Assembly (NCBI GenBank): GCA_018398765.1
Contig: JAHBMJ010001705.1
Location: 1-64,000 of the forward strand
Origin: Chromera velia
Lineage: Eukaryota > Sar > Chromeraceae
DNA length: 64,000 nt
Reading direction: 5' to 3'
The notes under the pieces were generated by a model. That model did not search any database. It worked only from the letters and a program-made list of their open reading frames with translations, and was not told the DNA's origin. Positions 1 to 64,000 of this stretch are shown here, piece after piece. The position numbers and the translations under genes are program-made. The stretch's first letter is position 1, and each line of letters opens with the position of its first letter.

Positions 1-1434
1 TACTGATAGAGAGACTCCTGTCAGACTGTCTGACGTTTTAATCGAAAGCATCGGATACGCTGACGACCTTGTTCTGTTTGCTCACAGTGCTTCTGACTTG
101 CAGAAACGTCTGTCTCACCTCGAGGACTATTGTAAGGAGCACGGCCTGAAGGTGAATTTAAAGAAGACAAAAGTTATGCGTCTCTCCTCCCCCCACCCCG
201 ACCTAGTGCCCCGGACCCCTTTTCTTTATGAAAGCAGACCAGTGGAAGCGGTGAGTAAATATAAGTATTTGGGCAACTGGGTTTTTGAGGGCGGGGACCT
301 TAGCAAGACAGTCGAAGCCCGCATTGAAGCGGTAGAGAAGGCTTTGGGGGCGATGTTTGGTACTCTCTCTTCTCTGGGCTTTGTTTCTCCCTTTTCTAAA
401 ATTACTTTGTTCAAGGCCCTCTGGCTGCCAGTCGTACTGTATGGACTGGAAACGATCCTGCTGAGAAAGACAGATGTTGCCTGCCTCGATGCATTACAGT
501 TATGTTTTGTTCGATGTTGTTTTGGTCTCTCCCATCACTCCTTTGGCAATGTTTCGCCTTCCCTTCTCTCTCTCTCTCTCAAGCCATTCAGTTCTCTACT
601 TGGTAAGTTGAGTGGGGGCTTCATCCAATGCATCAAATCGATTGACCGTGCTCTACCCCGGCAGTGTGGAATGAGTGCTTGGCTGGCTCATGTGAACCCT
701 TCGTTAAGACAGTAAAATGGCTGGCCGTTCCATTAGATTGCTCCCTTTTGTGGCCTCCATCGCCAAGCATGGTGGGGGACAAGTTTAAAGGAAAGGGTAA
801 GGGCAGAAGGAAAAGCGCGGCAAAAAAGATTGTAGAGGGTGCCTGGCTGTCTGACTGGTTGAAAGAAGAAACTAGAAACGTTAGAGACAGAGACAGAATT
901 TTTCCCCACCTTGCGAATCTCTCCCCTTTCCAATTAGAGAATCCGTCCAGACAGCGTTTGGCCATGCACCTTCTGAGTGAAAGGAAATGGCGTCCGAGAA
1001 GTGAAATGATAGAGTGCAGTGTTAAACCTCTGCCAAAGAGTCTGTTGCAGTCCTCCGCAGGCTTTCGTATGCTTTTTAGGGCTCTCACAGGGGGGGATAT
1101 AGATAGAACCCAACCGGAATGGCTATGCAATAAATGTTTATCCCCCTCGCATGTGATCAAAGATGAGGTTCATGTTCTGACAGAATGTAAGGACACAGAA
1201 AGGGAACGGAACAGGCTGAAAGAACTGTACGAAATTGCGAAGCAGAAAGCACCCATTGACATAAAAATACAGATCGCACAACGCGTTGCAGGTGCAACCG
1301 GGAGGGGCACTTCTGATAATAAGAAAAAAATGAAGGATATGGTGTTGCTGTTGTGCACAATTCTGCCTAAAAGCGGTTCCAAAGCTATAGCCGACTGTCT
1401 CAAGAAGGTCTATTTTGTCGATAAGGCAAGTTGA
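1..1434 (+). mobile_element. LINE (non-LTR) reverse transcriptase fragment 1, 3' half
   Basis: Reading is open from base 2 to 715 and shows the reverse-transcriptase catalytic box (GYADDLVLF, YADD at 56-67) followed by the usual region downstream of it (KVNLKKTKVM, then KYKYLGNW). A second frame, 664-1434, carries the C-terminal part with a C-x2-C...H...C zinc-knuckle-like motif (CNKC ... HVLTEC, about 1120-1188), typical of the end of LINE ORF2. The change of frame between about 560 and 715 lies close to a CT run and means the copy is frameshifted. The 5' part lies outside the window. Downstream, at about 1564-1582, is an (ATC)n stretch that could be the element's 3' tail. The clade cannot be named from this fragment. 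Confidence 0.85.
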
Positions 1435-1563
1435 GGTGAATCGATCCAATTGGCATGCAGGCTTCTTCATCCCCTCCCCCCATGAATGTGTGCTCTGGGT
1501 TATCCTCAAAGCCTTGCTAGTGGCTTAGGATTTGGCGTCACTAAATTTAGGATTTAACCCTCA

Positions 1564-1582
1564 ATCATCATCATCATCATCA
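1564..1582. repeat. (ATC)n microsatellite, possible LINE 3' tail
   Basis: Short run of ATC units about 130 bases after the end of LINE fragment 1. Similar ATC/GAT runs occur near 1866, 2620, 54373 and 55620, mostly in transposon-rich or AT-rich DNA. Reading them as element tails is inference. Confidence 0.5.
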
Positions 1583-1842
1583 GTGGTGCACTAGATCTAG
1601 GCCCTAGACGGTGCCGCACTAGCTAGCACACTAGTAGCCTAGGCTCCCCATACGTAAAAAAATAAAAAAGTTAATTGCCCAGAATCATTTTCACTTTTTA
1701 TTTTTTTATTTATATTTTTGAAGTAGACACTTCAAGTTCAAAGCTCAAAGCCGAGCTGACGCTAAAAATAAAAAAAACTAATTCAGGTTTTAACCCAACT
1801 TGAAATTCATTTATTTATTTTTTTATGTATGGGGAGCCTATA

Positions 1843-1866
1843 TATATATATATATATATATATATC
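1843..1866. repeat. (TA)n microsatellite
   Basis: Uninterrupted TA repeat followed directly by (ATC)n. It lies in AT-rich DNA without a gene between the first LINE and the zinc-finger ORF. Confidence 0.9.
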
Positions 1867-1995
1867 ATCATCATCATCATTATACGCCATCACCATCGGC
1901 CTATAAATAGGCGTCTAGCGTTTGGCGGCAACGCACGATCGAGGCAGTTCAGTTTTTTACACCAGCAGTTCACTTTAATTTATACTTAATTCAAA

Positions 1996-2468
1996 CTAGG
2001 CCCTGGGTACTTCTTTTAAAACTTTTTTTACTTCCGGAGCAGCATGTTTATGCATGAATGATGCTGATTTATGAGACGTAGTCTGCCACCCATGCCAAGC
2101 TACTTCATAGCGCCAGCCCCGTCCTTGCTTATACTTTGCCAAAATTTGCTTTACAGAGCACCTCAGCACCAGGCTTCCCTCAGAAACCCTCCACTGCTTT
2201 GTGATTTCTTTTTTGATACAGGGAGGCTTCGCTGGCTGCTTTCTATGGATTCTGCTCATATGGATGCGAAGGCCTCTCTTAGAAAGAAACGACCTCTTGC
2301 ACCCCTCTGCCCCACAGCGGAAATCTCTTTCCTTCTTACCCTTTTTCACCGCTCTTTTCTCCTCTTTCTCTTCTTTTTGTCTCTCTTCAACTTCTTTCAC
2401 TCCCCTTTGGACATATATATACATACATAATATATACATATATATAAATGAATGAATGAATGAATGAA

Positions 2469-2503
<35 letters not shown>

Positions 2504-2571
2504 CTAGTAGCCTGAGAATAAAGTATATTTTTGTTCTTTTGGAAGAGTCTAAACATATGATTGACTGTCAC
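1996..2571 (-). CDS. C2H2 zinc finger plus chromodomain-like ORF (C-terminal exon or element fragment)
   Basis: The reliable part is about 1996-2400. A lysine/glutamate-rich stretch leads into one C2H2 finger (C-x4-C-x12-H-x4-H, residues 86-109 of the open frame, about 2245-2316), with the core FLSKRGLRIHMSRIH. About 30 residues later, residues 142-187 (RGWRYEVAWHGW ... APEVKK) resemble a chromodomain. The N-terminal 55 residues are translated from a TA/GAAT microsatellite and are probably not coding, so the true start or splice acceptor is unknown. The finger style (SKRGL..H...H) is common in proteins of mobile elements, and the ORF sits between two LINE remnants on the opposite strand. It may be an element protein or the last exon of a host gene. 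Confidence 0.45.
2449..2503. repeat. (GAAT)n and (AT)n microsatellite
   Basis: About six GAAT units run into an AT repeat. It is read through by the zinc-finger ORF on the minus strand and gives an artificial Ile/Tyr/His-rich N-terminus there. Confidence 0.9.
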
Positions 2572-2769
2572 TGTCAGTGACTCACTGACCTTGATAAAGT
2601 TAAGGCAGTTAAATCGATGATGATGATTTAAATTTTAATGATCAAGAATAGTAGAATTTAAGTGACCGTGCTGTGATGAATAGTGAGAGTCTCTAGTTTA
2701 TTATTTGGTATTATAATTTAAGATTGTTGTTTAACATATGGAAATCATAAATTTACTTAAAATGCGAAA

Positions 2770-5431
2770 GGATGGGAAAAATAGACAAAGCTCCCAGACG
2801 ATGAAGTGGAAACACAAAAGAAAGAAGAATGCAAAAGATGCACAGTAGTAAGAGAAAAGAACACGAAGATCGCTACTGAAAAGGAAGTGAGGGAGGCAAT
2901 AAAAAAAGTAGGGAATCCTAAGAAGGCTGCTGGAAAGGATGGAATACCCTCGGGTCTGCTCAGGTTGCATAAAAAATCTCAAGTGATGGTGAATGTATAT
3001 GCTGATTTGATCAATGTATCTTTTTGTTATGCGTGGTGGCCAGAAGAATAGAATGATTTACCGGTGACGGCATTGGCGAAGCCTGGCAAGTCACAGGCAG
3101 TGATAAGGGGATGGAGAAACGTGCACCTGGCATGTGCAGACACAAAATGGGGGGACACGATTCTCGACAATAATGTAGATAGAGATGCAGGGCAGAACCC
3201 ATGGCAGTTTGCATATAGAAAGAAAGCAGGAATATGCGATGCCATCTTTCTTCTTTTGTTTATGATTGCCCACCATCTCTTTGTGATTGTGGCCCTCGTT
3301 GATTTCACTTGAGCTTTTGATGAAGTCAGGTACAACAAGCTTGAGCAGCAACTAAAAGAGGCAGGGGTTTCAGAGGAGTTAATCTAATGGGCCCGCAGGC
3401 TGGCATCGCTCGAGAAAGTAAGAGCAAGAGTGAAAGGGATAGGAAAGTGGTATCCAGAGTAGATAGGGAGGAAAGAAGGGGAGTCCAGTGGGCCCACTTT
3501 TTTTAAAAGATACGTACACGACCTGTTAGAGAGAGTAAGAAAGGAAGGGAAGGCTGGGAGAAGGATAGTAGGAGAACAGGGAGAAAGACCGAAAGTACCG
3601 GTCGGAGAGGATGGGAGGTGGCCGGATAGATTTTTTCTCCGTATTATTTACAGACGATATAACTTTGCTCAATACAACAGACAGAGAATTGAACAAACTG
3701 CTGAAGGGATTGAAGAAGTACGTAGAGCCGCTCCGTCTCCTCTTTTCTGACAAATCGAGAGTACTAAGTTTTGGAAGGCAAAAGCAGATAGAAGAGATTA
3801 GAATGGGCAGCATAGTACTGAAAGAAGAGAAAGCACAGCTATTTTTGGGTCTGGTTCTTCCCTCAAACTGCGACCTCGATGTAATAATAGCAGACAGAGC
3901 AGTGAGAGCAGAGAAATGTATACAAAAATTGATAGGAAAGTTAGCCAGAGAGCCAGCTGTGTTGCCTGTAGAATGTTTTCATTTGTTTAATCAGACGGTG
4001 TATGCAGTATGGATGTATGGATGCGAGATACACCCATGCACAGACAGGGCTTGTGCAGAATTTGACGAAAAACAAAGACGCTTTGTGAGGTGGGTCTTGG
4101 GACTAAGCAAGACAGAAAACGCAGACACTACATTAATGGAGGGGGAGATGTTTCCAATTGACATTGAAGTGGCAGAGAGGACGATTAGATGGGTAAAAAG
4201 GGCACTAAAAGAAAAGAGGAAGAAGGCGATTGGGCAGGCTGTCATTCATTGCTTGAGAGGAGGAGTGGAGGATGAACTAAAAAGGGGAAAAAGAACAGAG
4301 TTGCATCTTTTTCACTTCTTTCTGCACTTGAAAAAATGTACACAGACACTATTCACAGAGAGAGGCTTTCATCCTTTTTTAAAAGAGAAGCTTGCAGGCC
4401 AGCCAGGAGAGATAGGGACACACGAAGTGAATGAAAGAGTAGATAGGATAGAAAGATGGATTATAAGCAAGACAGATAAAGAAATAAAAGAGAGGAAGAA
4501 AGAAATCTTCAGGTGGAGAATTGAGAGGGGAGTGAGAGAGAGAGATAGAAGAGAGAGAGAAAAAGGAAGAAAAGTCTATATGGTACACATATACTGAACA
4601 AAAGCAAACAGAAACAGATTGCAGCTCATTTTGTTTGAAAAGGTGTCAGAAAAAAGACTAAAAGAAGGAATAAAAATAGAGAAAGAAAAACTGGGACGGG
4701 TGTGTTTTTGTTATGGAAGGGTAACCAGTGCACCAAGAGGAGAACATAGAAGGAGAGCAACCTGCAGAGTAGGAGACAGGACGTTAGCGGGAACAAAGGG
4801 AAAAGTGTCAGAAAGAGGAGGGCAGAGAGTGCCATTGGAGGAGAGACTTTACCCTTTTTATAAAGGATGGATGGAAACAGAGGTGTTGGAGGACGAGATC
4901 CATATGCTGACTGAGTGTTTAATTTATGATAGAGAAAGAGCGGACATGTATAAAACATTAGGAGCAGACTGGAATGAGGGAAGAGAAAAGAGAGCAAGAG
5001 AAGTTTGCAGAGAGAAAAGAGAAGAACAAATAGGAAGACTGCACACCGAGGCTCTGTTCAAATTCTTGATAAATGAAGGGCATAGTGCGGTGGATGAGTT
5101 TCTGGGGAGGGCGGCGTTCAGAAGAAGAGTATTCAAGGAAAGCCCAGGAAAGTACGTACCTGGAAGCTCGTTAGATGAAACAGTGCTGGCACCTGGGCTG
5201 GCACAGAGATACGGAGTGATCACAAAAGGAAAAGGAGGAACGGAAAGAAGAAAAGAAGAATATAAGACCATCCTGGAAGTAGTGGAAGTAGGAAGACAGC
5301 TGAAGGAGAGAGAAGGAGAAATCGCTGAGAGAAGAATGGAGAGAGGGCGTGCACAAAGCCAAAGTGTCCTTTCATCCTGTGTTATTGGATCGATTTTTAG
5401 AGCAGTCCCTTCTGAGCAGCCCATAGACTAA
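2770..5431 (+). mobile_element. LINE (non-LTR) element 2, decayed reverse transcriptase
   Basis: One reading phase from about 2770 to 3540 gives the start of a LINE reverse transcriptase (KKAAGKDGIPSGLL, later VDFT and AFDEV), interrupted by stops at 3049, 3310, 3385 and 3460. After a frameshift near 3600 a second phase runs from 3611 to 5431 with one stop at 4595. It holds the catalytic box as LFTDDITLL (3646-3663) and the C-terminal motif (LYPFYKGW ... HMLTEC, about 4845-4920). Fragment 1 has CxxC where this copy has YPFY, and YADD is FTDD here; both fit G-to-A changes. No endonuclease domain is visible, so the copy is 5'-truncated. It is strongly purine-rich on this strand. Confidence 0.85.
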
Positions 5432-7229
5432 AGTATGCAAAGCGCAGACAGATTGTTGTTTGTTAGCGGCCTGGAAAACCAGGTGGGCCACGGGGTGTGG
5501 TCTGAGCCTCAGCGATGAGGTACACCCCCCTGCCGTTTGCGGGGGCGACCTCTATAAGACAAAACGGCGACAGTGCTCTAGGGTACCATTAATCACTTAT
5601 CACTTACTTATCACTTAAAATAAAGTTTAATAAACAGTGCTTAATTCTTATCACGGGTTCTTCACTATATATAGGACCTATGATAAATCCTAGTATAGGT
5701 CTTTAACTTTCATAAGTATGGAACACATTCGTACCTTAGTAAATGTCTATCCATATATCACTACTAAGATGTCACGGTAAACGTACAAATTCGGTACAAT
5801 TAATGATTAAAATAATTATTATCATGCATGTACCAATAGACCGGCTTGTACAAGGTGTCTAGCGTTCAGTATAAGACAAAGTATGTTTTCATTCAGTTCA
5901 GTGAAAGACCAACAATCACGCTAAGTTTCAATCAGAATGCGTATCTGGGGAGAAAGGTGGGCTAGTGACATCTCGGAAAAGTTCTACGTGCACACACCAT
6001 ATCTCACAAGCCTGTGTGGTGTGCGCCGTTCACCGACGCGGGACAGCCGCAACATGCAAAGGTTTTTCCGGACGCCAAAGCCCTGCTCTCACTCCCTCAC
6101 TGACGGACGAAGACCGTTCGTTTGCTTGCCAATCGTTCCCAAAACCCTCCCCTCTGTAAATATGCCGCTCCAGGCCGCCGCCTCACCGCATCATAGAGTG
6201 CATGCCACCCAGACCACATGAGGGGGCCGCCTTCTTCTGTCTGAACCGTACAGTCTCTTTCCTGTGGTCTATTGGCAACGCGTGCAGGAGGGAGGGAGGG
6301 AGTCCCGGACCTCAATATGCACCGGCCGTTTAGACAAATAAATTCGTGGCTTACCGGCGCCACGGCATGCTCACCCAGTCAGAGGAGCACTACAGTCAGG
6401 AAGGAAGGAGGGAAGGAAGGAAGGGAGGAAGGGAGGAAGGGAGGAAGGGAGGAAGGGAGGAAGGAAGGAAGGAAGTAAGGAGGGAGGGAAGGACGGAACT
6501 GGGCTGCCGACCAAGAACGGACCTATGGATTGGATCGACTCAAGGCAAAGTTGAAAGGATCCCCGCCTCAGACGATTCATCCATTTTATTCTTTTACCTT
6601 TACATGCCCCTATCGATACGATGGGCACCTTGACAAAGAAAGTTTGACACGACAACATGAACCAACAAGCAAAGAGAATCGAACCTGCGTTCTCCAATCC
6701 CTCCCTCCCCCCTCTCTCTTCTAATGAAGGGCCACGTCTCTGATTTCTTTCTTTCGCATTCAGGGGGTCTCCTGGAGGCTCATTTATGTTTTTGGGTTTT
6801 CTGCCGCCCCCCCCCCCTTCATATTTGTTTCTTCCTTTCTTGCCCGACTCTGACGCTCCCATGCGCCTTTCTCTTTCTCACTTCCGCTTGGACCTCTCTC
6901 ATCGTCTCCGCTTGGCCGAGGCACGGCACGACCTCATTTCTCGAGGGTGTGCGTGCGCGAACATACAGAGACAGACAGAAGGGAGGACCCAGCCCGACAT
7001 TGATCAACAGAGAGAAGAAGAAAGAGAAAGGGAAAACCGTGTATGTTCTTGAGAGGGCACACACAAATCCATGCAGGTCTGGCGCTCTTCATGCACCAGA
7101 AAGAAAAAGAGGACGTCTGGAAAAGCACCTTTCTTCCCTTACTGCTGAAACGAGAGAGACCGACAGAGGGAGAGTTGAGGCGAGAGAGCGCTTGAAGGAA
7201 ATTCTCTTCCGAGGCTTCCCCTCAAAAAA
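5432..7229. other. Region without a clear gene
   Basis: The first 300 bases after LINE 2 include AATAAA-like motifs near 5617 and may be its 3' end. From about 5930 the DNA looks like that between genes and in introns further on. The short ORFs here are broken by a (GGAA)n/(GGGA)n repeat at about 6397-6493. A few AG/GT pairs could be extra 3' exons of the large minus-strand gene, but none carries a recognisable motif. Confidence 0.5.
6397..6493. repeat. (GGAA)n/(GGGA)n microsatellite
   Basis: Purine-only tetranucleotide tract. It produces spurious Arg/Glu/Gly ORFs on one strand and Pro/Ser/Phe ORFs on the other. Confidence 0.95.
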
Positions 7230-10200
7230 CTACGCAGAGACCTCAACAGGGGTCGAGGGATCCACAGGATGGAGCGCCCCCCCCTCAGACTTTTGTTGTT
7301 GCGAGGACGCACGCACTGTATGCGTGTGGGGGGCAAGGAGGAGTGTATCATCGTTCTCTGTCATCAGGCGGGAACTGCCCTTTCCAGTGTGCTCCTCGAT
7401 TTCGCTGTCTCTTCCTCCTTCATGATTCTTCGCCCCTTCTTTCTCTGCCCCTGTCTCCTCCTCACCTCCCAACAAGGGGAGAAGAGGTACAAATTCCGGA
7501 TCGCTACTTCCAGATCCATCAGCAACTCTACCCTCCACCTCTGTGCTGCCCTCTTCGGTGTCAATCAAGAGATGCGAGGAGACGCCAGATCCCAGAATCA
7601 CCGAGAGGGGCTTGGTGGGTCGCGCCACCTTCTGGAACCAGCAGAGGCACCAGAGATCCCCACGGGGACAGTCTGCACCAACACACATGCCCACACGCGC
7701 ATGCACATTCCGGACCAAAACATTCATACATGTGTGCATGAGAGAGAGAGTATGTGTACGTGAGAGAGAAGAAAGAAAAGGCAGATTGATTGCAGAAATG
7801 GGGCGTCGACCTGCTTTCCAGTGGTCTGCGTGATCGTGCAGTGACGAAATTCATTGAGCAGATCAGCCGCATGCGAAATTTAAGGGAGGATGGAGAAGGA
7901 GTTAAGGAACAAAAGGTAAAAGGGAAACCAAGCGATCGGGCCAGCACGCAAGGAAGGAAGGCGACTCACGATGATCCTGTGCACAGATGCGGGTCCACCC
8001 TGCCGGCCCGTTAGAACCCCCAAACGGATTCCAGTTCACCCCGTTCCAGCTGCAGCAGGATCATGAGTCAGACGGGGGTCAGTCAGTCAGTCAGTCAGTC
8101 AGTCAGTCAGTCAGTCATGTACAGAGATGAAGATGGCCTGGTGTGAAAGACCATGAAAGGCTGAATGGATTGATTTGATTTGATGAAAAGAGGAATGAAA
8201 ACGCATATATATGCACGGACCAACATAGAGAGAGAGAATCGGGGGACAAGATAGAAAGGCGGTTGCCAGAGCCATCCGTTGAAAGTAACTCCCCCCCCCC
8301 CCTCTCTCTCGATCTATATGAGGATATAAAAGCGCTTTTCTGTTCTTCTCATCTCTCCGTCTCATACTGATTATGCCCTTCGCCTCCCAACCGTGCGAGC
8401 TAAGCCACTCATCCTCCCTCTCCTCTCTTTCGCACCCAGACCATGACTCGACATAGCTCTTTACAGTGTTGGTCGAAAAAAGGTGAGGAAAAAGGACAAG
8501 GCCTCTCTCTCTCTTCATAGACCGATCCTGATTGTTTTCTCGATCCTGCTTTTGCTTCTTCTTATCATCTCTTACCCGCCCTCACTCACTTGCAGGCGTA
8601 TTTTGTTCCCCAATCGCCCGGCCAGTGGTTGCCGTCGTGCCACTTCTGGAGACACCACACTGTACCCTCGGGAAGGGCCGCCTGCTTGTCTGCACTCCAG
8701 GCTCCGGTAGTCTCCAACCAGCCCAAACCGACCCCTCCAGGTGCCCCGAAGTCGTAGAAGCCCTTGAACCGAAGACCTGCTCGGACAGGATGAATGACAT
8801 TGCTCGACCAAAGTGAACACGCCGACACAAATGTATGCATGTACACAAATCGATCAGCACAACAACTTCCCTCCTTGAACCGACCACACGCGAACTCATG
8901 CACATTCTCTCAGACAAGAACACATTTTAAGTTTCGCTCTGCATGCCCACCCCTTTGTGGAGAACTTCTGTCTGTCTGTTCTGCCCACCCACCCAACCAC
9001 CCACCTGGAGGAACATTCTTTGGGTCTGCCACCCGATTCGACCCAACGTTGGGCGTCCCTCTGTCTGTCTTCATCCAGCCCCCGTTGTGGCGCAGAGCCA
9101 GGACAACACCCGGAGGCCCGACCCCAGAGAAGTCAAGGGGCGTTCCCGCCGGGTCCTCGTACCATACCCAGGAGTAGCCTTTCCTGTCATCTCTCCCTGC
9201 ACGAAGGAAGAAGCGAAGATATGAATGATCAGAGAATCCGAAGGAGCTTCTACATTTATGCCGCAACATCACTTCTCTGGGTGTTCTCCGAAATCATGCG
9301 ACGAAGGAGAGACGGAGATCTAATCATAGTATGAGACCATAAACAGCGACTGATCAAGGAACTCACCAACGTCAGGGGCCCAGGCTCTATGGATGCCTAA
9401 CGCCAGCCCGTCAGGAAGGTGGCTGAAGCTCTCCCTGTCCCTCTGTAAACGGAGGATCTGCAGCAGGCATAAAAAAGAGCAACAACAGAAACTTACTTTG
9501 CATGAGCGGAGGCCAAGTGCAAGGAACTCGAAAAGAAAAAAATGCGAAGCCGAGTGGGTCTAAGCAGAGCACTTGGCAGAATTCGAGTCTGCGCCAAGAG
9601 AGAGGACTGCACATACATATTCAGAACAACACCCGAAGGCTCTCTCTCCACCACACTAGCTTTCGTTTTGAAAGAAATTCCCCCCTCCCCTCAGTCCTTC
9701 TCCCGGGTCTCGAAGGAAGGAAGGAAGGAAAAGAGGAAGGAAACTCAGCACCGTCTTCCTGATCCTACCCCTTGTTTTGCTAGAAACAATAGATAAATGG
9801 ATGAAGAGGACCAGTTAAAAGCGGCGCAATACATTCATTCTCTCTCTAACTCCCGGACTCATGCACAGACCTGTCCCGGAATGGCCTGACGAGTCACGGG
9901 AACGCCACAGAGCACAGTGTTGGGCCCCCACGTGCTTGTCTGCTTCGCTGTGTCGTACACCGTACACACCGTGTTTGACATATGGTTCTTGTCTCCTCCC
10001 AAAGGCGTCCAACTGAAGGCCTTGCAGCGGCCAGCCATAGCGAGGCACTTATCTCTGCACTCCTCGGCGCTCGACACAAAATACCTGCACACACACACAC
10101 ACACGCACACCCATCCCAGTGCATGGCATTACGGAGAGGCCAGCCATACCCGGGGGGGGGAAGAAAAGACGATCGAGTAGATGGAAGGAGGGAGGGACTC

Positions 10201-13200
10201 ATCCAGAAGCGTACTTGTCCGTTGGATCTGCGCAAGTGTCTTTCTCTCTCTCTTTGTCGGCTTCGCTCTAGGTAACTCAGCACAGAACGAGCAGAGGGAT
10301 CAAGGAGACCATGTGGAGGCCTCGTGCAACGCCACGAAGGAGTGACAGCGAAAGACCGCAAACAAGGTGTCTTTTCGAGGCAGCTGTATCCATGCAAGCT
10401 CACCTACCTAGCGTCGCAAGGCTCCATGCCGCAACCTGGAATGTCGGCGTTGTGCGGTCCGATCTGCTTGCTGCCTGAGGGGCAGACTGCTGTCATAGTC
10501 GTGGTCGTGGTGGGAGTAGTGGTGGTAGTAGTAGTAGTTGTAGTTGTGGTGGTAGTAGTGGTGGTGGTGCTCGTGGTTGTAGTTGTGGTCGTGGTGGTGG
10601 TTGTCGTAGTCGTGGTGGTTGTGGTAGTGGTAGTAGTAGTGGTGGTGGTGGTTGTAGTAGTGGTGGTTGTCGTAGTCGTGGTGGTAGTTGTGGTTGTGGT
10701 GGTGGTAGTGGTCGGGAAGTGCGGAGTTGTTGTCGGGAGCGTGGTCGTCGTGGTGCCCCACGGAAGGTCCCCCATCATGCAAGTAGCTGTCTCCTTGGGC
10801 CGTGCCTGTGTCGACCTAATCTCGTCTCGTCCGTACAGTCTTCAGACAGATACACACACAGCCACACAGATGGCACAAAAAGAGAGAGGCCGAAAGGAAA
10901 AGCTTTGCTCAGCATGAATGAGCAGTAGAGGGATGTATGCAGGAAAGACTCAAAACCAGAGCTGTGCAGCATTGGCTCGTCAATGAGTAGAAAGTCTCCA
11001 GCAACAGACACAGAAAGACTGATGGATGGAAACACTGAAGAGAGAACAAAGAGAACAAGAAATAATGCAATCGGTCATCCCTTCCTCCTCTTCAATCTGG
11101 CCAGCCCCCCCCCAAATGCTCTAAGTGACTCACCGACAGAGGTTGCAATCGTGCGCATGGTTCCCTGGGACGATCTGCTCAGAGCCCCAGTAGCCGAATG
11201 AGAAGGCTTTGCAGCCCTGCATGCAGACACGTATACGTAAAGGGACGAACTCAGAATTCATTCAAACGGACAGATCTTATCTTTAGCCAGGACTGCCTTT
11301 CTTGCAGGTGCACCGATGCAAGCATGAAAATCAGTCAGTCGACCTCTTTTGCATTCTCTCTCATTCATGCGCTGGCCGACGCAGGAGCCGCCGGGGTTTT
11401 CAAAGAGCAAAGCATGCATTTCATCGAGCGACGCGAATCAATAGAGTGAAAGGTTGAGTCAAGCTCGCCACACCTCACACTACAGTGAGATTAACCCAGT
11501 CATCCCTCATTCGCTTGCAGCGAAGTGAAAAGCGTATTAGGAAACACAGATGATGTTCTGAAGGTACACACAAAAGCTCGAGATACCAGTCACGCCTGCG
11601 CGACATGCTGCTTGACAGTACATCCCATCATCCCCTTTCTTTTGTTCTACTTCTACTCATGTATCGCTTCTGGCACGAACGTCTTCCACATTGAGAGTGA
11701 GGCATAGTGCACAATGGGTGCCTTTTGTCACCAGCAAGCGACGGAAAAGGAAGCGCCCCTACTGCTTCAATCGTTCTCTCACTAACTGACCGACTGACCC
11801 AATTTTTTTTGCAGTCGTCTCTGCATTGTTCGGGGGAGTTCGCCTTCCAGCAGTTCCAGAAGAAGGCACGCCTGAAACCCTCTCCTTGAAAGCCCAGCAA
11901 GGGGTTCTTTGTGAAGGCGTTGTAGGTTCCCGAGGGACACACGGCCGGTTCGACAGGGGCGCCGGGAATGCGAGCACAGAAGACGTGCTTGTTGACGTTG
12001 AGGTCCTCCTGGTAGGGCACGGCAAGCCCGTCGCGGAAGAGCTCGCACACCCATTTCTCTGCACTCACTCACTCACTCACTCATCCACTTTGATGGATGC
12101 CTACACCGATCGATGGAGGAGACACTATCGATCGAAGAATCGAAAAGGGAGGGGAAAGGACAAAAGGTCGAAGGAATGTGTATGTTCATTCTGATCGACA
12201 GCGACAAATTAGTGTCTTGAGACCTCCTCAAACAGATCTTCCGAGAAAAAACGGAAAAAGACGTGACAGCAGCAGATAAGCGGAGAGAGGGACTGAGATT
12301 TCCTAGACAAACACAGCATCCCTTCGAAAAACCCACCAAACACTCTCGATCAGACAGAGGTGCTGGAGAAGCGCCGAATAGAGACAAGATAGGCATACAG
12401 GAGGTCAATGACCGTGAAATCAGGAGCAGGAAAAAATTCATTCATGAAAAGAACAGAGGTGGTTGGGATCTGAAGTGACCTTTTTTTCTGTCTGTTCTCT
12501 GTATTGGTTTCCGACTATATCAACAGACGAATGAAAGGAAGGACGAATGCACAGGAGCCGGCTGCCTGTCTGGACTAGCTGGGCGGACTGACGGACTCTC
12601 TTTGACCAGAAATCTCGACTGGTAGCCCATGCAAGTCCGTTCATACCTGCACGCACACACCCACATATGGAGAAAAATTTATTGCTATTTGTGCACCCGA
12701 CATGTCGGTATGAGATGGTTCAGAAGGAAGGCCCCCACTCAAACAAATGCACATCATCCATCGCCCTTCCTTCCGTGCTTACGCCAGTCCTGTGACAGGA
12801 CGAAGGAAGAGGCGGAAGAACGCAAAGACCGACCGACACTTTGGGCGGACGGATGGACAAAAAACAAGCGTCAATTCTTGTTTGTTTGTCATGGATGTGA
12901 ACGCAGTCAGCGCGCGAAGATAAAGGCGGTTTAACTCACTGGCAATATGCACCGCACGCCGGCAGGCCTTTCACGTAATCGCCCTCTATGGTTCTGTACT
13001 TCTGCGCCACTTTCCCCTGTCCCGCCCTATACCCGAACCCCCACACTCCGCAGTCAAACGAGCAGGCCATGACTGTGCACGTCCCAGTGTCCGTGCTGCT
13101 GCCGAGCGCCGAGCAGTCGTCGCCTCCGTACTGCGGCTTAGGATTCGTGCACGCGCGCGTCCTGGTCCGGGTGCCCTCATCACACGTGGCACTGCAATCA

Positions 13201-15264
13201 GACAGACAGACGAGAATTTGTGGGGATTAGCAGAATGAAAGAGGGCGAGAGAGACGTACAGTGGACACGAAGAATGGATGGAGTGTGAAGACAGTCAGTC
13301 TCCCTTCCGCTTCTCTTCTTTTTCTTACACAGACAAAGAGAGACCGCGTCAGTGCATGGATCGAGGGGTCTTCGTGCTTTGATGTCTTCCAGCCTCTTCT
13401 TTCTCAAATCAATTGCTGTTTTGCTTTTTTCACTCACAACAATCTGCTTGGCGCTCTCAATACTCCAAACAGAGACATGAAGCCCTACCCAACTGAATCT
13501 ACCCTTCAGACAAATCCCCCAGCCCCACATTGGACTTATCCAAAATCCCCCCCTTCACCCCCCTACACATGAAATGCTTGGTCTTTTTTTATTTCATGAA
13601 AAGGCGTGTGCCCGCAACGCACCAACCGACCAACCTGCAATGCGACCAGGCGCCCCAGGCACCGTACCCTCCGTTGATTGGACAGGGGCCCACATCTTGG
13701 CACTTGCGGTACTCTTTGTCTGCGTTGCGATCTCCCTGACATCCATACGCGAATTCGCCTGCCACAGGATTGTTGCAGATCCGCGTGCGCGCCTGCACGC
13801 CCCCGTTGGTCGAGCAGCTCCTCGAACAAGAGCCCCACTCCGACCAGGCCCCCCAGCCTCCGTCCGTTCCCTTGTGAGGCTTGCAGATGGGCTCCCACCC
13901 AAAGTTGTTGTAGGGACCATGCAGATACCCGACCTGGACTTTTCCATCTCCGCAGTCCCTCTTGTCTGCGTGAATGCATGCATGCAGCCAATTCATCGCA
14001 GAGGCATACCATGCAACAGAAAAGAGAGAAAGAGAACTCAAAAACGTCCACCCTCAAGGAAAGCCGGAGCAACGCAAAGCTGTCGGTCCAACCGTAGCGC
14101 AGATTGAAAAGGGCAGTGGCTCTCTCTGGGGCAGGAGTGACATGACGATGGATAGGGATGCATCACGAAACACAAAAACAACATTTCGTGGATGGAAAAT
14201 CGCCCCAGGAATGATGAAAAACAATGAGAGAAAGGGAAATAGAGAGAGAGAGAGAGAGGCCGGACTTACAGCATTGATTGGCCATGCAGCCCTCGATCTC
14301 CTTGGCGTCTCCTTTGCAAGCCTTCCCTCCGTCTCTGAACAGAGAAAGACAAAAAAGAAAACAAACAAAAACATACACACACAGACAGAAAAGAACGACT
14401 CAATTTAGTTACACAAAAAAGAGGGCCGGGCCGCAGGAACCAACAGTCGATCCTTGTGCACCTCACAAATGTTATGCTGGAGTCTCCTTCTCGTGCAAGA
14501 TGAAGTCCTTTTGTTCGGAATGTCAGCCAAGGGAAAGAAACGAGGGACAAATGGAGACAGGCATTCGTTCCACAAATGCATTTAGTCTCTTCCCTTTAGT
14601 CCTCACTGACCTACCTGGGCGTAGGATTGTTGCACTGTCGGGTCCTCTCCCGCACACTCCAGTAGCAGTTGTGCTTGCATCTCCCCCAGTTGGACCACTC
14701 CGACCAACCTCCGTCGACAGCTGCAGCGGAAGGAACCGAGAAATGAGAGAATCAAGAAATAAAACATGAAGAGAGGAGGGAAGAGCGACGGTACGAAACA
14801 CAAAAAGGGGGAATGGAAAGTGCAGGGAGCAATTGAAGGAAAGACTCAAGAAACGAAGGAAGGTCATGCTGCACATTGAACAAAGATGCTTTTGTGCGTT
14901 TGTGTGTGATTCGCCAAGAGGAACAGTTAGGGACGTCGACAACTGCAGCTGTGGGGGCACACAGAGAATCGCAGATGTACAGACAGAAACTCTCCGACCA
15001 TCATTGAGCCAGTATTTTGGCGCTGCGGTCTTGACAAAGTAGCACCACCGTGGCGAGCCTGCAGACACACGCAGACACATTGAGGGCTCAATGGAGGTTC
15101 TGCTGGAGCAAAAGAGTCGTATGTTTGATACTGAAGATTGATGTGGAAAAAAAGGCGTGCCTGAAGAGCCCCAACTGCCGGCCCGGCATTTGCTTTCGTC
15201 CGCCCACTGAATGAGAGAGAGAGAGAGAACCAGAGAGAGAAAGAGAGAGAGACAGACAGACACA

Positions 15265-15312
<48 letters not shown>

Positions 15313-15321
15313 AAGAAAGAA

Positions 15322-15357
<36 letters not shown>

Positions 15358-16468
15358 AAAAGAGAAAAAGAGCGAGAGAAAGAGAAAAAAAGAGAGAGAA
15401 AGATAGATAAAGAGAAACTCACACACAGACTTACCACTAGGTCCAATGCACTTTCTCTGCCACCCCGCCGGCACAGGCGATGAGGGCGCCGTGGGGCACC
15501 ACTTTTTGTTCCCCCAGTAGCAGCACAGATTGAAGTGCATGGAGAAGGTCTTCACAGGGCGGAGACAGAAGATTGACCCCGTCGGGAGGGCGTCTGCGCG
15601 GTCCGGCGAGTAATTCATCTGGTGCTTGCTCTTGCCGGCAGTCTCGTACCTGCAGATAGAGGGAGGGAGGGAAGGTGAGGCGAAAACAATCAGCAAAGTC
15701 TTTTTGGCCCTTGCCCAGATCGCTTTACTGGGAGGGGGGGGATGAAAATGGTTATTGAAAGGCACACCCAATCGCCATCTAAATGAGTCTAATAACCCAT
15801 ACTTCGACCAGGACTTTCTTGTGACTCATTCCGACAGACATGCACAGCCATCCAGTCCACACACACCCAATCCAGTCTCTCGTGTTCTCTCTCAGTCAGT
15901 ACCCAATCGGGGCATAAATTCCGCCGGCCGTCTCAAGTCGCAGATTCTTCCTTTTCTTGTTATTCTTTCTCGTCCGTCCATGTGTGCAAGCGAAGAAGGC
16001 AAGGACAGAAAGCAGCTAAAGCAAGAAAAGAAGGAAGGAAGGAAACAAGCAACGCCAAAAGAAAAGAAGCAGACAACTAACCGACCAAGCCCAGTTTCCC
16101 GTTGCGGCCTTTCCCTCCCAGTCGTCTGGTTCGATGATCTCAATCACTCCCGGAGGCAAAGGGAATGTCAGCAGGGGCTTCCACCCCTCTCCTATCGACG
16201 CCTCAGGACCCTTCTGCCCCCCTCCCAAGTTCCGGAGCCCCAACAAAATGTGCGGAGGTCCTACCTGAGAATTTATTCAAAGGAGAGAGAGGCGAGAGAG
16301 ACCCGCAATTGAGAGAGAGAAGATTCTTCCAACGAGTACCAGAAAAAAGAAACAAGGAAAGACAGACAGGCGGAAAGAAGGAAAGACAGACTGAAGCACG
16401 GACAGACAGAGGGAACGAAGAAAGAACGAAAGGAAAAAAAAAACAGAGCACGTAAGATACACAAAAAA

Positions 16469-16505
<37 letters not shown>

Positions 16506-19500
16506 CTGACGAAATGCCGTGACAGAGAAAAGAGGGCGCTCCCACCTGTGAGTAGTCTAGCAGTTTCCCGTCCCCCGTGGGAGCGAAGTACTTCCACTTC
16601 CACCGGCTCCCCGTTGATCCCGCGCTCAGTTTGTGATCGGCAGCACTCACACTGACGATCTTACCGTGCTGCAACGAGACAAGAAGGGGAAAGGAGAGGA
16701 CAGGAAGGGGACAACCAAATCGCGCCGGCATTTTCAATCATTTGTCCACATGGAACAAAATCGATTTACAAAGAATGAGCCGGGCAAGCTGCGGCAGAGA
16801 AGGTGAGTAAACAGTCAACGCCTCCACGCCTCCCCTTCATGTTCGAACATTTAATTGAGAACTCCCCTGGATTTGTTGTTTGCGTGCGCCAACAACTTTG
16901 CTTCGTCTCGCTGTGCCGCGTGTCTCCTTGTTTTCTCCCCTTTATTCATCATGCATACATAGATACATAAGTACCCGAATTTCCTCTGAGTGTTCGCAAC
17001 GCATCCATATTTGCAGAAAGAGAGAGCTAGAATGCGTAGATCGAGAAAAAAGAGACCCACCTGAGGCGGTGCGTAGACTCTCTTCAAAGGATCAGGCTGG
17101 CCGAGACGGTTCAGACACACGGGCGTTGAGGCACTCATCTCAAGAGAGCCAGAAGTGAGAAGAGCCTCCGTGTCATTCACGTACGTTTTCTCTCCTTCCT
17201 CTTGCTCCTCTTCTCCATCATGTGCCACCTGTGTCTCTGTATAGGACCGGAAAACCCAGTCGTCGTCATCCGGTACCTCCATCTCCTCCTCTGTCTCTCC
17301 CCAGGCTTCCCCTCCGTACGCGTGCCCCTCCTGTTCCTCTCCCTCAAGGTGGGTGCCCATCTGTCCGTCCTCGTTTCCGGTCGGCAACTGTCTTTTGAGA
17401 TCGTCCTCCTCTGCATGACTCAAAAGACCGCTCTCACTTTCCTGACCCCACATCTCGTCTTCCTCGTGCATGTCCTCCCCCACTCCTTTCGTCTGAAGGA
17501 ACGAGGAGGACTCTGCTGCCTCATCTTCCCCTTCCTCGCCCTCGACATACTCAGGCCACTCACTCTCATCACTCTGCTCCCCTTCCTCCTCCCCCCCCTC
17601 TTCCACGAGGCTCGTCGTGCCGTCGTCTTCCTCGAGGTCCAACACCATGCCGGGAATGTACTTGAACCCCACGTGAAGCAACCAGGTCGCCAGGTCTGCA
17701 CACAGAGGGAGAGAGGAACGTACGAAGAAGAGGAAAAGCAATCTCTAAGCGTTCATCCGGAAGGACTCGTCTCTTTCTCCCTCTTTTTGTGGAAAAGGGT
17801 ACATCCAGCTTTATCTTCCATTGTCATGCGACTCATCGGCACGCAAACACAGCGAAGGACCAAAAAAGCTTCAAAACATGCCAGAAAAGAAAACTTTCTT
17901 CATAAGTCTCTGCACATGCAGGTTGACTTGATCCAAGCGGATTCCTCTTCTGTCTGCACGCACAGGGAAAGACAGCGGGAGGGAAAGAGGCAGGGGGGAG
18001 AAAAGGGGGGGGAAACATGAAGGTGCATTACTTCATGTTTTCACAACCCGCTTACACCTCAATTCATGTCAATCCTTTCTCTTGCAAGGTCCAACCGCAC
18101 AGATGCAGTATGGAGACAAGAGGAGAAGTAGGGCACTCGTGAACAAAAAGAGCCCCTCCATACATCTTCAGCATTCAAAACGAAAGTTGTCTGAAGTATG
18201 AAACTCAGAGGAATTCATTGCCTCTCAGAGAGGTCCAGTGTGCGGCCTTTTCTTTCCGCCTGTGGGTTGATTCAACGTCCAACACAATGAACACGCAACA
18301 AAAATGCATGAGGAGGCACCGAGCTTTTCTTCCTTCTTCCAAATTCAAAAATGTAGGCGTCAGCTTTTCTTCCTTCTTCCAAATTCAAAAATGTAGGCGT
18401 GGGCTGACTTGCAGGTGTAGCGTTCCGGCCCGGTGGTCTTTGTGGGTTTCCAGACTTCTGCGTACCCAGGCCAATGGCAGTTCGTTCTCCTGCAATGGGA
18501 GGAGGGGCATATGAAGGAATGGGGGGTGTAGAGAACATGAATTAAGCTCGGAGAAACCATGAGGAAAAGAAAACGGGGCAGAAGGGCGCAAAAGGCGCAG
18601 AGGAATCTGTAGAGAGAGGAAGACATGAAATTCCAACGAAAGGGAATGAAACAGAGACACCACACTTGTAAAAGGGATCATGGGCCCTCTCTCTGTCCAT
18701 TCTGCTCTGTCAATCAGCAAACTCCTTCGTGCACATACAGGCAGACCCGCAGACAGATTAGAAGTCCTTCGGTTACTTGTCAAGACGAACAAATAAAGAC
18801 ACAGATATACGCTATCTGTCTCCCTGATCGACTTCTTCCTGGTTCTCTGACGATTACTTGTTCTTTGCCCGTGTAAAAGAAAGTCTCAGTTCGAGGAACA
18901 CCAACAAGAAAAAGCCAGGGAGGCCAGAAAAGGCTCACTGACCCGTAGGAGAACTGGCACATCTGGTAGCTGCACGCAGATGGAGCAATCGATCATTCCA
19001 TCGTTCAACAAGGAAGGAAGGAAGGAAGAAAAGAAAGCGAGAAAGCGTGGGCGAATGAATGAATGTACGGAAACACACAAAAAAAGTGGAGTGCAAGAGA
19101 GGGGAAAAAAAGAGGAGCCTCTGCACCTGAACGAACGAAGGGCAGGTTACCTCACTTAGTCCCTCCAAGAGGAGAGAGATCAATCTTTCTCTTTCCTTCC
19201 CCCAATTCCTTCCAGAATCAGTCGCTGACTGACTGACTGACTGGTCTCTGTACTTTTTCTTGTAATAGTCCTTCGGGAGTGCGGTGGCTCTGCAGAATGA
19301 CGAGAAAAGAGATTTGGGCCAAAAGAAAATAAACCGAAGGGGGGCAGGGCGTCTCAAAACGGGAGGGGCAAGTCTACTGATGAGTGAAAGAACAAATGGT
19401 GTTTCTTGTATTCACGCAAGTCTGGTGTCCGTGCAGTACGAAACGCAAAGAGAGAGGGGAAAGCATCGGAGAGACAATAGGGGAGACAGAGGAGGAACGA

Positions 19501-20672
19501 TTTAGGAAACTGAAATGTGAAAATGACCATCAAACGCAACAAAGAAGAATGCATTTTGGAGAAGAAAGAGACTATAGTAGTATCACGAAGGGAAGACCGA
19601 GCCAGCCAGCAAAGAGACCCCGTTTCCTTCCTTCCACCCATTTTCATCTGCCCCTAGCTGTCCTTTCAATCGTTTTTTCTGCACTCCAAAAGAATTAAAC
19701 ATCGGCCAATCTCTTTCTACACCCCCTCCAAACAAGAAGGGGTCTCCATCAGACACCCACCCATGCACCCACCCACCTGCAGATTTTCGTTGTTTCGTCG
19801 TAGTCAAAGATGCCCTCTGTGCCCGCTCGCATGCCCTCGAAGCGAGCCCCCTTGGCGCAATCCTGGATCTTTGCCAGCTTCACCCCCTTCACGTTGTGAA
19901 GACTGATCGATCGAAATGGACCAACAGACAGAGAGAGGGACCGAAACGGAAAGTTAGCAAGTAAGCGGCGTCAGGCTTCCTTCGAGGGGAAAGAGAAGGA
20001 AGAGTGACTGATAAAGACGGCAGGAAAAGTGGAAAAATGTACTTTTCTGTCCATTTGAGCACTCTCACACACGGACAGACACACATAGATAGAGGGGAGG
20101 GCGAGCGGGTGAGGCGGTCGGTTGGAGGAGGGGAAGAGTATCAGGTTCGGAAGAGACTTCAAAGAGACGTTCAGTTTTTCATCTGACTGACTGACTGACT
20201 GGCTGCCTGCCTGACTGACACTTGGCCTCTGATTTGCACAAAGTCCAGTGGGCAAGTGTCCTTCTTGAAGCACACGTACTGCGCCTGCAGAGCGTAGAAA
20301 GGCGAACAAAACAGAACAATTATCAGGCGAATGGCAAATCTCGCTTTGTTCAGTCAAAGGATCGGGGGACACAGGACTCCAACAAAAAGCATAATTTGAT
20401 TTGTTCAAAAATGCAGCTGAGTGAAGGAAGAACAGGAAGGAAGACGAAGACGATCGAGGAGATGGATGACTCGAGACACTCCCATTTCCTCCCACGGAGG
20501 ACGCTCTTTCTTCTCACATACGAAACAACAGTAACACTTCAACAAGACGGACATGCAGACAGACAGACACACAGACAGGCGGACGGACTGTATGTTGCTT
20601 TCTTTTCCCTTCTTCCCTTCACGCAAACCGCCGACAAAGAATCAAGAAAGAAAGAAAGAAAGAAAGAAAGAA

Positions 20673-20720
<48 letters not shown>

Positions 20721-22922
20721 AAGAAAGAAAGAAAGAAAGAAAGAACCAAAAACAAAAGACAAACAGGAAGGCAGGAAGGCAGGCACGCTCACCGAGTGTC
20801 TGTTCGGACTCCAAACGGTGGACTTGTCTGACCACCTTGCGGAGGAAGGCCATCTAGGTTGAGTCTTCGTGTGGCAGCTGCACCCTCGTACCACACAGAA
20901 CAGGTCGGTGGGGAAATCACAAAGCCATACGAGAAGGGAAATGAAGACACGCACAAAAAGAAAGGAAAAGGAGACTCTGCATGTCGGAATTGGGTTGGAA
21001 GAACTAAAGAGAGAAGAGACGGATTGGAGGACTGCCATTCTATTGTATTGCAAGTTCTTTGGAATGAGTGTCACCGACTGACTGCGTATTCCCACTGATT
21101 TGGAAGACGGGGTCCGGATCCCTTGTGGCCTGGGAGACGCACCTGCACATACACAGAGACACACACACAGAGAGAGGGGGGGGGGGGNGGGGGGGGGGGG
21201 AGAATCCACTCACACACTTTTTCGTTTGTCCATCTGCACTTCCTTCTTCCGCCACACTGGCTAGCAGCCTCACTGAGTGGCTGATTGACTGCTGAAACCT
21301 ACTGCCTGCCTGCCTGCCTGCCTGTCTGATCTGACAGAGAGAGAGAGAGAACCAACCCCGCCGCCGCCGTGTCCATGCCGATGGGCGGTCCTCCGGCCGT
21401 CTTCAGTCTGATCCATTCCCGCGAGTCGTAGGGCTCATGGAACTGGACTTTCCCCTCCATCTTCCCATGGTCTACAAGCATCACGTGTCTGCAGTCAGTC
21501 AGCCAGCGAGCCAGTCAGTCAGTCTCTGTGTGTGAGAGAGAGAGAGAGGTTGAAAACATGGATTAGGGACTCTTCACATTCAAAGGAGGAGAACCGAGGC
21601 TCGAACGAGTGACTGCAGCTAGTCCGACATGCAGAATAATCTGCGTTCTCGTTTCTCGTGCATAGCGCCTGCTCAAGCAGCTTCCATCCGAAGCAGTTAT
21701 TGACATGAGCAAGCCACTGCCTCAAGACAGTCCCTTCGCCCTCCTCAACCCTTTCAATTTTCATTTGTACAGAAAGGAAGCTCCTAGAGAAAATCAACCT
21801 GACAGACACACCTGAAAGCGTATCCGGTTGGACAGAAGTCGTTCCAATCCCTTCTCAAGTGCGCCTTTGCGCTCATGAACACAGACTTCGTATCGGCCTT
21901 CAGAGGGATCGGGTGATTCGCGCCGCTCTGCATCCATCCATCCATCCATCCATCCATCCATCCATTCATGTACTTTATTCATCCGTATGCCCAGGCTGTT
22001 CTTTCAGGTCCGAAGACTCAAGGGGTTGAAATGAAAGTTGTGGAATGAATTTTGGCGGATGACGCAACATCCTGTGAAGAGAATCGCATGATGGTTTGTC
22101 TTCATTTCTCCGGGGGGGTTTTGGTCCAACCACAACCGCGCACATGCCACCCACAGCGCACACAGACAGACAGACACATATGCATGTATGCGTGTGTCTA
22201 TATAAATACAGACACAGAGAGACATGCAGGGAGGAAGGGAGCACAACAGAGAGCGCACACCAGTCAAGCACCCAGCACAACGAAGGAAGGCGTCGAAGAA
22301 AAAGAAAAAAAACACAGAGGACCCGCCAGCCAGACAAAAATAAAAAAAGAGAGAGAGAGAGAGAGGAGAGAAAGAAAAAGAGAAAGACAGCAAGAAGGGA
22401 AAGAAGAAAAAAAGAAAACCAACCACCCACCTGAGGGCTCCAAGGTCCAAACACCCTACAGGACCCATCATCTCCTTTGTAGGACCACCCAGAGCAGAAG
22501 TAGTCGGCAACACACTTGTCAGAGCACTCCTGCAGGCGTCAGAGAATCAACACCGCCAAAAAAAAGGTAGAAGAGAAAGAGACCAGCAGGTTAGAGTAAC
22601 AGAAAGATGAACTTCAATGTGGCCCCACGTCCTTTCTTGCTCCTATCAAGATGATCTGGCTCGTAGCAAAACAAAGAACACGAGAGAGATGCTCTTTAAT
22701 CGTTTCAGAAGTATCGAGGGTTCCTTCCTTCCTTCTTGTGTCTTGACGGACAGACCTTGAAAGGAGTGGCGGCATCACTGTATTGGGTGTACGGCTGAAG
22801 AGGGGCTTTTCCATCGAATCTATCGAACTTGCTCCAGTCCACGCAGTTCTGGAGGGGATCGTTCTTCAGACAACTGTATCCGTCCCATGGAACAGAAGTG
22901 GCGACCTGACAGAATCACGCGT

Positions 22923-22958
<36 letters not shown>

Positions 22959-24415
22959 GTGAAGAGAAAAGTTATCAACTACCCGCTCTCCACTAATGCG
23001 TGAGGGAACCAAAAAACAACACACAGGAGGAGCTGCACAGCACAGCACAACAACTGCGAAGGAAGGACGCGCTTTCCCCTCCCTTTCCCTCGCCCCAGCA
23101 GACCTCAGGCGACTTGCTGAGGAAGCAGTTGTCTCCAGAGCCCTTCGACGGGTAGTACTCGAAGGAGGTACACTTACAGTCTCCTGCACAAGCCTGCTGG
23201 CACTGGCTGAGTGTCTTTCGAGAAGATGACAGGTTCCCTCTCTCCTTCGTCTTCTTCCAGACCTGCGTGCATGCATGCCAGAAGCAATACAAAAGGGCAG
23301 GAAGTGCAAGGCCAAAGAAGTAAGAGAAGGGGGGCAAAGAGGCAAAAGCAGACGAGGGAGGGTGTTCGCATGCCGCCGCTGTTTTTGCCTGCCGGTCTCT
23401 TTTTTTCCTTTTGCTTTCTTCGAAAGACTCAGTCAAAGAGTCCATGTCAAAGACGTAGGGAGAACGTTCTGCCAATACTGCGATGCCGCCCTTTATTTGC
23501 AGTACAAGAACGTGTGCAGCAGCCAAACGCTTCTTTGCAGTACAAGAACGTGTGCAGCAGCCAAATGCTGAGACACCCAAACATTACACCATGCCCATTA
23601 CAGCTTTGCAATGCCCCTAGGAAAACGCATCCTCTCAAACCACACGGATTCGGTAAACAGAAAACCGACGCACCGACCCACTCACTCGGGAGAATCCTGC
23701 GAGACACTGCTCGTCGTCCGTGTTGGGTGCAAACTGCATCTCCCATCTCTCTTCATCCTGACAGACAGACAGACAGACAGACAGAGGCATTCTTTTCTTG
23801 TTGCTGTCTCTCTAGACTATAGACAGAGAGGAAGCCGAATCGACAGGCTGCGAAACGGAAGACTGACAATGCACAAGCAGACAGGCAAAGGCGCAAGGCA
23901 GACAGTTGACGGGGCTCGGTAATGCTTTCATCCATTCACCTTTCTTCTCTTTTTCGTTTGGCTACTCGCTTTGGTGATGATATTTCCTGGCACACTCCAA
24001 CAGATCCGATTTCAAGCGCGAGAACGCGTGCCACTGTGCATTCCACCATGTCCGTCTCGGAATTCAAGGGCAAAAATGGGAGAGGGGGGAAAAATCCAGA
24101 CAGAGTGAAAGAACAACCCGCAAGGCAAAGCGGTCCCATTGAATGAAGAGACACGCAGGAGGAAGAGAAAAGGAGCATTCCGAGGAATAGAGAGGCAGCG
24201 AAGATATTGTAATTGTGGATCCAGCATTGGCGCTTTTCCCGAGGGGATGTATTGGAGATCAGACAGAACAAACGGACAAACGGACAGACATTGTGCGTCT
24301 GGGCGTCCCACCGCGTGGCCCCATCCTGTCCGTCGGCATTCACCCCGCTGGAGATCTTGAATTTCTGCATCATTCAGACAGACAGACTATATGTTTCTTC
24401 TTCTCCCTCCTTTTC

Positions 24416-24448
<33 letters not shown>

Positions 24449-24470
24449 AAGAGAGAGAGGCAGACAGACG

Positions 24471-24502
<32 letters not shown>

Positions 24503-24774
24503 CCAACACCATGCATATTCAGAGGAGGAGTTCGAAGGATACGAGCAGGGAAAGGAAAAAATAAAGCTCGATGGAGGGACCGACAATCCTATCGAGAGGG
24601 GTAAGGAGAGAAAGAAATGGAAACTCAAGTCTGTCTGTTGATGAATCCTCTAACAAATCAAGCAGGAGAGAAACTTCGGAGATGGTTCCTCGTCTTCCAC
24701 CCAGAGCGTCTACGAAGAGGCCAGACAGAGAGGCAGAGGGTGTGTTTTTTCTTTGCCCTCCTTCTTTTCGCGAA

Positions 24775-24812
<38 letters not shown>

Positions 24813-27338
24813 GCAATCAAGCGTCTATCAGGACAAAGAGAGAGATATGCTGCCGAACATGTATGCAGCCAGACATGCAGACAGACAGAAGGAGTAGACT
24901 TACCCCCGTCTTCACATTCCACAGAGTGACGTAGATGCCGTTCCATCCGGCAACTCCCCATCTGCACGCCCTCCATCAGTCAGTTCAGCAGTGGCTTTCT
25001 TTCTTTCCTTCTTTCGCTCTCCTCTTGCTTGTCTCCACACGCAGGGAGACATGGAGAGAGAGAGATAGAGAGAGAGAGAGATCAAAGGACCTGTCAAATG
25101 GCGACAAATGAGAAGAACCGGTATCCGTCCACCAAATGTCAGCACAAATGGCAGAAAAGAGACAAGACAAGACAAGACAAGACAAGCCAAGACAAGACAA
25201 GAGGAGACCCACCGAAGATCCAAGGGAACCGCCACGTTTCTCCAGTGATATTCCTTCAAGCAGCCAGACAGGCAGCCAGGCAGGCACACAGGCAGGCAGC
25301 AGGAGCTTCAAACAGGCCGTCGTCTTCCTTCCATGCAGGGTCCTTTACCGATGAAAAACCAGAATCCCCAAGCAACATCCACGCACGCACGCAGTCAGTA
25401 AGGATATTTCGCCCAAAAAATCAGAAGACCGTCACGAGAGAGAAAGAAGCAACCGAAGGACCAAGAAAGCCAGAAGGGAAGGAGGGAAGGAAGGCAACAA
25501 ACTCATCCAGTCTGCTCACCGTTCCACCACCACAGCACGAAGCTTGGTTGTTCAATGTCTTCTGATTGTTGAATGCGCGAAGCGACGCACCAGGGCCAAG
25601 GAGCAGGCCTGCAGGCGCGCGGGGGGATAATGCAGAAGGCACGGAAGGGGAAAATGCTCCCTCGACGGAAAAATGTGTTTCTTTCCTCTAGTGCCAACTC
25701 TGTCTCTGCAATAGTGAAACAAAACACACACAGATTTTGTGACCCAGAGGTGTCTATCCGGCAGATTGGGCGGGCAGGCAGGCAAGCAAACCATTTCCTG
25801 TTTCACCATCCTCCTGACTCAACGCCATGAAAGGCTCTCTCTCTGTGCTTGCACCCGCCCGCCCTCCTTTTCCTTCCACTGACCGGAGGCCTTGTGTTGG
25901 AGGGCCGTGAGTCCCCCCGGCGCGTCTACCGCACTCCACTGATGAGTCCAGGAGGCCAGGTCCAGTCCTGTCTTGGCTTTCGTCACGACTTTATTGTTCT
26001 CCACAGTCAGCACCCCTCCAGTCTTTTTGTTCACAAGAACGAAGTCCCACGTGTACCTCATCAAAGGGTGTCTGCCATGGGGGGCCACGCAGGAGTGGTA
26101 GAAGGAAGAGCCTGAGTGACCGTTGCACGCGCCTGTGCCAGTAGACACCCACCCGCCTCTCCTGCAGCACGACGCCTCAGCATCTCCGCAGAAACTGCAG
26201 GTGTTTGGATCCCGGCACCCAGCATTCCAGCACTCTTTGAAGCCAGCTGCAACAAAAGAGAAGAAACAGAGAGACGCACCGAGAAGCGGACAAACGGGTA
26301 AGCAAACACAGATGGAGGAAACTGCACACGAAGCCGATCCGGCAGCGGACTAACGACCGCCGTGGTCTTTTCTTTCTTGCCGATCATCTCCGTCGATTAC
26401 GCACACTTCTCCAGCACTCGCCTAAGTCTCGACCCACCCCCCTTCCTTTCCCCTTCTCGCCCCTCCTCGCCCCTCCCCCTCCCCACACACAGGCAGGCAC
26501 CATCACTCTGTTGTAACTCACGCTGCGACCAGTCGTCCCCCTCAATGATCACGTCCATGTCTGCTGGATGGTTGATCTTCACGGTGGAAGGAAGCTGTCT
26601 GTTCGTAAGTCTGGGCGAGCAGCCCGTATCACCGGACCCAAAGAAGTGCAGGCCGCTACTTCCCGAGTAGGAAGACGAGTGCATCTTCCTCTTCCAATCC
26701 ATGAAGGTCATTGAACCCGACTGAACTCCCAAGGAGGAGCTAATCTGAAAACTCAGCAGATCGCGACAGGAAATGTCGGGTGCATTAGCGATGGAGAGGT
26801 ACGAATTGAACGGACTTTTATACGGAGAAAGCCGGTCAGAAATACGACAGAAGCAGGACAACGTATGAGACGTTTGCGAAAAAACGAAAGAGCATTGTCT
26901 GTGTGCTATGTCACCAGCGGAAGCAAGGGAGAGATCGAGTCAAGCTGAGAGACTCAGTGAGTGGCGAAAGCGTACGGACACAGACTCACGTCGAAGGCCA
27001 GCGTCGCCCCCGGGCCGATCGCGCATATCCCCGAATTCTTGCACGTATCCAGCTTCCACCTGATCCCTCCGCTTCCCCCTCTCGCGATCACCCACCATGT
27101 CTTCCTGGAATTATTGTAGATGTGCCTGCAGAAGAGTGCGAGGATTGGATATGTGCAGGTTTTTCTTATTCCCCCCTTTCTCCCATCTTCTTTTTTTTTT
27201 CGTACTTCCACTTCTGAGCAGTGGCTTCTCGAAAGCTTACCGAGTGGCACAGGTCCTCGTCCAGAAGGCTGCATGGGTTGTTGTCAGCAGAGAGACGAAA
27301 AAGACGGCCAATGCAAGAAAAGAAGAAGCGGCCATCAT
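7230..27338 (-). CDS. Giant secreted multidomain adhesin-like protein (PAN/Apple, TSP1, Thr-rich, C-type-lectin-like)
   Basis: Forty-one minus-strand exons from 27338 down to a TAG at 7230 join in one phase and encode about 2,081 aa. Exon 1 gives a signal peptide (MMAASSFLALAVFFVSLL). In order follow a cysteine-rich module (about aa 155-205) with a beta-trefoil-like stretch after it, PAN/Apple modules near aa 385-438 and 488-521, an acidic block (aa 769-980), three TSP1 repeats (about 1173-1385), PAN modules near 1400-1460, 1500-1555 and 1680-1751, a threonine tract (about 1577-1647), and a C-type-lectin-like region (about 1752-1950) with an acidic tail. No transmembrane segment or GPI signal is seen at the end, so it is probably secreted. 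TSP1 and PAN modules are known in apicomplexan host-binding proteins; a role in adhesion is inference. Most introns end in TGCAG. Donors are GTGAGT, GTCAGT, GTGGGT, GTCTGT or GTCGGT. Confidence 0.8.
7672..10084 (-). other. Exons 37-42: PAN module and C-type-lectin-like region
   Basis: Exon 37 (9871-10084) is a PAN module (SSAEECRDKCLAMAGRCKAF ... NTVCTVYD). Exons 38-41 (9367-9457, 9005-9196, 8590-8776, 7970-8049) give a Trp/Gly-rich region (LALGIHRAWAP, YSWVWYEDPAG, TVWCLQKWHDGNHWPGDW, WNGVNWNPFGG) with the late Trp-Cys spacing of C-type-lectin-like folds. Exon 42 begins at 7672 (CPRGDLWCLCWFQK). The lectin reading is tentative, and no clear calcium-binding EPN or QPD triplet was seen. Confidence 0.6.
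8078..8117. repeat. (GTCA)n microsatellite
   Basis: About ten GTCA units in the intron just upstream (in gene sense) of exon 41. The unit equals the GTCA core of many splice donors of this gene. Confidence 0.9.
10408..10786 (-). other. Exon 36: near-pure threonine (mucin-like) tract
   Basis: In the frame that joins exons 35 and 37, this exon encodes a run of 47 threonines, one serine and 18 more threonines, flanked by shorter Thr runs broken by Pro. It then returns to ordinary sequence (VCPSGSKQIGPHNADIPGC). The codons are mixed ACC/ACT/ACA/ACG, so the tract is not one simple repeat. Such tracts are usually heavily O-glycosylated stalks. The same bases are open in another minus frame (His/Tyr/Asn/Asp-rich) and on the plus strand (poly-Val). 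Confidence 0.75.
11138..12646 (-). other. Exons 33-35: PAN/Apple modules before the Thr tract
   Basis: Exon 33 (12597-12646) and exon 34 (11799-12058) close one PAN module (CMGYQSRF ... WVCELFRDG) and open another (NCWKANSPEQCRDDCKKNW). Exon 35 (11138-11216) continues it with GCKAFSFGYWGSEQ ... HDCNL. Phases 2, 1, 0 and 1 follow each other without conflict. Exon 35 ends at a pair of overlapping donors, GTCGGT and, 4 nt further on, GTGAGT; only the first keeps the threonine frame of exon 36. Confidence 0.7.
12940..14720 (-). other. Exons 29-32: three thrombospondin type-1 repeats
   Basis: Repeat 1 spans exons 29-30 (14615-14720 and 14270-14334): DGGWSEWSNWGRC ... RTRQCNNP ... GCMANQC. Repeat 2 is in exon 31 (13635-13965): DGGWGAWSEWGSCSRSC ... 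RTRICNNP ... CQDVGPCP. Repeat 3 starts at the end of exon 31 (GAWGAWSHC) and finishes in exon 32 (12940-13191): SATCDEGTRTRTRACTNP ... CTVMAC. All keep the W-x-x-W motif known for C-mannosylation. Repeats 2 and 3 have the C-x-x-(S/T)-C site known for O-fucosylation. Exon 32 then runs into a PAN module (GAYCQYERTCMGYQ) completed by exons 33 and 34. Confidence 0.9.
15212..15414. repeat. Compound (GA)n/(GACA)n/(CA)n/(GAAA)n microsatellite
   Basis: Two hundred bases of purine-rich repeats inside the intron after exon 27. On the coding strand this is a long pyrimidine tract. Confidence 0.95.
16471..16504. repeat. (CA)n microsatellite
   Basis: About 17 CA units in the intron after exon 25 of the giant gene. 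Confidence 0.95.
17061..17695 (-). other. Exon 24: acidic low-complexity block
   Basis: A single 635-nt exon encodes about 211 residues, of which the central 150 or so are rich in Glu and Asp with Gly, Ser and scattered Met. It starts LATWLLHVGFKYIPGM and ends LKRVYAPPQ, which look like ordinary folded sequence, so the acidic stretch is an insert inside the ectodomain. The exon is preceded by a very small exon (17928-17953), the least certain junction of the gene. Confidence 0.7.
18322..18400. repeat. 39-bp tandem duplication next to an exon end
   Basis: A 39-base unit at 18322-18360 is repeated at 18362-18400 with no visible difference. The second copy ends nine bases from exon 22 (18409-18489), so it lies at the 5' end of the following intron. 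The identity suggests a recent event. Confidence 0.95.
20645..20745. repeat. (GAAA)n/(GA)n microsatellite
   Basis: About 100 bases of GAAA and GA units in the intron after exon 17, pyrimidine-rich on the coding strand. Confidence 0.95.
21174..21200. repeat. Poly-G run with an unresolved base
   Basis: More than 24 guanines interrupted by one N at 21188. It lies in an intron of the giant gene. The length is probably uncertain because such runs sequence poorly. Confidence 0.95.
21929..21965. repeat. (CATC)n microsatellite
   Basis: Tandem ATCC/CATC units just upstream (gene sense) of exon 13. Here the coding strand is the purine-rich one, against the usual trend. Confidence 0.9.
22431..23262 (-). 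other. Exons 10-12: two PAN/Apple-like modules
   Basis: Exon 10 (23104-23262) reads SQCQQACAGDCKCTSFEYY ... DNCFLSK. Exon 12 (22431-22529) reads ECSDKCVADYFCSGWSY ... SCRVFG. Both match the PAN/Apple spacing of paired cysteines, a central C-x-(S/A)-(F/W) and a closing C-x-(L/V)-(F/S). Exon 11 (22756-22905) lies between them. All three exons are in phase 0 and the introns of exons 10 and 11 use GTCTGC and GTCTGT donors. Confidence 0.7.
23496..23566. repeat. Imperfect tandem duplication, period about 38
   Basis: A unit starting TTTGCAGTACAAGAACG at 23496 recurs at 23534 with near identity, in the intron between exons 9 and 10. Each copy contains a CTGCAAA or TGCAG-like motif. Confidence 0.85.
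24416..24501. repeat. (GACA)n microsatellite
   Basis: Two GACA blocks with a short purine-rich spacer, just upstream in gene sense of exon 8 (24290-24364). Another GACA block lies at about 24775-24808. On the coding strand they read TGTC. Confidence 0.95.
25161..25200. repeat. (GACAA)n repeat
   Basis: Eight pentanucleotide units, one of them altered, in the intron after exon 6 of the giant gene. Confidence 0.95.
25884..26246 (-). other. Exon 4: cysteine-rich module and beta-trefoil-like start
   Basis: The exon opens with a dense cysteine pattern (ECWNAGCRDPNTCSFCG, then SCCRRGGW, GACNG and HSCV) that I do not recognise as a named family. It continues with a Trp-rich stretch (TWDFVLVNKKTGGVLTV ... 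WSAVDAPGGL) resembling a beta-trefoil lectin repeat, finished by exon 5 (25520-25608). The trefoil reading is a guess from motif shape. Confidence 0.5.
27241..27338 (-). other. Exon 1 of the giant secreted protein: signal peptide
   Basis: The start was chosen at 27338, the first of two adjacent ATGs. The peptide has a short polar N-end, a hydrophobic core (FLALAVFFVSLL) and a small-residue cleavage site (THA-A). The exon ends at a GTAAGC donor (27240-27235) after two bases of a codon, and exon 2 (26990-27125) completes that codon. Confidence 0.8.
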
Positions 27339-33627
<6,289 letters not shown>

Positions 33628-34744
33628 AGAAGGGGGGGGCATCCATGGCGGATTTCGGGGGTACTTTTCGTTCTGCCCCACGCAGGAGTCGTCTGGACTG
33701 ATGATCTCAGGGACTCGGATTCAAGAGAAGAGATTGGCTCAGACATAGACTGCCATTTCTCCCTTTCCGCTTTCATTCACGATTGTCGTGAAGAGCTCCG
33801 AGAGCAAGCATACCGTTGTCATCGCATTCTCCTCTCTTCCCCCTTATGTTCTTGCAAGGATGCATCGATCCACAGTTCGCAGCCTGGCCGGGGCACTTGT
33901 GTCTTCCTCTCGCTATGGATCGATGACGGTATGAAAATTTCATGCTCTTTCGTGAACACCAAAGCGCAGAGGAGGGCACCATAAGTTTTGCATGCATGTC
34001 GATGCATCTTGGCATGATCTTAGATGAGCATGTGTGCAGTGAGTACAAGGTCCCTTACAACAACAATCGCATATGTATGAGAATGAACGCATATTGGCCT
34101 AGATATTGGCTGCTTAGCAGTGCTTACATATTTTAAAATTGATATGGTGAAAGATTACATCTCTCATCAGATATACCATTTAAAATGTTACGGTTATCTT
34201 ATTTAGGATGTTGTTATGTCTAGTGTTGTGTGCACTTTTCTAGGCACTTTTGCATTCAAAAATTGTGAATCTGACTGAATCAGAAACCCAAAAAGGCTTA
34301 GTCTGGGTTGTTAAAAAAAATAGTATATAACTAATAATAACTTAGTTCTGGCAATAAATAGATATAGTGAGAAGGCTTAGCGCCAGCAATCAATCAATCA
34401 ATCAAACTTAAATTATAACTAATTAGTACTAAAATTCTAGACTAAAATTAGTAATTACTAGACTGCCGGTGAGTGTCTATAACTTTTTTATATGAAAAAC
34501 AAAGAGAGCATATTCTATAAGCCAGTATTACTCGTGTACACGCATGCTCTACCAGAAGTGGACTCGGAAAAGTTTGAAAAAAACTAGGAAAAGAATTGCA
34601 TGTCCGTCTTATAAGCTTGTTTTACTAAAAATTAATTACTAGTACGTCTAAAATTAGGTCCTCAACCCTAATAAATTGGACCAAGTTTGGGACAATAGAT
34701 TTTCTAAAATTAAGTATCGCATCCAAAATTCTATATTTTGGACC
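33628..34744. other. Intergenic, turning AT-rich
   Basis: Downstream of MLH1 the composition falls to strongly AT-rich from about 34090, with a short (CAAT)n run near 34387. I see no coding signal. Confidence 0.6.
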
Positions 34745-36586
34745 CTAGTTTGGACCGGCCGATCTATATAAAGTATTGGAAGCCTCTGTAGAATTAAAGT
34801 GCATAATTAATATGTAGCAAAACGTCAAAAACACAGTTCTAGACTTTATAATCTTTATTTCGAGCGGGGGTTCAGACGAGACCGGCAGAGTGGCCCCTGT
34901 TCGTGGTATCAGGACGATCAGGCGTTTGGAGTCCTCCTGCACAGAAGGAACCATAGCAAACAGGGGAAGAGAGACGGGGATTTTGTAAACGAATGCGAAT
35001 CTGACGGATCGATTCACAGACGGAAACAGCTCTCGACTGGCTGATTGAGGGTTTGACGAACTGACTGACTAGCTGCCTGCTAAGACTCACTAGATAGCCA
35101 AGAGACTTGCTGATGGAATGACTTACCAAGTGAGGAGAGAAAGAGAAAAAGAAGAACTTACATGTGAAAGGAAAGAAAGAGAGATTCTACAAACCAAAAA
35201 AGAAACCAATACTGTGCAACAGACGAACGAAAGAAGATCCGGCGCCCTAGCTGAGTTCGGGCAGACAGCTCTCTTCGTGACCTACAGACGTGCTTTGAAT
35301 AGGCGCATATGTTTTCCTCAGTGGAAGTTCTATCATGAAAAACAAAATTGTGCACACTGGTTGCCTGCATGAGGGGGACGACGGCTTGTTTCATCAAACG
35401 GGAACGCAATGAGGAAACAACCTCTTTCATACACTCCCTCCGTTCTCTTCTTTCTCTGACCTCCCTTGCTCTTTGCATACTGGACTTTTGATACCCACCC
35501 TGCATTTTTCCTGCCCACGCCGATTTCATTCATTGAACTTTTTCTTTCTCACTCATTGACCTAGCTACTTACCCGTCGTTGGTCTTCACCTCCACTTTCT
35601 TCAGTGAGGCAGTGACGGTGATCAAGACCATGGGGCGGTGGGCGTGGTCCTTGATTTCCCCTGAGTACCCCTTGCTGACCACCCGTCCAAGCAGCCTGTC
35701 TCTAACCAGGGCGCTGACTGCTTGCTGAAAATCCGACAGCGTCTGTCTACACCTTGCTGACGCAGGGTTGTTACTCTCAACGGAAATGAGATTGTCATGC
35801 TTGACCTCCTCTCCACAGAAGAAGGGCAAGGAGACGAGAACGAGCTCCATTACGTCTCCACGCAGGATTGTGCAGGGAACCAAAAACACATTCGAATCTT
35901 CCTTGCTTTCCCGGACAAACTCGATGGCCAGATCCCCCACTTCAAGAGGCACTCCGCCTCCTCCAGCACTGCTTCAGTCTGTGGGTGGGCAAATCGACAG
36001 GCCCCGTAAATCCTCAATCGTGAGGCAGTTCACGCAGAGACGTCCCGGACGTGGACTCTTAACGAGACATGATCGGAGGAGGAGTTGACCTTCTAGCTCG
36101 AGAAGTCGACCCGCATTGCATGGAAAAGAGTTTTGTGGCACCAGACGATACCTCCGGCTCTTGCTCGCCTTTCAATTGCACTGACGAAGATGCCTTCGGC
36201 ACGTGTCTCAAGGAAGATGATGGGGCGTCGACGGGTGTGCAGACTTTGTGGGCGGTCCCCCTGTGCTTGACATGATTGCTCTGCACTCACGCACAAATGC
36301 ACAAATGAATCATGCAATGTGTGAGGGAGGATGCAGGGTTGAGTCTCACAGCTGGCAATTACTTGGAGAATCACTCGATCAGTTTCTGCCGAATCCCATC
36401 CATCGATCCCTCGATCCATCCATCCATTCCTCGATCTGTCCGTCTACCTGTCCGCTTATGTGTCTTCTCTCTACCTGCCTGCATCTCCTTACCTGTCTAC
36501 CGATTTCTGCATCCATCTATCTCTCTTGTCTGCCTGCCTGCCTGCCTGCCTGCCTGTCTGTCTGTCTGTCTGTCTCTCTGTCTCTG

Positions 36587-36636
<50 letters not shown>

Positions 36637-38694
36637 TATCGCCCACTCTCTGACTGACCATCATGGTGACACTGTTCTCCGGAGCAGTGGAGAACAGGGA
36701 CTCTGCGAGGAGGGAAATTGACGGGAAAGAAAGGGGAGAGGAGTCAGAGGAGAAACGGATGGGTGAGAAAAGAACAGGGCGGAAAGGTTGAGGGCAAGAG
36801 GGACTGTTGATGCCTGCTCTGTTGGGAATGGGCTTCTGCAATCTTGTCAGCCAAATGAAAGTCGCGGCGGGGTTATTTCCTCAACCAGACCCTTGAAAAG
36901 ATGACTTCTCACTTCGTTCTGCTTACGCACACCCACCACAACCGAGCGAGGATGCTTTCCGAGGCAGACAAAATGTGTAGAGAGCAACCAAAAAGTACAA
37001 GACAGAAAAACAGACAAACAGTTCACCGTTGCCGAAGAAGAACTCTGTGGGAGCCCACCCATCCAGCAGAGCCACCAGAGGAAGGAAGAAGTGGAAGATG
37101 GGCCTGCAGCCACACACACGAATTCACGCACAGGCAGGCAGGCATGCACAGAAAGAACATCCAAGGAGACAAACAGAGAGACAGACAGAAAACTGCATTT
37201 GGGTAGTCGATCCGAGGTGTAAATCAATCCTGTCTGTTTCCTCACCTAATTATCTGCTTTCTCTCTGTCCACAGCGACAGATGGTGAGGAAAACACAAAC
37301 AAGATCTCTTTCACACCCCAGACTAAAGAGACAAGAAGAAGCCGTTGAAGATCGAAGGATTGAAACGACGTTGACACAAACAAGTTCACTCATCCACTCG
37401 AGAGAGAAGAGAAGAGAGGAGACTCACGAGTTCAGAGCATCATTCGTCGAGAAGTCGAAGTGCTTCGCTTGGTTATCCTTGTGGGGGCCCACAGACATCA
37501 TGTAGCCTGCGTGCATGCACGCAAGCATCATTTCAAGAAACTACGCACCTGACCGATCGAGAGATCAGTGACTGAGTGACTGACTGTCTGATTGTGTGAC
37601 TGGCTGACAGACTCGCTTGCTTGCAGACGGAACCACAGCTCTAGCCACAGCTAGCAAAATGCCCCGTTGAGAGGGTGACTGACTGACCGGGACCTCAGGC
37701 CGCCGTTTTGACACCAGCAGAGGGGGCAGAAAGGGCCAACCGGGAGGGGCCCGGACACTCCCCTGCATGAAGATTCTCGGAGCACGTAGACAGCAGAGGA
37801 TCGAGAGAAGTAGTGTGAATGCCCCCGCATATTATTAATATATGCAAAGTTGTGCACCCAAATGGACATGGGTCAGGTCGTGTTTCAACTGATCGGGAGC
37901 ATGAATCCACGAGGAGAACGCCAGACTGGCCCTGAAGGTAGAGGACAGAAGAAGACGGGTCCATACCAGATTCTTTGATACGCTTGCTGCACCACGTGCA
38001 GGAACCCAGATGGTTGAAATCAATTATGAGAGACCGGCATATGAAAATGGACGGGGAGATAAAAGATACACATGCAGACAGAAACACTATGACGGAATGA
38101 CAGACAAGGAAATGGAACAAAGGGGGAATTGCCGGAATTCCGCATCAACCCGGTCACACGGTCAGACAGGCAACTTCATAGCTGTCGAACCGGACAGATG
38201 GAACCGCAGACGGACAGAACGCACCTGTCGTTTCCAATGCCGTCTTCCTTATCGCGTGGAATACCAGGAGTTGTTTTAGGTACTCACTGCACGAAGCAGA
38301 AAAAGAACAGAGAGAGAAGCCCCCACATGCGACAAGAAATACAGAAAATGAATCATGCTATCACACGAAAAGTGTTCTGTCTGTCAGTGAGGCAGCCAAG
38401 GATGAATGTATGAGGTTGGAAGTGGACCTAAAGAGAGACAAAAGCCGGAGGACAGAAGAAAAAAAAAGACAGTGTTAAGCAGAACATGCCTTCGAAGCGG
38501 CAACAGCAAAAACTGAACACATATATATCAGATATTAATAACAATCCGGAGATCGAAGGGAAAATTCCTTCCTTCCTTCCTCCCTTCCTTTCTAAGGCTT
38601 CCTTCCTTTCTTCCTTCCTTCCGTCCGTCCTTTCTTATATCTATATAGTGACTGCATTGTTTTCACAAGAGACTGACTCACAATTTTTCTTCAT
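34745..38694 (-). CDS. Hypothetical protein, ten-exon model
   Basis: I do not recognise this protein. Ten exons join in phase: 38682-38694, 38225-38282, 37858-37931, 37428-37506, 37027-37103, 36659-36702, about 36152-36280, 35999-36057, 35573-35968 and 34745-35000, giving about 394 aa. The middle contains a hydrophobic stretch (PIFHFFLPLVALL). The long exon at 35573-35968 has balanced, globular-looking sequence (VPLEVGDLAIEFVRES, FLVPCTILRGDVMELVLVSL). The most reliable part is 35573-37506. The 13-base first exon, the end of the seventh exon and the length of the last exon are uncertain; an AATAAA-like motif near 34855 suggests the transcript may end there. No signal peptide is visible. Confidence 0.55.
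36530..36633. repeat. Compound (CCTG)n/(TCTG)n/(CT)n microsatellite
   Basis: Begins just after the GTCAGT donor of the exon at 36659-36702 of the minus-strand gene. On the coding strand it is purine-rich (GACAGAGA...), against the trend seen elsewhere. Confidence 0.95.
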
Positions 38695-38876
38695 GGAGGC
38701 CCATCGGGGAGGAGCTCAAGGTTGAAGTTGTCAGTCTTTCCTGAAAGGCGTACCTCCCTCTTTGTACCTTCTATGACTGTACGGCTGTGCGTGTTCTCGA
38801 CTGACCCAACCACCCACTGTTGCTATAGTGACCCTGCTGACTCATTTTCTAGTGCATCTCCGTGCATGTCCGCGAC

Positions 38877-39075
38877 ATATATATATATATATATATGCAT
38901 TCACGATTTGTAAACTTTTATATTCATATATATATAGGCCATGCATGCAACGTGCATGAAATATGAATGCGCGACACCGCGCGATTAAATTGTCGCATGC
39001 AACACGCATGCAACACACATGCAACAAATTAACAATCAAACTGCAATTAACATGCAACGATGGTATATCGATATA
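38877..39075. repeat. (AT)n and dispersed GCATGCAAC motifs
   Basis: Short AT runs and several copies of CATGCAAC within about 200 bases. Related TTGCAAC motifs follow at about 39244-39282. They are not strictly tandem. Confidence 0.7.
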
Positions 39076-39430
39076 TGTTAACACCCACTCTCGTGTATAT
39101 TAATATAAAGGACGAGCTTTGCTCTGAACTATCGATATAATGACCAGCTGATGGACAGCAGTATTATCTTAATTAATAGATGGTTTCTCGCTGGTTAGAA
39201 AGCCGGCTTCTTCGCAACTGAAATTCTACACACGATTCGTACGTTGCAACAGCTTGCAACAACACCGTTGCAACACCGTTGCATGAATGTGAATGCCTCC
39301 ACACCCAGTGAAGGCAAACCCTCCTGCAGCGAAATTGGCCAGTGGCCGGCTGATCGAAGGTCCTTTCAGAAGGTGCGTCACAAGGTGCAGTGGATTGAGA
39401 TTCAGTTCGATTGATAAGTACCACTTGGTT

Positions 39431-39454
39431 CCGTGCCGTGCCGTGCCGTGCCGT
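39431..39454. repeat. (CCGTG)n short tandem repeat
   Basis: Four to five pentanucleotide units just upstream of the small ORF with a signal-like N-terminus. Confidence 0.9.
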
Positions 39455-39516
39455 GGAAGAACGGCTTCTTCATCTTTCTCTTCCGGACGGTTCTCCTGGA
39501 AGTGTCGTGCGCCAAG

Positions 39517-39753
39517 ATGCTGTTGGCAGTACTGCTGTGGAGTTTAGTCAGCACGACTTTGATTTTCAGCAGGAGCTTCGCACAGGTCAGCACTGACTTT
39601 GATTTTCATGCTCGGCTTCACAAACGATTCCCCACGTTGTCACGAACGATCATTTCGCAGCTCATGCCGCCAGTCGGGATGCTGGGAGCTCCATCACCTA
39701 TCGCAAATGGACCTGTCGCAATGGCAAACGGAGGTCCGACTGACGCTTCATGA
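39517..39753 (+). CDS. Possible small secreted protein (78 aa)
   Basis: The ORF starts MLLAVLLWSLVSTTLIF and reaches a small-residue site (SFAQ), which would be a plausible signal peptide; the rest is short and unremarkable. A good donor (CAG/GTCAGC) sits right after the signal region, so this may instead be the first exon of a larger gene. A 39-base imperfect repeat (39547 and 39586) overlaps the coding region. No family was recognised. Confidence 0.3.
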   Translation: MLLAVLLWSLVSTTLIFSRSFAQVSTDFDFHARLHKRFPTLSRTIISQLMPPVGMLGAPSPIANGPVAMANGGPTDAS

Positions 39754-39974
39754 AGATCATGAAGGTCAATGTGTAATGATTCTTGTGTAAAGAGTGCCTT
39801 TCTTGTGCGTCAGCCCTCCTGAGCACGAACAAAAAAGGAGTCGAACGCCCCCATCCACCGGCGAAGGCGAAATCGCTGAAACCAGAGAGCGAAGATGCGG
39901 CCGTCGAAGGTAGATTTTCAAATGCTTCCCTCAATCTTGAGGTGATTTCGATCTTTCTGGAGTTTAGTTCCCAA

Positions 39975-40235
39975 ATGGGATGTGCTAACTCATCACAGGA
40001 GATCAGCCTGAAGAGACCGCAACGAAGCCCCAAAGCACCAGCGAGCGGACTCAGCAAGCACTTGCTGTGTTGCCCGTCAGTCAGGGACCATTTGAAGTGC
40101 AAGTTTGCGCGGCCGACGTCGTACCGTGGATTTTTGAGACCTCCCTCCTGTGTGCAGTATGAATTGGGGAAAGAGGGTCCGCTCATAGCCGGAGGTCAGA
40201 AATCAAGCAACTCGTCACATGACACGCTAGCATGA
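39975..40235 (+). CDS. Possible small N-acylated protein (86 aa)
   Basis: From this ATG the frame reads MGCANSSQE, which fits the Met-Gly-Cys...Ser signal for N-myristoylation with neighbouring palmitoylation, then a basic, Pro/Ser-rich chain with scattered cysteines. No domain is recognised. The same frame is open upstream without an ATG. It could be a chance ORF or a first exon. Confidence 0.25.
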   Translation: MGCANSSQEISLKRPQRSPKAPASGLSKHLLCCPSVRDHLKCKFARPTSYRGFLRPPSCVQYELGKEGPLIAGGQKSSNSSHDTLA

Positions 40236-41436
40236 CACGCTTCCTTATACGCGAAGTCAAGACTGAGCAAAGATCTGTCGCGTGTGCCAATGCAGTCAGG
40301 CGCGTGAGCAGAGCTGGAAAGGCGGGTTACAACACATATGGATACGTGCATGTGCACTGAGAATTTCGTTTCTAGATTTCGTTTTCAATCATGCACACGT
40401 GAAGGCGCTTCATTGACTGTCTGAAATGTTTTGAGCATACCGGGTGTACCCGTTGTATCACCGTTATGGTGTTTATGGATCAAACAGTCAGAAAGAGATG
40501 AAAAGAGAGGTTTGAGATCGTTTTAAAACCACAATAAGCAGTGGTAGCTTTATTAAATTAACTTTTGGTCTTAGTAGAAACTATGCCTTTGACTCGGATA
40601 AATAGACTTGCATCGTAGACCATTGTGGAAACATACAACATGCTGCGTTACATGCAAAGAAATTTTGAATCTACTGATAGATAACGATAATTAAAATAAA
40701 TAAACTGTAGACGGACTCTGACCTATAAATCCTGTATAAGAATTAGCTATAATAAGCTCTAAAATTAGCTACAATTAAACATGCAGACTTGCATACTAGC
40801 TTATATACAGACTAGCATACAAATTGATCGAATGATTTGAATCAGATTGATCGAACAATCACAAGATTTTGTAAAAACCCAGTTAAATTTTTAGCTAGAT
40901 TTTCAGTAAAATCTGCAAATTTGAGTTTAGAATTTAAAAACTTAAACTCAATTGAGTGTTATAGATTGAAATGGTTTTAAAAAATCAAACAGAAAGTCAA
41001 AAATAAATAAACATATAATTAATTCAGAATTAATCAAGAATTTGTGAAATTGAACAAATTAATTGTATATCGATCGATTCGACATAATTCTACCGGTGAT
41101 TCTAAATCATTAATATCCATTGAAATATGTAGTAAATTATTAGCATATCACTAGGAAACAATCGGGAAAATAAACGGTTTAATGTCTAGACCTAGGTCTA
41201 GACTACAGTCTAGTTGAATGTTAAGTTGTACAGCTATGATACCTGATGATGATAACTTAATAGGGCTGGCCGTGTAGCGACAGGTCGAGACTCCTAAGAG
41301 CAGAAAAGAGTATTTTGCTAGGTATTTTACAGGCGCGACTTCACGGAGTCAAAACTAAGTCGCACACTGTCGCACACCATACCGAGCTTTTCAAGATGCA
41401 GAGTCAAGAAGCGACCCCGGGTAACACGGTACCGGG
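40236..41436. other. AT-rich region without genes
   Basis: Strongly AT-rich, with many short direct repeats of TAATTA and AAAATT type and frequent stops in all frames. Nothing coding was seen. Confidence 0.7.
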
Positions 41437-41601
41437 ATGAATGAAGGCGGGAGTAAGAAATCAGAGCTGCCAAACCTCGATCTGTCCCTAGATCACGATC
41501 CACCCAAGCTGCTCCCAGGCAAGCTTCAGAATTGGACAGTCGAGGATCAGAATCGCATTCTCACCACTGTGGAGGCCAAATTGCCCACAGAAAACCTATG
41601 A
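41437..41601 (+). CDS. Short ORF (54 aa), possible coding remnant
   Basis: MNEGGSKKSELPNLDLSL and the following residues (LPGKLQNWTVEDQNRILTTV) have a protein-like composition, unlike the AT-rich surroundings. No family was recognised and the ORF is isolated, so it may be a fragment of an old element or gene. Confidence 0.25.
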   Translation: MNEGGSKKSELPNLDLSLDHDPPKLLPGKLQNWTVEDQNRILTTVEAKLPTENL

Positions 41602-41783
41602 GCATCCACAGAGCCCAGACTCCCCTCAAATTCTATAGTGTCTGACTGGAAGCGAGCACGATCATAAATTGGAGTCTCGGCTCGTTTGCCTCTTTTGAAT
41701 AGAGAAATCCGCTCACCCCTTCTCAGCATGCCCGTGCATTCTGAGCAGCATTGAAACTGCTTCTCTCCAATTGTATCGATGAG

Positions 41784-44700
41784 TCACGTTTTTTTCTCTG
41801 AACCTGATACCCCCACATAATCATTGACCTCCCCCTCTTCCTCCTCTTCTTCTCCCTCCAGGGGCTCCCCGTTCGCGTCGCACTGTTTCACTGCATTCAC
41901 CTGCAAGAAATCTCGGGCCGGCGGGACGCCAGGCCGCAAGGAGGGGAGAGCATGGATGATTCTTCACTCGTTCGTTGCCGAAAAAGTCCCAAAACCTGAA
42001 AACCCTCATCGACTCCCACGCACGCGGCTTCACTGTGTAAACCAAAAATGGCAGTCTTTGCAGAACAAAGGAGTCTCATAAAAGTACAGGTTTGTGGACA
42101 CGCAGGCGCACACGCACACAGGCACGCAAGCAGGCCAACCTCTGGCACATAGAACTGAAGACACTGGAGAATGTATCCCTGCAGGGTCACGGTGGAGCTC
42201 GCACACCTGCAGCCATATCACACACACACGCACACGGTGGAACACTCAGCAGAGGGCGGCCAGGAAGTGGGAAAACACACCACTTGACTCGTGCGGGGGG
42301 GGAAAAGGGGGGGGCTGCCAGAAAAAGGGTCCGATCCGAAGAACCCCCCTTTCCCGGAGGAGCATCCAGGGAGCGTACAGAGTCAGACGTTCTGACAAAG
42401 TGAGAAGAAGGTGTTCGTGTGGAAAAAGAGAGGAAAGGGCACCGTTGGTCGGATTCCGGCAAAGGAATGTACAAAAAAAAGAAAGAGAGCGCGTGATGGA
42501 GCCTGGAGGAAGGATGGGTGTCGCCATCTCAACCGACAGCTGGACAGACGATTAAGGAATCAGAGAGAAGCGGCAGGGAGACAGACAGGTCAATCGCGAT
42601 GAACAGAAGAAAAAAGCATGGAGGGAGAGAAGTCAAGGGTACGGGTGATTGATCGGAAGCAACAAGAAAGGAGGACACGCGACAGAGAGGGATCAGGTTT
42701 TTTTTTTTTTCTGTATGAAAGTAAAAGGGGGGCACGCGACAGAGAGGGATCATGGGGTTGTTTTTTAATTTCCATTCCAAGGCACTCACCCATCACAGGC
42801 CCCTTTTAGATGCAGCCAGACAGTCTGCATACGCACAGGGAAAGAAGAGGTGCGGTTGGTAGAACATCAAGAAACAACAGGACTGGATCTAGAAGAGAAA
42901 AGCAGAACAAGAAGCTGGAGAAGAAGAAGAAGAAGAAGAGAAAGGGAAAAGAACAAAAATAAGGGCCTGCCCTCCAAATACTGACACACGGCCCGCTCCA
43001 CCCGTTTACTTCCAAGTGACAGGTTCGAAGCGGAAGAGAGAGAGTGACTTGACCTACTGTGAAGAACAAAAAACGAAGTGCAAGAAGGTCGATGGACCTA
43101 GAAGAGAGCGGGAGAACGAAAGAAAAATTAGGGAGGGAGGGGGACTCACGGACACGACTGCATTGATGCATCGTCGCTGAGAAGGAAACTACTGAATCAC
43201 ATAGTAAAATATATTATATGAGACAGAAATAAAGTGGGAGAAGAGAAGGGGGGCACTCCACTTCCTTGCGTGCTCGAAAAAAGAGACACACAGAGACGGA
43301 TCCTCGTCTCTCGCATCACAGTGTCCAACTAAAAGGAAAAAGTAAAAGGACGGCCTGTCAATCCTTAAACACGTATCATCCCCAAGAAAGAAGCACACGT
43401 TTCTGACAAACTGACCCCCGTGTTGGGATTGAATCGCATGAACTCGACGTCCCCCCCTGCATCATGTGTGGGAGCATGCGGACAAGAAAAATGTTTGTGC
43501 TCTCTTTTGCATTTCTTTTGAGTCCGGCTACAAACAGGAACGAGTGGTATGTTGGATGAGAGATCCCACTGAAGAGCAGACAGGGACACAACAAATGATT
43601 GCAAGGAACACCGATAGAGCATCAACAAGGAGTGAGAGAAAAGACACGAGAATCAAACAGGGGGGGGACATAACCGGGTGACGCTGCAGCGTTCCGGTAG
43701 GTACCATGCCAGCCGCCTACCGGTCAGCTGAGTTTTTATGTGAAAAAGACCCCCTGCGGGACCGCGTGGACGAATGTGGGCAGGGCGGGAAGAGAAAGAG
43801 TAGGACACAAAAAACCACTCTGCCCAGACAGTTCCAGGAAAAAAAAGAGAACCAATGCCACCCCCTCTGTGTGCCTTTTCAACAGAAAGGGGACCACTAA
43901 CCCACCGTCTTGCATCACTGATGCTCTCACGCGTGTTTCTACAATTGCCTGCAAGCAACTTGAAAAGAGAGAGTGTTTACAGAGAAAAACGAAGATTGTT
44001 GTCTCACGTACTAGTCAATGCGGAAAGTGAGACGCCACTCGGCTTTCAAACAGACAAACAGACAAACACACACAGACACAGAGCCACAAGAGGCTGACTG
44101 TCACCCCCCCTTTTTTTCTTTCTCTTCATGAACGCTTCCCCTCCCGATGAACAGAAACAGCCCCTTGACCGCGAACACAGAAGGAGAAACAGCCCAAAAA
44201 CAAGAGACAGAAGAACGGGAAAGAGACAGAGACGGGAGATGGACACACAAACCCACCCGGATGTCTTCAATGATGTCATCCAGGTCGTCATCCCCCTCCC
44301 CTCCTCCTGCAACACGAGAATCAATTGAGAAAGGCACCAGGGCCAGAGTGAGTGAGTGAGTGAGTGAGCGAGTGAGTATGTGACTGGATGGGCGAACGAG
44401 TGGGCAAGCAAAGACACAGTTGGCCGAAAGCTTGAGCGGATCCCCAGAGTGGGTACAGTGAACTACTCTACTCTTCTCTTCTCCGGTTGGAGGGCAAAGT
44501 GAGAAAGAAAGAAGTCTCGACCTTCTGCAACTCCATCGGGACTTTTCCTCCTGACGTCAGACTAATTCTCTGCTGTGCAGCCGCCCCAACCCACCTGCTT
44601 CCTTTGCCTTCCTCTCGGCCTTTTTCTCTTCTGGACCTGCCGTAACTGCCGGTTGCCCCGAGTCCAAATGACTGCGTGCGTCAGCAAGGATGGAAAAGAA

Positions 44701-46779
44701 AGGCGATGATCAAGTACATTTGCATTTTCGATTGCATACATGGATTCATTCAGTAAGTAGGACATTGGATGCGCCATTATTTCGCTCACTGCCTGCCTGC
44801 TTGCCTGCCAACAACTTGCTTCGATCTACAGATGGTCGCAGACAGGGATGGTAATGTTGGATTGGTCGACAGTGATGAAAGGAAGTTATTCATTCACCTG
44901 TCACCAACACTCACCTCTGCCGGTCTCCTGTTTGTCTGAATAAAACGAAACTTCATGATTTGAGCGCAAGCTCGCCTTTCTTAGTTTTTTCCCCTCTTCA
45001 TCTCTGGGTGCATGAGCGTGCTGTATCAAACAGTCCGTTCACTCACTTGAGTATGCATTTTTCGATGCCCTCCTCGAGGGTGATCCATTCTCTGTCCTTC
45101 GCCTTTGTGACGGTCACGTGTCTCTGCGCAATCAGAACCGACTGGACCCCCTCGATCTGCCCGCACGTCCGTCCAGAAGAGAGGGAGGTAGCAGGCAGAG
45201 GAAAAGAGGAATATCAACAGAGAATGAACACAAATTATAATTAACAGTACTGCGATACTGACGAATCACGTGCATGCTCTATATGATGACAATCGTGGCG
45301 ACCATTTGCAAGCAGACGAAAAAAAAGGAGGGTGAAGGAAACCAGAGAGGAGGGATCGAGGATGAATAGCGATTTGAAAAAAGCTTTGAAGCGTGATGTG
45401 AGCTTCCAATTGGCGAAATCCTGCTGTGCTGCGCCCCTTCCTCGATGGCGTTCTCTTCTAAATTCTTGAAAAAAATGCGAAGAAGCAATGCAGCTTTCAG
45501 TCCCTACCCACCTGAAGAAGTTTCGCTGCCAGGGGAGAGTCGTCGCCTGCAAGCAAACAAACCAGTCTGGAAACGAATTGCGTATCGTTTCACAATAACG
45601 AAGCCAAGGGTCGGACAAATACTGGCCGGCGGGGAAAGGCCCAGGCCGTCGATGCAGGCACTAGAGAGATGGGTTGGCTTTGATGGTATTGAGAGTCACG
45701 AGAAGCAGCGGGCCAGAAAGGATCAAAATTGCAGAAGCAGAAAAGAGGAAGGAACGAAGGAAGGAAACACACGCAAGCAAGAAGAGTGCGGGAAAGGAAA
45801 GAAGGGGCGTGCACAAGGGCTTGTAAATGGAGACCGCGCCATTCCAATGCGGCCACCGATGAGGAATCGAACCGCCGAATACCAAAATTTCGTTTGCGGA
45901 GCCTTCCTTTTTGTGGAATGATCATGAGGTTCGATGCGACCAGAAGGGGTCTTACAACGCAGTTTCAAATCTTCTCTATTTCAAAACACACAGAAGCAGC
46001 CACAAGAAGGCACAATCCGCCAAAGAGCTTCAAGGCAATCAGAGAGGCGGGTGCGTACACGCAAAGGCTGAACCGACTGACAACTTCCAGGTTCACTGTA
46101 GAAGTGCGAGGTGAGATCTGTGCCCTCTATCAGGCTGGAAGATCCGGTGCCGAACATCTTTGCCTGCAAACACATTCCACAAAGTCCCTACATTCGTTTT
46201 TCGTGGTCCGATATCTGAAAATCAGTGGGCTGGGCGACAGAGCCGGAAAAAAAAGGGGGAGGCAAGAATGAAGAAAGTTTTTTCGAAGAAACTATCAGCG
46301 ACAAATACAACAAAAAGACGTTGTCGGAAAGGAATTCTCCTGATGGGGCCCTGAGCTTCTCGCTCTGCCGGTCTGCATGTCTTGCGGGTCTGCCTGTCTT
46401 GTCCGTCATCCTTTCGCGCGAGAGTGCCAATGGCTTTTTACTCTCTCTAAGAAACTCTTTGCGTACCCACACCCCCTTCAGTTTTCTGCATCTCTCGCTG
46501 TCGCACTTCTTCTGCCCTTCAGTGTGCGTTTTTTCTTCTCTCACTAACGTTTTCGTTTGGCGTAATTTGTGTTTCTATCTTCGAGGTGAAAGCACGTCTC
46601 CACTCTTTTCTCGCTGCAGAGAACGAGGAAGACTGTGCACGCGCAGGCAGGACTGAAATTCGTCGAAATCCATTGGCTGCTATTGCAGGGCCCCCTGTTA
46701 TGTTTCCAGAAACATCTCCAGGCTGCGCCTGCCTGAGCAGGTTCCTGACGGATGAGAGAGTTTTGTGAAGTCGGTGCAT
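41784..46779 (-). CDS. NFU1: NFU1-type iron-sulfur cluster scaffold, mitochondrial
   Basis: Twelve exons give 291 aa: 46549-46779, 46082-46163, 45512-45546, 45047-45156, 44905-44927, 44595-44636, 44257-44306, 43906-43948, 43416-43456, 42790-42824, 42140-42206 and 41784-41900. NFU proteins pass 4Fe-4S clusters to mitochondrial enzymes. The N-terminus is rich in Arg/Ser/Leu without early acidic residues (MHRLHKTLSSVRNLLRQ), a matrix-targeting type. The NFU N-domain follows (IETQITPNEN, DDSPLAAKLLQIEGVQSV, HVTVTK ... WITLEEGIEKCI). After a charged linker comes the cluster-binding NifU domain: VMQDGGDVEFM, then HLKGACDGCASSTVTLQGY with both CxxC cysteines, and LQFYVPEVNAV, as in human NFU1. An acidic tail (EGEEEEEEGE) ends the protein. 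The start is the first ATG before the targeting peptide. Confidence 0.9.
42671..42750. repeat. Direct repeat in an NFU1 intron
   Basis: CACGCGACAGAGAGGGATCA occurs at about 42676 and again at about 42732, separated by a poly-T run. It is intronic, between exons 10 and 11. Confidence 0.9.
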
Positions 46780-47837
46780 CTTTCGTCCCGTCTCCTTTCC
46801 TTTCGAAGGTTCTCGAATGGACAAGCACTTTGACTCGAATCTAGGTAGACGTAATCGTTGCTGCTGAGGCGCTTCGCAGTGTAGTGATGCTTGCTCAAAG
46901 AGTGAGTTCCGTGTTTGGCTTGGCACTATGGACAGCGCCTACTTCGGCAATGATACAAGACGACGGAATCCGTCCCAACTCTACATAGATGCTTCTGAGC
47001 GCTCACTGTCCTTCAGCGATCCTTGTGATTTTCACCCTTCTTCTTCACCACCTCATGAAAAAGATAATGCATAGAGGCCCGATGAGTCCCCAGATCCCTT
47101 AATGCGAGCGAGCAAGTTGGACTGATGCAGAAGACCTCCTTCAGCAATCCTCTTGTGACAGGATGAGATACATACCCCGACCAAACTATAAAAACTATAA
47201 ACCTTATAATTTTTGGGCCCGACAGCGCGCAAAGCGCGCGAAGTGACGAGTTTGCATATAATTAAATTCTTTTTCAATCTATTCATATACCTCTTTTTTT
47301 GGCTTAATTCGATCGTCGCGATCGACCCAATCGGACCCATGCAGCTTCCTTCATGTACACTGAGGCATGCTACCGCTACCGCTCCTTGCCTGTGTTCTTC
47401 GGACCTCTACTGCAAGAGGAAAGGTGATGGTGGTTCTTTCATAGATCGAAATCTGGAGCAAAGCTGTGTAGCTGCAGTGACATGCTGCAGTTCAATGTGG
47501 GCATGTGATCGACCTGCATGCATGTTCTGTGCATGCGGTTTTCTCGTGATCTACCTCGCTAGCTGAGGCGCTAGGTTTGTTCAATCTGTTCCCGCCACCT
47601 GACGTGAGGTGTGGGACCAACTCTGTGTCTACTCCGCAGGGTTCCTTGGGAGGGCAGAGTAGAGCAGACTGATCGAAGTGGCCTGTGAGTCAGTCAGTCA
47701 CTCAGTCAGTCAGTCAGTCACTTTTTTGCAGTCGACTGCCTTGCTCTAACGCGGAACGAGTAGCCGAGGTCTTCTGGTGATCAGTCACGCTTCAGAAAGG
47801 AAACGGACGACGCGGAGGCCACGCAGAGAAAAAGAAG
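46780..47837. other. Intergenic region between NFU1 and the TMEM184-family gene
   Basis: Divergent promoters must lie here. Visible landmarks are a GCGCGCAAAGCGCGC inverted motif near 47225 and a GTCA microsatellite at about 47689-47720. No coding signal was seen. Confidence 0.5.
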
Positions 47838-50800
47838 ATGAGGCTCTCTCTACGGCTCCTTTTGACCGTGCTCTCGCTGGCAGCTGTGGCTGCAGGGAGA
47901 ACACCCCCACCCTCCGGGCCTGAAGCCACCCCATCCGAGAAAGCCCACCCACACACACAGGCTCCCAGCAGTCCACCAATCTTGAAGGCTTCCGAAGACA
48001 CACCGGCCAGACGTGCACACCCTCCCACCAAACACAAGCAGGTCGCCTCAGCAGCATCCCTGCAGCCCGCCTCTCAGTCCCTTACGGAGACACCCACAGA
48101 GACCGGCAAAGAGAAAGAGAATGCATACGTCGATGCGGGGAATCGTGAAGGGAAGGGTGAACATGGAGAGAGGGGAGCTGCCGGCCCGAATGGACAAACA
48201 GGATTGGGCCCCCCTCTTTCTGGACATGACCTGGCCGCCTTCCTGAGCCATGGCATTGACGCAGTGGGGTCCGACCCCCGTCGCAACCCCGACGGCGTGA
48301 TGTACGCTGTCCATCTCGCCTCCAAGGCAGAGAAGACGGCAGCCAACGTGGTAGGAGATGTGGTGCAGCAGATCCAAAACAAAGGGGGGGAATCATATCA
48401 GAAGATCAAAAAAGAAGTCTCGTCAGACTTTACAAACGTCCAACAAGGAATTGCAAATGCTGGCGGAGGGGACAACGAGCAGAAAACCGAAAAGGGCACT
48501 CCGCCTTTACCAACCGGTGTAGTTGGAGAAGGGGTGGGGGCAGTAGTTGGCGTTCAGTCGGTCAAAGCAGCTGGAAGAACGGGAGAAGACGGCGTGAATG
48601 TGATCAGATTGATTCGTGTCCTCGCTGGCTTTGCAACTCTTGCCACGATGTGTCTATCCCTGTCAGTAAAAGAGTGGATATAGATAAACGCGTTTGTGCT
48701 CCATGTGCTATCGTTTGACTTTTCATTTCTTGCCTTGTCTTGTCTCCTCATCTTTGTCACTTCTGCTTCCCTCATCCATGTGTACATATCCATTTGTTCT
48801 CCCCCCTCTCTTCCTAGCGTCCGTCTGTCCTTTCCTCCTTCCTTCCTCCTCCCTTCGTTCCGGTCATTCCTCGTTGGGCCGGGAAGGCGGTTCTAAGTGA
48901 CCAAAAAACGCTGTACTCCTTCGTCGAGTTCAGTCTTTTTGACATTCTCAACCCCTTGTCTTTTTCTTCTGTGCCTTTCGTTTTTCGTTCCTGCCTCTGC
49001 AGTCTACATATTCTCCGTCACCTGCACAGCTGGAGAGAACCCCAATACCAGAAGTACGTGGCAAGGATCCTGCTCCTCGTTCCGATCTTCGTTCTGATGA
49101 GCTGGTTCGGCATGATGCTCCCAGACGAGAGGGATTTCTTCCAACTCCTCAGGGACTCCTATGAGGTACGTACGGTTGAGAGATAGACAGATAGATCCAT
49201 ACATGCATCTCCTAAATTTCATTCTGCCGTTGCCGAATTTTCCTTTTTGATAGAGGATAATGAAGGTGTCCTCATGCGATCTTCACTCCATGTTTTGACC
49301 GACTCCTCCAAGGCTGCCTCGATCGTCGTTTTCTCTGATTGCCCTTCCTATGCCCATGCATGGCATGGTGCATCCCTCGTTCCGTTTGAAAGAAGCCTCA
49401 CAAGCGTCAGTGGCTGTCGACTGGAGACTGCCCATTTGGTCTTTTCTTCTGGTGGGCCCGCTTTCCGACTTGAAGTCGGTCTGCATTCATACTCTTGATA
49501 AGGGCGCCGAGTTTCTCGTCATTTCCTCTGCCTCTGTCTGTATGGCCCTGCACATACACCTTCGTAAGTGTGTGTCTTGCCGAAAGCGTCCGACTGTATG
49601 GCTGCATTCACTGCTCCCCCCTTTTCCGTGCGTGCAGGCGTTTTCTCTGTACTCGTTTCTGGTTCTCATGATCCACTACCTGGGGGGGGAGCGGCGTCTG
49701 TTTCTGAATCTAGAGGCCCAGGGGAGGGTGCAGTGGCCCTGGCCTTTGCAGTCGCTCCGGCCCTTTCAGCCCACTCCTCGGCTCTTTCAAATGATCAGAC
49801 TGGGTACGTGAAGTAGGAAGGAGCGGCCTGGTGGGGTTGAGAGAAGTGTGGTCACATGATGTCCTTCTTTTGTGATGCAAGGACACAGATATAGACTGGC
49901 AAACCTACGCCAAGTGACAAAGACACACACACACACACACGCGCACGCGCGCGCGCGCGCGCGCGCGAAGAGACCCTTTTTCAAAGCAGGTCTCTCTTCG
50001 TGCATTCGTTTCCTCGTACCGTTCGTGACATCTCTTGTTTTCTTTCGTCGAGTTCTCTGTCGTGGAAGAGAAATCTTGCTGTCTTCTCTGTGCTTCTGCC
50101 TGCATTCACGCAGGGTGTCTCCAATTTGTGTTCATCATGCCTCTGTGCTCTTTTGTGGCGTTCTTCTTTCGGTGCCTCGGTGAGTGGGGGGCCGAGCGGG
50201 AGGGAGGATTCCCTTCGGAAGATTGGGCAGGAGTTACGAAGAGCATCTGTTTTCTTCAGCCCTTTTGTTTTTCCTACCGTGCATTTGTGTCTTTGGTTTC
50301 ATGGCTTCATGCCCACATGCCCAATCTTTTTGTTCCGTTGCCTCTCTTGAAAGTTTCCTAACCGTATTGCTGACTCCACGTCCGACGGAACAGTTTTTGT
50401 TTTTTTTCGATCAGAAGCAGATCGGTGTTGCATGTAACGGTTCTGCAGGGGCCTACACCGACGGTTCGTTCTCCCCCGACGACGCGTACCTCTGGTTGTG
50501 GATGCTCCAGTCGGCCTCGATCTCGGTGTCGATGAACGCGCTGGTCTTCTTCTACCTGGTCACACAGGACCTCATTCAACCATTCCAGCCGCTCCTCAAA
50601 TTTGTCTGCATCAAGTCAGCGCACTTTTCTGTCATACAAGCTTTTATAATATCTGGGAAGCCTGTCGTCGTGCATATGAAAACTTCATCGTTGACCTCAC
50701 TCCCACTCGCCTCAAAGATGGCCATACGGGGATGGATGCCTTTGGGGTGGATGAAGGAGCATTCGTTTTTGGCGTACGCTAAGGAAACTTCCTCCTGATT

Positions 50801-53619
50801 GAAATCTTTGCATTTGACCGAAACAGATCGTTTGCATTTTCTCCTTGTTTCGACTTTGAGAAAGCTGGGTAAATTCGCATTTGACATGATCTCATTTTGA
50901 CCCCTTCTCCCTTACTTCCTTTCGTCATGTCAGGTTCGTCGTTGTGGTCCCCTATTGGCAGAATTTCATCTTCATGGGCCTGGCCTGGTGGGGGGTGATC
51001 GGAGAGTATCGAAACTTTTCGGGACAGCAGGTCTCGGCGGTCAGTGAATAGAAACGTGTATCAGCTAAATGCTTGATTGCATTTTGCCGGATTCTCTTAG
51101 AAAGCGGAGTTCTTAGAAGCGGATGGGTGAGAGAGGACGAACAAGAAAACTAAGAGTTGTGCCGAGCGGGCTGGACTGGCTAGCCTGCTTATTGATGCTT
51201 CTGACATCTTTTTTTTTCACTTCAGAGAGATACGTTCTGACTGCATGAGTATTTTGCGTTCTTTGTTTTAGCTTGTCTCCTTCGCCGTGCCGATCGTCGT
51301 TTGCTTTTCTGATCGCTCCTGGAGGCAGTCTTTGAGAGAAACCGGATTTCCTTTTTGAAGTGTCCTCTGGAGAGAGAAAAAACGAAAATGTTCTTCTGTC
51401 CAACTAGTTCGTTCACATTGAACTACTGTGTTTTACGCCCCATAATCTGCGCCCCCTGACCCCTTCTTTTTTTTTTTTTTCTTTCTTTCTTTTTTTTTTC
51501 TTTCTTTCTGTCTGTCTGTCTGTCTGTCTTTCTTTCTTTCTTTCTTTCTTTCTTGCTTGCTTTCTTTCTTTCTTTCTTTCTTTCTTTCATTGTTTCTTTT
51601 TTTCTTTTTTTCTTTCTTTCTTTTTTTCTTTCTTTCTTTCTTTCTTTCTTTCTTTTGTTTGTTTGTTTGTTTGTTTGTTTCACGAGGGAGCAGATCTGCC
51701 AAGAAGCACTCTGCTGTGGGGAGATGCTCCTGCTTGCTCTGCTCCACATGAGGGCATTTCCTGCTGAGAGGACGTCCCTTTCCTTCCAATCGGAAAACGC
51801 AGAGCAGGACGTCAGTCAGTCAGTCAGTCACTCAGTCAGTCGAATGGGATGTCACAGAATGAAAACTCTCTCGCGCTTCTCGTTTCTGTTTCATTTATCT
51901 CTCTTGCATGTCAGTCATGACCTGAGCCTTCTTTCTCCTTGTACTGCACGGAGACTCTCTACGCAAACAATGTTTCCCGCTGGGTATGGAGGCATCCCCT
52001 CATGTGTCGATCTCTATTAGAGTTTTTTTTTAGAGATGCAACAGCCCCCTTCTCACTCAGAAGTTCTTTTGAAAATGATTGAGAACGTTTTTGCAATGTC
52101 AACTCTCTCACCGGAGTCTTCCTCTCTGCACTCCATCCAGCCTGCTCCCTCGGTCTCTCTCTCCATTGTTTTCTTTCAGCTCTGCAAGAAAGAACTTCAT
52201 TTGAGAGCGTCATCAATTAGCGCACCTCTCATTGCGTGCAACACTGCTTGTGTCTGTAGCGTACCGTACAACTATTCTCTCTTTCTGTCTTTCTGTCTGT
52301 TTGTCTGTCCATCCATCTGTCTGTCAAATGACTCGATTCGCAGAAGGCCCTCCTAATCGATCAGGTCAAGGACATTCTCGACACAAGAGACGTTTTGGAG
52401 GTTGGTCTGTGCATGGGCTCACTGGATGTGGTTTTCATGTTGTCTGTTTGTCAAAAGGTCTCTTTAGGTCCATCTCAGTCAGTTGGGGTGGTTTCTCGTT
52501 CATCTGTCTGAATGTTTGTTCATGTGTTTGTCGATGCAGAACCTTTCATTCTCTATTCGCTCTCCCGCCGTCTGCTGCGTTTCTCGACAGAAAAGTCAAA
52601 TGTCAACACAACAATGCAAAAAAGACATGCTTTCTTTTCCTTCGAGCGATCCGACGTCCACAGCAAAGAGACGAGCGAGGAGCTCCTCTCTCAATCCTGT
52701 CTAGCTGGCTGCACTCTGATCGATTCTTCATGAGCACACAGCACGGTCTCTGGAAGTGAAGTCTTTGTATTTCATCTATGGATCCACGCATCGTCGAGTC
52801 GGCTGTGAAGTCTGTATGCCGAACTGACTGCAGGATGTTCAGGACATTATTGCCACCCAGTCTGCTGAAGACGGGGCTTTTTCCCTTCAGGGCGTATTTG
52901 GAAGCCGCACCCCTTCCCTCCCCTCCTCCCGCCGTCCAGAAACGAAGCTGCAGAGAACGAACAGCCGTGGGGACAAAAAGGAAGATACTGATTCGGATCG
53001 CAGGATTGAGGAGAGAGAGAATGGAGGCTTGAGGAACAAAGCAAAGTTTACCCTCTGCGACCACCCCGCAGGATTGTCCTCCCCCACCTCTGACGGCAGC
53101 AGCTCTCTTTTCTCTGGCCGAGTTTCGACTTCTTCGTCTCTAGCCCACTCAGACCTCCTCAGTGTCTCTCGAAAGATGCACGAAGCCCCCACACAGACGC
53201 GGTCGGCAGGATCCGACAGCGACACAGACAGTGTCACGGCAGGCGGAGAGGGAGAGGACGTCCTTCAGTCTCTTCGCGTCTCTTCGAGAGATGGAGGGGG
53301 AATGAGTCGCCAGCTCCCCTCTGGTCGCTGTAAGAGTGGGAACGCTGACCTTGACCTGAATCTCTGCGTGCGTCAACAACCTGCTGAGGGAGACGGTTCC
53401 CTCTCCTACTCCGACTCGCTCTCCTTCTCTTCTGCTGCTGCCGCCGCCTATTCCAGCGGGAAGGCCTTTCTGATGGGGGGCACAAGTCTGATGGGAGCAC
53501 AAGCAAACCAGCAGCAGCAGGAGCAGCAGGAATACGCAACGAGCAGCATGAGGGATTTGACGTTTGCCGTCTCCTCCAGCGGGGAGGAAGAGGGGTCCGA
53601 GGAGGAATTTGAGGATTGA
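47838..53619 (+). CDS. TMEM184/organic solute transporter alpha (DUF300) family membrane protein
   Basis: Eight exons: 47838-48661, 49003-49165, 49638-49803, 50114-50179, 50449-50614, 50934-51039, 52344-52400 and 52834-53619, about 777 aa. The family core starts near aa 255 and matches block by block: HLHSWREPQYQKYVARILLL, SWFGMML ... RDSYE, LMIHYLGGERRLF, CLQFVFIMP, AYTDGSFSPDDAYLWL, FYLVTQDLIQPFQPLLKF. These proteins have seven membrane helices; they are linked to solute transport and vesicle trafficking. Here the core is preceded by a signal-like N-terminus (MRLSLRLLLTVLSLAAVAAG) and about 230 Pro/Gly/Lys-rich residues. It is followed by a long Ser/Gln/Glu-rich tail that would be cytosolic. 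The end of exon 7 is the least certain junction. Confidence 0.85.
49922..49968. repeat. (AC)n/(GC)n microsatellite
   Basis: An AC run merging into alternating GC in intron 3 of the TMEM184-family gene. Alternating purine-pyrimidine of this kind can adopt Z-DNA. Confidence 0.95.
51464..51680. repeat. (CTTT)n/(TCTG)n/(GTTT)n pyrimidine-rich tract
   Basis: Over 200 bases of T/C-rich tetranucleotide repeats in the sixth intron of the TMEM184-family gene. They are pyrimidine-rich on the coding strand. Confidence 0.95.
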
Positions 53620-54655
53620 TTGAAGGCCTGCATGGTTGGTCGATTTGATTGAGGAGGAAGAGGACAAGTAAAAGGGAATTCAGGGAAGAAAGAGGAGGAG
53701 GAGCTTTTGTCTTTCAATTCAAATATCTATTTATTCGTACATCTATCTATGCTGTCCTTCTGTCGGAATCGACGGTGAAAGAGAAAGAGGACAGATCGAC
53801 GGATCGAGTCTCATGCAGACGTCCAATCGCGGACATTGAGCCAGCCAGCCAGGCGGGAGAATGAAAATCAATTTGATTGCCATTTTACCGATGCCATTGG
53901 GCGGCTTGATGCATCCATGGAAGGATCGACGGTCAACTTGCCTCGTTGAACTGTTGTTCCAGCGTAGCTATTTGGCGTCTTCCGGGTGCAGACATATATG
54001 CATGCAGTCAAAAACAGAATCAAACCTAGAATGCATGAAACTCAACAGGTAAAGAGGGCCGGGTGGTGGTCGAATGTCACTTCAAAGCTAGCTTCAAAGA
54101 GACGAAGAATGGAAAGAAAACCTTGATAAAGTGATTCATTCGCCTAGTAATTCGCCTGCATGGATTAATACAATACTACGTATAATTCATTAACCATAGA
54201 AATCTTTATGCACGGAGACGCTGACCAAGTAGGGCGCAAGCACGGTTTGAAGCACCGCCACGTATTTCATGCATTTTTAAATTATATCAAAAAAATTTAT
54301 TATTTATAAAACGTTTTTTTTTCTTCAAAGTTGGTTGAGCTCCTAGTAAAGCTCTAGTTAGAGCTAGAGTTGATGATGATGATGATCTATGAGGTTAAAG
54401 CCGGTGAGCCATATAGGCTCTGGCCAACTTAGTGTTTCCTACAGAGATTTAATCCTTCAACCTAGGCCCCACTGGGGCATTTGCATAGATCAAAGCCTAG
54501 CTAGGGCGGAAATGGAAATGGAAACGAAGGGTAGCTTGTCGCTAAGCTTGATCCACCCCCAAGCAACCAAAGTTAAAATCCCCCTGAGACCGAAAAAGTG
54601 ATTCAAAAGAACACGTTTATGTCAGACTGAGAAGTGGTAAGGAGTGCAGTCTTCA
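53620..54655. other. Intergenic, mostly AT-rich
   Basis: No gene found. A (GAT)n run at about 54373-54388 is followed by unique sequence to 54655. Confidence 0.6.
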
Positions 54656-55410
54656 GGGTAGGAACCCTACGCCAGGGTTGCGATCGCTACCGGCAATGAC
54701 CCTTCACTGCCGGCAATTGCCGGTCTGCCGGCAATGGACATTTCTGACTTAGTCACTACCGAAAAAAAAATGGTAAAAAAATGAGTCTGAAAAAAAAAAA
54801 TTTCGCCTGCGGCGCAGTTGCTACCAAATGCTTTTATAAACTCTTTTATAAACGACCATAGCATTCTTATAGCTTCTAAAACTTTGAGGCAGACTGTTTC
54901 CGTTGTTAAAATGGTTCAGGTGTTTCTGTGTGGGCCAGTTACGGTCATTATGAGCTTCGCTTTTCTGTTTTTGGACGACGGTTACAGGACAGCACTCATC
55001 AATTTGACTTACAAGATCTGCAAACACACCGCAAAGCACACTGACCATAGAACTGTCCCTCTTAATGACTGATTAACTCTTAGATATGGCCTTAAGCAGG
55101 TTGTAGGAGATATGAAGCACCTCCCTAGACTGTGCCATCATTGTACCACCTGTGACGGAGTATCATACACAGTGTTACACCTTACGGACTGTCACAGTGT
55201 TTAAACTTATAAACGGACTGTGTACAGTATACATAAACTAACTCCAACAGATAATGACCCACGGATTTTATTATTGAGGCTATGATTGAGCTCTAACTTT
55301 CTCTGTCATCGACTGCCAGTCACTCTGCCGGTGGCGACAAGCTCTGCCGGCAATTGCTGTCCTACCGGCAATCGCTCTTCTCTGCCGCCGAAAAAAAAAG
55401 CCACCATGCC
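54656..55410. mobile_element. Putative short element with CCGGCAAT end repeats
   Basis: CCGGCAAT occurs at 54690, 54710 and 54728 on one side and at 55347 and 55365 on the other. The second copy is part of a 14-bp palindrome (CCGGCAATTGCCGG, 54710-54723). A-rich runs lie just inside the left cluster and just outside the right one. Between them is an open frame (54818-55072, 84 codons from a non-ATG start) of unknown nature. The clusters look like subterminal repeats of a DNA transposon, but clear terminal inverted repeats and a target-site duplication were not seen. Confidence 0.35.
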
Positions 55411-56031
55411 CTACGCCTAGCCTTATAGCCCTAGCAAAAACTAAACTCTGGGCCTAAGCTCGACTGTAAGACATCAGTCTGATCATTAACTTTGACATTA
55501 AGTTATATATTCAATCAAATTTATGCATTGAAAGGCTGAAAATTATTATATCTCACAACAACTTGTTGAATATAATATATTTTGAAGGCACCCGGAATAC
55601 ATAAATCCTATCAGGCCCATCATCATCATGCCGTCCATACATATAAAGTATCGGACACTTATCTGACACTATATCATATACTAGTAGTATCCTGATCGAT
55701 TAATTAAAATCAAAGTTCTATACTAGGTTCTATAAAATCTATCATCATTACTGCATCAACTCGAGCACCGAAAATTCAAAATTCTAATGTACGATTTTGC
55801 ATATGGTGCCGAAACGGTGGGTAAATTATAATCTAAGGCTGAATCGCCAAATTCAAATTATTCAATTAATTTAATTCAATCATTATTGATTGATTAATTG
55901 ATATACTGTAATTTATACATGCATAGATTATCATAGATTATCAATTCGATCATCCATCAGCTAGTCCATCAGCTTTGTGCATGTGTGTCACTGGGCTATT
56001 GTCACTGGGTGTGTCCATGACAACTTGAACA

Positions 56032-57555
56032 TCAATTTCGGGGGTGGGGTCTCTCACCGGCACAAGCCGCACAGAAACATCGATGCATGCCTCTAGCGAC
56101 CGTCCTTGCAGCGCCGGCAGATCCTACTGGGGGACCGAATAGCGCGGCCATTTCGGCATTGCGGGGCCCGACCAGATCCCGGGCAGTCGCACCATATTTA
56201 TTCACCACAGCCTGATCGGCCTGTCTCTCAATGAGAAGCCCCACACACGCATGGAGGCCCCTCTCCACAGCATCGTGGAGAGCCGTGTGGCAAGGAGACG
56301 AGGTTTGTCTCACATTGATATCCACTCCGTTATCCAGAAGAAGCTTCTGCAACTTCACAAGCGCGGGGGGGGCAAAATCTTCGATGCAATACATCGAAAA
56401 ATTCAGTGCAGTCCCTCCGTTCATTGCACGTTTGTTCACATCTACCCCCTTCTCAATCAGGAATTGCGCCACACGAACGGACTCTTCCCCAAACGACCCA
56501 ACACCCACCACCCCCCTGTGCAGGGCGGTTGCGCCAAACGAGTCCGGCACGTCAACCACCACTTTCTCTGCATTAAAATACAGACGCACCAGCTTTTCAA
56601 ACCCATACCGGGCAAACATGTGCCCTGGAGTCATTTGGTAGTCGAATTCGGGGGCCTGGAACTTGATCAGATGAGCGTCTGAGGTCTTCTTAAGAAGAGC
56701 CTCGAGGGTCTGACCAACACGTGCATGCAAAACAAGGTCAGGCTTTACATCAATGCCGATCATGAAGTCCGTTTGTGCATCGGCATACTCACACGCGATG
56801 CCAAGAACCTTCTGCCCCCCCCCATCCACCGCATTGATTTCTGCCCCCTGTTCAGCAAGAAAATCAACCATACGCCACTGCCGCTGACGGCTGGCAACCA
56901 TGACGGCAGTGTCCCCCTTTTTGATTGGGGGGCGCGCATTGTCATCACCACCGTTGCTGTTTCTGGAGGGAGGCAGCTTTCCTGCCTTGACCTCGAGATC
57001 AGCCTTGTCTCTGGCAACCATCTGCAGAGCTTTCATATTGCCTGCACGGATAGCAGTCATCGGTGCCGTCTCCCCCCCCACCAAACCGTTCACGTCTGCC
57101 CCAACCTTCAACAGAAGCCGCACATCGTCCTCCGTCTCCTCTCCCTTCATGTACCCGCACATGACCTTATGGAAGGAAGGGGCGTCAACAGTGCGGAACT
57201 CACGGATGAGAGCGCCAACACTCTCGTGCCCACTCCCTCTCTGGAAGAATTCGGACAGATCGACTTCAACGTGCTTTCTGGCCACATCTCCCAAATGCCC
57301 CTTTACTTCCTTCACAAACCCCACCCCTGCCGCTTTCATCTTCTTCAGACTCATCACATCCTCCACAGACACCTTCACAGGCGCTGCTGCTGCTGCTGCT
57401 GTTTGGGTGTCACTGGTGCTCACTGTACCCTTTGCCCTCAAAACCTTTGCAACAAGATCAACGTCCTGCAAAGCAACCTCCAGGGACTCGCGCAAAGAAA
57501 CCTTCCAAGCCTCCAGCTCGGAGATGAAATCCTCAGTGGTGGGAGGAACAGTCAT
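56032..57555 (-). CDS. Ankyrin-repeat protein, intronless
   Basis: One exon encodes 507 aa from the ATG at 57555. The N-terminal 110 residues are charged and probably helical, with an Ala run. From about aa 140 to 480 there are ankyrin repeats, seen in GADVNGLVGGETAPMTA, GDTAVMVASRQRQWRMVDFL, FGATALHRGVVG, GVDVNKRAMNGGTALNF, GVDINVRQTSSPCHTALHDA and YGATARDLV. The C-terminus has a small cysteine cluster (CFCAACAGE). Ankyrin domains bind partner proteins; no enzyme domain is present. The lack of introns is unusual beside its intron-rich neighbours and may indicate retroposition or a tandemly expanded family. The long plus-strand ORFs opposite it are shadows. Confidence 0.85.
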   Translation of the reverse strand: MTVPPTTEDFISELEAWKVSLRESLEVALQDVDLVAKVLRAKGTVSTSDTQTAAAAAAPVKVSVEDVMSLKKMKAAGVGFVKEVKGHLGDVARKHVEVDLSEFFQRGSGHESVGALIREFRTVDAPSFHKVMCGYMKGEETEDDVRLLLKVGADVNGLVGGETAPMTAIRAGNMKALQMVARDKADLEVKAGKLPPSRNSNGGDDNARPPIKKGDTAVMVASRQRQWRMVDFLAEQGAEINAVDGGGQKVLGIACEYADAQTDFMIGIDVKPDLVLHARVGQTLEALLKKTSDAHLIKFQAPEFDYQMTPGHMFARYGFEKLVRLYFNAEKVVVDVPDSFGATALHRGVVGVGSFGEESVRVAQFLIEKGVDVNKRAMNGGTALNFSMYCIEDFAPPALVKLQKLLLDNGVDINVRQTSSPCHTALHDAVERGLHACVGLLIERQADQAVVNKYGATARDLVGPRNAEMAALFGPPVGSAGAARTVARGMHRCFCAACAGERPHPRN

Positions 57556-58446
57556 CTTTTCCAAATCTATGGGCTTTGCAGTCGAGATGCTTGGGCAAAA
57601 AATGCAATACGCTCTTACGATAAGGCTTCAAGTTCAGAGACCGAAAGGGCGATGAAAAACGATTTCCTTGAACACTCTGACGTGACAGCTGAACTGCGCC
57701 TTTTTGGATCGAATCTTTCCTCACAATTAAAAGCTGATGGATCACGCAGGAGATTGACAGTCACACAGCAGGCTTGACAACCTCAGCTTTTCTCAGTTAT
57801 CCACCGTCAGCCTCTCCTCGTATTCTCGCCAAATGCTGTGGAGTGACGTACATTCTTTTCGTCTTGGAGTGTGTTGGAGTCCTTCTCAAACTTACTTAAT
57901 TTCAATTTTTTCGTCCGTCTCCTTTAATTTCCTAATTTTCCTTGCACAACCACGCGCCGGCACGCGGATCCGCGCCAGGGAGGGGCGGGCCCGCGCGCGC
58001 GGGCTAGGTCTTACTATACTACACTCGCGTCTGGATCTGACTGCGTGGGCACCACCTGTGCAGAAATTTTTGAACGAGGGCAGAAATTTGCATTATGGGT
58101 CCACCCAAATAATGGATGGGCGACCTCAATCAAGGGTTCGGATGATGGCAAAACAAAATCGGATCACCCCTTTATTATTTTTTTTTTAGTTTTAATGTCT
58201 TCAAAAAAATGTTTTAATTCAAAAAAAAATCTATTTTTTTAATTAAGATTTTAAAACTGTTTTCCACTAATTTATTTAAAATTATATTTTGGATAACATA
58301 ATTAAAGACTGTCCCAATCTACTTTGCTTTTGATGATTAGACTCTTAGGCAACCCGCTGACACACTCTGATATACTCTGTCATACTCTGTCATTAAAGAG
58401 CCCGCCTTGCAACAAAAGAAGAAAGATTCTTTCACTGTGCATCAAT
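57556..58446. other. Intergenic region with a GC-rich patch
   Basis: A GC-rich patch at about 57950-58007 (GCGCCGGCACGCGGATCCGCG, GGCCCGCGCGCGCGGGC in part) stands out in AT-rich DNA. Its position upstream of the ankyrin gene suggests promoter DNA. No coding signal was seen. Confidence 0.45.
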
Positions 58447-58911
58447 ATGGATCAGCAACCTTCCTTTCATCCAACACCTCACTCGGTGAGGTCTCTGCCG
58501 AGACTCATTTTCATTCTCAGTAAAGGGTTTGTCTTTATCGTTGAGCTCCTTGAACACTGGGGGCTGATTGGCTACTCCTTTTCCTCTGAGTATGCCTGTG
58601 GCAAGACCTACACCTGTTGGAAAGGAAAACGTACACGCAAAGAGAATTGCTCTCACTGTCTATGCAAGCATAGACAAAAGTATTTCTTTGACGCAGGATG
58701 TTTGTTTGATGAGCGTTACAGCAGAATCCCCCTTGATGTGAAGCTTGCTCTTATTTTTTGCTTTGTGGGGGGACAAACGGTAAAGGGGGCACACGGTCTT
58801 CTTTCAGAAGAGGACAAAGTCCGAAAAAAGAAAAAAAAAATGAGAAGAAAACGAAAGAACACTCAGAAGCAAGACTCCGAGAGAAGAGAAGAAACGGAAA
58901 GTGAATTTTAA
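58447..58911 (+). CDS. Zinc-ribbon ORF like the N-terminus of Merlin/IS1595-type transposases
   Basis: The 154-aa ORF has a helical start (LLEHWGLIGYSF), a cysteine cluster (EYACGKTYTC ... NCSHCLCKHRQKYFF) and AGCLFDERYSRIPLDVKLAL followed by IFCFVGGQTVKGAHGLL. This order (zinc ribbon, 'G-x-x-F-x-x-s-x-x-p-L', then a helix-turn-helix-like segment) is that of the N-terminal region of Merlin and IS1595/ISXO2-type DNA transposases. The chain then turns into a Lys/Arg/Glu tail and stops, with no DDE catalytic domain in frame. It is either a truncated transposon or a protein derived from one. The in-frame ATG at 58333 is an alternative start. Confidence 0.35.
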   Translation: MDQQPSFHPTPHSVRSLPRLIFILSKGFVFIVELLEHWGLIGYSFSSEYACGKTYTCWKGKRTRKENCSHCLCKHRQKYFFDAGCLFDERYSRIPLDVKLALIFCFVGGQTVKGAHGLLSEEDKVRKKKKKMRRKRKNTQKQDSERREETESEF

Positions 58912-58935
58912 AGAGAAAATGGTAGAGACGCTAAG

Positions 58936-59070
58936 ATGGTAGTCGCTGAAGACAGGGAGGGGGAGAGATCCAATGGGAGAGCAACGGAGGCAGAAGAGAG
59001 CGAAAGTAGTGAAGACGTGTCTGACAGAGACAAAGATGAAACAGAATGGTGGAAAAACAGAGTGAAATAG
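58936..59070 (+). CDS. Short acidic ORF (44 aa)
   Basis: MVVAEDREGERSNGRATEAE and the following acidic residues end in WWKNRVK. It follows the zinc-ribbon ORF within 25 bases and may be another exon or fragment of the same unit. There is no family match. Confidence 0.25.
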   Translation: MVVAEDREGERSNGRATEAEESESSEDVSDRDKDETEWWKNRVK

Positions 59071-59106
59071 ATTTTCTCTCTAAAACAGACAGAGCATTTC
59101 TATTCA

Positions 59107-59551
59107 ATGCTGAGAGCCTACCTGGAAACTTATGATGAGTTGAAGAGAGAACGAGGGGGGCGGTCACCCCTCGGTGGCTTTGCAAATAAAGAAGGGCCAG
59201 GTATATTCAAGGTGAATGCAAAAGCCGAACTCTTTCATAAATCTGCAGCATGGCGTGAGACGTCCGACCCCGAGCACGTTCTGGTAAAGAAAGTTGACTG
59301 CGATAGAGGTAAGTCAGATTTTCTATAAAATGACTGACCTTTCTGACTCACTCGCCTGGCTCCTCACTCGCACCCCGCGCCTCCACAATTCTCGTCATCT
59401 GTCCCTTTGTTCTTCCTTTGCAGGCTGCGCACACTGTCAGCAGATGGGAGACGACAAACTACAGGTAGCAGCAGAAGAAGGGACGACTGTGATGCAGCAG
59501 CAGAAGAAAGAAAGATGGATTCATATGTGGTACGAGCCTGCAGGCAGATGA
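59107..59551 (+). CDS. Hypothetical two-exon protein (109 aa)
   Basis: Exon 59107-59308 ends at a GTAAGT donor and exon 59424-59551 starts after TTTGCAG; they join in phase. The sequence is LRAYLETYDELKRERGG, then GPGIFKVNAKAELFHKSAAW, and at the junction CDRGCAHCQQM. I do not recognise it. It lies in the same orientation as the zinc-ribbon ORF and could belong to the same element. Confidence 0.4.
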
Positions 59552-59626
59552 ATGGAGCTTCTTGTTCATAGTTGAGGGAGGAAAGATGCATCCAACCCTG
59601 TATTAGTATCTGAACACACTGCAAAG

Positions 59627-60226
59627 ATGTGTGCACCTCTGATACTTCTGGCAACGGATGAAGAGACAGAAAATTCAAAGCAGAAGCTGAATAGGCACGG
59701 CTTGCTTCATCGCAGCACAAACCACCGGAGGCATGTGTGGACATGGCCAGACATGAAAGATGGGGAGGGGGTGCCTTTGCATCAGCTGGATGTTGAATCA
59801 CAGTTCAGACGTCTCTGGAGGTTTTTGGATCGCTACAACCTCCAGAGACAACAATACAAAGATAACCTAGCTGTCCTTCAGGCATATTTAACAGAATTCC
59901 GGGTGATTCAGAAGACAGAAGAGAGGTTTGATGAAGGCCCCAAGGGTGCATTTGCAAATGGGAAATTAATAGAAATCATTGCATATGTGCACGCATGCAA
60001 GAGTCTTCACTTTCCCTTGAGAGCAGAGAACGCTGTGTTTGGGAATAAAATAAAAAGGTGGGTTAATGCAAAGAAAGACCAGAGGGCCAGCAACGGTGTA
60101 AGCAACAGCAGTAGCGGTATACCTGGTGGGAGTGGGGTGTTTGAGGTTGGCAGTGGTAGTGGAGCCAGTAGGATAGGAAACAGTGCAAACAGTCAGATTG
60201 GTATGAGAGGGGAAGTAGACACATAA
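59627..60226 (+). CDS. Hypothetical protein (199 aa or less)
   Basis: The central part is clearly protein-like and helical (QLDVESQFRRLWRFLDRYN, LQAYLTEFRVIQKTEERF, LIEIIAYVHACKSLHF). The last 45 residues are a Gly/Ser/Asn-rich tail. No family was recognised. It is single-exon as read, though the first 50 residues may not be coding. Confidence 0.45.
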   Translation: MCAPLILLATDEETENSKQKLNRHGLLHRSTNHRRHVWTWPDMKDGEGVPLHQLDVESQFRRLWRFLDRYNLQRQQYKDNLAVLQAYLTEFRVIQKTEERFDEGPKGAFANGKLIEIIAYVHACKSLHFPLRAENAVFGNKIKRWVNAKKDQRASNGVSNSSSGIPGGSGVFEVGSGSGASRIGNSANSQIGMRGEVDT

Positions 60227-60542
60227 CTGACTTGAGGGGAGCAGGGAGGCAGCCAGAATCTCATCCCGGGACTTTCTCTTCTTGCACACACAAGAGAACT
60301 CTTGGAGCTTCAGTCGTACCTGCATACATATATTCACACATGCATACATGTAGTCACATATACTCAATAAATTAGTTTGGAAAGAAACCTTTCAAATTGT
60401 ATTGACTCTTTTATATCAAAAATATGTGAGAGTAGTGCTAGACTGACCGAGAGAGGAAATTTTCAATCTCCACTGGCAGTGTACTGCCGTCATTGAATTG
60501 GTGCACCCGCTAGTGGCACTCCCAGTAAAGATACACACAGCA

Positions 60543-60806
60543 TCAAAAATCTATCATAAACTCCGCCAGACGTCCCAGGGCTTTCTCCGTATCTTTGGGC
60601 CAATAGTAGCCTGAAAGCTTCTTCTTTCCTCCATCAGGACCGTCATATAGACTTTGGTGGTGGAAGTGATAGGTGCATTGATGCACTAACACTTTATCTT
60701 CCCTCCTCAGTCTGAACAACACCTTCTCCTCAGAGCCCACTCCATTTAATATCTCCCGTATATAATAAAAAAACTCTTGTGGACAGAGGCAGGCGGTACA
60801 GAAGTT
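60543..60806 (-). CDS. Hypothetical last exon (87 aa)
   Basis: Reading is open from an acceptor-like CTTAAAAG at 60806 to a TGA at 60543: NFCTACLCPQEFFYYIREI, later VLVHQCTYHFHHQSLYDG, YYWPKDTEKALGRL and AEFMIDF. The cysteines and histidines suggest metal binding. No upstream exon was found in the next kilobase, so the gene is incomplete or a fragment. Confidence 0.4.
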   Translation of the reverse strand, partial: NFCTACLCPQEFFYYIREILNGVGSEEKVLFRLRREDKVLVHQCTYHFHHQSLYDGPDGGKKKLSGYYWPKDTEKALGRLAEFMIDF

Positions 60807-62227
60807 CTTTTAAGACAGTCTATAAATAGAAAGAACTAAAGTCTTTCTTTCATACTGACACTCTAGTTACTTCTAAAGAGGGTTCTGAAAAAGATCAATC
60901 AATCTTGTTTCAGTGTCAGACTGATCTAGTTCAGATTCCACAAAGAGGGATTCAAGAGTGAAAAAAATGTTTAAGTATCCGGACATAGTGTTAGATTCAA
61001 GATAAAACACATTCAGATGTTGCTGCCTTGGCTGACCATATGTGATTACTTGATCAATTGATGTCCTCCGACTTGATGTGTTGACTATTTGAAGAGCTCA
61101 AAGATCCGACCTCAATTGCTTCATGGCTCTCGCTTTTTTAAAAAATTTAAAGAAATTGTCGTCTACACAGTTTTATTTTCTGTCAACACTTGCTGTACGG
61201 GGTGGCCCTTGGTTAGTGAGTTTGACACTTATAATTATCACATTAATTTTAGAGTCAGTTTAACTAAAAAAAAAAATGTTTTTTTAATCACCGGGGTGAT
61301 CATATGCAGGTGTATCACGTGTGGTAGCGGGGCATTACCCTTCACTCAGGTCGCCCAGCCAACCAAAAAGAATTTGATTTTTCAATATTTATTGAACCCT
61401 AGTCCAAATGTTACTGTACTATAAAGCCCCGGCCGGTAATTTTGATTCGTGCGCACACAATTAATTGCCATTCGGGCCCAACTAATTAAACGACACATAA
61501 AAATTTCTCTATAAGACGGCCTGCGCATGTATACTCTGATTATACTCTGATCGTACGCCGTTTCCCTTCAAAACTCAACTTAACTTGAGTCGTATAATTC
61601 AATCTCCTTACTGTATGGCAATTGTCGTCAGAGTGAACGCTTGCATGGTGCATTCCCCGACTCTTTAAGTTCATAGTTATGTTGCAAAAAGAGGAACGTG
61701 AAAAAGCGTGGATCCCAGCCTGTTTACGACCTGCCCCCGATTAAAGGATAAAAACTTTTGTTTGTGCCCCCCTTTCGACGCCGGACTCGACTATATGCGG
61801 GAGCACCCACCACGATACGTCGGCGCGCAGTGCGCGCCCACTCTCGTGTATAAGCTAGGCCGCGGCGCCGGGCTCTTTAAATTGGCTTCCCGGCCGTCTA
61901 CGCGCGCCGTCTCCAACTTAAGTTGAGCTCGACCGTCTCCTAGACCATCCGTCTCCTCACCTTTCAGCTGCGAGCTTAAATTTCAGCCTCTGAATTCTGC
62001 ATCTCTGGTACACTTCGACGAACTTCGGTCCATTGGACTCCGCAGAAGGTTCCCTCAGTATCTGACTGTTATTGTGGCGCAAGGTGTATGAACTGACACC
62101 GAACTGTCTGCATGCATAGCGTATGGTCACATCTGTCCGCCCACAAAGCCGGGTCGCTTGCTCTTCCGACCAGTGCGGGTGGCTCGAATCGCACGAAGGG
62201 GGCAATTGTGCTTGCTCTTTGACTCCA
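60807..62227. other. Intergenic, AT-rich then GC-rich
   Basis: The ORFs up to 61430 look random. A GC-rich patch at about 61820-61880 (CGGCGCGCAGTGCGCGCC, then CCGCGGCGCCGGGC) precedes the methyltransferase gene and is a candidate promoter region, like the patches near 27850 and 57980. Confidence 0.45.
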
Positions 62228-63325
62228 ATGAACGCCTTTCGGATGCGGCATCTGGAGAACTGTCTCCACCAATTCGAGAAGGCTGCCGTCGTGAAACAAC
62301 CGTTGGACATTTACCTGAAATCATACTTCTCCAAGCATGGGAACGTACAAGGAGCAGACCGTGCATGGATCACAGAGAATGCATACGAGCTGATGAGGTG
62401 GCAGGGCTTGTTGGACTATGTGGCCCCTCCTCCTCAGAATTGGTCCACTCGCCTCCGCACTTTCTTTATTTCCGACAGGTCGGTTGGGCATAGCGGGCAG
62501 TCCACTTCCTTCAAAACCGTAGCTTCCTTCGTCCAGGAGAAGATTCGGGTGTCGTGGCAGATCTTCAGGCTTTCTTGCCTGACTTCCGTTTTCTTTTCAA
62601 TCACGCACGTCAAGGGGAGCTCAGACGAGTGTACCCTGCCTTGCCATCCTCTCACGTTGGACAACTCTGCATGCATGCATTGAAGGCCCTTTTCCTACAT
62701 GCACCTTTTGTTGTTGTGTCCCGAAAAACCCCTTTCTGTCCTGACTATGAATTCAGATGGCGCGCCCACAGCTTGAATGAACGCCTACCCGCCCATATCC
62801 GCTGCTCGTTCCCCGAGACGCTCTTCAGGCGGATCGAAAGCGCACTAGGCACTGCGAAGGCCTTGAACGTGTGCAACACTATGAATGAAAAACCAACGAC
62901 CTTCCTTCGAGTGAACGCGATGAAGACTCGGAGGGACAAGGTGTTCAAATATCTTCTGGGGAAAGGACTGCCAGTGGAGAAATGCGCACACTCACCAGTA
63001 GGGATCCAGCTAGGAGGGACACACCGGCTGAGAGACCTTCCAGAATTTCAACAGGCAGGTTGCCGAGTAGTGTCTCGGACAGAAAATTCATCTGCACTGC
63101 CTGCCTGCCCTCCTTCTTGCCTTTCTTCCCGGTCTTTCTTGTTACTTCATAAAATACACTCACTCACGTCCCTTTTTATTCATGAAATGCTGACTCTCTT
63201 TCCTTCGCCGACTCCTTGCTTGAGCGCTCCAGTATCTTCGTGTTTTGAAAACACGCACACCTGCAAACAGACCGTGTGCCTCTTCCCCAATCGATACAAA
63301 ATGTCAATATTAAATGGATATATGG

Positions 63326-63368
<43 letters not shown>

Positions 63369-63825
63369 CTGTATTGTATTTGCCTCCTCCCCCCCGTTAG
63401 TTGCAGGGCTACTTCGAGATGCAGGACGAGTCATCTCAACTGATAGGGTTCAAGGTGGAGGCAAAGGCGGGAGACGTCGTGATGGATTTCTGTGGGGGGT
63501 CTGGAGGTGGGTTGGTGGGTGGGTGGCAGGACGGGAGTGAGAGTAGTGGAAATCCAGACTGGTGCCTTGCACAGTATAGAAGAGGCTCTTTCTGTCATTT
63601 TTCTTTGATCTTCGTTCTTTGTTCCGTCAATTGTCCCTTTTGCAAAAAGCAAGATCATTACCGTCCAAAGCAGGTGCGAATTCACCAGTAAAGTACAAAA
63701 CAGATGGATGAATTCCTTTTTTTCCCTATTGAGTGAGTTCAGGGAAGACTTTAGTCTTCGCTCCGTTGATGGAGAACCGAGGAAGGGTGTATGTGCATGA
63801 CCCTCGGGACTCCCTGCTGATGCAA
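62228..63825 (+). CDS. RsmB/NOP2/Sun-family RNA m5C methyltransferase, 5' part
   Basis: Four exons are in the window: 62228-62478, 62757-63054, 63407-63506 and 63743-63825. The gene continues past the end. The family methylates cytosine-5 in RNA using SAM. The N-domain is typical (PLDIYLKSYFSKHG, DRAWITENAYELMRWQGLL). The RNA-binding and core region follow: FLRVNAMKTRRDKVFKYLL, DLPEFQQ joined to GYFEMQDESSQL, then the SAM motif VVMDFCGGSGGKTLVFAPLM and NRGRVYVHDPRDSLL. The GGSGGKTL form resembles bacterial CAGAGGKTL rather than the eukaryotic CAAPGGKT, so an organellar or bacterial origin is possible. The catalytic cysteines lie beyond the window. The start at 62228 fits the domain's usual beginning, but the frame is open upstream to an ATG at 62123. 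Exon 2 appears to use a GC donor. Confidence 0.85.
63328..63366. repeat. (GA)n microsatellite
   Basis: About 19 GA units in the second listed intron of the methyltransferase gene. Purine-rich on the coding strand, an exception to the usual polarity. Confidence 0.95.
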
Positions 63826-63972
63826 GTGAGTGATTTTTTTTTTTTTTAACAACACATGTATGTGCATGACCCTCGGGACTCCCTGCTGATGCAAGTGAGT
63901 GTTTTTTTTTTTTTTTAACAACACATGTATGTGCATGACCCTCTGGACTCCCTGCTGATGCAAGTGAGTGAG
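63789..63972 (+). repeat. Three tandem copies (period 69) of an exon end with its splice donor
   Basis: The last 37 coding bases of the fourth exon, its GTGAGT donor and about 25 bases of intron (a poly-T run and TAACAACACAT) are repeated. Copies start at 63789, 63858 and 63927. Copy 3 differs by CTGG for CGGG; poly-T length also varies. Confidence 0.9.
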
Positions 63973-64000
63973 AACCTACAAGGGGTGAGGGGAGATCGTG

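Follow-up and report, generated by a model that had tools for sequence, protein, structure and literature searches.

Within the window, the 64,000-nucleotide stretch of Chromera velia DNA analysed here, a long chain of exons on the minus strand joins TSP1 repeats, PAN modules, a threonine tract and an acidic block, and on balance we favour the reading that it is a nuclear chromerid gene encoding a large, soluble, secreted and multivalent TSP1+PAN binding protein. The product looks like a PAN+TSP1 secreted protein of an already known sort, plus an unclassified duplicated module. Below, we describe the chain and its modules and weigh other readings of them.

A coding chain on the minus strand and its modules

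For the analysis we wrote a small exon-chaining program that combines donor weights, an acceptor score, codon statistics and an intron penalty. On the minus strand, the resulting chain starts at ATG 27338; most runs end it at stop 7230, the others at 7139. The number of exons changed with the settings, being 35, 41 or 48 depending on the intron penalty, 44 or 41 when acceptors were softened and GC donors admitted, and 40, 39 and 35 in three further runs; this variation is a point against our best explanation. An 83-exon model, obtained when the program was retrained on its own output, was dropped as over-fitted. For a clean control, codon statistics were taken from five other open stretches and the donor consensus was the textbook one, so that no weights came from the candidate gene. 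Under these conditions the real chain scored 203.7; the plus strand reached 10.5 at the best of 25 start codons, and 20 Markov shuffles, each taken at its best of 6, reached 0.4 to 4.3. An earlier control, in which the donor weights had partly been read from the candidate gene and one training stretch was one base out of frame, gave 243.9 for the real chain, 15.7 for the plus strand and 0.5-7.4 in 12 shuffles; once the training frame was corrected, the score of the real chain in this series was 236.8. The minus-strand coding chain is real.

One gene model drawn through this chain yields a spliced product of 2,111 residues with 89 cysteines. Its introns fall in all three phases (18, 13 and 9), and the statement of the initial annotation that the exons join 'in one phase' can therefore mean only that they share one reading frame. 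The same annotation had proposed 41 exons running from a signal peptide to a stop. Chain and stop stand, the exon number is not fixed (35-44 by settings), and the signal is read from hydropathy only. A signal-like N terminus, as expected of secreted TSR+PAN proteins, was found by hydropathy alone (2.1 over 19 residues), and no hydrophobic segment follows the N terminus in the product of this gene model. Coordinates of all features are given in Table 1.

Table 1. Features of the candidate gene, listed from start codon to stop codon
Feature	Position in window	Strand	Details
Whole candidate gene, ATG 27338 to stop 7230	7230..27338	minus	about 35-44 exons by settings, about 2,100 codons; exon-chain score
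Exon 1, start codon and signal-like sequence	27241..27338	minus	highest hydropathy in the product (2.1 over 19 residues); GT donor
Exons 2-3, N-terminal module, no match in Pfam or NCBIfam	26521..27125	minus	exon 3 end 26521 by eye; program prefers 26438
Exons 4-9, Cys-rich head and stretch without domain match	23686..26246	minus	perhaps what the initial annotation called lectin-like
First PAN (above cut-off) and second PAN (below), exons 10-12	22431..23262	minus	PAN_1; second spans the exon 11-12 join
Cys-rich stretch, exons about 13-22	18409..21972	minus	likeness to PAN seen only by eye; uncertain at several junctions
Weakest join of the gene model	17695..18409	minus	bridged only by a doubtful 26-base exon, 17953-17928
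Exon with acidic block	17061..17695	minus	composition
Module B, first copy of duplicated module	14999..16668	minus	exons 16668-16546, 16264-16086, 15649-15435; by eye also 15206-15161, 15058-14999
Three TSP1 repeats	12940..14720	minus	exons 14720-14615, 14334-14270, 13965-13635, 13191-12940
Short Cys-containing exon between TSP1 and PAN parts	12607..12646	minus	by eye; junctions uncertain, program chose other bridges
Third PAN	10755..12058	minus	exons 12058-11799, 11216-11134 and head of the Thr exon (exons 33-35); profile crosses both joins
Poly-threonine tract	10497..10754	minus	78 Thr of 86 codons
Fourth PAN, begins in the Thr exon (exons 35-36)	9871..10496	minus	PAN_1 24.0 bits, 3.6e-5
Module C, second copy of duplicated module	7610..9196	minus	exons 9196-9005, 8776-8590, 8049-7970, head of 7672-7230
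C-terminal tail, end not hydrophobic	7230..7609	minus	hydropathy

The profile search that the initial annotation had proposed was carried out with Pfam on spliced pieces and found both TSP1 and PAN above their cut-offs. Three TSP1 repeats with WxxW motifs, as had been described, each exceed the cut-off of 21.6 bits when taken singly (TSP_1; 34.3, 27.1 and 40.5 bits), and the TSP1 piece as a whole matches TSP_1 at 5.9e-23, with the profile crossing exon joins in repeats 1 and 3. One of the 78 TSP1 matches in the genome scan is the third repeat, recognised from exon 13202-13062 alone (30.6 bits, profile 7-49). WxxW, the C-mannosylation signal in TSP1, is present in all three repeats, and the third carries the one C-x2-T-C-x2-G motif, which is the O-fucosylation signal. 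Both C-mannosylation and O-fucosylation are named as modifications of TSP1 (PMC10034466).

For PAN, the initial annotation had counted at least five modules. We found four stretches, three of them above the PAN_1 cut-off of 21.4 bits. Taken singly, the first PAN (exon 10) reached 28.4 bits (1.5e-6) and the second (exons 11-12) 16.9 bits (0.0058), under the cut-off; together they gave 40.8 bits (2e-10). The third, at 21.9 bits (1.6e-4), is barely above the cut-off and must be regarded as borderline, since pieces of other lengths gave 19.9 bits (below) or 24.7 bits (above). A fifth module could not be upheld, the joined Cys-rich exons from 20284 to 18409 having no Pfam match. The joins within TSP1 repeats 1 and 3, the second PAN and the third PAN are supported because profiles run across them, and the placing of PAN and TSP1 exons on a shared transcript rests on the computed model.

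Both spacers named in the initial annotation are present. In the threonine tract, the 78 threonine codons among 86 are ACC 33, ACT 22, ACA 12 and ACG 11 times, and the longest run of a single codon is 4. The DNA of the tract is a degenerate 3-base repeat whose other frames are open too, so its open frame proves nothing; the free third bases are the better argument that the tract is kept at the amino-acid level. The acidic block contains 57 D+E compared with 5 K+R in 152 residues.

The duplicated module and stretches without a recognised domain

About half of the predicted product has no domain recognised by Pfam, which counts against our best explanation, as do the PAN that falls short of its cut-off and the one that scarcely exceeds it. 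One module of about 190 residues occurs twice, and its copies, B and C, flank the TSP1/PAN/Thr core on either side. When the product was compared with itself, leaving aside two exons found by eye, blastp aligned B with C at E 2.2e-7; with these two exons included, the local alignment score was 150, which was reached in 0 of 1000 shuffles. The short exons that extend module B (window 15206-14999) may be separated by a GC-AG intron, exon 15206-15161 having a GC donor. Module B has no Pfam or NCBIfam match and module C no Pfam match, and the best hits of B and C in a sequence comparison with the PDB (E 0.28 and 0.039) are not credible. Module C also had no relative in viral or prokaryote contigs in a search that finds close relatives only. 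We consider the duplicated module a candidate for a new domain family. The N-terminal and middle modules were tried as extra copies of B/C and rejected, their scores being reached by 202, 209, 159 and 429 of 1000 shuffles.

The lectin-like modules of the initial annotation, perhaps exons 4-9, found no counterpart in the databases searched. These exons have no Pfam match, and neither the best PDB-sequence hit (E 0.19) nor the best NCBIfam hit (E 0.047, 13 bits compared with a cut-off of 179) is credible. By eye, a beta-trefoil or lectin fold with a threefold repeat had suggested itself; this reading was rejected, as the supposed repeats align no better than shuffles: for the pairs r1-r2, r1-r3 and r2-r3, respectively, 650, 1225 and 1201 of 2000 shuffles scored at least as high. 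In comparisons of the repeats with the N-terminal module, the scores were reached by 14 (r2), 86 (r3) and 524 (r1) of 2000 shuffles, six comparisons having been made in all. A search of the genome with the N-terminal 780 residues, which has low power for short exons, placed all 17 of 17 matches in the gene itself and found no relative at E 0.001.

Proposed function and alternative readings

Everything in the following account beyond the domain make-up is what we infer the product might do. The exons would form one transcript, and the protein would enter the secretory pathway. The tryptophans of the TSP1 repeats would be C-mannosylated and the third repeat O-fucosylated, and the threonine tract, presumably O-glycosylated, may hold the third and fourth PAN apart as a stiff spacer. 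The PAN and TSP1 modules may bind glycans or matrix proteins, and by such binding the molecule could attach the cell to a surface, to matrix or to another organism, or could cross-link matrix.

The same modules could instead belong to a protein that builds up the wall, cyst or mucilage and is not an adhesin, with PAN and TSP1 cross-linking glycans in the alga's own coat. The product has no membrane segment, chromerids are free-living algae and they have mucin-like Thr/Ser proteins (PMC4501334, section 55), all of which would suit such a role; Pfam matched no wall-protein family, however, and we judge a coat function rather unlikely. Far less probable, to the point that we give it hardly any weight, is a chance chaining of exons over an intergenic stretch rich in simple repeats. 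The region is indeed rich in short tandem repeats, and the threonine tract is itself a 3-base repeat with other frames open, but the control scores contradict this explanation (203.7 for the real chain compared with at most 10.5), and TSP1 and PAN above their cut-offs as well as the duplicated module speak against it.

A more substantial possibility, although we do not prefer it, is that the chain comprises two adjacent genes on the same strand, namely an upstream gene, from 27338 to about 18360, for a secreted protein with PAN, and a downstream one (about 17.7-7.2 kb) containing the acidic block, module B, TSP1, PAN, the Thr tract and module C. A single gene across the 18.4-17.7 kb join is not supported by score. 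With donor weights partly taken from the candidate gene, and before any cost for a start or stop was charged, splitting the chain at 18360/17648 gave 245.6 and one gene gave 243.9; a split near this join gained 1.0 in the frame-corrected scoring run. Downstream starts with a hydrophobic leader are available at 18962 (-0.8 relative to one gene), 18309 (-7.9) and 16731 (-6.4), and an exact direct repeat of 39 bases with offset 40 (window 18322-18400) sits at the join. Yet 17648, which scores best among the downstream starts close to the join, lacks the hydrophobic leader that extracellular modules would need, and 205 of the 305 candidate start codons in the split scan came within 12 units of one gene. 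These near-equal splits include 13570, which cuts the third TSP1, and 11222 and 11158, which cut the third PAN, and the split test is therefore without power. The best split of the 305 (+4.7) lies at about 12.7 kb between the TSP1 and PAN parts, and its start at 12644 has no hydrophobic leader by eye. Should there be two genes, the union of TSP1 and PAN survives and the single giant protein does not.

Known adhesins, ancestry and genome context

The initial annotation knew of no named family with such an architecture, which is wrong for the core of the protein. In the passages cited here, PAN domains are assigned to CpTSP1 and CpTSP3-6 of Cryptosporidium, with a lectin role in adhesion suggested (PMC10034466), and one PAN_1;TSP_1 protein is listed for Toxoplasma (Table 1 of PMC2575384); the core PAN+TSP1 combination is thus known in apicomplexans. 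CpTSP4 is described as heparin-binding and micronemal, with a signal peptide, PAN/Apple and two TSP1 repeats and with no transmembrane domain (PMC10865969). As far as these descriptions go, the candidate would resemble CpTSP1 and CpTSP3-6 in its modelled union of PAN/Apple and TSP1 in one protein, CpTSP4 being the member with a signal peptide and without a transmembrane domain. CpTSP4, in contrast, has 488 residues, one PAN and two TSP1, whereas the candidate, if it is one gene, has about 2,100 residues, three to four PAN and three TSP1, and adds the Thr tract, the acidic block and the duplicated module; the likeness meant here is one of architecture.

With Toxoplasma MIC4, whose PAN is reported as crucial for host-cell binding and as binding galactose (PMC2575384, PMC10034466), and with coccidian PAN proteins, the candidate has PAN modules in a secreted or, for the candidate, predicted secreted protein in common; MIC4 is described in these sources by its PAN, whereas the candidate adds TSP1 and other modules. 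TSP1 repeats with WxxW are shared with the TRAP/MIC2 family. In the scanned pieces, Pfam returned no match to the vWA domain of that family at E up to 10, and the family's transmembrane segment with a short charged tail is absent from the product of the gene model analysed, in which no hydrophobic segment comes after the N terminus. Since TRAP proteins are stated to have TSP1 and/or vWA (PMC9250747), the missing vWA does not by itself exclude the candidate from this family. For the same kind of organism, Woo et al. 2015 reported chromerid TSP1 proteins and Thr/Ser mucin-like proteins; PAN is not mentioned in that section of the paper (PMC4501334, section 55). In the literature passages covered, we found no description of the candidate gene, of a chromerid PAN+TSP1 protein or of the full set of modules.

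Profile searches of the genome gave 58 light-harvesting matches, 14 CPW_WPC matches compared with none in 14 control genomes, and 11 matches to IMCp, a family that also matches in one bacterial control. CPW-WPC proteins have been named in chromerids (PMC4501334, section 55). The proposal that TSP1 and PAN occur together in a photosynthetic chromerid-like genome is supported by the Pfam matches, the chain score and the light-harvesting and CPW_WPC matches, the two modules standing side by side in one coding chain. We put forward, as a speculation that we think unlikely to be right, that the PAN+TSP1 secreted adhesin architecture of Cryptosporidium was already present in the photosynthetic, free-living ancestor of chromerids and apicomplexans, and that the candidate is a surviving elaborate form of it. 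If the single transcript and the ancestral architecture both hold, the PAN+TSP1 adhesin of the parasites would have been assembled before parasitism, in an alga that is amenable to laboratory culture, and the question of where the adhesive toolkit arose would turn into a testable one, namely to what such proteins bind when the cell lives freely. With two genes or independent shuffling, the candidate would be one more chromerid extracellular protein.

At E 0.01 the genome contains 46 PAN_1 matches, among which the PAN exons of the window are absent; the genome-wide PAN and TSP1 lists are lower bounds, since the scan missed these exons. By these lists, contigs with both PAN_1 and TSP_1 other than that of the window are C305 and C1288, on the latter of which the two lie about 12 kb apart. 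In the C305 neighbourhood (L042, G000:C305:38500-48400, 5262-7965), about 1.7 kb separates PAN_1 (1.2e-5), which sits in an open frame of 664 residues, from TSP_1 (9e-11) on the same strand. PAN_1 and TSP_1 on one strand are common to this neighbourhood and the window gene; at C305 this is adjacency only. The stretch between PAN and TSP1 at C305 resembles exons 4-9 by eye, a likeness that was rejected, its score being reached by 53 of 500 shuffles, and a PDB match at E 0.00023 for a piece of L042 was disbelieved, as it is made up of seven short segments of a repeat protein. When the product was compared by tblastn with 28 of 45 loci, the 17 on the contig of the window being set aside, only the TSP1 part matched among the matches listed.

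Several further loci were noted. On G000:C215, 25 of the genome's 78 TSP1 matches lie together on the plus strand at about 35.7-51.1 kb, and at L002 (G000:C62) and L007 (G000:C135) large open frames contain a Cys-containing repeat without Pfam match that by eye seems to alternate with TSP1. In the window itself, the candidate gene has a divergent neighbour on the plus strand (28332-29417; HATPase_c_3, 2.4e-16), which we take to be MutL/MLH1-like and whose start is about 1 kb from that of the candidate gene. Farther along the window are an ankyrin-repeat frame on the minus strand (56035-57564; Ank_2, 4.7e-21) and, on the plus strand at 62554-63537, an RsmF-B ferredoxin-like domain (2.2e-10), where an RNA methyltransferase gene may begin.
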